DNA of 64,000 nt from Diabrotica undecimpunctata (taxonomy: Eukaryota > Arthropoda > Insecta > Coleoptera > Chrysomelidae), in assembly GCF_040954645.1 (NCBI RefSeq), contig NC_092811.1:120797411-120861410 (forward strand), given 5' to 3'. Shown piece by piece: positions 1-64,000 of this stretch. Below the pieces are notes generated by a model. That model ran no database searches and was not told the DNA's origin. It worked only from the letters and a program-made list of their open reading frames with translations. The translations under genes and the position numbers were made by a program. The first letter of the stretch is position 1; each line of letters opens with the position of its first letter.

Positions 1-1161
1 AAAAACAACTGTTTAACATCATGAATTTTAAAAGTGGTATTTTTTCTTGAAACTTCACTCTTTATCTGTGCCCATACCAGTTCAATCGGGTTTAATTCAC
101 AATGATATGGTGGGGATCTAAGTACTGTCATTCCACGATTTTTGGCAATTTCATCAATTTCGTATTTTTTAAATTTTTCTTTATGAAGGGCACACAACGA
201 ATAAAGTTCCTTTCTTATAGATCCGGGATGGTACGTAATATTTTTTGAACTCAGCCAATTCTGCAAGTCGTTTTTTAACCACTTGGTTGTGGGCAGTCCT
301 TCTATAAGTCTGGAGTGATAACTTGCATTATCCATTACTATTACACAGTTCTTATGAAGAAGATCTATCATTTGTTCGAACCATTCTTGAAAGACATCAG
401 CGTTCATGTCTTCATGATAGTCACCGGTACGAGTTGATTCAAAAGTTAATAAACCACCTTCAACAAAACCGTCAATGTGTACTATTATCAGCCTGCGTCC
501 CTTTCCTGATGGTGGGTTTAAACCAGTAGATAAGTTATTTACAAAAGCGTGCCTTTGACTTGTAACAGTTTCATCCTGCCAAAATTTATTTGGTGTATGA
601 CCCTCGTTGATCCATGTTTCATCAAGATAAAATATTTTTCTTTTTTGGTTTCTCATTTCCTTTATGGTTCTTAGAAAATGTCTTCTCCATATGACAATAT
701 CGCTTCTTTCTAATAAAATAGACTTTCTGGGATTCTTTTTCCAGCGGAAGCCTATTTCTTTTAAAAGTTTCCATAACGTACTTCGACTCATTTCTGGGTA
801 ATCCTTATCATCTCGAACTGAGACAAGAACTTTATCCAATGTTGGAAATTCTTGTCTAAAGAAGAATTCATGCACTTTCCGTCGAAGTCCTTCTTTAAAA
901 TGATATTCTATTTGAAATTTTGGTTTCCCTGGAGCATTACGTGGCATTTGAAAACTACCACATTTCTCTTCTTTAATAACTCTGTAAATCGTAGATTTCC
1001 CAACACCAAGTGTACTGCTAACTAACTCAACGGTCTCATCAACACTTTCACATAAACGTTTGTCTGTAAATGATTTAAAAACAATTAAATATTAATGTTT
1101 TTTCATTAACTGTTAGAGGACCAATTTTTCGGCGTTTACACGGCACTTCCAAATTTTCCAT
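1..1161 (-). pseudogene. IS630-Tc1-mariner DDE transposase (DD82E type), 3' end cut by window
   Basis: A DDE-superfamily integrase that would cut and paste its own transposon. On the minus strand the catalytic blocks are YLDETWIN (first D, near 605-640), VIVMDNASYHS (second D, near 330) and LNPIELVW (E, near 80). I count 82 residues between the second D and the E, far more than the 34-41 of ordinary Tc1/mariner enzymes; from memory this matches the group called DD82E or Sailor. The start chosen is the ATG at 1161-1159, followed by a basic N-terminus. The frame breaks at 1077-1081, where a five-A run (T on the coding strand) appears one base too long; downstream of it the frame is open to the window edge. 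A helix-turn-helix-like stretch (TLGVGKSTIYRVI) lies near 990. A related gene sits at 62198-63510 on the other strand. Family is secure; the DD82E assignment rests on spacing. Confidence 0.85.
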
Positions 1162-1405
1162 AACACTAGTATACACAATAAACTGCACCTTGCAACTGAA
1201 GCACCTACTTTTAGTGAACTGTTAAGAATTTTGAATACGCCACTTGGACCTTCCTATATACAAAATGGAAAAACCCACTATCACATTTTCTGTGGAATAA
1301 GTTTAGAAGGTAATTATCTAGTCAATTACTGTCGTAGATTCCTGGAATTAAAGAATTAAATGTTTGATTGTTGAAACCCTTACTTCGTGGAATGCACTCA
1401 TTTCA

Positions 1406-1545
1406 GATAAAATAAAACGTTTTATTTTATCTAAAGAATTAAACTTTATTTTGCAAATAGGCAAAGAATTAAACTTTATTTTGCAAATAGATAAAATAAA
1501 ACGTTTTATTTTATCTAAAGAATTAAACTTTATTTTGCAAATAGG
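1406..1545. repeat. Short tandem repeat containing perfect 26-bp palindromes
   Basis: A 54-bp unit at 1407-1460 recurs exactly at 1491-1544, with a partial copy (1461-1490) between. Each full copy carries a perfect 26-bp palindrome (1406-1431 and 1490-1515) with half-site GATAAAATAAAAC. The block is open in one frame, but its amino-acid repetition simply reflects the repeat and I do not call a gene. Confidence 0.85.
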
Positions 1546-1561
1546 TAGGTACTTATTAAAC

Positions 1562-1589
1562 TTTTATTGGTTATATATAACCAATAAAA
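1562..1589. repeat. Perfect 28-bp palindrome
   Basis: The half-site TTTTATTGGTTATA is followed directly by its reverse complement with no spacer. It lies just past the tandem palindromic repeat. Confidence 0.8.
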
Positions 1590-2004
1590 TAAACATCTTA
1601 CATTTCTTGCAAATTCATTAGTACCTGTTAACCTCCATCACTCCGACACTGGCAACCTTATTTAGGGATTAGTAACCCTCACAACTATTGTATTCTATTC
1701 TGCTCCAACCTTTATACCTGGTGGTCATACTCAATTTAAAATTGTTTTCCTATATACTTCTGTAAACTTGTTGACAAATATCTGTTTTTCATTGAGTCAC
1801 CCGTATCAACAGTTTAGAGATTTGCATACATAATTTATTGTTTTATTACCCTCTCATACTTAAAAATACACTATAACACGTAACAGAGCATTGTAATAAA
1901 ATTCCATTAACACGTTATATCAATTGAAATTTTGTTAAAATTAAGTATATGAATCTAATTTGTGAGTTTTTGTAATATGTGATTCTGTGAATGTGTATTA
2001 CCAA
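1590..2004. other. Non-coding AT-rich stretch
   Basis: I see no gene, transposon protein or strong repeat here. Confidence 0.6.
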
Positions 2005-2474
2005 ATAGCTCCGTTTTTTTCGAGATCGGAACTTCAAATTGAAACACGTAGGAAAAATTTACATTATCTCGGCTTCCATTGCAACTAGAAGCGTTTTTTT
2101 TAATCTGGGGTAGCTCGTCGAAATATGAATAACTACATAGTTTTCACTGGCCGGGAAATATGGGAAACCTCGGAAAAATTGAGTCCATTTGAAATTCACC
2201 GTCGTAAAAACTTACTTTTTTTTAAATATTTGGCTGAAATAGTCGTCGCAGTATTAATAACGATGACATAATTTTCAACCGACTCCTGATCCCCCCTCCC
2301 CCCCCCCCCAAAAATCAGAAAATCATATTTGAAATCTGAAATAGTTATTCATATTTCGACGAGCTACCCCAGATTAAAAAAAGAGGCTTCTAGCTGCAAT
2401 GGAAGCCGAGATAATGTAAATTTTTCCTACATATTTCAGTTTGAAGTTCCCATCTCGAAAAATAACGGAACTGC
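2005..2474. mobile_element. Inverted-repeat (foldback-like) element, non-coding
   Basis: Two diverged arms of about 130 bp, 2005-2136 and 2341-2474, are reverse complements around a 200-bp spacer. Shared blocks include TAGCTCGTCGAAATATGAAT and the stretch around CTCGGCTTCCATTGCA. The spacer carries a C-rich run at about 2292-2309. No transposase is encoded, so this is a candidate non-autonomous foldback element. No target-site duplication was identified. Confidence 0.7.
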
Positions 2475-4500
2475 AACAGTTATCCCCTCCACTTTCCTAT
2501 GTCGATCTTTCGAAAGTACCTTCGTTTCGAAGGGCTGTAAGTTTTGAAAAATTGGATGAATTTTATAGCTATAAGTTTCAATAGAAAGTTTAGATTTTCA
2601 TTTAAGATTTGTGCAAATTTTACTTCTTAATGTTGATAAACAATGGAGATATGATTTTTTTTTTACAAGTACCTAACTGGTCACAGAAGGTTTTTTTATT
2701 TTTAATGTGAGTTTTTTTACCAGCTATCCAATGATTGTACGTATAAGTCTGTAGCTTGAAAAATATAGAAGTTATTACAATTGTTTATAAGTAAAAAGCA
2801 TACCCCTTTTTCAAACGTTTATTTTGTAAATAATTTCGATGAAAATGCAATATGCATTTAACTTCTGAGATACTTTAAGTCTTAAAGAATTCTATGAAAT
2901 TTGTTAAATGTGTCTAGCATTATTAATAGAGCAAGTTCAATAGTTTAAATATTTAGCCTTAGGGATAAATAAATTAAATAACTTTTAAACTGTTTGACCG
3001 ATAGAGGGGAAATTTCGCACAAATTTAAAAGACGGTAATTGCTCGATGTTCAAATGTATTAATAACATTTTATTTTGTTAATAAAAAAATTAATAAAATT
3101 TATAAATTAGTGCAAAAAAACTGCTTTTTTTGCAAATATCTCCGTAAATTATTTATCAATTTTAATTTAAAAAACGGGAAAATAAAGATATTCTTGATAT
3201 AAAAAAATGATGTAAATATTGTTTATGTAAAATATAAGGAAACAAAACTTATAGACAAAAAATCAAATTGTGACCATAAATTATTGTTTAAAAAAACGCA
3301 AGGTAAAAATACGAGTACTTTTTCATCTAGTCGTCATCTAATAACCCCCACATATATCTTAAAAGCTTCAGATATCCGCGAAAAATTTTGCCGTGAAATC
3401 AATAATTTTTGCATAATCAGACTGGGCTAGGTAGATTGGCTCAAACAGCACTTTACACCTTTTATAAGTTTTCTACTACATTTTGAACACTTTTGATTAA
3501 AATTTTGCGAGAGCTCTGACAATGCCTGTACGTCGGTAGTCGCCATCTTTTACATTGAATGACTTGAATCGTGAATGTTTTTATCGTCGGAATAAGGAGT
3601 ATAATATTTACATAGAAAGTATTGGAGAATACAAAAATTGCGCTAACATAATTTAGTAGGGTTTTCAGTAACTTTTCTTACTGCCAAGTATGACAAGTAT
3701 ATATCAAATGTTTTTAAAGTACATGGTACAAATAATTTTTAAATAAAACACCCTATGTTTTAAATGCCACATTTTATTTAAGTTATTTGTGGTAATCTTA
3801 ATATGTTAAGCTCAGGAATCTACATTTATTAAAATTAAAATTATTTAAGATTAATAATTTACAATTAATTTTTTAAAATTAAAATATTTTCAAATATTAA
3901 TGACACACCCTATATTTATTCAAAAAATGTTCGATGGTTTTAAACATAAATGATGGCAAACTTTTTGACCTGTATGATTTTGCTAAGCCCTAATCTATTT
4001 TTCCTTCTTTGGGAATAAACGACATCCTCGCTCTTCTGCAAGCTTTGGTATTGTTTCAAAGGTATTGTTTCTAGCAAACAATACCTTTATAAAGTTATCA
4101 ACAAGAGCACAACGTTTCAATGTTGTCTATACATGTTCAATTATATTGCACAACGATATTGAACGTCAATGGATGGCTTAAGGAAAATTGTTCTCTGAAA
4201 CCTTAATACTGTTGTAATATCGGTAAAGAATAATATTTCATCCAAAATTTATACACACATTCGTTAATAAATTTCGCTTTTTCATTAAAATTTCCAGACC
4301 ATTGATATCGTTTTCCATAATTGAAAAACCATCGTTAGTAAGTTTTCTCCCCTGAATAGGTAATACACAAAATAAATTAATTTCCATTGCGGAGCTCTAT
4401 CTCTAATTGGAGATTCGAACGCAGTGATCTGCTAAAATATTTGGCCGATTTCTAAATAACTGTAAAACACCGATAGAAGGTTTTGAATGCAGAACGTGAG
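2475..4500. other. Long AT-rich non-coding stretch
   Basis: I see no protein-coding signal. Two CACCCTATR-type motifs (about 3749 and 3904) resemble the ACAGGGTGT ends found elsewhere in this window and may mark a small decayed element between them. Confidence 0.5.
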
Positions 4501-4509
4501 ACCTACCAC

Positions 4510-4803
4510 CTATCTATCTATTAAATAAACAGATGGGATGTGCATGTTTAATTTAAACGGTCCATTAATTGCCGGCGAATTGGTATTCGAGGACTGAACA
4601 GTTTTATTTTCAATGAATAAATATTTTACAAAGTCGGGACGTCCGAGGATATTCATTGATGAAAACATTCTGTATTTGTTCATGGAAATTTGCATATTAC
4701 ATCCAATGGTCGTCTCTGACTCGTATTCACAGTGAAGTACAAAAACAGGATTTGAGTGAAAGCGATGTAATTCTACTAATTTGAGCATTATGCTTTGAAA
4801 CAT
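4510..4803 (-). CDS. Unrecognised 97-codon open frame, doubtful
   Basis: An open frame of 97 codons with unremarkable composition, no signal peptide, no membrane segment and no motif I recognise. It sits in repeat-rich sequence just before a long hairpin. It may be a chance frame; its mixed non-repetitive composition is the only point in its favour. Confidence 0.15.
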   Translation of the reverse strand: MFQSIMLKLVELHRFHSNPVFVLHCEYESETTIGCNMQISMNKYRMFSSMNILGRPDFVKYLFIENKTVQSSNTNSPAINGPFKLNMHIPSVYLIDR

Positions 4804-4901
4804 TTATTAACTAAAAGAAAAAACAGAAAATACGATTACGGCAAAAGAAGCGAAGAAAAGAGAGCGTTTATAGTTATTTAATCAACAAGTGTATTAATAA
4901 G

Positions 4902-4973
4902 GGCGATTAACAATTGAGATATATTAACGCACGAGCGAAGCGAGTGCGTTAATGTTCGAGATTGTTAATCGCC
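4902..4973. repeat. Compound hairpin, 72 bp
   Basis: Outer arms GGCGATTAACAAT (4902-4914) and ATTGTTAATCGCC (4961-4973) enclose inner arms ATTAACGCAC (4923-4932) and GTGCGTTAAT (4944-4953), whose loop is GAGCGAAGCGA. The nested perfect stems suggest the end of a foldback element. Confidence 0.75.
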
Positions 4974-5001
4974 ATTTTAATTCACGAGTTCGTTACAAAA
5001 C

Positions 5002-5345
5002 TTTTCCGTCGACCGTACTTTTCAGAAATAAAAATATCTTAGTTTAAATTTTTATTTACTTAACGATAAATAATGACATACAATGACAGACAGTACTTAC
5101 AGCGGCTACTTCATTTTAAATAATTTTTTAGTGGGAATATAAATAGGTATGTTTGGTTGCCTACACCACAGGTAACTGCCAATCACAGAGCGTTAAATGT
5201 GGTTAAATTAATTTATACAAGCAATGTATGTTGTATTGCCTATATTGAAATCGTTCATTAATAGAAAATCATTCATTAATAGGGGTCATTAATCAATGAT
5301 TTTGAGGGTGTTAAAATTAATCATAAATGGACGGTCGACGGAAAA
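5002..5345. mobile_element. MITE-like element with 15-bp terminal inverted repeats
   Basis: TTTTCCGTCGACCGT at 5002-5016 is matched by its exact reverse complement at 5331-5345, giving a 344-bp non-coding unit. The interior is AT-rich. I could not define a clear target duplication, and the superfamily is unknown. Confidence 0.6.
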
Positions 5346-5479
5346 AATATATATGCGTTAAGTTTATTTTTTATTTTAATAGTATCAACCTCAGGGGTCA
5401 TTAGCTATACCTATACATTATTCATTATATGGTATGTAGTACATTAATATCTTTTAGATATTTAAATAAACCATTTTCA

Positions 5480-6660
5480 TTATTTTCTTTCACTTTTTTT
5501 ATTAAATTTAGGGCAGTCTATTAAAATATGATGTACGGTTATTTCACTGTTGCGCAAATCACATAAAGAACGGTTTGTTTTAGCTGTTAAGTAATTATGG
5601 GTCAATCTCGTGTGACCTATACACAACCGGGTTAACTTCACAAACAGTTGTCGGTTAAGACCAATATCACACCAAGATGTTGTCTGAGGTTTAATTTTGC
5701 GTAGCACTGATTGCGAATCTTGCCAAGCACTTTCTCACTTAGTTAACAACTTTTGTTTAAAAAATGATTTGAGGTCCACCGCTATCACTTTTTTCACTGT
5801 AACTGAAGTGGCACTGTCGATAGCCTCAAGTGCGCGTACATCTGCTTCTTCATCGCCTTGGAGTCCGATGTGTGATGGAACCCATACGAACTAAACTTTT
5901 AGGTTAGCTTCATGGAGTTGAAATAGTGCATTCTTTATGAGAAGTGCAATAGGATGTCTGGTATGCAATTGTTTCATGGTTTGTAATGAACTAAGGGAGT
6001 CAGTGATTATAAGAGAATTAGGAATGTTGAGGTCGATAATATGAATAAGTGCTTGAAAAATTGCATAGAGTTCTCCAGTGTGTATGCTGCTAATAAAGGG
6101 TAACTTAAATTGTGATGTAATGGATGGTGCGACAAATGCTGACCCTACACCAGAGGAGGTTTTAGCAGCATCCGTGTATATGTGATAAGGAATCTGGAAG
6201 CTGGCAAGTTTGTTAAGGAAACATTGTTGAATTTTTATAGAGGGAGTTTCAAATTTATTTATATCACATGATATAGGTGGGATGGTCCAAGGAGAAGAAG
6301 TTAGTATATTTGTTTTGAACATTTCCAGAAAGTGGTTGTCAAGTAAGGATAGACGTCTTCTAACTCTTTCATAAAAAGGAGGATCTACACTATTTTTATT
6401 GTATGCTTCTTTAAAACGGTCTGCAATTGTGTGATTGTTATTAACATATGTAGCAACACCACCGCTAGCTATGTTTACATCGTTTCGATTTTTATGAAAG
6501 CATGTAAAATTATTGATCCGACGACTGTGTTGTCCTTTAAATTTTTTTTCCTGTAGGCATATGATGGATGGTAGAATTTCAGTACATAAGTGTTTAAACA
6601 TTTCTAATCGAGCATACAACCCGTTTAGATTCCACTGTACTATTGAATCGGTCATATTAC
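5480..6660 (-). pseudogene. I/Jockey-like LINE ORF2 remnant: endonuclease joined to RNase H, reverse transcriptase lost
   Basis: The frame starting at 6655 opens with a typical LINE apurinic-like endonuclease N-terminus (IVQWNLNGL, then IICLQEKK). After about 90 residues it passes directly into the linker and RNase H domain (YTDAA, GELYAI, ITDSLSS carry its acidic residues). The rest of the endonuclease and the whole reverse transcriptase are missing, so an internal deletion fused the ends. A stop near 5891 interrupts RNase H; beyond it the frame resumes with VPSHIGLQGDEEAD and a C-terminal Cys/His-rich tail (near 5480-5700, HHILIDCPKF). Sequence at 6660-6905 on the same strand looks like the end of ORF1. 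The element is dead. RNase H points to an I, Loa or Jockey-related clade. Confidence 0.8.
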
Positions 6661-6905
6661 TAATAAATTTCTTATGACGATTCCGTTACAGAATCACTGT
6701 CATGTTCAGAGTTATATGTTGACTTCATTTGGTGTGGTATTTTGTTTTTAACTTTGGTACGTTTAATTTTCATTCTTTTTTCTGTAAAGTAAGGTTTAAT
6801 TTTTGTTAGCATATCAAGAAAGTTAGGTATATCTGATCCAGCAAAATGTGGAATTTTGTGAAAAAGTCACACAATTTTTTTATTATCTTCAAGAGACATT
6901 TTAAT

Positions 6906-7700
6906 TAATATTGGAGAAACTGCAGCAGCATTAAATCTGAAAAAAAAACGTACTTACTTACCATTTAGTTTCCAAATAACACACAGGGCAGTACAGCAGA
7001 TTGAGAGAGACACTTGTTAGGCGTGAAAACACTTTTACTTGCGAGAGCAGAAAGTCAACTAAAAATTAGGCAAATAGAAAAGGTCTAAGAGGCAATGGGT
7101 AGGCGTAGGCGGTGTAGTCGAGAGAGAGGGCGACGCGATGTTGCAGTTCAATCGCACTTGTGGCACGTCCTACCTGCTAGCGCCATAGAATGGCAAGTTG
7201 CCGACTCACGGCTTGGAATAAAGAGGCTAATGAAGACATGAAGTAACTTATTTCGAATTTGACACGTTTGCATGGTTTGCTGGATCCAGCATATAAAAAA
7301 ACGCTGCTGGATGCTGGATCCAGCAATTGCAATCTCTACTTGTTTTTTATCAGTTGGTGAAGGTTAATGTCAGAAAGATTTCTTTTATTTGACATCGATG
7401 CTTCACTTTTCGTGTTTAGATGAGTAAGGTTGACATATTTTTGCTGCTGTTGCGGTAGGCAGTAGCGCATCCAAGGGGGGGGGGGGTTACGGGGGTCATC
7501 ACCACCCTCAAAACAAAATTAAATATCAATCAAATAATCCGAAAAAAAAATAATTTAAAACCCATCAACCCTATAAGCAGGAAGTCAAGAGTTGAAATAA
7601 TTCAAACTCGTTTATTGTAGGGGTAAGTGTAGAATTATACGGAAGCCTTTTTAAATTGCTCTTTAAAAAAATCAACAATTCTGAATACAGTAATACCTTT
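6906..7700. other. Non-coding stretch with G-run and small hairpin
   Basis: No gene seen. It includes a hairpin-rich GCTGGATCCAGC repeat (near 7278-7314) and a run of ten G around 7477-7487. Confidence 0.5.
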
Positions 7701-7711
7701 CGAGGCCGAGC

Positions 7712-7737
7712 TTTCGACATCCTCTCTGATGTCTTGC
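7712..7737 (-). ncRNA. Degenerate hammerhead-like stem next to (TA)n
   Basis: On the minus strand the stem GACATC/GATGTC is followed by GAAAGCTCGGC. This matches the second half of the motif at 11917-11946, but the CTGANGA half is degraded (CAAG). It is probably the relic of a Penelope-like element end. Confidence 0.2.
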
Positions 7738-7848
7738 CCAATGGATATCGACCGCGGTTCAACCCGGAAGACTGGTGAGTTTAATATTAGTTTTTATAAT
7801 TATTAATTATTTTAAAATTTTTATAAGTATTAATCTTAGCTTTAGGTT

Positions 7849-8470
<622 letters not shown>

Positions 8471-8491
8471 CAAAAAAAAAACCAGCCTCTT

Positions 8492-9060
8492 CTATGTGCG
8501 CCTTCTATTGCCTGTCTCTATGTGCGCTAATTCATAATTATTTACCCCATTTTCCGTATTGACCCTATATGGACCTTTAAATACCGGCATCAATTTAGCG
8601 CAAACACCATTTTGTAAATTCGACACCCTCAGTGCCCTCACTAAGACTTTATCTCCTTTCTGGAATGTGATCGGCCTTCTTCTTCGGTTCCTCTCTTGCC
8701 TTTGGAGATATTTCTCTCCACTTCGTCTCAATCTTCTTTGAACCATCTCGATCACTTCTTCGTATTGTCTGGGGGCGGTGTCTTCCCACGTTCTTGTAGG
8801 CATTGTTCCTTTCATTATATATAATGGCGTCTCTTTGGTAACCGTATTTGGTGCACAGTTCAAATACGTCTCGATCTCAAACACTTTTCTGTCCCAATGT
8901 CGATGATGTTCTTTAGCAGCAATTCGTAGAAATTTTGTCTTCTTGTATAAAACGCTCCGAAGGGTTGCTCTGTGGATGGTGGATGCTTATAAATTTTGTA
9001 TTGATGCCTCTTTCTCTTAACTCCCCTTTAAAGCGTTCGTTCCTAAAGTATGTCGCATTT
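8492..9060 (-). pseudogene. Gypsy integrase C-terminal half, frameshifted
   Basis: On the minus strand the end of the integrase core is readable: a block ending HHPQSNPSER, whose glutamate is the last DDE residue, near 8960-9045. After a frameshift near 8930 the frame runs from KFLRIAAKEHHRHWD through to the stop at 8492. The last 130 codons carry a basic linker (RRRRPITFQKGDKVLV) and a GPY/F-type chromatin-binding module (FKGPYRV). Gag, protease, reverse transcriptase and the first two catalytic aspartates are absent, so an internal deletion removed most of the element. Flanked by LTR block A (downstream) and a primer-binding site plus LTR block B (upstream). Confidence 0.8.
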
Positions 9061-9460
9061 TACTTTGTCTCCTTGTGACAGACATGTTGTTTCTTTTTGT
9101 TACTCTTTTTGTCCCCGCCAAATGTGAAATTTTACCACACTCTGTATGTTGCAGAACACGACAAATATTTCTCCCCAAATTTAATAAATTTTCACGACAA
9201 ATATCAAATATGCAATCAGTAAAATTCAAATAATTCAAGATAAATATCAAATGTACGATTGGTAAAGAGAATAAAAACCAAATAATTCAAAGCAATAAAT
9301 ATTCAACAAATACGATCACTCAATAAATCAAATTTTTGTCAAATGGAAAATTGTCAAAATAATTTAAAATTCAAAATTCATTCAAAATCTCCGGACCACC
9401 TGTAATTATTCCGTCTCTCTTTCCCTATCATCAAATGTAAAGCTTGCGATATTTTAAAGC

Positions 9461-9478
9461 CCTTACGTTGGGTTGCCA
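9461..9478 (-). other. Primer-binding site of the decayed gypsy element
   Basis: On the minus strand the LTR end (terminating CA at 9484) is followed within a few bases by TGGCAACCCAACGTAAGG. A TGG start at this position is typical of a tRNA 3'-end complement. The matching tRNA was not determined. Confidence 0.5.
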
Positions 9479-9483
9479 GTTAA

Positions 9484-10075
9484 TGTGATATTAAAAGTCA
9501 GAGATGCACCAAGCAATTATTTAGCTAATTAATTAATTAAATTAAACAAGGCGAACAAGACTGTTCGCCTTGCACCCTTGGAAAACAACTGATGATCTTT
9601 TTTTCCTCTAAAATCTAGCTAAACTCTCCTTCATCCATCTCTCCCACTTTTTTTCACTCTTTGCCAATCAAAGTTCGTCTTATTTATCCCCATTTAGATA
9701 ACAAACAACAAACTTAACTACAATTATAACTTTCCTAAAAACTATTAACATGTTAATCGTTTCTACAAATTCTTAAGAACTAACGGAGAAATATAATTTT
9801 AAATTCTACCCTATTGTCTTTATTCACTGTACAAGTCCATTTGGAAAACCCGGTCGTATTGTTCAATTCACTACGTTCACTGAAATATATTTTACAAAGA
9901 AAATAATTTATGCATATCTTAAATTTTGTTTACTAAGGTAATCCAAAGATAATGGACTTTTATTTCTTTGAAATATCGTTTATAGTTTATCAGTTGAAAT
10001 ATTTTAAATGATTATATTTTATAATTTGCAATATATTACGAGCAAACCAATATTATTTTTAATTTTACATAGCAT

Positions 10076-10080
<5 letters not shown>
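9484..10080 (-). repeat. Gypsy LTR with internal deletion (block B)
   Basis: It begins TGTGATATTAAAAGTCAGAG, as at 10454. After about 60 bp it jumps to sequence corresponding to 11250-11750. It is therefore the same LTR as block C lacking about 700 bp. Confidence 0.7.

Positions 10081-10133
<53 letters not shown>
10081..10133. repeat. (TA)n microsatellite
   Basis: Pure TA array at the distal edge of LTR block B. Confidence 0.97.
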
Positions 10134-10135
<2 letters not shown>

Positions 10136-10402
10136 ATTCTATGGTTACTCTAAAATGAGACGTTACTGTCCTAAATCGATTGAAAAGTCATTTCGGGGAA
10201 AACATCCATCATGCATATTTTCATGTTTTTATTATTGCTTATTTTCAGGTGTGTACAACTCTGCGAGTAATTTTAAACACGCGAAATGTTTTGAAAACAT
10301 TTTTATGCAAACGCATCCTGCGTTTGTTTGTTGAAATAACACATTAGGTAAATATGTTTTAAAATAATTTCTTCCGCTTAAATATTTTGATTTATTTATT
10401 CG

Positions 10403-10406
<4 letters not shown>
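10134..10406. other. Non-coding spacer between two (TA)n arrays
   Basis: Open frames crossing this spacer are dominated by Ile-Tyr runs from the flanking arrays and are not genes. Confidence 0.6.

Positions 10407-10452
<46 letters not shown>
10407..10452. repeat. (TA)n microsatellite
   Basis: Pure TA array abutting the TG end of LTR block C. Confidence 0.97.
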
Positions 10453-10453
<1 letters not shown>

Positions 10454-10454
<1 letters not shown>

Positions 10455-11757
10455 GTGATATTAAAAGTCAGAGGTGCACCAAGCAATTAATTAGCTAATT
10501 AATTAATTAATTAAACTTATTTAAATGATGCAATTATGATTTTATCACACTATTTAATTCTCTTATCTCAGGGATATATTCGTGCTTCAATATCTATGCT
10601 TTACATATGATAGGTAAGGTCTAAAGAATACCGGAATAATAAAAAACATATGTGATACAACATTATATATTGAAATAAAATTCACACTCAAATATCTTCA
10701 ACAAAAAATATCTCATATAATGATTATCAAAATTTTGTTCTACGTACGTGAACCTTCAAAACTTAATGTTATATACAATATAAATTAAAATTTTAAATTA
10801 AAATTGTTGTTCTAAATCTAATGTTCAAAATATTTCTATCTTTTCTAAAGCAATTAAAAAAAAAACTTTGTCAATAAATAAAAACTGACTAATGTAAAAA
10901 AAACTATCTCTCGGATGATGAGTTGTCCAAATCCTTGTTCCTTGTAGCCTACACTATCTATTCTTAGCAGTTCCCTAGGTAATCAGCAATCTTTCAACAA
11001 ATTATTGCGAGCCTCTCGTCTTTAATGATCTCCTTCAAATGCACGTATCGTTCAAAAGATGCTTGCCTCTTCTCCTCTCGATAAACTGAATCTCTCGTTC
11101 CGGCCTGAGCAGTGACTCTTGGAATATATAAGTAGAAAAGTATACCTTACAATATTTTACTGGATCAGCTTCCGTCAGATACACTAACTCCAAGAAAACT
11201 CACAAACATTCACTTCTAGTGCTTACTATCACTTGGGAACCACCAGAGAACAACGACTGTTCGCTTTGTACCCTTGGACAACAACTGATTATCTTTTTTC
11301 CCTCAAAAAACTAGCTAAACTCTCATTCCTACATACCTATCCCACTTTTCCTCAATCTCCTCCAATCAGAGTTCGTCACACTTATCCCCATCTACCATTT
11401 AGATAACAAACAAAAATTTTACCTACAATTATAAATTTCCTAAAAACTATTAACATGCTAATCGGTTTCTACAAATTCTTAAGAACTAACGGAGAAATAT
11501 ACTTTCTAAATATTCTATCCTATTGTCTTATTCACTGTACAAGTCCATTTGGAAAACCCGCTCGCATTGTTCACGTCACTCGAATATATTTTACAAAGAA
11601 AATATTTTATGCATATCTTAAATTTTGTTTACTACAGGTCATCCAGGATAATCGACTTTCATTTCTTCAAAATATCTTTTATAGCTTATTAGTTGAATTA
11701 TTATATTTTGTACTTTGAAATATTTTAAGAGCAAACTAATATTATTTTCAACAATAT
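10454..11757 (-). repeat. Most complete copy of the decayed gypsy LTR (block C, solo-LTR-like)
   Basis: About 1.3 kb from TGTGATATTAAAAGTCAGAG to the next (TA)n array. Its proximal half matches block A and its distal half matches block B, so it shows the full order of the LTR. No internal gypsy sequence adjoins it, so it looks like a solo LTR. Orientation is taken from the integrase fragment at 8492-9060. Confidence 0.65.
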
Positions 11758-11810
<53 letters not shown>

Positions 11811-11811
11811 G

Positions 11812-11866
<55 letters not shown>
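11758..11866. repeat. (TA)n microsatellite with two short interruptions
   Basis: TA array interrupted by a short GTATATATAGATATG-type segment near 11802-11818. Confidence 0.95.
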
Positions 11867-11870
<4 letters not shown>

Positions 11871-11916
11871 CAACAGTCTGCCGAGTTGAACCACGTCGAT
11901 TATCATTGCGCCGAGC

Positions 11917-11946
11917 TTTCGACATCCTTTTCGTTGTCTTCTTCAG
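11917..11946 (-). ncRNA. Hammerhead-like motif of Penelope-type end
   Basis: On the minus strand CTGAAGA is followed by one unpaired base, a GACA/TGTC stem with a 10-nt loop, then GAAAGCTCGG. The layout (CTGANGA, extra base, stem, GAAA) is the same as at 35846-35873 and 39164-39189. The U7 position is A here and no cleavage-site stem has been shown, so a ribozyme is only inferred. Confidence 0.3.
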
Positions 11947-13237
11947 GGCTTCCGATGTCTCAGTCTACCGAGTCCCCAGACACAACTACACTAATCACTA
12001 AGCAATACATTACTAGTGCTGGGAATAGAAGACGGGTAATTTATACTGTCGATGGTGACGTGTTTTGGGTGAAAGTTGGCCTAGGGGTTAGCGCAGGGAT
12101 TGGCGCGGGATTTGACGCGGGGGTTGGCGCGAACATTTCTGACAGTAAGATTTTGATTGACGGGTGGAGCGGATGGTATTTTCTTTATGAAATAGTCGAA
12201 GGTAACCGTATGCCATCATCTCTTTTATTAAGACAAATTGGCATTTTTTTATTTCTATGGCATATCGTAGAATTCTTGGTTTATAGAAGCGGATAGGGGC
12301 TATGGTTCTGAAATTTCTGGAGATTCTATAAATATAAATATTATTGACTATTATTGAATAATATTTGCATTCAAAATAGATTTGAGAATTACTGTAACAC
12401 GGTTTCTTCCTATACTTTTAATTTACTTAATATTGTTAATCTTTAATTTTTGATATAAAAATCTCCCACAATCATCGGGTGCAATCAAACCATATTATGA
12501 TCTTTGGTCTTTTTAACATAAATTTAACAATTTTTAAAGTCGTAATTACTAGAAAAAATATTAAAAAGTTTAATTTCCCTTGTAACAATAACAGATAATT
12601 TTTATTAGGCCCTATCAATTAAAATCGTGGTTATTTCCCGTTAAAAATAGTAGATTCCCATCACTCATTTCACCACAAATTTACGTTCTTTTTCTTCTTG
12701 AAAATAAATTGGATACTTTCTAAAATTTTAACAAAAAAATCCAGGGTATTATCCAAACGCCAACAAATCCTGTTATTTTTAAATCAATTTAAAACGACGG
12801 CCTTAGTGAAAATCTTACTTTGCAAATTGAATTTCAAATTCAATAATACCGTAGTGGATTGTTTACCCTAAGTTCAGATTTCCGGAGAGCAGCCATTATC
12901 TTGTGAGTTACCGAAAGTTTCCAAACAACTCTTAGCAAGAAAATATTCTATTATATAAACTTCCCACCCTGTGATACAATAGTCATGAACTATTCCCAAG
13001 GAACTTCGTACATATGCTTATTGGATTACGAGCTACCGAGAGTTTTGACCTGATGTACAGGATAAGGCGACTTTTGGCTTTCTACATTTTGATAAAAATA
13101 AATAATGAGGAGACAAAGTTCATAGATTACTCGTTAAAAATTGTTTAGTATTTAGATTTTAATATACAGAGCACGAGACGTTAACTATGAGATACCAAAC
13201 AGCTCCATATTTTTAAAATTTTTTGTTTTTATCGGTA
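11947..13237. other. Non-coding stretch
   Basis: A 136-codon open frame spans 11886-12296, but its start lies in the repeat motif and the protein is only a Gly/Ala/Val-rich pattern (repeated GVGA-like units), so I do not call it. The rest is AT-rich without recognisable content. Confidence 0.5.
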
Positions 13238-14985
13238 TTTTCTTCTTTGGGTGCCGTGTCCGTATTCAGACGTTGGCCGTCATCATGTTTACAATTTCCT
13301 GAAACCTTTCTCTGTCGGCTGCTGCGCGAAATAATTCTTCTACTGTGGAACCACATCATTGTCTATATTACGCAGTCATGAAAGTTTCTTTCGACCAATC
13401 CATCTTATTCCTTCCACTTTTCCTTGTATTATAAGGCGAAGTAGATGGTATTTATTTCCTCTAATTATATGGCCGAAGTATTCTGTTTTTCTCCTCTTTA
13501 TGGTGTTTATGAGCAGACGTTCTGAATTGATTATTTGAAGAACATCTTCATTGGACGTGTGCGAAACCCACGATATCTTTAGGATTCGTCTATAGCACCA
13601 CAATTCGAATGCTTCTAACTTGTTTAGCATTGTAGTTTTTAACGTCCATGTCTCACAACCATACAATAGGATGGACCACACATAACATTTCAGGACCTTC
13701 TTACGAAGATTCATCGACAGATTTCTGTTGCATAAAACTGGTTTCCAGGTCATAAAAGCCTTACGTGATATTTGGATCCTGGTTATTATCTCTTCATCAG
13801 AGTCACAATTTACATTTAACCAGCTGCCAAGGTATTTGAAATGATTTACCCTTTCGATCTTCTCTCCATTAAGAGAAATTAGACCTTGATCTATATTGAT
13901 CTTTCCAACTTCCATACACTTTGTCTCTGAAATGTTGATTTTAAGGCCTCTCCGATAACTTGCTTCACTGACTAGATTTAGTAGTGTTTGGAGGTCTTGT
14001 AAATATTCTGCAAGAATGGCTGTATCGTCAGCGTATCTAATATTGTTGATTACTTCTCCACCTAGTCTTACTCCCTCTTGTCTGTCATCCAAAGCCTCCC
14101 TAAAGATTTCTTCAGAGTACAGATTAAAAAGAGTGGGTGACAAAACACAACCCTGCCGTACTCCGCGTTTGATGGATATTTTTTCAGTCGTACTGTCTTC
14201 AATTTGTATAGAGGCTACTTGATTGTAATATAAGTATTTTAGCACTCTTATATCATAGTGGTCAAGTCCTACTGCCCGTAGGCAATCGAAAAGTGTATCG
14301 TGTTGTACTCGTTCGAACGCCTTCTCGAAGTCGATGAAACAAACATAAACATTCTTTCGGAATTCATAACTTTTTTGTAATAGAACGCGCATACAGAATA
14401 GTGCCTCTCTAGTTCCTAGACCGTTTCTAAATCCAAATTGCTTATTACCCATCCTACTTTCGCATAGAAGGAATACTCGGTTTTGTATAATTCGTAAGAG
14501 TATCTTCAGTGTGTGACTCATCAAACTGATTAGTCTAAAATCGCTGCATTTGGTGGGCCTACTTTTCTTTGGTAATGTTATAAACAGTGACTCTAACCAA
14601 TCATCTGGTATTTTTCCTTCGTTGTAAATTTTGTTGAAGAAAGGTTAAGCAGGCAATTCTTTCCTCATCCAAAAGTTTAAGTAGCTCAGCAGGGATTTGA
14701 TCTGGTCCAGGTGCTTTATTGTTTTTGGCTTGCTGTATTGCCTTTGGAAGTAAAAAGACTTCCGAATTCAGTATACTGGGACCTCTGTCTGTCACAGGCA
14801 GTATTTGGAGCATTTTCTCTAGAAGCATCGTCAAAAAGGTCAGTGATGTATCTCTCCCATTCTTTGCACTGTTGTTCGTGATCACAAATTTTTCCGTCCT
14901 CGCTTTTAAGTATTTGAACATTTTTCTGTTTTCTAATTCCGGCAGTATATTTAAGTTTCTTGTGGAGGTTGAAACTGTCATGCTT
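13238..14985 (-). pseudogene. RTE-like LINE, reverse transcriptase region, frameshifted
   Basis: A 5'-truncated endonuclease/reverse-transcriptase ORF. The first part (14981-14601) is the linker before the RT with KAPGPDQIPAELLK. A frameshift near 14640 leads into the RT frame (14524-13376) with FGFRNGLGTREA, FIDFEKAFERVQHDTL, RRGVRQGCVLSP-like box (IKRGVRQGCVLSPTLFNLY), RYADDTAIL (catalytic YADD), YLGSWL and the thumb motif LLYGCETWTL. After the stop at 13376 the tail is still recognisable but shifted. The catalytic boxes are intact, yet frameshifts and the missing endonuclease make it non-autonomous. Confidence 0.85.
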
Positions 14986-15935
14986 TTATTATTACTTATT
15001 TATTTATTTTTTTTATATATAATTTTCTATATTTATTTATTTTTTTATCGGTATAAGATAATTCAAAAGCGCTCTGGTATTAAAACGCTTACTTGTAAGG
15101 GAAATATAATAAATAGACAGTTGCTTTCCTATTAGATTCGGTGCCAAAAGGGGACTGCCTCGTTTTTGCAGGGAATGACTCATACATTAGCCCTTCGATG
15201 TATCATCTCAAAAAATGTGGAATAATTTGTCCTGGTAGTTAGTTAGCACACGTTTACTTGTTTATTTATTTGGTAAGTTATTAATAAAGCTTTGATTCTA
15301 GGCAAAATGTATTTTTTGCCTATTCTAAGTTAGTCCAAATATCCCTGTATTTGGACTAAGACAAACAAAAGATTTATAAAGCTGAATAAACTGAACCATG
15401 AACTCTTTTTCTTTCATTGACATTATTATTACAAACAAAAAACACAAAATAACGTACAACGCAGCCTATCTATGCAGGAGACCAAAAACCCGAAAATTAA
15501 AGCTACATTTACACGTTACCACATGCAAATTATCTGACCATCCAGATTTTCCTCAAGCCAAACTTTGTGGCTTGCGCAAGTGAACAATTTTCGTTTTCAT
15601 ACACCAATTTACTTGCACAAATTAGCATGCACAAGTCAATTTGCGCAAATTGCATGAGCGTGAAAACGTACCTTTACGCACAATGCACGCCGGATCAAAC
15701 TTTTCTCCGACTGAATACGGAAAAATTGCGCAGTTCGTATTATTGTGCAATATAATTGAACGTTTGGATAGAAAGAACTATTCAATCTCATTGTACAATA
15801 TATGTATTGTACAATATTATTGTAGGTCCAAGGGCTGTCTACGATGCTGTGAGATCAATCAGGCGTAGGTCATTTTGGTTGCTGACCGTGTGGAGGATGT
15901 ACTCGCCAGTAGTTGGTTGGTAAACTTAATAATAT
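14986..15935. other. Non-coding stretch with short hairpins
   Basis: No gene recognised. Contains a perfect 12-bp stem hairpin at 15330-15359 and a palindrome around 15800-15825 (ATTGTACAATA/TATTGTACAAT). Short open frames near 15400-15870 have no recognisable similarity. Confidence 0.5.
15330..15359. repeat. Perfect hairpin, 12-bp stem
   Basis: TTAGTCCAAATA at 15330-15341 and its exact reverse complement at 15348-15359 with a 6-nt loop. A second hairpin (GGCAAAA/TTTTGCC type) lies just upstream near 15301-15320. Confidence 0.7.
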
Positions 15936-16154
15936 TTATGTCATTCTTTGACATTGTCTGAAAAAATTCTCTAATTTCTCATAGAATAGATCGTTCTCAT
16001 CGTCTTCTTTATCTTCAGTACGGGCATGGATATTTATAACGCTGTAATTGTTTGCCAATATTACATCACGTAATTTCATATAGACAGGATGAACAAATAC
16101 GGATGAATTGTTATGGAATAAAATATTGCTGAAAAATATTTTTTCGGGTGACAT
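15936..16154 (-). pseudogene. LINE endonuclease fragment
   Basis: Minus-strand frame with VINIHARTEDKEDDENDLFY followed by KLENFFRQCQ. This is the central part of the endonuclease of RTE-like LINEs (INVHAPTEDK... type). Only about 40 recognisable residues remain, with no flanking catalytic domains. Confidence 0.6.
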
Positions 16155-17065
16155 AGAACGGTTATAGTAAATTATAATGTAAAATTAGAAGCAATTTTTA
16201 TCAAAAATTTGTCTGTAATATATTGAACCCGTTTGTGTTTAATTGATCGAGGTTTTAAACAATTTTCGTTAACCGATTTTAAAATGAATTATTCGTTGAA
16301 TTATTGCGGTTAGCTAAATACTGATGAACATTAAATAATATTTAATTTTTGCATATTCGGCGCTGATTAAATATTATTCAGAATTTATGAATAATTAAAT
16401 TATTTTATTTCTATTCAAGGTGTACGATTTGCACCGGTTTAAAGGGTGGAAATAATCTATGTGATATTGCCAAATAATAATTGCGATAACTCAAAATCAC
16501 GAACTAAACCGTAAACAACACTATAAACTAAGCCATATGGAAGTCCGTTGTTGTTGTTTCTTGGACCTACAATTGTGTTCAATCTGTATCAAAATATCTT
16601 AAAAATATTTTTTTATTAGTATATAATTTAATATTCTTTTTGACTACCTGATTTGGAATATAAAATAATTTCAACATCTTATCTCTTAAAATAGAAAGGC
16701 ATATATTATCATACGCACTTTCTACGTCTACAAGAAAAGCAGAAAGGTGATTGTTTCTGTCAAAATGATTGCTTATGTCTACCACAAGAGTACTAAGAGC
16801 ATCTACAGAACCCACCTCTTTTTTAAAAGGGAATTGATTTTGACAAGCTAATTTATTATAAATTATCCACCAATCTAGTCTTACTTTGATAATTCATTCC
16901 AGTCTTTAAAACACACGACATCAAAGAGATTGGCCTATATGATTGTACTAAGTTGGGATCTGTATTAGGTTTAAGGATTGGTATGACAAGAACAGTTGTT
17001 AATATATCAATTTCTGCATCTTTAAAAAAAATATCATTAAAAATATCAATTATCAATTATATCAA

Positions 17066-17286
17066 GTATATCATATCATGATATACTCTCCTTCAAGCCA
17101 TCCTGCAAGAAAAAATATTTGGAAAACGAGGTCCAGGAAGAAAAAGAACATCTTGGTTGAAGAACCCCAGAATCTGGTTCAATACAACATCTGTACAGCT
17201 TTTCCGCGCTGCTACAGATAAGGTAAAGATTGCCATAATGATCGCCAACATTCGTAACGGATAGGCACATCAAGAAGAAGAAGAAT
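17066..17286 (+). mobile_element. 5'-truncated RTE-like LINE tail with 10-bp target duplication
   Basis: The coding tail reads from LLQAILQEKIFGKRGPG through FRAATDKVKIAIMIANIRNG to a stop, then ends in (GAA)n. ATTATATCAA occurs on both sides (17056-17065 and 17287-17296), marking target-primed insertion into the older minus-strand LINE. Same family as 23731-23856 and the end of 42545-43730. Confidence 0.8.
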
Positions 17287-17731
17287 ATTATATCAATTTT
17301 TTGCTATATTTGGAAGTTTTTTAAGCATAGGATATTTAATATCATCGTAATCCGGAGCGGTGTTAGACCTATTAGTTAGCGCAAAATCAAGTTCTTCCCG
17401 TGTAAATGGATTTAGAAGAAAGGGACTTGAAGTTATAGGATTATTTTGAATTTCTATAGCAGTATTAACTGATTATTCTGATTCTTCAATCAATTCATCA
17501 TTAATATGATTAATACTTGGAGTATACTTCCTTTGCATTTTTTTGCTTCATTCTAAATATTTTGAATAAGCATATTTTTATTTAACGATAAACACCAGTT
17601 TTCCCAACTTTCTTTGGCTTTTAGGTTTAGAACTTTTTTATTTTAGCCATTTCTTCCTTATACCGTAAGTAATTAGCAAAACTAGAGTTAGTTTATTGTT
17701 CTGAAGCTCTTTTCTTGTGGTATTTTAAAGT

Positions 17732-17882
17732 AATTACTATTTAAATGGGAATATAACAAATAAACGTTTCAATTTCCACGTCCAAAATCGTTCTTAAAAT
17801 ACGATTTCCGAAGTGGAAATTGAAACGTCAATAAACTTACTTTAACCTTTAATTGTGGCTTATTTCCATTTAAATAGTAATT
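17732..17882. mobile_element. Small inverted-repeat element, 151 bp
   Basis: Termini AATTACTATTTAAATGG and its exact reverse complement (17866-17882). An internal inverted block, AACGTTTCAATTTCCAC (17763-17779) against GTGGAAATTGAAACGT (17813-17828), flanks a 33-nt centre. Half-copies of the same family occur at 24606-24735 and, more decayed, near 57170-57225. Confidence 0.7.
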
Positions 17883-18440
17883 AGAGTTAGTTTTATATGC
17901 TTTTGAAGCATCTTTCCTGTCAGAAACAACTTGTTCACATTCACAATCCTACCAAGTAGGAGATGGTCGTTTAATATGTTTTATACGTCGCATTGGACTG
18001 AGAAGATGCATTATTAATACTCGCCATTAGGAAGTTATATTTCTCTTAGGTAGACAAGCTGTCCGAATAGTTAAGAAAATTTTGTTTAATCAGATCAGAG
18101 TATTGGGTTCAATTAGCTTTATTAACATTCCATTTGGACTTGAAATTAACAGAAGAAAGATTCATTTGAACTACATAATGATTCGATCACAATGTGTCAT
18201 CTAAGATGTTCCCAATAATTTCTTTTGGAGAACACAACGTAATGTCAACACTAGATTGTGTCACATCCGGGCGGGTCAGACAGGTTGGTTTGCCATTATT
18301 AAGAACAACTAAATCGAGAGTATCAATGGCGTTAATAAGTTGGTGACCAATGACATTTTTAAGTGAACCCCACAAGCTGTTATGCGCATTCATATCACCA
18401 CCTATAATGCAAGGAAAATTAAATTATTCCAATTCATAAA

Positions 18441-19120
18441 AAATCCATCACTTCACTCCGAAATCAAATCGGCAGTGATCTAAGTGGACAGCACCCGGAT
18501 TAAACCGTCCAAAGCGACCAAAGGAGCAACAATAAACCACCGGAAAGGGTATGTGCTCTGTATTTTGAGACCCATAAGGAATTATTATATATTTTTTTTG
18601 GTGTCACAAATTATCAACCCTGTCCTATATTTATAAAACTATTTCTTCAACTCAATAGTATTATTTATGATCACCCTCTATAAGGTTTTTGGGTAAAAAC
18701 AGTCCGCACTTATGATAAAAGACAACAACACAACGTTTTCTTTTAACCCTAAATATTTTTTTCTAGATGTATCTGAAAGAAGGATCTCTTTTCTTTCTCC
18801 CGACGCTACCGTTGTAAAAACCTTCATACATCCATGTCACTAATGAAATATAAGCTCAACCGAGCTCTAAATTCTCTTTTGTTTTTCTTGTAAGAGGTCT
18901 TATCGTTCTAGTTTTGTTTCCTTTGAGAGCACGAGATACATATCCATTGGCGTTCAAAACACTTTTTTAGAGAAAAGTTTTTTCATAAAGGTCGGTTTTT
19001 TGCCTCGATGTTTTTCATTGTCCAAAGCTTTATTTTTATAGAAGATAAAAGATTTTATAAAATGTGTTTTATTCTTATATACACAGAACAATATGTTATC
19101 CGAAAAATTGTTTTTTTATA
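18441..19120. other. Non-coding stretch
   Basis: No coding or repeat structure recognised. Confidence 0.5.
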
Positions 19121-19392
19121 TACAGGGTGTCCAATTAAGTCGGCACCATATGGAAAACTTTTTTTTAGTTTTATGAACAAAAGGTGATTGATTTTTTATA
19201 AAAAGTTCTGCATGTTTTAAAACCTAAAATACAATCTTTAAATATTAAAATGTTTCAATCAAATACGCGGTTTTTCAAAAAAATATGAATTTTGTGTAAA
19301 ATTTAACAATATCCACAATTCATATTTTTTGACAAACCGCGTATATGACTGAAAAAATTTATTAGCTGATGATAGTATTTTAGGTTTTAGAA
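19121..19392. mobile_element. MITE-like element: ACAGGGTGT end plus inverted repeat
   Basis: ACAGGGTGTCC near 19122 opens a stretch containing inverted arms 19218-19296 and 19314-19390. These share AAAACCTAAAATA and ATACGCGGTTT(T)TC. The distal end abuts the hAT terminus at 19393, so the element was probably interrupted there. The ACAGGGTGT end is a recurring motif in this window. Confidence 0.5.
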
Positions 19393-21122
19393 CAGGGTTG
19401 TCCAACTTGCAATGCCTTAAGGGCCAAAACTAAAACCTTTGATGTTGTCGCGGGCCATATAATAATTTTGTTACAAGTAATAACAAAATAAAGTGAGGTA
19501 TAAAAATAATTAAAACAAAAAAGAGTATTATTTCTTTTATTGCTCAACAACTACATTTTTATATAAACGGAAAATTTATTGATAACACTTTTCAATAATC
19601 AAGAGAAACATTGCAAAAGCAACGAAAAAGATGTATCCAATTAGTGTGAGGACTGTGGTCGATCGGCTTCATCCACCAATGAAAAAATGTCCACATCCAG
19701 TTCAGTTGTAGACACTCTCATAAGATGACGTAAGGAAGAATCGGTAAGGTTGCTTCTGTTTTTATTTTTTATGTATTTCATGGAGGAAAAGGCACTTTCA
19801 CATGTATATGTGCTTCCGAACATTGACGTCATTTTCAGTCCAAAATCTCGCAGGTTTGGGAATTTCTCCTTTAACAGTAATTTGAAAAATTCAGGTCCCT
19901 CTTCTTGTCTAGTGATTAGGAACATGTCTGCTTGAAGATCACATAACTCAAGCTGTAAGTTGGGTGGTTGATCATCAATGGTTGCTCCAAGAGGGTTATT
20001 ATAAAGTAGTACACTGCTTTTGAGACTTTCAATTTCTTCAAATCTTATATTGAATTCATCAATAACTTGTTCAATTTGTGAAATACAGGATGAAAACTCA
20101 ATATTTTTCTCACCGTTGAATTCTTCTGCTATTTGCAGACAGCTAGGGAAGTGTGTCAGGTTGTTCTTTTCCAAAGCACGTTTAAACACGTTCAGCTTAT
20201 TCCGGAATCCGTTTATCATTCCGATCAAATCTGAAACCGTCTGGTTTCTTTCTTGAAGACTTAAGTTTAACATGTTAAGATGATTAGTCAGATCTGTTAT
20301 AAAAGCTAACTGTCTTAAGAATTCTGGATCCTTAAACTTCTCTTCCAGTTCAGTTGTGTCAGATGAAACGTATTTGTTGAGGAATGCAGGGATTTCCTTT
20401 CTTATGGCAAAAAATCGTTCCATGCACTTTCCTGCATTCAGCCACCTTACATGGTTGTACATTAGCAAGTCTCCATACTCAGCCTCTGTTTCCACTAAAA
20501 ACTGCTTATGTTGCCTGTGTAAAAGAGATCGATTTCCACCTCTAATCATATTTATAATCTTAATCACGGTTTGGAAAACTTGATCTTCCTTGACTGATTT
20601 TCCACATAAAGCTCCCTGATGTATAATACAATGAATTGTTGGGCAAGTGACACCATTCTCTCGAAGCAGACCCACTAATCCAATTTTTTTACCTGTCATT
20701 GATGGGGCCCCGTCTGTTGCTATGGCTGAACATTTATCAAAGCCTCCAATTCTGTCAACTGTTTTCTTCACAGCCTCATAGATGTCTTTTCCTTTTGTTG
20801 TTCCATAAAGAGGACAAATATGAAATAACTCCTCTTTACTGGTAAAATCATCAAAAGTAGTGCGCACAAATATTAACAGCTGACTAACATCGGTTTAATC
20901 AGTGCTTTCATCCAAACAAAGTGAGAAATATGAACTTTTCTAACCAGGCTAAGCATAGATTTTTCTACTTGCTCACCCATAGCAACAATCCTTCTTTGTA
21001 TGGTTTGATGTGAAAGTGGCACTGATTCAAATTTCTCCGCCATTTTAGAATCACCGAAACCTTTGGCCATTTCAACAGCACATTTTTTTATCAAATTCAA
21101 AAAGTTACAGCTATCCTATATA
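19393..21122 (-). pseudogene. hAT transposase, GTF2IRD2/ZBED-like, broken
   Basis: The main open frame (20867-19641, 408 codons) contains the hAT catalytic region (CSAIATDGAPSMTGKK, then HCIIHQGALCGK, the conserved HC block), VRWLNAGKCMERFF and a C-terminal dimerisation segment (TYTCESAFSSMKYIKNKNRS). Upstream, 21100-20873 is the same protein in another frame. A frameshift near 20940-20960 and an in-frame stop next to CLDEST break it. The 3' terminus CAGGGTTGTCCAACTTGC at 19393 looks like a hAT end. The matching 5' terminus is absent, so the copy is 5'-truncated. Its best relatives are the Charlie-type transposases that gave rise to vertebrate GTF2IRD2-like genes. Confidence 0.85.
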
Positions 21123-21455
21123 AAACTTGATGTGACCTCTTTTTGACTTGTTTAGTAATTATAAAAAAAAATTCTAAATATTAGTCATAAGGACAATACA
21201 TTTTTATAAAAAAAAAAGTAGTTCTGGTTTCAGTATTTTATATTCATTGCCACTCAACAACAGGCTTAAAAGTGTTCTTCTTTCAATTTTTTAGTTTTAA
21301 ACTAACTCTGGAGTCTAGAACTAGTCTCTGGAACTAGAAAATAGAATATAAAAACTAAGAGCTGAATCTCACTGTAAGATTAAGCAAACCAAAAAACAAA
21401 ATTGCAAATCATTCATGGCATCCACCCCCTGCATTAAAATGGAAATAATTCGTTA
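21123..21455. other. Non-coding junction
   Basis: AT-rich sequence between the truncated hAT and the LINE fragment. Nothing recognised. Confidence 0.5.
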
Positions 21456-21895
21456 ATTATCTGGAAAGCAACAAAACTCCCAAATTAGTTTAAAACATGA
21501 TGACAAACTTATTACCTCACAGAAGAAATCATAGAAGCTTTTGCTGACTTTTACAAACAAAATTCCAGCATTAACAACTACTCTCCAAGTTTTCTTTAAT
21601 ATAAATTTAAAAATGAAAAGAAGGAGATACAGATCACAGAGAACACGGATAACTAAATAAACTTTCCAATTTCACCAGAAGAATTGGACGATGCATTGTT
21701 TGGCATAAAAAACTCTTCACTGGGTCCAGATGATATACCAATATTGTTTCTCCAAAAACTTAACACAAATGCTAAAACATACCTCCTTAATGTTTTGAAC
21801 CAAATGTGGATACAGCACTACTTTCCAAAGTCTTGATCAGAATCATATAGTATCCCAATCCCTAAACCTTAAAAAACGAAAACAAATCCCCAATT
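21456..21895 (+). pseudogene. I-like LINE RT fragment, left half (split by hAT)
   Basis: Plus-strand frame includes PEELDDALFGIKNSSLGPDD, the conserved S-x-GPDD block before the RT, then ILFLQKLNTNAKTYLLNVL and a YRP block at the hAT boundary. It is interrupted by stops. The right half resumes at 24452. Confidence 0.65.
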
Positions 21896-22329
21896 CTACA
21901 GACCAGGGCTTCCCAAACTGTGCGTCGCGACGCTCTGGGGAGTCGCTGCATTGTCCCAAGAGCGTCGCGTATCAGCGCCGACTTTTAATACAGAAAACAT
22001 ATTTATTTAATTTTAAATGGGTATAAAATATATGTATTAATAAATAAATCAAATAAAAAATATAACATTAAGTCGATAGACTGATAGACCCTCAAATTAT
22101 CCGAAATTATTCAAAAAATTCTTCAATCCTAAACTTATCCGATGGTCCACGAAATTATCCGAAAATCGGATAATTATCCGAAGATTGGCAACACTGCAAC
22201 ACGACTCAGTCTAGTGAGCGCCGGAGGCATTCTGTTATGATGGGCGGCTCCCCTCCATCGTGTTCCCTACTGTCGCTCGTGTTATGTCATTTAGTCAAGC
22301 TTTTGTTTTGTTTTATTACGCATGCGGAG

Positions 22330-24136
22330 TTTTTTGCTATCAACAATGGATACTTAAATTCAAAAGAATAGAAAACGAAGTGAAAAATCAGGCGAGAGCA
22401 GTAATGTTAATTTAAGTAAAAAGAAGGAAAATAGGAAATATGACAACAAATATTTGGATTTACCTGCGTTTCTAAAGGGAATGTAGAACTTCCACAATGT
22501 GTTGTTTATCACAAAGTATTGGCGGCTGAAAGTATGCTTCCTAATAAACTAAAACTGCATTTGGAATCAACTCACAGTCATTTACAAGGTAAGCCAAGAG
22601 ACTTTTTTGTAAGAAAATTGCGAGAGCTAAAACATCAGATCACAGCTTTGGTTTCAAGAGCATCAATGCCTAACAAAGCATTGCTCGCCTCTTACATGGT
22701 AACTTACCGTATTGCCAAATGTAAAAAACCACATGCGATCTCTGAGGAACTGATATGGCAACAGTGATGATTGGAGAATCGGCAGCTACAGAAATAAAAA
22801 ATGTACCTCTTTCAAACAATACAGTTAGTCGCCGTATTCACGACAGGGCAGAAGATATTAATGAGCAAATTGTGGGGAAACTTTCAGGTTTATTTGCCAT
22901 TCAACTGGACGAGGCGACTTGTAGTAATGATGATGCTCAATTGATATGTTATGTACAGGACATACAAAAAACAAATATGTGAGGATTTGTTATTTTACAT
23001 AAAAATATATGAAAGTTGTAAAGCTACTAATTTATTCGAGATTTTAAACTCATATATGACTGAAAATAATAATAACTGGGATAACTGTGTAGGTGTGTGT
23101 ATGGTGCCCGAGCGATGTCTGGACAGTATGGAGGACTACAAGCTCTCATCAAAACCAAGGCTTAAAGTATAAAATGGACACATCATACATAGAGAGGCCT
23201 TAGCAGCAAAGAACGTTACACCTGAATTAAGTGTTGTGATGAATAGCATTATTAAAGTGGTGAACTACATTAAAACACGACCCGTGAAATCAAGACTTTT
23301 CCATAAACTTTGTGAAGAAATGGAGGCCGACCACACCTTTTTAATTTATTATTGCAACTCTAGTTAGCGGTCCAAAGGCAACGTACTCACACGTGTATAC
23401 GAATTACGAAATACATTTTACACGTATCTACATACAGAATTACATGATGATGCACAAAACTTTATTAATTTAGAGTTTATAATAAAATAAGCATACCTCT
23501 ATGACATATTTAACCAATTAAATGATCTTAATAATTCTTTGCAAGGAAACAATACTCATATCCTGAAATTGGCAGATAAAATTACTAGGTTTCAGAAGAA
23601 CTTGTTCTTATGGAAAAGAAAACTAGAAGATCAAGAAATTGACTGTTTCCCTGCTTTACAAGCTTTTCTACAAGAAAAATCGATAGAAGTCCTTGATCCC
23701 TCTGAAAAATATGTTTATGTTATATGTTAAATAACCTCAGAATCTGGTTCAATACAACATCTGTGCAGCTTTTCCGCGCTGCTGCAATTAAGATAAAGAT
23801 TGCCATGATGATCGCCAACATTCGTAACGGATAGGCACATCAAGAAGAAGAGGATATAGCAATATGACTGGGTCATACTACCCTTTGCTGTAAACAGAGG
23901 AAAAAGAACAACTGATAAAATTGTCCTGTGATTCCAGCCTAAAGCTTAAATACGACAAGAACAAACTGTTTGAATTTTGGAGCTCAACTTTTCATGAATA
24001 TCATGCTATCAGCACTGCTACAATAAAGGTTTTATTGCCATTTCCGACTTCGTACTTGTGCGAAATGGGCTTCTCTGCAATTGCAGCAATTAAAAACAAG
24101 TACAGGTCAAACATAAACTTAAAAAAGAAATGAGAG
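22330..24136 (+). pseudogene. Decayed hAT transposase inside the 21.9-24.4 kb element
   Basis: Successive frames read a single hAT protein. 22519-22767 gives the N-terminal part after the zinc-finger region (LKLHLESTHSHLQGKP). 22755-22982 has the block leading to the first catalytic D (FAIQLDEATCSNDDAQL). 23539-23730 reads LQGNNTHILKLADKITRFQ. 23921-24133 is the C-terminal dimerisation domain (FPTSYLCEMGFSAIAAIKNK). Frameshifts occur near 22760 and 22985, stops around 23170-23350, and a LINE tail is inserted at 23731. Closest known type: ZBED5/SCAND3-like transposases. Confidence 0.8.
23731..23856 (+). mobile_element. Very short RTE-like LINE tail nested in the hAT
   Basis: The last roughly 35 codons of the family seen at 17066-17286 (NLRIWFNTTSVQLFRAA through IANIRNG, stop) and the (GAA)n end. 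Nearly identical at the DNA level to the end of the LINE at 42545-43730. Confidence 0.75.
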
Positions 24137-24451
24137 TGGCAATTTCCCAATTGGAGCCCCGGTTTCATAAGCTGTGCTCAAAAAAGCAAGCACATCCCTC
24201 GCATTAACCAGCCAGTTACATAAATAGATATCTCTTTTCATTTTTGTGTCTATGTTTTGATTTCGTTCTTAATTTCTATTAAAAATTATAAATGTTTAAA
24301 TAGTGTTTTTGTTATAACTATAACCTGTTACTAGGCTAGTACTAAAATTGGTAAGTATTATTGGGGGTTGGGTTGAGGGGGCGTCGCATCCTATCAGCAA
24401 AGTCCCAAGGGGGTCACAGTACGAATAAGTTTGGGAAGCCCTGCTATAGAC

Positions 24452-24605
24452 CAATATAGACCTTGTTAACTTGAAAGCTATTTAAAAAGAATATTAACCG
24501 GCGCCTTGTATTGTTCCGGAAATATAGAAAACTGCTAATCACTAATCAGAACGGCCTTCGTCAAAATAGATCAACGACTGATAACCTACTTTATCTTGAA
24601 TCCGA
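24452..24605 (+). pseudogene. I-like LINE RT fragment, right half
   Basis: Continues the LINE at 21456-21895 after the hAT: NQNGLRQNRSTTDNLLYLES is the RT block that follows YRPI in LINEs. Ends where the repeat at 24606 begins. Confidence 0.7.
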
Positions 24606-24735
24606 CATTAATGTTTTGTATTTTGAGAACGATTTCCGAAGTGGAAATTGAAAAGTGAATAAACTTATTTTAGACTTCAATTGTGGCTTATTCCGACTAA
24701 AATAGTAATTGCTTTAAGATGCCACAAGAAAATAG
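24606..24735. repeat. Half-copy of the 17.7-kb inverted-repeat family
   Basis: Shares CGATTTCCGAAGTGGAAATTG (17801-17821), AATTGTGGCTTATT and AATAGTAATT in order with 17800-17882. A flanking TAAGATGCCACA block is also found near 57195. Confidence 0.6.
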
Positions 24736-25862
24736 CTTCTTCTTATTCTTCATGTGTCGAGCTCGATTATCGAGCGTTGGCTCTCAAATTTGCTATAGTA
24801 ATTTTGTTGACGGCAGCTCAAAAAAGAGATGCAGAGGATCTGTTAAACCAATCTCTCAGGTTTCTAAGCCATGACGTTCTTCTTCGACCTGGCCCTCTTC
24901 TTCCGTCTACCTTGCCTTGAATTATTAAATGGAGTATATTATATCTCTCTGGGTGGTGCATAACATGGCCAAAATATTCAAGTTTGCAATTTTTAACTGT
25001 TTTGACGACTTCCTTAACTTATTCCATCCGATGCAAAACAACTTCGTTACGAACTTTATCCACCCAACTTATTCGTAGGATTCTCCGATACACCCAGATT
25101 TCAAAGGCTTCCAGTTTCTTGAGAAGTGTATCCGTCAAAGTCCAACCTTCGACACCATACAAAATAGTAGAGAACACATAATATCTCACTAATCTAATTT
25201 TCAGACTTAAAGTAATATTGTTTCCACATAACAGTTTCTTCATCTTAAAGAATGCAGCTCTGGCCTTCTCTATCCGTATTCTAATTTCTTTGCTCATGTC
25301 CCAGTTCTCATTTAGATTACAACCAAGGTAAGTGATACTGTTAGTTCTCTCCAGTTGTTCACCATAAGCTGATACCACTTCCGGTTGTGTTGGCGTTTTA
25401 CTGACGACCATCACCTTTGTCTTTGCGGTGTTTAGCTTGAGGCCATATCCATCACACGTTGTGGTAATCCTATTAATTAGATGTTGAAGTTCTTCGTAAT
25501 TGCTTGCAATTAACACTGTGTCATCCGCATATCTCAAATTATTAATATTGACGCCATTCATTTTTATACCACATTGAACATTATCCACTGCTTTATTGAA
25601 AACGAACTCAGAATAGATGTTAAATAGTAGCGGATACAAAATGCAGCCCTGCCTTACTCCTCTTCGTATTTGAAGCTCTTCAGAAGTGTCCCGGCCAATC
25701 CTGATGTTTGCACGTTGATGTCAGTAAAGATTTTTAATAATGCGTAGGTCTTTATCATCAATACCTACCTGCTGAAGAATAGCTATCATTTCAGTATGTT
25801 TTACTCGATCAAAGGCCTTCTCAAAGTCAATAAATATGGTTGTAAACTGATTTTGTTTACAA
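24736..25862 (-). pseudogene. RTE-like LINE, RT and 3' tail, truncated
   Basis: The RT begins at the finger motif FIDFEKAFDRVKH (near 25830). It continues with RRGVRQGCIL (25650), the catalytic RYADDTVLI (near 25530), YLGCNLNENW, LYGVEGWTL, FGHVMHHPERYN and GRRGPGRRRTSWLRNLRDWF to a tail ending in AAGAA repeats. A longest open stretch runs 25639-25019; stops and shifts lie on either side. The 5' half is missing, as is usual after target-primed reverse transcription. Confidence 0.85.
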
Positions 25863-27115
25863 CCCTGTAATTTTCAAAATAGTATATTTCCCTTTGTTCA
25901 TAACTATACTCCACCCTGTATGCCAAGACGCCCTATTCATTCCATCAATAAACTCTAACGGTACTTACTAAATCATGTTAAAAATGACCTGTCCCCGACA
26001 TCGGCGACAGTCCAAAACCCTGGTCTATTAGAAACTCTCGCGGAAGTACCCACCAGGTTGTGTTACCTATAATACGTAGAGAAATAAAAGTTAGTTGTAA
26101 GTTACTAGTATTCTTTAAGTACCATAAACAATTAAAATAATACAGTCCACTTAAAACCCCAGAGAATACCGGCGGTATAAGTTAGTAAAAGATTGAAAGC
26201 ACGTGGAATCATACATAATTCCTCCTTAAACGCCGGTATTTTCTCCAAAATAGCTTCAGAATAATAAATTAATGGGGATGATGATGCCCTTTATATCAGA
26301 CACGTTTTTTTATACGCTTGTTTTTCTGTTTTTTAATTAGTACTTATATAATTCATTATTACTGTTAAATTGATTAATCAAGATATGATTATAAAAAAAA
26401 CTTCTATTGCTTATCTAGTTTCCATTTCATTCAACCATTAGCCGGAGAGTAAATTACTCTCATTGCTGACATCAGTTAAACACACCCGAATGAAATTATC
26501 GCCATAATTCCTAAACGTTTCTTTAAATGTTCCTCCCAGTTGGCTCTATTTTTAAGATTGCTGTCGATTACAAGACATCGGGGATGCTGTGACCGAGCAG
26601 GACAGGTCTCTCCTGAAACATTCCCCACGCTCCTGTAGATCCGCGCGGTATTAGCTGCGAGCGACTATCGGCCCTGAATCCATCGTAGCGCGCCAGGAAA
26701 TTTAATTTTGTCATCTTGTTCTTTTTCCAGACGAGATTATATCGCGATTTCTACTTTTTGCTTTATTATGTCAGTAATAAGGGAACCAGCAGCGTGTAAT
26801 GGCGTAGGACATAAACGATAGATGTTCCTAGTTTATAGGAACATAATTGTTTTAATAAAGATCCGATTATAGTGTCATGGGCGATTATAGAGTGCTTATT
26901 TTGTACAGTTTTGATATATTTAAAAATTAAAAAGCATTAGACACCATATTTTTATTATTTCTACTCTTACTTTGTCAGTACCGTAGTTTGGGGCTCAATT
27001 GATGCTTTTATTTTTTATTTTGGACGTAAAATCTAAAAGTTCTATTAATTGTTTTGGTGGCCAAAGCTGTTTTTTGTGTTTTTTGTAGATTTTTTAAGGG
27101 CTGTCGGAAACATAT
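25863..27115. other. Non-coding region, partly of higher complexity
   Basis: A CACCCTGTAT motif lies near 25912. Between about 26440 and 26830 base composition is more even and I find no match to any repeat in this window. This could be ordinary host non-coding DNA. No open frame of note. Confidence 0.5.
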
Positions 27116-27514
27116 TGTTACGATAAATATATACTGGCCTAAATATATGATGACTAATAATTCTGTTTTGTTGTAGAAATTTGGCGAAGGATCTAGGTTC
27201 AAATTATGGTGAATCCTCCAAAACTAGATGCTTCTCGATTTTTCGATGCAAGACAATGCGATCTTTCGATGCTGTTCTAGTATATCAGGATTTCGTATAT
27301 AAATACAACATTTTTATATGGAGGGCCAGTTAATTCTCAAGATTCGCGCTCGCGATATTGTTGTTACGCTCGCCTACTAATAAATTATGTATATTTAGTG
27401 ATAAATAAACTTATATAAATTATCGTGCCTTTTAATAAATTAAAGTAGGAACAATATAATAAATTAGTAAAGACATTATAAATTAAAGACATAACAATTA
27501 ATAAATTCACAACA
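27116..27514 (+). repeat. 5' LTR
   Basis: Begins TGTTACGATAAATATA and ends CACAACA. Contains a TATA-box candidate at about 27296-27304 and an AATAAA-type signal in GATAAATAAAC near 27400-27410, in the order promoter then poly(A) signal expected for a U3-R-U5 LTR. Confidence 0.95.
27296..27304 (+). promoter_or_regulatory. Candidate TATA box of the gypsy LTR
   Basis: TATATAAAT about 100 bp upstream of the candidate poly(A) signal. Repeated at the equivalent place in the 3' LTR. Position is the only evidence. Confidence 0.4.
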
Positions 27515-27516
27515 AA

Positions 27517-27534
27517 TGGTGTCAGAGTGAGATC
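27517..27534 (+). other. Primer-binding site
   Basis: TGGTGTCAGAGTGAGATC starts two bases after the 5' LTR. The TGG start is expected for pairing with a tRNA CCA end. Which tRNA is not determined. Confidence 0.7.
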
Positions 27535-27590
27535 GAACATAAATTAGACTTATAATAATAATACAAGTGAATATAAAATAAATTGTGAAA

Positions 27591-28859
27591 ATGGCTACGA
27601 TTTATGAGCTGACAGTGACTAATTTAAGAAGACATCTTGAAGACAGAGAATTAGCTTCTACCGGAAAAAAGGCTGAGTTAGTCCAACGACTAAAGAACGC
27701 TTTGCTAGAAGAAGGACTAGATCCAGAGACTTATATATTTGAAGATGCTGTCCTCTCGTCGATTTCGAAAGTTTCCTCTGATGTAGCCAAAGTTTCCGGC
27801 GACATCGCATCATTGGAGAACAAAGTTTCTGGCGATATTTCGAAAGTTTCTGGTGACATCGCATCATTAGACAACAAAGTTTCTAACGAGATTTCGTCTC
27901 TGGAAAGTAAAGTTTCTGCTAACATCTCTAAAGTAACTTCTGAGATGTCTGCCCTCGACGATAGAATGTCTTCGCTAAAAAACCAAGTTGCTGCCGATAT
28001 GTCGGCCTTCGAAGAAAAGATTAAAGAGATGGAAAGGAAGATGGAGGAAACAGGGACAGCAGAGAGAGGAAACAATCCAATTACAGTGGAGATAAAAGAA
28101 GACGAGACGAAATGTAAGTTGGAGACACGGCCGAAATTTGAAGGAAGTGGAGGTTCTATTCATGTTAAAGTCCCAACTTTCGACGGAAAATCATCATGGA
28201 ACAACTACTTGAAACAGTTCGAATCAGCCGCAAGAGCGAATGGATGGTCTGAAAAAGAAAAGGCTGTAAACCTGACTATCGCTCTTCGAGGAGATGCCTT
28301 AGATGTGCTTCAGACCATAGCCGTAGAGGAGACCGATGATTTCGAACAACTGAAGAAGAGGTTAAATATGCGATATGGCCACGAACATTTGGAGCATGTA
28401 TATCAGTCGCAGCTTAAAAATCGTAGACAGAAGAAAGATGAGGCTCTTCAAGAATATGAGGTAGATATTGCCAGATTAGTACGATATGCTTATCCAACAG
28501 CTCCCGAAGACATGATGGAAAAATTGGCCGTTCAAACGTTTATTGATGGTCTTCGTGATCATGAAATGCAGAGAACACTGCGATTAGCTCGTCACAAAAC
28601 GCTGGTTGATGTCTTATCCGCCGCCCTCGAATACGAGTCAGCTACGCAGGCCTCTGGCGGGTACAGTAAAGTTAGAACTGTAAAAGAGGAAGGAGATGAA
28701 GATAAACTTGACCAGCTCGTTAATATGATAAAAAGCATGACATACAAGAAAACGAAGACCATCAGATGCTGGAATTGTGGCGAAATAGGACACGTACGAA
28801 GCTCCTGTAAGCACCCTAGGTACGACGCAAATCAAGAAACTCACCATCAGGAAAACTAG
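27591..28859 (+). CDS. Gag polyprotein with SAP motif, coiled coil and CCHC zinc knuckle
   Basis: Structural protein that would package the element's RNA. I chose the ATG at 27591, the first ATG of the frame, giving 422 residues. Residues about 5-45 (ELTVTNLRRHLEDRELASTG, then KKAELVQRLKNALLEEGLD) match the helix-turn-helix pattern of a SAP DNA/RNA-binding motif. Residues 60-150 are a coiled coil of repeated units such as KVSGDIASLENKVS. A retrotransposon capsid region follows (about 195-345, FDGKSSWNNYLKQFE, LKNRRQKKDEALQEYE, TFIDGLRDHEM). Near the C-terminus CWNCGEIGHVRSSC is a CCHC zinc knuckle whose spacing (C-x2-C-x4-H-x4-C) is canonical. The frame is intact. It overlaps the pol frame by 40 bp. 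Confidence 0.93.
   Translation: MATIYELTVTNLRRHLEDRELASTGKKAELVQRLKNALLEEGLDPETYIFEDAVLSSISKVSSDVAKVSGDIASLENKVSGDISKVSGDIASLDNKVSNEISSLESKVSANISKVTSEMSALDDRMSSLKNQVAADMSAFEEKIKEMERKMEETGTAERGNNPITVEIKEDETKCKLETRPKFEGSGGSIHVKVPTFDGKSSWNNYLKQFESAARANGWSEKEKAVNLTIALRGDALDVLQTIAVEETDDFEQLKKRLNMRYGHEHLEHVYQSQLKNRRQKKDEALQEYEVDIARLVRYAYPTAPEDMMEKLAVQTFIDGLRDHEMQRTLRLARHKTLVDVLSAALEYESATQASGGYSKVRTVKEEGDEDKLDQLVNMIKSMTYKKTKTIRCWNCGEIGHVRSSCKHPRYDANQETHHQEN
28820..28859 (+). promoter_or_regulatory. Gag-pol overlap where a -1 frameshift would occur
   Basis: The pol frame is the gag frame minus one and becomes open only after a stop at 28817-28819, while gag ends at 28857-28859. Any translational shift must lie in this 40-nt window. 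GGAAAAC just before the gag stop is the best slip candidate but is not a canonical XXXYYYZ heptamer. Confidence 0.5.
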
Positions 28860-31800
28860 AACGGGTCAGCCTTAGGGGGGCAGCTTCGACCCAGAACTTT
28901 TCCAAAGACCCTCTCATACTAATAGCTTCTTTGAAATGTCGTGAAGATAGTGTATATGTCGATGGAGACATAAATGGTAAAAAGCATACGTTGTTGGTGG
29001 ATACCGGAGCGACCAGAACCATTATACGCCCGACAGTTATAAACAGCCGAAAGAAACTGTTACCAACGAGGTTGCGACTTCGGACCGCTACAGGTGAAAA
29101 TGCTAACATTCATGGAGAAATCCAGGTACAATTGGGAATTGGAGCAGAAAAGTTCGTCCATACTGTTATAGTTGCTGACATCGAAGAGGATGTTATATTA
29201 GGAATGGACGTAATGAATATGCATGGATTCCAATTGGATTTTAAGAATAAGGTAATCAAAGTTGGCAACGAGGAGGTATTTCTCCATCCACATAATGACA
29301 ACACTGTGCAAGCAGCCATTACAGAAGATACAGTCGTGCCTGCGAGAAGCGAAACGATCATAGTAGCGCGGCTACAGGGATTTGTGGACGAAGGGAGACC
29401 TGTTATGATGGAGCCTTGGAACCACGACGATGAGGTTGGCCGTGGAATCATAATTGGAAAGGAATTGGTGACTTCGGCTAAGGAAATTCCTGTGAGACTT
29501 ATCAATGTCAACGACTACCCAGTGACCATAAAGAAAGAGACAAAAGTAGGAACTTGTGTACCTGTGACATCCATAATCCGTCAGGCGACAACATCTGATA
29601 ATTCCAACGACAAATTCGACCAAATGGTTGCAGTTGCAGGACAGTCTCTAAATCAGATGGAGAAAAGGAAATTAAGGGAATTTCTGCGGCAGTATCGTGA
29701 TATTTTCGTACCGAAAGGAGGAAAGACGGGAAGAACTACCGTTGTTAAGCATAAAATTGATACTGGTAATGCTAAGCCAATTCGTCAAACAGCTCGACGA
29801 TTACCACAGGCGAAGAGAGAGGAAGCTGAAACGATTGTTCAGGAAATGAAGAAAGACGGGGTGATAGAACCTTCTACGAGCCCATGGGTCTCTCCGGTGG
29901 TCCTGGTTAAGAAGAAAGACGGAACGACGAGGTTCTGTGTGGATTACCGTTTGCTGAACAACGTTACCAAGAAAGATAGTTATCCTCTGCCTCGGATCGA
30001 TGACACATTGGACACATTGGCTGGAAGTAAATTGTTTTCTACTTTAGATTTGAAGTCTGGATACTGGCAGGTAGAAATGGACCCAGTCGATAAAGAAAAG
30101 ACAGCCTTCACCACAGGATCTGGATTGTGGCAATTCAACGTTATGCCATTTGGACTTTGTAATGCTCCTGCGACATTTGAGAGGCTTATGGAAAATGTGT
30201 TGAGAGGGTTATCTTGGAAAACATGCCTGGTTTATTTAGATGACATAATCGTCTTGGGGGAGACATTCGAAGATCATTTGAGGAATTTAGAAAACGTTTT
30301 TAATCGACTTAAAGCTGCCCAATTGATGCTAAACCCCAAGAAGTGCCAGCTATTTCAAGGTAAAGTCAATTATCTGGGTCATATAGTCAGTAAAGAAGGA
30401 GTGGCCGTGGATAAGGGAAAAATCGATTCCATTAAGGAATGGCCAAAACCAACTGACAAACATCAAGTGAGAAGTTTTCTTGGACTATGTACTTACTACC
30501 GGAGGTTTATTAAGAAGTTTGCAGATATCGCTAAGCCATTAACGCGACTTACAGAGGAAGCAAGAGAATACCGCTGGGATATAGACTGCCAAAATGCCTT
30601 TGAAACGTTGAAAAAGCATTTAATAACAGCACCAATTTTGGGGTATCCACTGCCAGAAGGAGAGTTCATCTTAGATACGGATGCAAGTAATGTGGGAATT
30701 GGAGGAGTGCTGTCTCAGATTCAAGGAGGACAGGAACGAGTCCTCGGATATTTTAGTAAAGTTCTTTCAAAACCTGAGCGGAATTATTGCGTCACGAGAA
30801 GAGAACTTCTAGCAGTAGTTAAATCAGTAGAGCACTTCTATCAATACATCTATGGCAGAAAGTTTCTAATCCGAACCGACCATGCCGCCCTTAAGTGGTT
30901 GATGCAGTTTAAGAATCCAGAGGGTCAGATAGCCAGGTGGATCGAACGACTCCAAGAATACGATTTTAAGATTGAGCACCGGGCCGGAGTTAGCCACAGA
31001 AATGCTGATTCTCTTTCCAGAAGGCCATGCTCAGCAGAGTGTTCCCACTGCAACAAAACGGAATCCAAGGAAGCAGCAGTGCTAAGAACGACGATTGTCA
31101 ACAACGACTGGACGCCTACTAAGATCAGGGAAGAACAAGAGAGAGATCCAGTTATACAAAAAATCCGAAAATGGAAAGAGGAAAACCGTCGACCACCTTG
31201 GCAGGAAATATCAAACCTATGCTCAGTAGTTAAGACGTATTGGGCCCAGTGGGACTCATTTATCATCGAAGATGGCTTGCTTAAACGAGTCCTGGAAAAT
31301 GATGACGGTTCAGAGAAGAGAAGACAGTTGGTGATCCCAAAGAGCAGAATAGCCGAAGTACTTCGTCAGTTACACGACAGTCTATCGGGAGGGCATTTTG
31401 GTGTAAGGAAAACCCTTCAGCGAATTCGGGAACGGTTTTATTGGATGAACAGTTCCGACGACGTAAAAGACTGGTGTAAGAAATGTACTATTTGTGCTAC
31501 GAGTAACGGGCCTCACCGAAAAAGGAGAGCTCCTATGAGACAATATAATATTGGAAGCCCGTTTGAAAGAATAGCTTTGGACATCGCTGGGCCATTTCCA
31601 GAAAGTGAAAGTGGAGGCAAGTACATGCTGGTAGTAATGGATTACTTTACTAAGTGGGTCGAGATTTACGCACTTCCCGACCAGAAGGCCGCCACCGTTG
31701 CAGATAAGTTGATCCAAGAATATATCAGCCGATTTGGAGTGCCTTTGGAGATCCATAGTGACCAAGGCAGGAACTTCGAAAGTGATCTATTCCAAGGAAT

Positions 31801-31882
31801 ATGTGATAGACTAGGCATGAAGAAAACAAGAACTACCGCGTATCATCCGCAATCGGATGGTATGGTAGAAAGAAATAAATAG
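28820..31882 (+). CDS. Pol: protease, reverse transcriptase, RNase H, integrase (terminated after the DDE glutamate)
   Basis: Polyprotein frame with no AUG of its own near the start, so expression by frameshift from gag is likely. Aspartic protease: LLVDTGATRTII (about 28990-29030). RT: FCVDYRLLNN, GYWQVEMD, AFTTGSGLWQFNVMPFGL and catalytic YLDDIIVL (about 30233). RNase H: DTDASNVGIGG (about 30674). Integrase: HHCC zinc finger from HDSLSGGHFG to WCKKCTIC (31374-31500), then DIAGPFP, HSDQGRNFE and HPQSDGMVER, a D-D-35-E arrangement by my count. All catalytic residues I can identify are present. Right after the glutamate, an apparent one-base insertion in the A-rich run near 31873-31880 brings in a stop; the rest of the integrase continues in another frame from about 31883. 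It may be a real mutation or a sequencing error. Confidence 0.93.
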   Translation, partial: VRRKSRNSPSGKLERVSLRGAASTQNFSKDPLILIASLKCREDSVYVDGDINGKKHTLLVDTGATRTIIRPTVINSRKKLLPTRLRLRTATGENANIHGEIQVQLGIGAEKFVHTVIVADIEEDVILGMDVMNMHGFQLDFKNKVIKVGNEEVFLHPHNDNTVQAAITEDTVVPARSETIIVARLQGFVDEGRPVMMEPWNHDDEVGRGIIIGKELVTSAKEIPVRLINVNDYPVTIKKETKVGTCVPVTSIIRQATTSDNSNDKFDQMVAVAGQSLNQMEKRKLREFLRQYRDIFVPKGGKTGRTTVVKHKIDTGNAKPIRQTARRLPQAKREEAETIVQEMKKDGVIEPSTSPWVSPVVLVKKKDGTTRFCVDYRLLNNVTKKDSYPLPRIDDTLDTLAGSKLFSTLDLKSGYWQVEMDPVDKEKTAFTTGSGLWQFNVMPFGLCNAPATFERLMENVLRGLSWKTCLVYLDDIIVLGETFEDHLRNLENVFNRLKAAQLMLNPKKCQLFQGKVNYLGHIVSKEGVAVDKGKIDSIKEWPKPTDKHQVRSFLGLCTYYRRFIKKFADIAKPLTRLTEEAREYRWDIDCQNAFETLKKHLITAPILGYPLPEGEFILDTDASNVGIGGVLSQIQGGQERVLGYFSKVLSKPERNYCVTRRELLAVVKSVEHFYQYIYGRKFLIRTDHAALKWLMQFKNPEGQIARWIERLQEYDFKIEHRAGVSHRNADSLSRRPCSAECSHCNKTESKEAAVLRTTIVNNDWTPTKIREEQERDPVIQKIRKWKEENRRPPWQEISNLCSVVKTYWAQWDSFIIEDGLLKRVLENDDGSEKRRQLVIPKSRIAEVLRQLHDSLSGGHFGVRKTLQRIRERFYWMNSSDDVKDWCKKCTICATSNGPHRKRRAPMRQYNIGSPFERIALDIAGPFPESESGGKYMLVVMDYFTKWVEIYALPDQKAATVADKLIQEYISRFGVPLEIHSDQGRNFESDLFQGICDRLGMKKTRTTAYHPQSDGMVERNK

Positions 31883-31898
31883 GACAGTTGGCAAGTAT

Positions 31899-33089
31899 TT
31901 GACAAAGATGGTGTCCGATCATCAGCGAGACTGGGACCAATACCTTCCGTTCTTCACAATGGCCTACAGATCTGCTGTTAACGAATCAACGGGCCAGACA
32001 CCAGCCAGAGTCCTATTCGGACGCGAAATGCGACTACCTTGTGATCTAGAATTTGGGTGTCGACCTGGAGAAGATGTAGCAGGTGAAGATTATGTGATCG
32101 AATTACGAAGAAGAATGGACGATGTACATGAGTTGGTCCGTTCCCACCTTCAGATCGCTAGCGACCGAATGAAGAAACGGTACGATACACAAGCCGAAAA
32201 GGGTTGCTTTAAGAAGAACGACAAAGTATGGCTGTATAATCCCAAGAAGCGAAAAGGTTGTTCTCCCAAATTGCAGCAGCTTTGGGAAGGTCCATACCTC
32301 ATCATGGAGAGGATCAACGATGTCATCTACCGAATAAGCAAGATTCCGAGGGGAAAGCCGATGATAGTACACCATAATCGGCTGGCGTCTTTCGAAGGTG
32401 ACCACGACGTAGATGAAGAAGTGGAAGTAAACCAAGTCCAAGACGTGTCTGACCTCACGTTTGAGGAATTCATGGGTGCCTATGGAGGTACCGGTAAAGC
32501 AAGACATGGTGTTACCACTGAAGAAAAGCAAGATCTACTCGCGCTCCCCGATGACTACTCGCTGGCCCTTACCATCCCGGCCAGTATCAAAGACGCACCA
32601 GGGTTGGCATCCGTCTTTCGAAGGAAGTTTGGTCGAGTTGCAGAACTTCAATGCCAGGTGCCAGCTCCCGGTAAAACCTTGAAACTCCAAGATGCATCAC
32701 GTTACCTTTTCTACCTGGTAACAAAAGACACTGCCCGTGACCAACCTACCTACCGAGATGTGTGGGAAGCCTTACTTCAATTGAGAGAGCACGTACTAGA
32801 GTCCGACGTGCAAAAGTTAGCCATGCCAAAGTTGGAGTGCCGCCAATTAGATTGGAGGGTTATCCGAAATATGGTGGAGGAGATCTTCAAAGACACCGAA
32901 GTCCAGGTGTTAGTCTGTTGCAATCCGCTAAGTACCTTGTGCGGAGAGAAAACCGTCCCTTGTCATTTTTATACAACTGGAAGTTGTAAAAGAGGGTCCA
33001 GTTGCCGATACCAGCATACAGTTCCGGTTCCAGTCCCGACAAGGTTCCAGGAGGAACCATCTTTTAAGAGGGGGGCAATGTTACGATAA
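31899..33089 (+). CDS. Integrase C-terminus fused to OARD1/TARG1-like macrodomain and CCCH zinc finger
   Basis: Continues pol in a shifted frame. Residues 1-100 complete the integrase core end (FTMAYRSAVNESTGQTPARV); about 105-165 is a GPY/F module (WEGPYLIMERIND). Residues about 205-345 (32511-32933) are not part of normal gypsy integrases. They match the macrodomain of the ADP-ribose-ester hydrolase OARD1/TARG1: GLASVFRRKFGRVAEL, the strand RYLFYLVTK, PTYRDVWEALLQLREH, KLAMPKLEC and LDWRVIRNMVEEIF. From memory of TARG1, its catalytic lysine aligns with the K of YLVTK (present); the GCGLD loop carrying the aspartate is replaced by ECRQLD, so hydrolase activity is doubtful and ADP-ribose binding is more likely. 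Residues 355-373 are a CCCH finger, C-x7-C-x5-C-x3-H. The frame ends 9 bp before the 3' LTR region's polypurine tract ends, and its last codons overlap that tract. Confidence 0.88.
   Translation: MTKMVSDHQRDWDQYLPFFTMAYRSAVNESTGQTPARVLFGREMRLPCDLEFGCRPGEDVAGEDYVIELRRRMDDVHELVRSHLQIASDRMKKRYDTQAEKGCFKKNDKVWLYNPKKRKGCSPKLQQLWEGPYLIMERINDVIYRISKIPRGKPMIVHHNRLASFEGDHDVDEEVEVNQVQDVSDLTFEEFMGAYGGTGKARHGVTTEEKQDLLALPDDYSLALTIPASIKDAPGLASVFRRKFGRVAELQCQVPAPGKTLKLQDASRYLFYLVTKDTARDQPTYRDVWEALLQLREHVLESDVQKLAMPKLECRQLDWRVIRNMVEEIFKDTEVQVLVCCNPLSTLCGEKTVPCHFYTTGSCKRGSSCRYQHTVPVPVPTRFQEEPSFKRGAMLR
32511..32933 (+). other. Macrodomain (ADP-ribose-binding) module within the gypsy pol
   Basis: Sub-region entry. 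The order of motifs (loop with G and KKFG-like RRKFGRV, central strand RYLFYLVTK, helix with PTY, then AMPKLE and the terminal strand VQVLVC) follows the OARD1-type macrodomain over about 140 residues. Assigned by recall of the family, not by a search. Confidence 0.82.
32961..33017 (+). other. CCCH zinc finger at the pol C-terminus
   Basis: CHFYTTGSCKRGSSCRYQH fits C-x7-C-x5-C-x3-H, the RNA-binding finger of ZAP/Tis11/U2AF35-type proteins. It follows the macrodomain by about 15 residues. Confidence 0.85.
33066..33078 (+). other. Polypurine tract
   Basis: AAGAGGGGGGCAA directly before the 3' LTR TG. This is the plus-strand primer for reverse transcription. Confidence 0.85.
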
Positions 33090-33477
33090 ATATATACTGG
33101 CCTAAATATATGATGACTAATAATTCTGTTTTGTTGTAGAAATTTGGCGAAGGATCTAGGTTCAAATTATGGTGAATCCTCCAAAACTAGATGCTTCTCG
33201 ATTTTTCGATGCAAGACAATGCGATCTTTCGATGCTGTTCTAGTATATCAGGATTTCGTATATAAATACAACATTTTTATATGGAGGGCCAGTTAATTCT
33301 CAAGATTCGCGCTCGCGATATTGTTGTTACGCTCGCCTACTAATAAATTATGTATATTTAGTGATAAATAAACTTATATAAATTATCGTGCCTTTTAATA
33401 AATTAAAGTAGGAACAATATAATAAATTAGTAAAGACATTATAAATTAAAGACATAACAATTAATAAATTCACAACA
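33079..33477 (+). repeat. 3' LTR
   Basis: 399 bp. No difference from the 5' LTR seen on direct reading. Followed by the ATAT target duplication. Confidence 0.95.
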
Positions 33478-33659
33478 ATATAAAATCAGCATTAGTAAAT
33501 ACAGTGCCATGCCAAAGGTGAGCACGTTTCCTTCTTTGGATAGAGCTACGATTATCTAGTTTTATTATATGTTTGCTAATGTTTGATGTTTGGGTTTTCT
33601 GTACTTCTATCTATAGTACGCATCATATATTAATATCTCTCGCAGGATCAGGTTTGGAT

Positions 33660-34138
33660 GGTCTTCTAAGTCAGCAAATTTTCTTCTTGCTTTTTTTTCC
33701 ATTATGGTCCAGTATCCTGATTTGTTTTAGCCTCTGAATATGAACCGTTCAGCGTTATTTTTGTTGCTGTAACTATTTGGGCTCTGGTCGTTGCTGTTTT
33801 CTGGACTGTCACGTTAATGTGGTGTGAATGTTAGACCTTGGTCAGTAGTGACTCTTAGGTATTTAACTTCGTTTTGCCATTCAATAGGTCTGTCTTTCAA
33901 TGTCAACTGTTCTTTTGGGCTATCTCTTCTCTTTTTGAAGGTAACCGCCTGGGTATTTTCGGGATTTATTGCTATTTTTCATTGGATATTCCATTCTTCT
34001 ATTGTAATCCTGTGCCGTCTGTAGATTTCTTACTGCCATATCCAGGTTCCTATGTTTTGCCGCGATTGCAGTGTCGTCTGCATAAAGGCTAATTAGTATT
34101 CCGGGTGTTCTTGGAACGTCCGCTGTGTATATGCTATA
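33660..34138 (-). pseudogene. Jockey-like LINE, RT catalytic segment and beyond (part 3)
   Basis: On the minus strand a short open run includes YTADVPRTPGILISLYADDT, the catalytic YADD box, followed by AAKHRNLDMAVRNL. Further downstream the sequence decays through several stops. It directly continues the RT that is cut at 35085 (PQGALLSHLLYSI), so these pieces were one element before the insertion at 34139-35074. Confidence 0.7.
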
Positions 34139-35074
34139 GTCTTCTTCTTAAGGTGCCGTGCATTTCTGCGTAGGCGTCCACCGTACATCGTCTTGTCAGG
34201 TGAGATGTTAAATAGTCAGGATTAAATCATTCTGTTTTGAGCAGCATTGCGTTTCATAGCTGTGGATTCCTGTCCATTGTCGAATATTGCGCAGTCATGA
34301 CATTTTTTTACGTCCCAGACCTCTCCTACCCTCTATCTTTCCTTCGAGTATCAGTTGCTGAAAAGTATATCTTTCTCCTCGTAATATGTGTCCCAAGTAT
34401 GCAGTCTTCTTACTTTTTACATAACTAAAATGTTCCATTCGACGCAGGCACCACATTTCAAACACTTTAAGTTTGTTAATGGAACTGGCCTTTAACGTCC
34501 ATGCTTCCATTCCGTACAAGAGAACGTAACACTTAAGCATCTTGTATCGGAGGTTGAAGTCCAATTTGCGATCAGCTAGAAACTTACGAAGCCTCAAAAA
34601 AGCATTTCTGGCTTGTTCAACTCTGCTCTTTATTTTACTCTCGGGGTCCCAACCCTCGTTCAGCAAACAACCCAAGTATTTAAATTGCCTGGCCTGTTCG
34701 ATTTCTTCTCCAGAGACATATATCTTTGCGTTAGGGTAATCATTTCTACTTATAATCATTGTTTTTGTCTTCTTGATATTTATTTTCAAACCCCGAGCTT
34801 CCACTATGGCTGTATCATCGGCATACCTGATGTTGATAATAAATATGCCGTTAACTTTAATACCCTTATTAGAGTCTGACACTGCTTCTGCGAAGGCTTC
34901 TACGTATAAATTGAACAGCATTGGAGACAGTATACAACCTTGCCTTACTCTTTTTTAATGGAGAAATCTTCTGTTTCATTGAAATTTTGAAGACGTACTG
35001 TTGCTGTCTGGTTCCAATACAGATTGGCGATCATTCTTATATCCTTGTCGTCCAATCCCAACTCTTGTAGGTAT
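34139..35074 (-). mobile_element. RTE-like LINE insertion with 11-bp target duplication
   Basis: TATATGCTATA lies at 34128-34138 and again at 35075-35085. Between them, on the minus strand, is a 5'-truncated RT: IRMIANLYWNQTATV, VRQGCILSPMLFNLY, RYADDTAIV, a roughly 35-codon deletion straight to RGLKINIKKTKTM, YLGCLLNEGW, LYGMEAWTL, YLGHILRGERY and GRRGLGRKKMS. The longest open frame is 34921-34295. The tail ends in AAGAAGAAG. It inserted into the Jockey-like LINE in the same orientation. Confidence 0.85.
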
Positions 35075-35264
35075 TATATGCTATATAGAAGGTGTGATAG
35101 TAATGCCCCCTGTGGTACTTCAACTTTCGGGATTCTCTGTTCAGATAGAACTGATCCTATCTGGACCCTGAATCTCCGGTAGCTTAGGTACGTACAGATG
35201 AGTTTCTTCATGTCCTCGTTGTATGAATAATCTTCTATTTTGTATGCCAGTCCTTCATGATACA
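35074..35264 (-). pseudogene. Jockey-like LINE RT (part 2, between the two insertions)
   Basis: Minus-strand frame from YHEGLAYKIEDYSY through YLSYRRFRVQIGSV to VPQGALLSHLLYSI. The PQG block normally reads PQGSVLSP, so the serine-proline positions have diverged. Bounded by the RTE insertion on one side and the palindromic insertion on the other. Confidence 0.75.
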
Positions 35265-35344
35265 AAGCACGTGGTGTTCGTGTGTATTAAGGTATAAAAA
35301 AAAATTGCTTATTACAAGCTTAAATTTTTATTTTAAGAAGATCT

Positions 35345-35372
35345 TTTCGGAATTAAATCATTCCATCATCAG
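35345..35372 (-). ncRNA. Hammerhead-ribozyme-like core, left arm
   Basis: On the minus strand CTGATGA, one T, a GGAAT/ATTCC stem with a 6-nt loop, then GAAA. This is the conserved hammerhead core apart from the extra T before stem II. Stems I and III are not demonstrated. Confidence 0.4.
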
Positions 35373-35845
35373 TTAAATAAAAAGTTGTTAAAAAACATTG
35401 TATGGCCACTTAAAAAAAACTTTCGAAGGACATCCGTATTAAAATATAATCCTCATGGTTTTATCAAGGTAAATGAAATAGACTTAACTTATTGATTATT
35501 AAAAACTGAAGATGGGGGCATCTTACATGACCCCCTGTAGCTGGTGAAGTTTTTTCGACTTACATTACCTCTGATCTGTTCTGGAGTCTTGGGCTAACTG
35601 AGGGCTAACTGGGCTCTCAGTTAGCCCAAGACTCCAGAACAGATCAGAGGTAATGTAAGTCGAAAAAACTTCACCAGCTACAGGGGGTCATGTAAGATGC
35701 CCCCATCTTCAGTTTTTAATAATCAATAAGTTAAGTCTATTGCATTTACCTTGATGAAACCATGAGGATTATATTTTAATACGGATGTCCTTCGAAAGTT
35801 TTTTTTAAGTGGCCATACAATGTTTTTTAACAACTTTTTATTTAA

Positions 35846-35873
35846 CTGATGATGGAATGATTTAATTCCGAAA
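35846..35873 (+). ncRNA. Hammerhead-ribozyme-like core, right arm
   Basis: Mirror copy of 35345-35372 on the plus strand: CTGATGA at 35846-35852, stem GGAAT/ATTCC, GAAA at 35870-35873. Confidence 0.4.
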
Positions 35874-36022
35874 AGATCTTCTTAAAATAAAAATTTAAGC
35901 TTGTAATAAGCAATTTTTTTTATACCTTAATACACACGAACACCACGTGCTTTGTATTCAACAGGTATACTAGCCACTCCTGGATATTTCCACTTCATGG
36001 TTTGTTCCAGTTTCACTTTTAA

Positions 36023-36293
36023 CTTCATGATACACTTTGTCGAAGGCTTTGCTTACATCCAGTTAGGCTGCTCCTGTATATTGCTTGTCATTGAATCTAG
36101 CGGCTATGTATTCTGTAAGGCTGATTACTTGTAGTTCGCTGGAATCTTGAGCTTTGAATCCGAATTGGGCTGTTGGTATTAACCCCAGCCTGTCTGTCTC
36201 TGATTGGAGTGTGGTTTGGATGACTCGCTCTACTATCTTACTGACTGTTGGAAGTAAGCTAATTGGCTTGTAATTTTTCAATGTCAGCTTCAA
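36023..36293 (-). pseudogene. Jockey-like LINE RT (part 1, 5' end)
   Basis: Begins mid-RT with NYKPISLLPTVSKIVERVI, then QFGFKAQDSSELQVI and, after one stop (near 36063), LDVSKAFDKVYHE. It continues across the palindromic insertion at 35264. The endonuclease and ORF1 are absent, so the element was 5'-truncated before it was split. Confidence 0.75.
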
Positions 36294-36482
36294 TGTTTAT
36301 GTTTATGTACACAAGCCACTGTCGATGGCTACCAGTACGTACGTTCAACTCAGGTCAATGGATATTTAACTAACTAACTAACTTTACAAAAATTATTTAT
36401 AATAACTTAATTTATGCAGTGCGTTTTTTAGGGTATGTCTTTTACTAACTCACAAATTTACTTTTTGTATCTGACCTGACTT

Positions 36483-36900
36483 TACACATTTCTTTTGAGA
36501 TACCAAGACCAATCCTAACATATGCAGCGGAGACAAGGACCGATACAAGAAAGACGAAACAACAAATTAACAATATCGAAATGAAAGTATTAAGATCAAT
36601 AGCGGGTATATCATTAAGAGACAGACAAACCAACAGAAGTATACGCGAATAATGCAAAATTCAAAATATTAACAGGTGGATAAAAACAAGAAAAAAAACT
36701 GGAACGAACATGTAAACCGAATGGGACCAGATAGATTAGCGAACATCTGTAAAAATAACAAGCCGTATAGCATAAGACCCGTTGGAAGGCCGCCAAAAAG
36801 GTGGAAAGATAATGTACAGTCAACAACGACTGAAACAGAATAAGAGGCAGACAAACAGAAGTAATCCTAGTCGCACGAAGAAGAAGAAGAAGAGAAGAAG
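36483..36900 (+). pseudogene. LINE 3' tail, frameshifted
   Basis: Reads PILTYAAETRTDTRKTKQQI, MKVLRSIAGISLRDRQTNRS, then in another frame WNEHVNRMGPDRLA and VGRPPKRWKD, ending in a (GAA)n run. This order (YAAET, GR.P.RW) is the C-terminus of an RTE/CR1-like RT. The same family is at 45206-45600. Confidence 0.7.
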
Positions 36901-36904
36901 ACAT

Positions 36905-37106
36905 TTCTTTGGTTTTTAACCTCATCTCACACATTTCCGTTCTTATTTCTTTTATTAATTTCAACATTTGTTCAATCTTTTTATTTTTATTTTGTTTATA
37001 TTCTTGGTGTTGTATGGATGTTTTTGCTCCTTCTGAACACTCCATTTTCCTTATCGACGTCCGTCCTTCGTCTTTTGATTTACTTTCTCTTGATTCACTT
37101 TTCATT
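36905..37106 (-). pseudogene. LINE N-terminal coiled-coil fragment, tentative
   Basis: A Lys/Glu-rich N-terminus (KIEQMLKLIKEIRTEMCEMR) resembling the start of RTE-like ORFs. After about 68 codons the frame runs into the antisense of the LINE tail at 36483-36900 and is no longer meaningful. Confidence 0.35.
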
Positions 37107-37272
37107 TTGATTAAAACGAATATTAAATAAATTATTACCCTCCACTAGGAAACTAAGTTCCTGTAGCTGGCTGTATACCATGTATCACAAAAAAATTTTT
37201 ATTTCAAAAATTTTTTTTTAGTAAAAAGTATAAATAAAAACCCAAACGGGCTATATCACAAATACAGAACGT

Positions 37273-37298
37273 TTTCGGAATGTAAATTCCATCATCAG
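37273..37298 (-). ncRNA. Hammerhead-ribozyme-like core, left arm
   Basis: Minus strand: CTGATGA, one T, GGAAT/ATTCC stem with a TTAC loop, GAAA. Same architecture as in the 35.3-36.0 kb palindrome but with different flanks. Confidence 0.4.
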
Positions 37299-37899
37299 TG
37301 TAACCTGAAAGTAATTAACTACTTTAATTAAAGAACGTAAGGTTTAAAATGTTGACTAAGGTTATGCAAAATGTGGTTAATACTTACAAAGTGCACATGC
37401 TATGAGCCACTAAAATATATGGGTGAAAACCCTTTAAATTATATAAATTTACAAATATGTTACACTATTAAAAACTAAGATGTCTAAGTTACCGTTGGAA
37501 TTGGTAACATGGCAACGTATGGCTCTACATCGGTTACTTGGTCCTGAGACAAAGTGTCTTCGAGGACCTGTTGATAACAACTGATAAAAATGACAATATT
37601 GACATGTTAGGACTGATGTCGGAACAAATCAGTCAGTGCAACTTACGGTAGTTGTCTAAAATGACAGAATCCAGCATTATTTAAAATTGAATAAATTACA
37701 ATTGTAATAATTTAACAGTATCAACCATCAATGTTGTAGTCTGTAATGTGAATTTGTCCTATATTTATGTTGAAAAACATTGAAAAATTTGTTTTATAAA
37801 TTAATTTAGATAAACTGGAGTACGTGAAATTTTGTAGGTATCAATGGGCAACCAACTATACATGTGTCTAAATTTGATTGTTCATAATGTGATAGTTGT

Positions 37900-38400
37900 G
37901 TAAAGATTTTAACAACAGGTCCTGTATGTTATAAAACATTTGGGACCTAGGAAATAGTGAAAAAGACATATGTAGGAAGATGGTTCTATAAAATTTATTG
38001 TTGAGGAGTGATATAGTAAATGATATGTTTGAATTTACTGTTAAGATGAAATTTGAATATGAAAAGAATGTTTTCGTAATGTAATGTTCATGTATTGCTT
38101 AACTTACAACTTAAGCATGGAAGGCCCTCTATGTCAGAAAACAACATTTGGTACCTGGTAAATGTAATAGATTTTTTAAGTTCATGAACATAAATTACTG
38201 GTGCGGTTTGAAGGGTAAAGATGGTTAGTTGTTTTGTGTGTTGACCAGTATGCAATATAAACAGAAAATTGATGGCTGATAGGTGGTTTGGTATTGTATT
38301 GTTCAAAAATTGCTCAAGTTATAACTTAAAAAAAAGAAAAGGCCCTACATGTTAAAAGGAATATTTGGTACCTAAAAAATATAAAAAGGATGAGTTATAA
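37900..38400. repeat. Three diverged tandem repeats, unit about 200 bp
   Basis: The block GGYCCTNYATGTYA...ATTTGGKACCTR recurs at about 37919, 38122 and 38341, with AT-rich sequence between. Each is followed by a similar Lys/Gly-rich purine stretch. No coding sense seen. Confidence 0.55.
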
Positions 38401-38964
38401 GTTTGAGTTTAAGGAAGGTAGATAAAGTTAATAGGCTTTTGGTGTGTATTGTAACGATATGTAAAAACTGCAAGAGTAGTTGGGTTTTAAGGTGGCTCTG
38501 TTAAATTTACTAAAGTTATGTAATGTTTTAATATTATTAAGAAAGGAGAAAAGATTCTACAAGAGGCTGAAGTCTCCAGAGATCCGGAACCAAACCTTGA
38601 GGGAAAGTGGATGAGTAAAATAAAGTGTAGTGAAAACACTATGAAAATGTGATGATATGTGGTTAAGTAGATAAAGATGTATGGTAATGGGAAAATGTTT
38701 GAAGGGGAAGTGGAATAATCAGCTCTGAATTTAGTTTGTAGAAAAGGAGCATGGAGTATATTGGGTGTGGGGTCAGACTTGGCGCTTAGATTCCTAGAAA
38801 GAAGTGAGGAAAGGGGGAGAGTTGGATATATTGAAAAAGTTTGATAGGACTAAAGAGGATTAATAGGTGATAGAAGAGGAACGAAAAATCTAATACTAAT
38901 GAAAAAGTAAAGTAATAATGTGGGTTATGAGAATCGTTGACGATGGAGCGGAAGGAAGTCTCGA

Positions 38965-39130
38965 TTGAATGAGACATGGCGATTAACACAATTTGGACTT
39001 GTCTGTTTTTCTTTAATAATTTCTAGGTCTTCATATAAGTCTAGTTTGAGAATGTTTTTTTGAGGGATATTATGAATAAGTGAAACGTCTTCTGGGATAT
39101 TGAGGGTGTGGTTATGTTCGTTTATGTTAT
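38965..39130 (-). pseudogene. Penelope-like ORF C-terminal fragment
   Basis: Minus-strand reading gives NINEHNHTLNIPEDVSLIHN followed by ILKLDLYEDLEIIKEKQ. This is the pattern at the end of Penelope-like GIY-YIG endonucleases (H-x-H, then a basic helix with LxLYExLEI). Too short for certainty. Confidence 0.5.
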
Positions 39131-39163
39131 GTTATTAAAGTGGTTACTTACTTTAAGGTTACA

Positions 39164-39189
39164 CTGATGATGGAATTTACATTCCGAAA
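39164..39189 (+). ncRNA. Hammerhead-ribozyme-like core, right arm
   Basis: Plus-strand mirror of 37273-37298: CTGATGA at 39164-39170 and GAAA at 39186-39189. Confidence 0.4.
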
Positions 39190-39275
39190 ACGTTCTGTAT
39201 TTGTGATATAGCCCATTTGGGTTTTTTATTTATACCTTTTACTAAAAAATTTTGAAATAATTTTTTTTTTTTTTT

Positions 39276-39829
39276 TAAATAACTACACCTCACCTCAAAT
39301 CTAATGTACAAATTTAATATTTAATATATTGTTACATTCCTAACAAAAAACCATTACCCTTGAAAAGTCTAATCTAAATATTTCGAAGCGGGTTGATTTC
39401 CGTCCGGTGGCTTGAACAAACAGAATAATTTTGATTAATAGTCCAGTCGGACCACCTGGTGTTAATACCATTAGTTTGATTCTGCCTTCAGTACCACGCC
39501 CCGGACAGTGGAATAAATCGCACAAACTCAATTTAAAAAATTCGATCGCCCGGTAATTAACCAATGTTTGATTTGTGACCAACCCGATTATAATACAGTC
39601 GTTGGCCGGCTAGTTGGTATTGATTTATAATTTTCAAGTACAAATAATTCATTTTGCTCACGACAACATATATACAGCCATTTACAGGGTGTATCAATAT
39701 TACTTGCAAAAATATTTAAAGCCAGACTCATTAGGTCATTAGTAAAAATAATCACATATAAGTGGATAGCGCAGCTACTTCGTATAAGAGTGCAGAGTGC
39801 GCTCGTTCTTAGCTGCAGTGTTTTTCAAA
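39276..39829. other. Non-coding region, partly of higher complexity
   Basis: 39340-39610 has more even base composition and no repeat match in the window; an 80-codon minus frame there (39582-39340) has no recognisable motif. ACAGGGTGTATC near 39685 resembles the MITE-like ends seen elsewhere. Confidence 0.45.
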
Positions 39830-42060
39830 TGCCGTTTGAATTTTAAGGTACGATCTAGTTCTTCTTCTTTTGGTGTCCATTCTCTGTGGATGTTGGCAAT
39901 CACGTTGGTCCATACAACTATGTTGACAGCTACTCTAAATAGATGTATGGTAGTCATTCCTGCCCACTGTCTGATGTTCTTCAACCACGATGTCCTTCTG
40001 TGCCCTTGAGATATTTTGCCTACTATCTTGCCTTGTAAAATTAGTTGAATTAGTTGATACTACTCATTGCGCATCACATGCCCTAAGTATCTTTCTGATT
40101 TTCACGATACGCATAATTTCCAGATTTTTATTCATACGTTGGATTGGTATTGTTTGTAACATGATGGATATAGGTAATTCTGAGCATGCGGCGGTAGCAC
40201 TACATTTCAAAGGCTTCTAAACGTTTGGATGTTGCCTCCGTCAAGGTTCAGGGTTCGACTCCATATAAAAGGGATAGAAAATACATAGCATCTCAAGACT
40301 CGTGTTCTTATATCAATGTTCAGGTGCATATTGCACGTTGGTCCATACAACTTTGTTGACAGCTGCTCTAAATAGATGTATGGTAGTCATTCCTGCCTAC
40401 TGTCTGACCAGTTCTTCAACCACGATGTCCTTCTGCGCCTTTGTGATCCTTTGCCTTCTATCTTGCCTTGTAAAATTAGTTAAATTAGTTGATACTTCCC
40501 ATTGCGCATCACATGCCTTAAGTATGTCTTCTTTCTTATTTTTACGATAGGCATAATTTCCAGATCTTTATTCATACGTTAGATCACGGTGTTGTTTGTA
40601 ACATGATGGATATAGGAAATTCTGTGCATGAGGCGGTAGCACCACATTTCGAAGGCTTCTAATCGTTTGGACGTTGCCTCCGTCAAGGTCCAGGCTTCGA
40701 CTTCATATAAAAGGGTAGAAAATACATAGCATCCCAAGACTCGTGTTCTTATATCAATGTTCAGGTGCATATTACATAAAATCTTCCTGAGGCGATTGAA
40801 GACAGTTCTCGCCTTTTCTATACGACATCTTATTTCCTGTGAGTGGTCCCATTTCTTATTTAGGCTGCATCCAAGGTATGTAATTTTGTCGATTATTTTC
40901 AAGGGTTCATTATTAGCTGTGAATTGGTGCTGTATTACGTCGTTTTTACTTGCTACAAGAATTTTGGTCTTCTTACAGTTTAATTTCATGGTGTATCTGT
41001 CATAGGCTTCCACTACACGATCTTTTAATGTCTGCAAATCCTCCGCATTATCAGCAATCAAAACCGTATCGTCCGCATATCTTAAATTGTTTATGATTCC
41101 ACCATTGATTTTTATACCTTCTCTTAAACCATCAATAGCTTCCCTGAACAGCATTTCCGAGTAAGTATTGAACAACGTCGGTGATAAAATGCAGCTCTGA
41201 CGTACTCCCCGTTTTATCGTGAATTCTTGTAATGTTTCGTTGTCCACTCGTACAGTTGCCCTTTGTTGTAAGTATAAATTATTAATTGGGCGTTTAATTA
41301 TCTCTGTCATCAATACTAGATTCTTTTAGTATCTGAAATAATGTTTGATGTTGCTCCTTGGTTCTTTTGCTTGGACTGGTTCTTTTTTGGGTATATTAGC
41401 GACGTTACTGTTTTATAACTGGTACATCTCTTCCACATGCGGTTCCATCGCATGTTGGCATATACACTTGTAGTACATGGATCTTTGTTGGCTGTTTAGC
41501 GACAGTAATTTTAATTAGGCGGTCATTTATTGGAAGGTATTCATATACACATTTTGCCAGGTTCTTCTGTACCAGTATTGCTACGCCTTTTTGACCGGTT
41601 TTGTTGGCTCCCAACATGAATATTTTATAGTAGTTAGATTCCCAGTGACCCTGACCTTCCCAGTGGGTTTCTGAAACTCCACATCTGTCTACTTTTTCTC
41701 TCATAAGCTCTTGTTCTAAGATATGTAGTTTTCCTGGTTCTAACAAACCTCTAACGTTCGATGTGGCTATACGATGTTTTGTACGTAGTTTTATTTTTGG
41801 GTTTTCAGTCACCAATTTCGCAGATGTAGCCTGGTTACCCACATTCATCTGCCCGGTCATCCATTTCACACCCGTCGACCTGGATTCGACGTGGCGCTGG
41901 TTGCTTGCTGGATCGCATAGCACTCTGTTACTTTCGTTTGTCATTTCATAACGTGCTCTGGAATATGTAATCAAGTGGTTTTCCGTTTGCTGCTTGATCC
42001 TTATGCCGTTAACACATTGTTGATTCATCCGCCTTAGGAGCCGACTTCTCAACTCCCGGG
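39830..42060 (-). pseudogene. RTE-like LINE with endonuclease-RT deletion and duplicated 3' end
   Basis: 5' part (42052-41405): N-terminus then endonuclease (RIATSNVRGLLEPGKLHIL, VSETHWEGQGHW, GVAILVQKNL, LQVYMPT). It stops there and the sequence jumps to the RT at about 41370, so some 400 codons are deleted. RT (41313-40579): RPINNLYLQQRATVRV, GVRQSCILSPTLFN (S where G is usual), LRYADDTVLIA, YLGCSLNKKW, LYEVEAWTL and FEMWCYRLMHRISYI. The 3' region is present twice: 40340-40780 in frame with the RT, and again at 39888-40332. It ends with a TCTTCTTCTT (AAGAAGAAGA) tail near 39860. Confidence 0.85.
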
Positions 42061-42540
42061 CAAAAGAGTGCCCTAAACACTTACTAACTCATCCGCCCGA
42101 AGCCGTTGGTCAGTAAGTGGGAAACTGCTTATACCGGCAATCACTCGGTGAAATTTTCGCCATATCTGGCTACCCTCACTTAGTTTAACCTGCAGACTAA
42201 TGCAGTTACCCGGGGTGTGGCACGTGGAGCTATAATTTAGAGTTAGGTGTCTTATGAGGATCAGTTATCAAGAACCATCTCCCGTCTATGACGCTCGATG
42301 TTCAAGTGTTTGTGGTGATAGTCAAATATTTTTTGCCGTAAGTAATAATTCTATTAGGTAGCTGTTCCCCAAATTCCGATATTTTGAATGCACTTAGCAA
42401 ACAGTACGAGTTTAGATTCCACCACGTGTGGACGCTGCTTTAAATAAGTTTGTCAGCTATCAGTACGATTTCATCTTCTTTTAATCAGTATGATCTTAGA
42501 TACCATAGAATATAGACGGCGCTTTTAATTAGTTTAGAGT
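42061..42540 (-). other. Probable LINE 5' untranslated region
   Basis: GC-richer sequence directly upstream of the endonuclease ORF (on the minus strand) up to the next LINE tail. No open frame. Inferred from position only. Confidence 0.4.
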
Positions 42541-42544
42541 CATT

Positions 42545-43730
42545 CTTCTTCTTGATGTGCCTATCCGTTACGAATGTTGGCGATCATCATGGCAATCTTT
42601 ATCTTATCTGCAGCAGCGCGGAAAAGCTGCACAGATGTTGCATTGAACCAGATTCTGAGGTTCTTTAACCAAGATGTTCTTCTTCTTCCTGGACCTCGTT
42701 TTCCAAATATTTTTCTTTGCAGGATGGCTTGAAGGAGAGTATATCTGGATTCATTTCGCATAATATGTCCGAAGAACTGTAACTTTCGAGATTTGATGGT
42801 GGTCAGTACTTTTCGATTCTTATTCATTTCTTCTGAGGACCTCCTCATTTGTGACTCGGTCAGTCCACGGGATCTTAAGCATTATGCGATATAGCCACAT
42901 CTCAAATGCTTCCAGTTTTCTGCACATATCTTCGTTCAAGGTCCACGATTCAACGCCATAAAATAGGACAGAGAAGACGTAGCATCACAGCATTCTTACT
43001 TTTGTATCAAGAGAGATGTTGTGACTGTTGAAGAAGGCCCCCATCCGATTGAAGGTGGATCTAGCTTTTCCGATGCGTGCTCTAATCTCCTGGTTGTTGG
43101 TCCATTCTTCATTTATTATGGTGCCGAGGTAGTTGTAGTGCGTCACTCTTTCTACAGGGGATTGGTTGACATAGAGTTGACCTTCTGTTATTCTTTTCTT
43201 GCTAATTATCATAAGCTTTGTCTTCTTAACGTTTATATTGAGTCCATATTGTTGACTGTAATACGTGATTTTGTTCATAAGAACTTGTAAGTCTTCTAAG
43301 TTGTCCGCAAATACTATGGTGTCATCTGCATATCTGATGTTATTTAGCCGGCAACCATTCGGTTTCGTGTAAAGCTACGATAAATATTCTTTCAGAGTAC
43401 AGATTGAAGATTAGAGGAGATAAAATACAACCTTGTCTCACTCCACGCATGATTTTCACATAGTCAGTGTGTTCACCTTCAACTCTGAGAGCTACTGTCT
43501 GATTCCAGTAGAGACTTCTAATTATTTTCATATCTTGGTTGTTAATTCCTGTTTCTTTTAGTATTTGCATCATCTTGGCGTGCTGTACTCGATCAAACGC
43601 TTTCTCGTAATCAACCAGACATGCGTATACCTCGCAGTTGACGCCTCTAGTAGAGTAATAACTCTTGCTTATTTCTGTTATACAATTTAGTTTAAACGTT
43701 ACAGACATTATGAAGTTGAACAAAAATTAT
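42545..43730 (-). pseudogene. RTE-like LINE RT and 3' tail, three broken frames
   Basis: RT from ACLVDYEKAFDRVQH (near 43600) through RGVRQGCILSPLIFNLY to a frameshift near 43350. Then NNIRYADDT and MNKITYYSQQYGLNIN (43278), YLGTIINEEW, a stop after the thumb at about 42988, LFYGVESWTL, and the tail from FGHIMRNESRYTLLQ and GKRGPGRRRTSWLKN to MMIANIRNG (42561). This is the fullest copy of the family whose tails lie at 17066-17286 and 23731-23856. Confidence 0.85.
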
Positions 43731-44625
43731 GAAGCAAAAAGCATGAAAATGAAGCACTAAAACACTGGAGAAGATTATGTTCAGGAATGGGGATCCAACT
43801 TGACGACGATACAACATTATACACTCTACATTTTGCGGACGACCAAGTAGTAGTGGCAGCAGACAAGGAAGATTTAGAATTCATGACGAGACGGTTGTTT
43901 AAAACATATGAAGAATGGGACCTCTCTGTAAATAGAAACAAAACGCAATACTTATGCATCGGGAATGAAGTAGAAGATCTAATGGTCAACGAACATGAAA
44001 CAATCAAGAACTGTAAGGAATATATATATTTGGGAACAACAATCAACAAGAGTGGGCGCACCGAAAAAGAGATAGAGCAAAGAATAGTGAAAGGAAAAAG
44101 GGTGATAGGATGCCTAAACCCGATGCTATGGTCAAAAGAACTATCAAATCAAAGAAAGCATCTCCTCTTTAACTCCATCTTTAAAAGTATAGTGCTCTAT
44201 GGATGCGAAACATAGCAACTTACTAAATCCCTTGAACGACGCCTACTTGCATTGGAAATGGAGTGCTGGAGAAGATCAGCTAGAAAATCAAGGCTTGATA
44301 GAATACAAAATTACCATATCAGAAATATAATGGGAGTCAAGTCAACCATCATTGACGAAATTCAAAGGAGACAACTGATCTGGTATGGTCATGTGAAAAG
44401 AATGGACGACGACAGGCTGCCAAACCAAATTTTAAAATGGACGCCAAGGGAAAGAAGCAAGAGAGGAAGGCCAAAACAATCCTGGCTGGGCGGCATTCAG
44501 AAGGCAATGTCGGAAAGAAACCTTCACCCTGGCGAATGGAATGACCGACATAGCTGGAAACTGGGAACCGGAAGGCGGAGAACGCTATAAAAAAACCGGG
44601 ATAATAAAAAAACAAAAATTATTGA
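43731..44625 (+). pseudogene. LINE RT fragment with FADD box, plus strand
   Basis: A different LINE family. The frame (43787-44215) has LYTLHFADDQVVVAADKED, so the catalytic box is FADD, then YIYLGTTINKSG and IVLYGCET, ended by a TAG. It resumes in frame at 44222 with ECWRRSARKSRLDRI, WYGHVKRMDDDRLPNQ and RGRPKQSWLGGI to the stop at 44588. Only the palm and thumb survive. The 5' break abuts the minus-strand LINE. Confidence 0.8.
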
Positions 44626-45205
44626 AGAAGTAAAATCTTATACCATGATCATTCTGAACATTGTTTTTCATCTGATATATTTTTGTTCGCTTATTTGTTA
44701 TTACTTTTGTTATCAGATTTCCTATGGTACTCAATATGTCTTTTTTTCTGTATACGTAAATATTTTTATTATATAAATGCGTTTTCTATTGCAAAATTAT
44801 TTCTGCTAGAAACGAAACACCCTGTATATTAAATTTCGAAACATTCAACCATGCGACGGAAGCTATTACGGACGGTATCAACTAATATTGACATTTTGCG
44901 TGCTGTTTATTTAGTTACATTACAAATATACGATGCAGAAACAAATATTATTGAACATCTACCTAATAACGAGACCGTTATAGATCATAAATTGGAACTT
45001 ATTTGGTATAATTTTCATAATATTTGTTTATCTATCTGCCAGGTCTATCAAATTATCTTTTTGAATGCAGTTGTATCATTCAATTATTCTAATATGTTTG
45101 TAACCTAACTAGAGCTTTCAACTAAATAGCTTTTTTGTCATTCAATGGATATACTCGATCTAAAAAAATGGAAAACAGCGTGAAAATCAGAATAGTCTTA
45201 TTCTG
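44626..45205. other. Non-coding AT-rich stretch
   Basis: CACCCTGTATATTAAA near 44818 is another MITE-like end. An 85-codon plus frame at 44851-45108 has no recognisable motif. Confidence 0.45.
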
Positions 45206-45600
45206 ACAATTTTATAACATACACGGCGGAGAGAAGACCTGACACATCTAAAACGAAACGACTACTAGAAATAACAGAGATGAAAATAATCCTCCGACGA
45301 ATATCAGGGAAAAGTCTGTTGGATAGGGAGAGAAGCGAAAACGTAAGAAGAGCATACAATATAGAAGACATAAATGTATGGGTGACAAAACGGAAACAGG
45401 AGTGGAACAAAAACATTAGTAGAATGGTAGGGGATAGGATAGTACGAATAGCACAAGATAAGTCACTAAATGGGCAAAGAAGTATTGGCAGATCAAGAAA
45501 ATGATGATGCGATAATTTAAAAAATTTATTAGGCTAATATTGAAGAAGAAACAGGCTTTAAAGTTTACATAAAAGAAGGAAGAAGAAGTCTAATTAGTTT
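45206..45600 (+). pseudogene. LINE 3' tail
   Basis: Plus strand: TYTAERRPDTSKTKRLLEI, MKIILRRISGKSLLDRERSE, then WNKNISRMVGDRIVRIA and GRSRK with a stop (45502-45504), ending in GAAGAA repeats. Same family as 36483-36900. Confidence 0.7.
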
Positions 45601-46104
45601 TTTAAATCTGATAGTTAGTATTTTAAATCATTCGCATTGTAAAACAATGTTACTCGTACGCTCTTGACCAAAATTTAACCACTTCAATCCAGTTGTAAAT
45701 AACTTACAATTGTAGTCAATTTAGAGATATGTTCAACCTTATGCAAATCGTTATTGTGGGTCAAACGCCCATAAAAACATTTCTCCTTCGACCTCCATTA
45801 TCCCTGTCTACTTTCCACTTTCTATGTAGCCACTGGTGTCAACAAAATGAACAAAATGTAACGGGATTCCCGGCCCTTCAACACTCATCTTTTACTTTCA
45901 ATGGGATGGCGTTAGCCCAACGTACGCGGATGGATAAAGATAAATAAATATTCAAAACACAGAGCGGTAAAGTACATTTTTGAATAACGTTTTTATAGCT
46001 GTTATAGTCTATACATTTTTTGAAGAATATGCGATTTTGGAGAAAAATCACGAAAGAGGTCGATTTTAGGTAATAGATAAGTTGAGCCCCTCTACCTAAA
46101 CTAC
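45601..46104. other. Non-coding stretch
   Basis: Nothing recognised. A 72-codon frame at 45729-45947 shows no motif. Confidence 0.45.
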
Positions 46105-46357
46105 GAAAAGTCCAAATATTTGGACAGAATTAATTCCAGAAATAAATCTGAATGAAATTAAAACGGCACTTTTAGAAATGAAAAATAACAAATCCCATGG
46201 CAATGACGAAGTAGTGATCGAAGGCCAAGCTTTTCACCTAATGCATCTACCAAGGAAAAACTCCTCAATGGAACAATGCAGCCATTATTTTATTACACAA
46301 GCAAGGAGACATAACAGATATAAAAAACTGCCGTCCTATCAGTTTACTTTCACACAT
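46105..46357 (+). pseudogene. LINE RT 5' fragment
   Basis: EIKTALLEMKNNKSHGNDEV is the pre-RT linker of RTE-like LINEs. After a frameshift EGDITDIKNCRPISLLSHIY is the first RT block. It ends exactly where the ACAGGGTGTTTC element begins. Confidence 0.7.
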
Positions 46358-46935
46358 ATACAGGGTGTTTCAAAAAAAGGTAACCCCGTCTCTAGGGTAG
46401 GTAAAAAACTGAAAAATAATTGAGGTTTGCTTATTAAAAAATTTTTGTAACGCCATCCGTTTTCAAGATACAGGGCGTTGAAGAAACAAAATTTACGCAT
46501 TTTTTACGATTTTGCCGAAACTACTGGCAACATTGTAATGAAATTTTATACGAATATGTTTTGGAAGCTGATACATCCCATGAATTTGTTTTATATCTGA
46601 TTCTTATAGAGGGCGCTAGTTACACGGATCGTACTAAGTATTGGTCAATATAACTTTTTTAAGAGTATAATTATTAATCAAAATTTCAAGTAAACTTAAA
46701 CATCATTCGATTTTACACGAAAAAGGTACTCTTGGTAAAACTCGATACTGTGTACCGTTTTCGGAATATTTTGATTTGAAAATTATGAAGTAATAATTGA
46801 TGCTGGTATAAAATAGTTAGGTAGTAATTAAACAAAACTCACAAGAAAATTAAATTAATGACTAAGAACATGAAATAAAATTCAATTACAGTAAGTGTTC
46901 AAAATGCCCTCCGTTTTAGCGAATACACTTTCACA
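46358..46935 (-). mobile_element. Internally deleted Tc1/mariner-like element retaining the transposase C-terminus
   Basis: One end is ACAGGGTGTTTC at about 46361. At the other end minus-strand codons read CIR, stop, NGGHFEHLL, stop, a C-terminus I recall from insect Tc1/mariner-type transposases. Between lie about 500 bp of AT-rich sequence. Each end abuts a different LINE fragment, so the original surroundings have been rearranged. It suggests that the ACAGGGTGT ends elsewhere belong to this superfamily. Confidence 0.45.
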
Positions 46936-48150
46936 GCTTTCCAGGTACTCCCATTTCTACCATGGTCTCCCACAATGCTTCTCTGCTAACAGAATCGTAA
47001 GCTTGTTTAAATTCCACTAAGATTTGGTGTACATCGCGGTTGAAATCTTAGTTTTTTTTTCCAACACCTGGCGTAGGACGAATATCTGGTCTATGGTCGA
47101 CCTTCTTGGTCTGAATCCGCTTTTGTATTCGCCTATTATTTAATGGGTATAATTTTCGCCACCCTTTTTAGTAGTTCCGCCTGTATGCCGTCTGGACCTA
47201 GGACTTTATAGTTTTTTGGGGATGAAACTGCGGACTTTACTTCAGCTAGTGTGTGCCCTGGTATTTCAGGTTCGGCTAACTGGTACTGTCTTTGTTGCCC
47301 TGTCATTGTGGGTTTTTCTGTATTTAAGAGTTGTTCAAAATACTTCCATTGGCGGCTTATCTCCTCGTCGTCTGTGAGAAATTGTCCTGCATCGTCTTTT
47401 ATAAATCTTGGGCTATTGGTGGTGTTGCCCTTCATTATTTTTAGGTCCTTATAAAACTGTCTAGACTGAATAGTTCTATGTTCCTCCTCCAGTTGCTCTA
47501 TTCGCGCTTCTAGGTACGCTTTATTTTTCCCCTTAAAAGTCTTCTCGTTTGGATCCTTAGTGTGTTGTAGTCTTTCCTGTTCTCATCTGTAGAGCGTATT
47601 AATAACTCTAGCATCGTCTTTTATAAATCTTGGGCTATTGGTGGTGTTGCCCTTCATTATTTTTAGGTCCTTATAAAACTGTCTAGACTGAATAGTTCTA
47701 TGTTCCTCCTCCAGTTGCTCTATTCGCGCTTCTAGGTACGCTTTATTTTTTCCCCTCAAAAGTCTTCTCGTTTGGATCCTTAGTGTGTTGTAGTCTTTCC
47801 TGTTCTCATCTGTAGGGCGTATTAGTAACTCTAGCCTCTTGATTGCTTTCTGATACAAGCACGCTTTCTTTTTTTGTTCGCACTCCTGGTCAAACCACTG
47901 GTTTTTCTTCTTGTTATTTCTTTCCTTTCCTATAGTTTCCGCTGCGGCACTTTCTATGGCGTTCGTTATATTTTGCCATTTCTGGTCTATGATCAATTCT
48001 GGCGTTGATGTTTCTTCTTCTTCCAGTGTCTGCAATTTGTTTTGGATCAGTGGATCAATCTGTTTCCTTGTTGGCGTTGCTTTGGCTGTCTCATCTTTTT
48101 CCTTGTTCTCATTTTTGTTCTGCCAGGAAGTGGTTCCTGGAACCACAAAA
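46936..48150 (-). pseudogene. RTE-like LINE, endonuclease-RT linker and early RT, with tandem duplication
   Basis: The long frame 48146-47583 is the linker region (WFDQECEQKKKACLYQKAI, RKDYNTLRIQTRRLLRGKNK, ARIEQLEEEHRTIQSRQFYK). It is followed by DDEEISRQWKYFEQLLN, LGPDGIQAELLK (47170), SGFRPRRSTIDQIFVLRQ (near 47100) and VEFKQAYDSVSREALWETM (near 47000). Stops and shifts occur near 47140 and 47050. The last half of the linker is duplicated in tandem (47389-47610 and 47611-47834). The endonuclease and catalytic YADD region are missing. Confidence 0.75.
47389..47834. repeat. Direct tandem duplication, unit 222-224 bp
   Basis: GCATCGTCTTTTATAAATC starts both copies (47389 and 47611). The copies are nearly identical, so the duplication is much younger than the LINE that contains it. 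Confidence 0.85.
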
Positions 48151-49845
<1,695 letters not shown>

Positions 49846-50876
49846 TCATTTCATCAACAATAAAACACCGAAAACTTTTGTTTTCATCACTTCTACAAAA
49901 TTTGTTTTAAATTATTATCACTACAGCTGTTTCGGCCAGAGTTCCTTTCTCAAGTAATCTATTTTTGATGTGTTTACACTTTATAGCCTTGGACTGAATA
50001 AGTTGAAGAGGGAAGAACTGTTTGTCTTATATGGCCTTTATTTTGAATGTGAAGAATTTGAAATTCGTCATTAAAAGAATGATTATGGTCTAGATGATGA
50101 AGTGCGTACGTAGAGTCCGTTTTTCTATTATTGAAAGCCCTTTTATGTTCTGATGTAGGATTGATAAAAGTTCTACCAGTTTGACCTATGTAAGTTTTTG
50201 AGCAGTCGCCACATTTAAGTTTGTATACACCGCTGTGTAATTGCTTTTTGTTTTGGCTCTTGTTGTTCTTAATATATTTGCCTAAGCTGTTATTTGTTCT
50301 AAAACCTGGTGTTATTCCTTTCTTTTTTATGTTTTGGCTATATTTGTTGATATCTTGCCTGGATATGTAATTGAGCAGAAGCTACTGGGTTTTTTCTCTG
50401 GTGGTGAAAATACCAATTTCAGTGCTTTTGTATGTAGTTTTTTATTTAAAATTTTATTTATTGTTTGTTCGTTGTACCCATTTTTTACTGATATTTGCTT
50501 AATTATATTCAGGTCTATTTTAAGATATTTTTTGACATGGGAATTTCTATTAATCTATGTAATATGCTATGGTAGACAGCCAATTTATGTTGTGTAGGAT
50601 GGGATGATGATTTGTGTATAGTCGTATCAGTATGGGTAGGTCATAATGTAAGGTCATAATGTAAGGTCATAATGTAGGACATAATTCTGAATGACCAACT
50701 TGAAACAAACAGTTCTCCCCTCCAGTTCAGTCCAAGACTATAAAGTGTAAACACATACCAAAAATACATCATTTGAGAAAGGCACTCTGTCCGAAACAGC
50801 TTTAGTGAATAATTTAAAATAAATTTTGTAGAAGTGTTGAAAACAAAAGTTTTCAGTGTTTTATTGTTAGACATGA
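49846..50876 (-). mobile_element. Penelope-like element remnant with inverted pseudo-LTRs
   Basis: Arms 49846-50000 and 50725-50876 are reverse complements (shared: AATAAAACACYGAAAACTTTTG, CGAAACAGCT, GTAAACACAT). Between them a minus-strand ORF remnant encodes the end of a Penelope RT and its GIY-YIG nuclease. The arms carry a degenerate hammerhead-like pattern, GAGAAAGG followed by CCGAAACAGC (49930-49956 minus, 50771-50796 plus). Their CTGATGA half is not conserved. Confidence 0.8.
50020..50640 (-). pseudogene. Penelope-like RT C-terminus and GIY-YIG endonuclease
   Basis: Minus strand, 5' to 3': PTHTDTTIHKSSSHPTQHKL and AVYHSILHRLI, the end of the Penelope RT; NGYNEQTINKIL, the linker. 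After stops and a frameshift come VYKLKCGDCSKTYIGQTGR (the GIY-YIG core, with VYKL and YIG), HKRAFNNRKTDSTYALHHL and HNHSFNDEF (the catalytic-region H-x-H). Penelope elements use this nuclease for target-primed insertion. Several stops make this copy inactive. Confidence 0.8.
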
Positions 50877-51779
50877 TTGAGTCAAGAATAATTGTTGTAA
50901 AACAACAACATAGTACAACATTTTTCCTATAAATTGTATTAAGCGTGATGGTTTTATTATTACAATTTTCGAATTAAAGTGCTATATATCACTTCCTTTC
51001 TACCTATATTTTATCGAGTACATTAACAGTGAGTTATTTGATAAAAATAGGTAAAAACAACATCGAAGTCACATTAAAATCAAATTATCTTTCATTTTAT
51101 ATATCTAATTTCAGAAACTCGGTTTTGAATTATTTTCCAAATACACTTTTTAGACAAAAACTGTCATTATAAACTAACTCAAGTTATTAACGTCTTAAGA
51201 TTTCGTTTTAGCAAATTTAAAAAATCAAATATATCTCTAAATGTATTAAAAGTATTTTAAAACCTCTTTTAAAGCCAAACTGGGTTTATGTCACCTTTTA
51301 TTCACATTTCATTTTGTTCATATACGTTTGTGGATGATTTTAGTAAATACTTTTCTTATAGTATTTATTAGACTAATTAGTCAGAGTGATCTTCTTTGCA
51401 TGCGGTTTATTAGAAATAAACAGGGAGTTAGTCCATTCCTGAGGAAGTTTACTACGATCATTATTATATCTTTCGATTAAATAATTAGACGATTTTTATA
51501 ATCATAATATGACAACTCTTAAGTATAATAAAGGAGTATATTATAGTTTGGCACACTATTTTGAACAGAAGATAATACATAAATACAAGATATTTAAATA
51601 ATATAATTCTGAAATCTTTAATTTGGACGTCGAATTTGTTCAGATCTTCTTAATTTACAAAAGTTAAAAGAATTTGACTTCGATAAAAAACTGTTGGTAC
51701 AAGAATCTTCTGATTTAACAGAAATTTTACTTTCAACTGCATTATCCAACGACCCTAATGATTTATAACCGCTTACTAC
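50877..51779. other. Non-coding AT-rich stretch
   Basis: Nothing recognised. Confidence 0.5.
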
Positions 51780-53555
51780 TGGGTTCTGGACAACTGGAAG
51801 GAAATAGAAGAATATGATAGAAAGTACGATAGCTTTAACATGCATAAAAAGATCAAGGAAATAACAGGTAAAAAAGTGAAACAAGCATCCATAGTAAAGG
51901 ACAAAAAAGGTAAAATAATTACAGATTTAAATGAAAAACTCGCAAGATGGACAGAATACATTGAAAAACTTTTTGCAGACGAAAGACCAGAAATAGCAGT
52001 GGCAGAACCTACAGACGACACAACAGGGCCTGAAATCCTAAAAAGCGAGGTAAAATATGCTATAAGGAACACAAAAGAGTGTAAAGCTGCAGGACCAGAT
52101 GAAACTCCTGTAGAATTGTTGAAACTAATAGACGACGACGCACTTGAAATAATGGTAAACCTCTTTAACACAATTTATAGAACAGGCATCATACCAAAGA
52201 AATGGCTCTCCTCTACTTTTGTCACAATCCCAAAGACGAATAACGCCAGAGAGTGTTCAGACCACAGAACTATAGCATTGATAAGCCACACACTAAAAGT
52301 ATTTTTAAAAATAATTCACAAAAGAATATTTAATAAATTAGAAGAGGACATAAGCGCCACACAGTTTGGATTCAGAGGTGGACTGGGAACACGAGAATCT
52401 TTGTTTGGTCTGAGTGTGATAATGCAAAGATGTTTGGATGTAAACCAAGACCTCTACGTAGGTTTCATAGATTTTGAGAAGGCCTTTGATAAAGTCAGAC
52501 ACCAAACGCTGTATGAAATCCTAAGAAGCAAAAACATCGACAGTCGCGACATTAACATCATATCCAGGTTGTACTGGGGACATACAGCAAAAATTAAAGT
52601 TGATATTAAGTTAACCGAAGAAATTGAGATTCGTCGAGGTGTGCGTCAGGGTTGTGTGCTTTCTCCACTATTATTCAATATATATAGTGAAACAATATGT
52701 CAGGAAGCGCTCCTAAAGCAAAACATTGGTATGAACATTAACGGAGAGTTAATTAACAATATACGATATGCTGATGACACGCTACTAGTAACAGATAACC
52801 TAGCAAATTTACAGTTTTTGATGGAAAACATAAACACCCATACCAATAAGTATGGTCTAAAACTGAACATCAAAAGGACTAAATTCATGATTTTAACAAA
52901 GAAGTTATACACCAATGTGAATTTAACCATAAATAATCAACCAGTTGAAAGAGTTACGTCCTACAAATATTTAGGGGTTTGCTTCACTGATACTAATGAC
53001 CAGACAAGAGAAATCAAGAGGCGAATAGAGATAGCGAGACAATCGTTTGTCAAAATGAAAAAGTTCCTATGCAGCCGGGACATAAATATAAACTGAAGAA
53101 CGAGAATGTTAATGTGCTATGTTTTCTCCGTTCTGCTGTACGGAATGGAAGCCTGGACACTGAAAAAGGTAAACATCAAAATCATTAGGGCATTCGAGAT
53201 GTGGTGTTACAGGAGAATGTGGAAAATACCATGGACAGAAAGAGTAACAAATCAAGATGTTCTGCTGAAAACGGGGAAGGAATGAGAAGTTATAAAAACC
53301 ATACAAACGAAAAAACTGGAATATCTGGGACACATAATGAGAGGAGAAAAGTACTCTCTGCTTAAACTCATAATCCAAGGAAAAATCTCGGGAAAGAGAA
53401 ATGTGGGACGTAGGAGGATTTCCTGGTTGCGAAATTTAAGGGAGTGGTATGGATGCAGTTCAATACAGTTGTTCAGAGCTGCAGCCAACAAAGTAAAGAT
53501 TGCTGTGATGGTAGCCAACCTCCGATAGGAGACGGTACTACAAGAAGAAGACTTC
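51780..53555 (+). pseudogene. RTE-like LINE, near-intact RT, 5'-truncated
   Basis: The best preserved RTE-like copy. The frame is open from the truncation point (VLDNWKEIEEYD) through the linker (KAAGPDETPVELLK, with A where PGPD is usual), the RT (SDHRTIALISHTLKV, QFGFRGGLGTRES, GFIDFEKAFDKVRHQ, RRGVRQGCVLSPLLFNIY, RYADDTLLV, YLGVCFTD) to a TGA at 53094-53096. It then continues in the same frame (MLMCYVFSVLLYGMEAWTL, FEMWCYRRMWKIPW) to a second TGA near 53283, and on through YLGHIMRGEKYSLLK and GRRRISWLRNLREW to VANLR, stop. Two in-frame stops are its main visible damage. Ends in AAGAAGAAG near 53550. Confidence 0.88.
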
Positions 53556-53629
53556 TAGGTATTTCTTAATCGGTACTTTCTTGAACGCATTTCTGAGTTT
53601 AATGTTACTAATAATTACTAATTACCAAT

Positions 53630-54348
53630 GTTACTCTTACAGATCTAATCTTCCTTTTATTGAACACATTGCAGATGCCACTAAGGATCCCGATTTATTT
53701 AAAGTATATAAACAACAAAAATTTGAATATAATCGGTAGTTAATAATAAACCTAGAGATTGCTAGAAAATAGTAAATTTCAAAAGAAACAATACAAGATG
53801 CAGTTCGGTAAAACCTGATCTACCTACAGACGAAATAAATCAATTTTTTACTACAATTGCAGATAATATAATTAAATCTCTTCCCACTTTAATTGTCGAT
53901 GTCCTCTTCAATTATAGAAACTACCCTTCTCCGAGCAAGTCCCTTTTTTTCATCCTGTTATGGAAGAAGAGGTCTCTTAAAGTAATTCTAATTGTAGGGA
54001 CGTTCACGAAATTAATAAAAACATTTCAAAAGAAACTTTTAGTTTTAAAACCAAAATATTGAAACCAAATATTTTTAACACCATCTTATTAAGTTCATTC
54101 TATCAACTGGAGTATTTCCGGAAGTACTAAAATACTCAAAAGTACTACCTATCTACAAAAAAGGTGATTCCTCAAAAACTGATAATTACAAACACATAAG
54201 CATTGTTTTTACTATTGGGAAAGTGATTGAAAAGGTTATCAAACAACAATTTTATTCCTATTTTGAGTCAAATGATTACTTTAGCAATTCACAATATGGA
54301 TTCAGAAGTGCTCGCTCTACTGCGAACGCGATATTTAATGTTATGAGT
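53630..54348 (+). pseudogene. CR1/Jockey-like LINE RT fragment
   Basis: After a broken stretch the plus strand reads STGVFPEVLKYSKVLPIYKK, NYKHISIVFTIGKVIEKVI and YFSNSQYGFRSARSTANAI, consecutive early RT blocks. It stops before the catalytic box, where hAT-like TATGCA-rich sequence begins. A different family from the RTE-like copies. Confidence 0.7.
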
Positions 54349-55153
54349 AGATTTAGGCAAATATGCAAATAAAAAAGTATGAAATATGCCCATAAATATG
54401 CAGTATTTTATACAAAAATATGCAGTATTTTATGCAAAATATGCATATTTACCTAGAAAATATGCATGTAATAAAAAATATTTACAATATTTTTTATTTA
54501 CAAAAATACTTACAACATTATAAATATATAACATATACAATATTTTAACATATAAATATTATTTTGAATGGTGGTAACAATAGATTATCAAATGATGTTC
54601 AAAATTTGCTAATAAAAACTTATGGCTTCTATCTGAATACATATATTTGTAAATAGAAAAACTTCTTTCGACACCAACTGATGTAACTGGGGCATTTTTC
54701 AAATTTACTATAATTAAGTGGTTCGGAAAATTTCCCAGCTAGTACTTGTACCACTTCAGAACCTGGTAACCACTATTTTTGAAGTCATACTTCTATACGC
54801 GCGCTCCACGTTGGAAATTTGTATGGGAGTGAATCTGTGAAATCATTAGATATGTAAGATAATGAGTAAGAGAGAGACAGAAGATATATTTTCTCTCTCT
54901 TCCTCTCTCGAATATAAAAATTTTCCTTTTGTATATAATATAATTTAATATTATATATAATATATAAAGATAGATATACATATAATATTATACATATAAT
55001 AAAATATTTATTAATATTAATATGTATGTGATATGTTTTGTATTATTTATTAAATGTTCATAATTATATTAGTCTTTTGTATTTCAAAATAATAATCTCA
55101 ATAAATCACTGTATGATCCAGAACTGTCAATTTTGAAATACATTTGTGTCAAG

Positions 55154-55225
55154 TCCTCGGTAGTATAGTAGTCAGTATCCCCGCCTGTCACGCGGGAGAC
55201 CGGGGTTTGATTCCCAGTCGGGGAG
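55154..55225 (+). tRNA. tRNA-Asp(GTC)-like gene, probable pseudogene
   Basis: 72 nt folding as a cloverleaf: acceptor TCCTCGG with TCGGGGA, anticodon stem CCCGC/GCGGG with loop CTGTCAC (anticodon GTC at 55187-55189), T-arm CGGGG-TTTGATT-CCCAG. A TTTTTT Pol III terminator lies at 55229-55234. Three conserved positions look altered compared with eukaryotic tRNA-Asp: GTAGTC instead of GTGGTC in the D-loop (G18), TTTGATT instead of TTCGATT (C56), and a mismatch in the T-stem. G18 and C56 hold the D and T loops together, so function is doubtful. It also alters the B box (GGTTTGATTCC). Confidence 0.85.
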
Positions 55226-55690
55226 GACTTTTTTATTAATATTATTACATTATTGTCATTTTTAAATACTTATGGATATTGCATTTTAATTTGTATTTTA
55301 TTATTCTATGGAATTATGTTGCACTGTATTGTAGTGTATTTTTTTATGTATATTATTGTCATTTTTAAATACTTATGAATATTGCAGTTTAATTTGTATT
55401 GTACCTATTATTATATTAATAACAAAATAAACAATGAATTAATGAATTTTACTACAGAGTATGTGTAAAAAAATTTTGCATTCAACTCCTTTCATACATA
55501 TATGAAAATAAAAATATACATTTTCATCAAAATATTGATTCAATCCTTCATTGTTAGTAAGTTGTTATTATTTCTGTTTCTCTTTCTGCTATGTCTTACC
55601 TATAGCATTACATATGTAATGATTGTGCAGATTGACTCCCAAATAAATTTGTAACGGCGAATGCGTGTATAAAAGAGTAACTTCCACCGG

Positions 55691-55732
55691 CAGTCCCACT
55701 GGACTGCCACACCCGTTTTTTTTTTTTCATGG
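55691..55732 (+). terminator. Hairpin followed by T-run
   Basis: GGCAGTCC-CACT-GGACTGCC, a perfect 8-bp stem, then CACACCCG and about 13 T. It resembles the 3' end of a Pol III or small-RNA-derived sequence; function not shown. Confidence 0.35.
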
Positions 55733-56900
55733 TTACTTAAAATTTTTGAAAAATTTCCTTTTCAATAGTACCTTTAACATTTTGACACAATGACTCAAAT
55801 TCTTTTATTAAAACTGTACTCTCTAACAATGATAATTTAAAGGATTATAATTGAGTTATAGTTTTCTGAACAAAACTCTAATTTGATTTTATGAATGACA
55901 GTTGCTGTTGGAGGATGTTATTTTGGAAGGCTTGCTTAACTTCCAATAAAGATTGGCAACTAGCATCCGTTAAAAGGTTAATTTTTTTTTAAATCAACAA
56001 AATGATCATCATAGAAATTAGCTGCTTCCAACCATGTACCCCAACGTGTTAAAATGGGTTGCGGTGGCAGTAGAAAAGCAGGAAGCATATCTCTGTAACA
56101 TTATATTCTTACAGGTGATTTCAGGAACACCTTTTTGATGCTCGCTATTAAACTGTTCATTAGTGGAAATTTTTTTCTTACTTCCTCCGCAACTCTATTT
56201 ATTCCATGCGCTAAACAAGTGGCATGTATTAAGTTTGGATAAAATATTTTTAAATTGTGTCCTGCTTTCACCATTTATGGTACGGGATCAGATAAAATAA
56301 GCAATAATTTATCATTAGGCACAGCAGCAGGAAGAAAAATGTTTGCTTATGCTTCTTGTAGAAACCGTGATATTGTTAGAGCGTTGGTTTTTTCCACTTA
56401 CTTACAGGAAATTAAATACGATTTTGGAAAGGTTTCATGGCTAAGTACACCAATCAATAAGTGCACAATGTATCTTCCTGATGAGTCAGCGGTCTGGTCC
56501 ACACATATGTAAAAGTAATTATTACCTATTTCGGCTTTTATGTTGTGGATAACTGAGGAGTATAACAAATTGACATTATTTCTCTTTATAATTTGTTCAC
56601 TGGGAATGTTTTGTTTGCAATATTTTTTAAAAAAAAAAGAACTATAGTTTTCATTAGATAATTTTAAAAGCGGTATATTAGAAAATACTAATGTACGACA
56701 CAAGTCTTTGTTAAAAGTTTCTTGTTCGGTTTGTTTTTTGGAACTTGACTGAAAGCACTTAGACACCGAAGGTTGATATTTTTCACCAGATGTGGTTTTT
56801 ACTTTTTTAGCTAAATGTTTCGCGATTCTGACATGCTGATCTATTTGAAATTTTTTTTCAGATGAAATCTAAAAAAGAATATAAATATTCTATAGTTGTA

Positions 56901-58147
56901 CCCATTTTTAAAATCTAAGATTTTAGAAATAAAATAAAAATAAACCGTTTTTGCATAACAATTAAAATATTTAAATTAGATCAAATAAAAATCGGTGTAG
57001 TAATCTTAAAAATGTCAAGAAATGACTGTGCAAGAAGGAAAAATCCCCAAATATTTACAACAGGCTCTTGGTCTTTTTTGTTTACATTTAAAGAAAAAAT
57101 ACTGTGAGTATAAATTAAAAGCACTTAATTAATTAATTAAATTTAAATTAAATGTCTTATGTGTCTTATTCCCAATAAAAATAGTAATTGCTTAAGATGC
57201 CACATAAAGATAGCTTCAGAACAATATTAAAAAATCAACAGTTTTTAAAAAAAAGATAGAAGGTATCCCCTAAAAAATTGGTTATACAGTATTAACAAAA
57301 CTTGCAGATGTATTAAAAACAAAGGATTTTAAATGATTTTTAATGATTTTTTTAATGATTTTTAATTTTAAATGAGGAACACTTTGAAAATATAGATATG
57401 GAACCGGCAGTAGTAGTAAAGTATAAGTATGCATCGATAGCCAGTGTGCACGTTGATAGAAGCGTTTCAAATTATAAAAATATTTTGAGTTGAATGATAT
57501 ATTTTTCTTTGAGATGTGACAATATTTTTGTTTCAATTATCTATTTTTTTTTTTGTTTATTCGTGTATTGTTTATTTTATTGTAAATTTAAAAAAATTTT
57601 AATAGGTAGATACTTACTTGTTCTTAAGCTAAGCTTATTAATTATTAGCTTAGAAATTATTATATAATACGTTTTGGGCTAATTTTCTTTAAAAAAATGG
57701 TTTGTCAAAATTTATAAGTATATTTTCTTGCTTTTTTTATAAAACCGTTTGCTATTTAAGCGCTTTTTTACATTTCTTAATGCTTTTAAATCTAGACTCT
57801 ATTTATGAAACTCCTATTTTCCACTAATTGCAGTGGTCGCCTACTTGTTTAAACTATCATTTGTCTAATTTCCTAATGTATATCGTGATAGGCTTCAAGC
57901 TCTTCGATTTCTGTGCATTTTCTTCCATACATCTCTCCTTTACTTCCTTTATCATTCTTTTAATTTTTATATTAGTTTTATAAAGAATCTTTTCGGTTAT
58001 TCAGTGATTTTTTTTTCTATAACTAGCTTTTGCAAGTGTAATGCTCGGTATTCTTGTTTTAACTATGTTCGCAAACAAAGCCCTAGTTTTTTATCTTGGA
58101 TTTTGTTAATATTTCTTTCAAAGTGATTAATAAATAAGTTTGATAAT
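56901..58147. other. Non-coding AT-rich stretch
   Basis: Contains a decayed copy of the 17.7-kb inverted-repeat family near 57170-57225 (AATAGTAATTGCTTAAGATG, shared with 24702-24722). No gene. Confidence 0.5.
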
Positions 58148-59585
58148 TTTTTTTTTTTTTTTTACTAAAGACACAGAAGTGTACTTACATTAAAATCTTG
58201 TCAGTAAGACCAATTATCAATTTGTTTCTAACTTAAATTACTAATGAAATCTTAAAATTAGGTGTCTACTCACTAGTATCCTACCTATTATTTCTAATAA
58301 CTAGCAATAAATTTAGCATGCATACTCGCACAACACTTTACTCTGCTTTTCACTCACTCACTATACCAGTTCAAAAGGCTTTGTTCTTTTGAGCCTTCTC
58401 TCTAGGTTCGTATTGTCGAGGAGCTGGATAGCCTCGACGTTTACATAATGATGGAGTCGTTGTTCATGGCTCCCTGCAAATTTCTTGATTATCTGATTGA
58501 CGTCTTCCATCTTGAGGTCCCGGTGAAGGTCGTTGTTCCTAACGTACCAAGGCGCATCTATGATGTTCCTCAGCACTTTATTCTGGAATATCTGGATTAC
58601 TTTGATGTTACTAGGCTTGGCACAGCCCCAGAGTTGGCAGCCATAGGTCCATACTGGTCTCAGTATTTGTTTATAGCTTAGGAGTTTATTATTTATGGAT
58701 AGAGAGGAATGTTTTCCCATTAACCAATACATTTTCTTGTAACGGATGCCTTGTTCTTCTCTTTTCTTCTTCACGTGAGCTTTCCAGCGAAGTTTCGCAT
58801 CAAGAGTGATCCCCAAGTACTTTGCTGATGTTGCAATAGGCACTTGGACATCATTTATTCTAATTGGAATATTATTAATTCTCTTATTGGTAAAATTTAT
58901 ATGGACTGATTTATTCTCATTCAGCTTAATTTTCCATTTTTTGGTCCATTCATGGATTTTATTTATTGAATTTTGTAGTTTTTCTGTAGCTTCTTCGACG
59001 GTGTCACTTACCGCTAAGACAGCAGTGTCATCTTCGAAGGTAGCTATGGTGTCGTCTTCTGGTTCATGTATATCACACGTGTATATTAGGTATAGGACTG
59101 GACCCAATACACTCCCTTGTGGAACACCTGCTTCAATATCCTTGAGATCAGTGTATGCATCTTCTTGTTTAACTCTAAAATGTCTGTTCGCTAGATATGA
59201 TTGTAATATATTTAAATATTGTTTAGGCATGAATGATTTAAGTTTATGTATCAAACCCTTATGCCAGACTTTATCAAACGCCTGTGCCACATCTAAGAAG
59301 GTTGCAGAACAGACTTTTCTTTTCTCTAATGATCTTTCAATTATAGCAGTTATTCTATGCACCTGGTCAATTGTCGAATGCTTATTTCTAAATCCAAATT
59401 GATGATCTGGAATTATTTTCTTTTCTTCAATTATTGGTAGGATTCTTCGCAGGAGGAGTTTTTCAAACACCTTAGACATCACAGGTAAGAGTGATATTGG
59501 TCTATATGATGTCACCTCATTGGGGGGTTTCCCAGGCTTTGGTATCATGATCACCTCAGCTATCTTCCATAAATCTGGAACATAC
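58148..59585 (-). mobile_element. 5'-truncated Jockey-like LINE with poly(A) and candidate target duplication
   Basis: TGATAAT at 58141-58147 and 59586-59592 flanks the element. Its 3' end carries a T-run on the plus strand (about 58148-58163), that is a poly(A) tail on the minus strand. Inside is one long RT frame and a 200-bp 3' UTR. The clean tail and open frame suggest a fairly recent insertion. Confidence 0.75.
58361..59585 (-). CDS. Jockey-like reverse transcriptase, C-terminal 408 codons
   Basis: Copies the LINE RNA at a nicked target. The frame starts mid-protein at YVPDLWKIAEVIMIPKPGKP and stays open to 58361; the open frame extends upstream into flanking DNA to 59656, but those codons are not LINE-derived. 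Blocks in order: SYRPISLLPVMSKVFEKLLL, HQFGFRNKHSTIDQVHRI, ATFLDVAQAFDKVWHKGL, GVPQGSVLGPVLYLIYTCDI, the catalytic box ATFEDDTAVLA (E where Jockey enzymes normally have A: FADD), KKWKIKLNENKSVHI, YLGITLDAKLRW and the thumb WTYGCQLWGCA. Both aspartates of the box remain. The N-terminal endonuclease is absent, so it cannot mobilise itself. Confidence 0.88.
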
Positions 59586-59592
59586 TGATAAT

Positions 59593-60664
59593 AATGGAGA
59601 TAAAAAGAACAAATTACTAGGCTAAAATTTTGTTTATAAGGATTATTATTTAACAAAAAATAAGTATTGTAAAGTTAATAGATAGAATCTATCATATATT
59701 TAGCTCTTTTTCAGATCTTTAAAACTTCATCTAATGGCATATTTTTAACACTTAAAATAGTATAAGAACATAGAAACTATATTAACAAACTAACGTTTTT
59801 CATAAATATATTTCCTTATTTCAGCTTCAACTTAATAATTAAAAAGGACCGTTGACAAATAGTTTTAAAGCAAAGTAAACACCGAAGTAAATCCAAAAAG
59901 TTTCACCGTTCCAATATCCCCCGGTCTCAATGCTCATTCTCTATCACCTCCCATGAATAAATTCGCTGTGAGGATAAATCTTCATCAATTCAAGTCGAAC
60001 GAGCATAGAATCCTCGAGGTGTTCTTCGTCGCTTTCCGAAAGTTGTTTCCTTCTTAAGAAATTACGTCACGCGTCCTTAAAGTATCCCTTCATATCCTTT
60101 CCAGTGTCAACACTACCAACAGGTATTGAATTTCTAAACGATCCGGAATCTTAAGTCCTTTCGCCTCTTTCTCAAAGCCCCTAACAATACAGCTAGACCG
60201 GTCACTGGAGTATCGGAACGGCACCAAATACGAAATAGGTCAACAGCTGTATCACGTAGAAACAATTTAAATCTGATGGTTATTTTTAAAATTTACCGAT
60301 GTTAAGCTCCTTCGCCAAAATATATAATTTATTGTGCATTTTAAAAATTGGTGGATGCACCCATGTCAAATTAAGTTTTGAGAAGTGATCAATAACATAC
60401 AGGTGAGTCCATGGTTCTTAACCTATGAATCATCATTTAAAGCATACTAAAAAAGTCGAAAATATACTCCACGCAACAGCAAGTGACAGAAAGTGCCTAC
60501 TGCTCCGATCACGGATTATATTAGAAAATTTGACGCTATCAAATAAATAGAATGTAAAATGTTAGTTTTGCTTTAAAATTTTGGTGCAGAACTACAGCTA
60601 CATTTGAAGTAGCTTAGTAAATGCTTTAGTGATTAATAAATAAATAATCTTTATCATAAGTGGC
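59593..60664. other. Non-coding region, partly of higher complexity
   Basis: Sequence around 59890-60230 has more even composition, no open frame of note and no repeat match in this window. Candidate host non-coding DNA. Confidence 0.45.
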
Positions 60665-61315
60665 TCGATAATCCGTTGTGGATATTGGCCTGCTCACAAA
60701 GAAGTCGCCACTCTTGTCGATTCCTGGCAACTTCCCTTTATCTTCTGATCCTTAGAATCTGTAAGTCTTCTTTCACATCATCAATCCATCTCCTTCGTGC
60801 TCGTCCTCTACTTCTTGTGCCCTCTGGTTTTGAAAATGTTAATCTCTTCGTGTATTCGCGATCTGACATCTTAGCAATGTGTCCAGCAAATCTAAATCTC
60901 TGCACTTTAACGAATTTCATAATATCTGGATCGGTGTATAACTGATATAGTTCAAAGTTGTATCTTCGACGCCATAGCCCATTTTCATTTGCGACCCCAA
61001 AAATCTTTCCAAGAATTTTTCTCTCCAGAATATCAAGAAGTCTTTCATAATTTTGATATAACGCCCACGTTTCAGCCCCATATATCAAAATTAATTATTC
61101 TTATTAAGGTAATTAGTCTTATTAAGGTCTTGTATATATTGAGCTTTACTGCATCTTTTATATTTTTTTTTAATGTTTCTGGAGACCGTGAACAGTTCTG
61201 TTTGCTATTGCTATGCGTCTTTTTATTTCGTCGCTTGTCGTGTTTGTTGAATTTACTAGCGATCCAAGATATATGGATTCTTTGACTTGCTCAAAGGTAT
61301 GGTTGTTAATTTGAA
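60665..61315 (-). pseudogene. LINE RT thumb and 3' tail
   Basis: Minus strand: FEQVKESIYLGSLVNSTNTT, DEIKRRIAIANRTVHGLQKH, then (frameshift) IYGAETWALYQNYERLLDIL, RFRFAGHIAKMSDREYTKRL, RSRGRARRRWIDDVKEDL and, after a stop, WRLLCEQANIHNGL. This is the region after the YADD box of an RTE/CR1-like LINE. The open part is 61088-60738. Confidence 0.75.
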
Positions 61316-61319
61316 TTCT

Positions 61320-61460
61320 CTGTTGGATATTTAGGAAGGTTGGCTATAACTACAGCAAATTGCTCTCTATCTTGAGCTGTTCTTAGTATCGAATGTGTGT
61401 CCATGCCTGTCCAGTCTCTTACACAGTACAAACTGGTTACAATTTGGAAAAATTCTAGCA
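61320..61460 (-). pseudogene. Short LINE C-terminal fragment, tentative
   Basis: RDWTGMDTHSILRTAQDREQ and FAVVIANLP resemble the last residues of RTE-like ORFs (W..., A-x-DR, V-x-NL). It directly abuts the fragment at 60665-61315 but belongs to a different position in the protein. Confidence 0.4.
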
Positions 61461-62197
61461 TAACAATATACACAAAACTAAAGCTGTAAAAGGCACTTAT
61501 TTTTTCCATAGCCACATATGCATCCGAAACGTGGACCTTAAAGAAAGCGGATAAAAATAAACTATACTCGTTTTCATCCTTCTTGGCGTGTGCCTGAAAT
61601 TAGTTACTACGGAATTTTTAATATTCGTCTCTCTATGATACACAGATGCGTAATTCAATTGTGCGAGTCACGTTCGTCATGGTAAAATGCGATGAGAAGG
61701 GAATGAAGAGACCACTCACGTCTCCCAGTATTGTAGCAATAACACCGATGCGTTTGGCCGATACAGTGTCGGTGATAAGTTCGGCCTCTTTACGAATACA
61801 GATAGCTGGCAGTGACGTGTTTTTTTAACATGTTACCCTGATCTGTGCAGGTTTGAAATAGCTGATGAAATAGTTTTTATAAGTAAACAGTTTTTAATTA
61901 ATTAATAGTTTGAGCTCTTACTGTGTGGAATTCCATTACATAAAATAATACTCTCGACACCTTAAAAATTCCAGTTTATTATAAATTAACACTCTCTCTT
62001 CCAATACCCATTGCAATAATAACTTGTGGCATTGTTCTTGAATGAGCTGGCTAATAGGTTTATAATTGTAGCAATTACCATTGATATTTTATGTTGTTTT
62101 AGTCGATTTTAGTCAGTCATTGTTTGAATTTGTTCCGAACAGTTTTACTTATTATTTTTTGTTGTGAATAACTAATTGTTCTATTTAATAAAAAAAA
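61461..62197. other. Non-coding stretch upstream of the transposase
   Basis: No gene recognised; probably contains the 5' end of the DD82E-type transposon, but I could not identify its terminal repeat. Confidence 0.4.
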
Positions 62198-63510
62198 ATG
62201 CCGGGAAAAACGATAACAGGAGAAATGCGACAATGTGTAGTTCATTTATTGGAGTATTTTAAAAAAGAAAAAGAAAACAAAGGACCTTTGCTTTCGTTAT
62301 CATCGGTACATGAACGAGTAGCGGACGCTTTGAAAATCAGTCTTCGCACAGTGACAAGAATAAAGAGTGAATACAAGACAGGGGCAGCTCTTACTACACC
62401 AGGAGAGTCACGTAATGTACAAAAAAAAAGACTAATGATGTCAGCGATACTATAAAAGGAGAGATTAGAAATGTACTGTATGGCATGAAAGCAAAAGGAG
62501 AGCACGTTACAATTAAAGTTCTAAATACACAATTAAGAAACAAGCATCTCTATGACGGTTCTGATACAAGTTTGTGGCGTCTTATGAAAAATTGTGGGTT
62601 TTCATACAAACTAGAAAATAGTAGACGAGTGCTATGTGAGAAACCATGTATTCTCTCCAAACGACTGTATTTTTTAAGGCATTATATGAGAAATTTTTTA
62701 AGTCCAAGCCCACTTCAGTTCGTTTTTTTAGATAAAACATGGATATTCCTAAAAGGGGCATATAAACGTACTTGGCAAGATGACTGTGTGAAAAGCATCA
62801 GAAAAGGACACGAAAATACAGGTAAACGCTTTGTTGTTTTACATGCCGGAAATAGGCAAGGATTTGTTAAAGATGCTGGATTACTGTTTTCTACGAAATC
62901 GAAGAGTGCAGACTATCATGATTCTATGGATAAAGAGTCTTTTAAAAAGTGGGTCTCCGAAAAGCTGATACCAATGTTGGAGGAACCATCTCTAATTATT
63001 ATGGATAATGCTTCATACCATAGCTCTTTAATAGAAAAGTTACCGAATGCCAGTTGGAAAAAATCGGACTTACAAGAATGGTTACGAGCGAAAAAAATAA
63101 TTTTTGACGACGATTCGGGCAAGACAGAGCTATTGTCGCCAGAATAAACCACAAAATACCAGGTACGTTATAGACGAGCTACTCCAAGAACATGGGCATC
63201 AGGTTTTGAGATTGCCTCCATATCACTGTCAATATAATCCGATTGAGTTGGTCTGGGGCATTTCTAAACAATACTATGATCGTCATATTGGAGAACATGG
63301 ACGTGGAGATGAAACAGTAAAAAAAGTTTGGGGCGATGCATTAGCTGAGGCAACACCTGCAGTGTGGGCGAGTTGTGTTAACCATACTGAAAAATTAATT
63401 CAGGACGACTGGGCAAAAATGGTCACATATGATGAAAATGAAAGTAGGATTATTATCGATTTGGCGTAAGATTCCAATGATGAAGACAGTTCCAGTGAAG
63501 ACGCTGACTG
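62198..63510 (+). pseudogene. IS630-Tc1-mariner DDE transposase (DD82E type), two frameshifts
   Basis: Three frames build one transposase. 62198-62455: ATG start, then an N-terminal DNA-binding region (SSVHERVADALKISLRTVTR, helix-turn-helix-like). A frameshift near 62430-62455 leads to 62485-63147 with LWRLMKNCGFSYKLENSRRV, the first catalytic block VFLDKTWIFLKGAY (D present; K where the related gene at the window start has E), ADYHDSMDKESFKKWV and the second block LIIMDNASYHSSLIEKL. A frameshift near 63105-63115 leads to VIDELLQEHGHQVLRLPPYH and CQYNPIELVW (catalytic E), ending in an acidic tail at 63508-63510. Second-D-to-E spacing is about 80-82 depending on the join. The catalytic triad survives but the ORF is broken. 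Confidence 0.85.
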
Positions 63511-63924
63511 ATTAGCCAATTAATCAAGGTCAGTACGTTGTAACAGTTCAGAATTCGCTACAGTGCTTAAAACTTAAAAAATCTGTATCATTTTTTAATT
63601 AAAGTGGGTTAAATAATTAACACTTTTTTGGGTATATTTCAAAATCCTTTTAAAATGTACTTTTCGTTATATCCTGTCCTATTGTACTGCAAGCTAGAAA
63701 AATACTTCTTCGCAATTTATACGTATATTCCGTTATTAGAAATTTAATGAAAAATAATTTATAATTTTCTTTTATAACTATTATTTTGTTTGACATGCTA
63801 CATTTTGCTCCGCCACTGGAGGAGGTAAACGAATCGAGCTTAGACAAGGAAAGACAGATGAAACAACTTATTGCAAGTATTTTTACACGCACACGCCAAG
63901 AACGATGAAAACGAGTATAGTTTA
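63511..63924. other. Non-coding stretch after the transposase
   Basis: Probably the 3' UTR and end of the transposon, then unassigned AT-rich DNA. No terminal repeat recognised. Confidence 0.4.
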
Positions 63925-64000
63925 TTTGTAGAGATATTTGCAGTATATTGGACACATTGCTAGAAGCACAGGTACGATGGAAAAACTGATAGTCGAGGGT
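63925..64000 (+). pseudogene. LINE RT tail fragment at window edge
   Basis: Plus strand: LQYIGHIARSTGTMEKLIVE, the GHI-R block just before the C-terminus of RTE-like LINE ORFs. Continues past the window. Confidence 0.6.

Follow-up and report, generated by a model that had tools for sequence, protein, structure and literature searches.

The window analysed here, a stretch of 64,000 nucleotides from Diabrotica undecimpunctata (NC_092811.1, positions 120,797,411 to 120,861,410 of the forward strand), contains an LTR retrotransposon at positions 27116-33477, with the following features:

27112..27115, target-site duplication ATAT, preceding the 5' LTR
27116..27514, + strand, 5' LTR (TG...CA)
27585..28859, + strand, gag with SAP domain, repetitive coiled-coil-like stretch, Retrotrans_gag and CCHC knuckle (Pfam: SAP 8e-7, Retrotrans_gag 6e-8, zf-CCHC 2e-4)
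28931..31882, + strand, pol part 1 with aspartic protease, reverse transcriptase, RNase H, and integrase zinc-binding domain and core (Pfam)
31899..32397, + strand, pol part 2 with the remaining integrase and its C-terminal module (PF22938 over residues 131-163; alignment)
32460..32516, + strand, conserved pre-motif FEEFMGAYGGTGKARHGVT ahead of the macrodomain (alignments; a short helix, residues 188-198, in the predicted structure)
32508..32924, + strand, TARG1/OARD1-like macrodomain, with the Lys84 equivalent kept (FYLVTK) and the Asp125/GxG loop absent (PKLEC--RQLDW)
32961..33017, + strand, CCCH zinc finger CHFYTTGSCKRGSSCRYQH (PF00642, E 1.9e-6)
33066..33078, + strand, polypurine tract, within the reading frame (sequence)
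33079..33477, + strand, 3' LTR, followed by ATAT at 33478-33481
33087..33089, + strand, stop codon of the 31899-33089 frame, lying in the 3' LTR

The paired LTRs, which are identical over 400 bases (block 27116-27515 against 33079-33478), the target-site duplication, the polypurine tract and the Pfam domain order protease-reverse transcriptase-RNase H-integrase identify the element as Ty3/gypsy-type; the matches in pol part 1 were RVT_1 (1e-38), RT_RNaseH (2.5e-34), Integrase_H2C2 (4e-21), rve (3e-13) and gag-asp_proteas (3.5e-11). Gag and pol lie in different frames in this copy, and the SAP domain is N-terminal in gag, followed by the repetitive coiled-coil-like stretch (27585-28075). Pol is interrupted by a frame break in the integrase core near 31882, and the frame that follows (31899-33089, 396 residues, P0001) encodes the integrase remainder and its C-terminal module and then approximately 230 extra residues. 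The Pfam matches of the pol parts (E up to 0.01) included no chromodomain, nor was the macrodomain called by Pfam there; among solved structures, TARG1 was nearest to the window's macrodomain by both sequence and fold, and likewise to that of the relative P0130. A TARG1/OARD1-like macrodomain and a CCCH finger had both been proposed in an earlier sequence-only reading, and both hold: the macrodomain passed the structural comparison with solved TARG1, and the finger has the spacing C-x8-C-x5-C-x3-H and scored 28 bits against the PF00642 cut-off of 20.5. A closest kinship to viral macrodomains was rejected, given the proximity to TARG1.

Elsewhere in the window, RVT_1 matches mark other retroelement remnants at 13376-14524 (-), 25019-25639 (-), 40579-41313 (-), 51840-53096 (+) and 58361-59656 (-), while a hAT dimerisation region (19641-20867, -) and a DDE_3 match that falls short of its cut-off (62485-63147, +) are probably DNA-transposon remnants. 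Short-period repeat arrays of related sequence occur in both orientations (7779-8002, 10015-10509, 11677-11868, 48957-49108), a near-perfect foldback at 35297-35921 has 309-nt arms that are 99% complementary and separated by 7 nt, and a tRNA-Asp (gtc) gene lies at 55154-55225 (+).

The earlier assignment of the extra segment to the element itself proved correct, as its frame contains the polypurine tract and stops inside the 3' LTR, and as other copies share it. When P0001 was used as a query against the host genome, at least 105 copies (window included) matched over all 396 residues with 98-100% identity, and 104 of the 105 scored copies, which had been drawn from 11154 first-look candidates by ranking on protein similarity, were free of stops. 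A sample blind to the segment consisted of 40 scored matches (of 492 candidates) to 601 bases of the reverse transcriptase (RT), each 100% identical to the window and thus presumably young. The whole segment was present in one alignment in 34 of these 40 copies, and the 1401 bases retrieved contained part of it in the other six, of which five cover roughly half of the macrodomain or more, L129 being the sole copy with none of it. That the segment is host DNA next to the element, an assembly chimera or an isolated aberrant copy has a practically negligible probability: nothing was found in its favor, and against it stand the LTR on either side, the many near-identical copies and the occurrence of the same integrase-macrodomain join in at least 29 database proteins; flanking DNA and a one-off copy were both rejected on the basis of the LTRs and the copies. 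An open frame of at least 1400 aa, with this segment at its end, was found in 77 of the 105 scored copies; the 36 frames of 1400-1500 aa probably represent pol alone, and the 41 of at least 1550 aa would, judging from their length, comprise gag and pol in one frame. The same genome harbors a second abundant family of macrodomain-bearing elements (L091-L117). It also contains, at L090 (C3:100934173-100934676), an uninterrupted 683-aa frame with a TARG1-type macrodomain, intact motifs and repeated stretches ahead of it; this frame contains no integrase and is probably the host's own TARG1-type gene.

Beyond this genome, the domain was found in the protein relatives P0002-P0005, of which P0002 from Diabrotica virgifera (87%) is the nearest named one, and in pieces in the chimeric predictions P0006 and P0007. 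In total 1136 Pol relatives were found, and 25 of the best 120, all within the best 29, match the macrodomain profile, so that the expected sharing of the segment extends from sister copies to related elements. The named hosts are insects, mostly beetles (Diabrotica, Callosobruchus and others), together with the leafhopper Macrosteles; two sequences (P0011, P0025) derive from short mildew contigs (Erysiphe pulchra) and are probably insect contamination. The status of 21 sequences as elements is based on integrase sequence in some and on tree place, pre-motif or finger in others. Scans of viral contigs with P0001 and P0010 returned no relative, and the genome-contig scan returned a single contig (L001) with an integrase relative, the match being confined to residues 1-169.

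In a pol tree from which the extra segment had been cut out beforehand (104 of 121 pol sequences retained), all 20 macrodomain pols of sufficient length (of 26) fell into one group of 25 with a support of 100. Three of the five other members (P0021, P0033, P0062) end before the module position, P0028 has seemingly lost the module through an apparent deletion that left end remnants, and P0037 carries only a short tail without it. A focused tree of 46 pols, which omitted the first four of these and took 26 of 84 module-free sequences, supported the group containing the macrodomain pols at 100/100; a single origin was not rejected (p-AU 0.42), and the macrodomain pols formed one side in 26% of bootstrap trees. 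P0037 lacks the module yet belongs to the supported group, so the capture may have preceded or followed its split. Likewise, 43 element macrodomains separated from 49 cellular ones (support 99/94) in a tree made after relabelling of the aphid sequence P0218, which in an earlier tree had been labelled as an element and fell among the cellular sequences, with the other 41 element sequences on one side (100/97). Taken together, the pol group, the p-AU value and the separation of element from cellular macrodomains make a single capture of a cellular TARG1/OARD1-type macrodomain the best supported history, in line with the host-like character ascribed to the module by the sequence-only reading. The CCCH finger was present in 28 of 34 element sequences running at least 45 residues beyond the macrodomain, a count that set aside 17 of 51 sequences with fewer than 45. 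Some of those set aside (P0018, P0025, P0026, P0034, P0036) reach an apparent natural end without a finger, and P0025, P0026, P0030, P0034, P0036 and P0141 keep the macrodomain and have another short terminal sequence in place of the finger, which suggests that in this sample the macrodomain outlasts the finger. We therefore consider it almost certain that the feature is the C-terminal Pol end of a Ty3/gypsy-type clade with a captured TARG1/OARD1-type macrodomain, usually followed by a CCCH finger.

The active site differs among these elements. In TARG1, Lys84 and Asp125 form the catalytic pair within the published pattern TKx(30,35)Px[IL]GxGxD (PMC6397177); residue 125 is printed as Glu125 in a passage of PMC7050489 and as D125 in PMC6397177, and the aligned sequence has Asp. 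Both dyad residues were found in 40 of 49 element sequences, counting database or window sequences that cover both loops (truncated P0019 and P0022 omitted). All seven members of the window's sublineage (P0001-P0005, P0008, P0013), one branch in the macrodomain tree (100/98), lack the pair, in contrast to 40 of the 42 sequences outside it that retain it. Lys84 itself is retained in 46 of 49 element sequences, including five of the seven, and its T-K context (FYLVTK) is present in every one of 89 sequences, which come from 88 of the 105 copies and include the window twice. In the window and its sublineage Asp125 and the GxG loop are missing, which places them outside the published pattern, whose exact form occurs in 24 of 51 element sequences (two of which are truncated before the loop) and in 95 of 102 other sequences, the chimeric P0006 and P0007 among them; the window's loop, PKLEC--RQLDW, is exact in 32 of 33 RT-selected copies. 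In the second family, Lys84 is replaced by Arg in 24/24 sequences (24 of 27 loci used), GxG reads GHA at 25 of the 26 readable loci, and Asp125 is replaced by Glu in L098, L099 and L103, indicating that the elements of this host do not in general retain catalysis. As the macrodomain tree places this family as the sister of the window's sublineage (99/77), active-site decay may have begun once in a common ancestor rather than twice. The TARG1 mutants G43E, I44E and G123E lose both ADP-ribose binding and activity (PMC5928194), and by analogy the window copy would be expected to have lost both; its macrodomain is very probably non-catalytic, and the ADP-ribose binding or removal envisaged for it by the sequence-only reading is not supported for this copy; in the wider clade, where most members have the dyad, it may still apply.

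These patterns bear on the possibility that the module counters host defence in the manner of viral macrodomains, removing the ADP-ribose that PARPs of the host attach to element proteins, RNA or cDNA. In its favor are the retention of the dyad outside the window's sublineage and the reported substrates of TARG1, which include ADP-ribosylated proteins and the ends of nucleic acids (PMC7050489) as well as thymidine-linked ADP-ribose in DNA (PMC8501950). However, neither the dyad-less sublineage nor the second family with its replaced lysine fits such an eraser, and the window family is nonetheless abundant and young, which makes this explanation unlikely.

Despite the loss of the loop, several observations point to continuing constraint. 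The median ratio of macrodomain distance to integrase C-terminal-module distance was 1.61 in seven dyad-less sequences versus 1.68 in 18 sequences with the dyad (P0011, P0031 and P0032 omitted from the latter), i.e. divergence was no faster after loop loss. Macrodomain variants shared among RT-selected copies (33 gapless sequences of 40) comprised seven synonymous and five nonsynonymous changes (p 0.009), and those shared among 24 second-family sequences 20 and 12 (p 2e-6), compared to an expected nonsynonymous share of about 77% (observed 5/12 and 12/32); these p values serve as guides only, since the numbers are modest and the copies related. Shared and singleton variants did not differ significantly (Fisher p 0.29), and singleton pN/pS in the macrodomain of the RT-selected copies was 0.51. 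The pN/pS of the 105 copies is biased by their ranking on protein similarity, a bias that the 40 RT-selected copies, the youngest, escape for this segment. The finger was identical in 33/33 RT-selected copies and unchanged in 85 of 89 sequences of the 88-copy set. The selection across copies that the earlier reading would have looked for is thus visible as a depletion of amino-acid changes among shared variants but not as a difference between shared and singleton ones, and we regard these as signs of purifying selection on the macrodomain. A functionless passenger, captured from a host and by now in decay, would account for the altered active sites of the window's sublineage and the second family; nevertheless, it is highly improbable, as the whole segment persists in most copies selected irrespective of it, amino-acid changes are depleted among shared variants, divergence did not accelerate, and elements with macrodomains that share only 45-59% identity with that of P0009 still retain the segment.

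We favor, at a probability of roughly 0.55, an explanation in which the captured module acts in the integrase complex and serves the window's sublineage as a pseudo-enzyme that binds a partner. As it is translated within the Pol end that contains integrase, the module would act in the integration or reverse-transcription complex; this location is suggested by its position, and action through the integrase complex, taken as a separate step, is put forward tentatively, at somewhat less than even odds. The ancestral module may have been an attached reader or eraser of ADP-ribose, given that the dyad is retained in most lineages sampled, and its attachment to integrase can be likened to that of the chromodomain on chromovirus integrase. 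RNA is also bound by TARG1, and in the same concentration range by the mutants G123E and G43E, which are deficient in ADP-ribose binding (PMC5928194). With the substrates of TARG1, this pocket-independent binding suggests that the ancestral module could have read or erased ADP-ribose at the integration complex, and it would leave an RNA- or protein-binding role to the window's lineage. The sublineage has lost the ADP-ribose loop and positive charge (mean macrodomain charge 0.1, -3 to +4, versus 4.8, 0 to +10, in 21 others) under apparently continued constraint on the fold, and its module is most likely a non-catalytic partner-binding unit, the fall in charge making a protein-binding version somewhat likelier than an RNA-binding one; charge was not lost in the second family (one locus computed, L096). 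An improbable alternative holds that macrodomain and finger bind element RNA or cDNA and that ADP-ribose is irrelevant: the RNA binding of the TARG1 mutants, the frequent presence of the finger and CPSF subunit 4 as the source of the nearest solved fingers would agree with it, whereas the low charge in the sublineage and the relatives that keep the macrodomain without the finger would not. A more far-reaching reading, to which we likewise assign a low probability, is that the integrase-attached macrodomain reads or erases ADP-ribosylation and thereby directs integration towards PARP-active chromatin and DNA ends or protects it there, and that two differently disabled families of one genome use it as a pseudo-enzyme for targeting or partner binding.

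The fixation of the domain to integrase ties LTR retrotransposons to ADP-ribose signalling through a link that is testable with a small isolated protein, and the clade offers a natural series in which the dyad is kept, the loop deleted, the catalytic lysine replaced or the finger lost. The clade also calls for caution with OARD1-like annotations in insects, since some of the proteins so named are fragments of these elements; P0142 from Leptinotarsa, for example, starts with integrase sequence. No macrodomain in a Ty3/gypsy element was described among the matches listed from the open-licence PMC literature, the main text of a survey of viral ADP-ribose systems (PMC9503650) contains none of the terms 'metavir', 'integrase', 'transpos' or 'TARG1', and passages of PMC8195603 proved unrelated to the question. 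The alphavirus and coronavirus macrodomains resemble that of the element in having a macro fold that is embedded in a viral polyprotein. Endogenous retroviruses of fish that contain ORFs for a macro-domain or CNPase (Basta et al., 2009, cited in PMC4977317) are likewise reverse-transcribing elements that carry a macrodomain; however, the ORFs are described there as additional ones in vertebrate retroviruses, and the citing passage does not mention the kind of macrodomain, an integrase fusion or a CCCH finger. From the TARG1/OARD1 (C6orf130) hydrolases the element domain differs by its fusion to Pol and its own branch in the tree, and the window copy further by the absence of Asp125 and the GxG loop, which puts it outside the published TARG1 pattern. 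Chromoviruses are Ty3/gypsy elements that likewise carry an extra module at the Pol end behind integrase (PMC3605345), but theirs is a chromodomain, which Pfam did not match in the pol parts of the window element, whereas in the clade of that element the module is a macrodomain of TARG1 type, in most cases followed by a CCCH finger.
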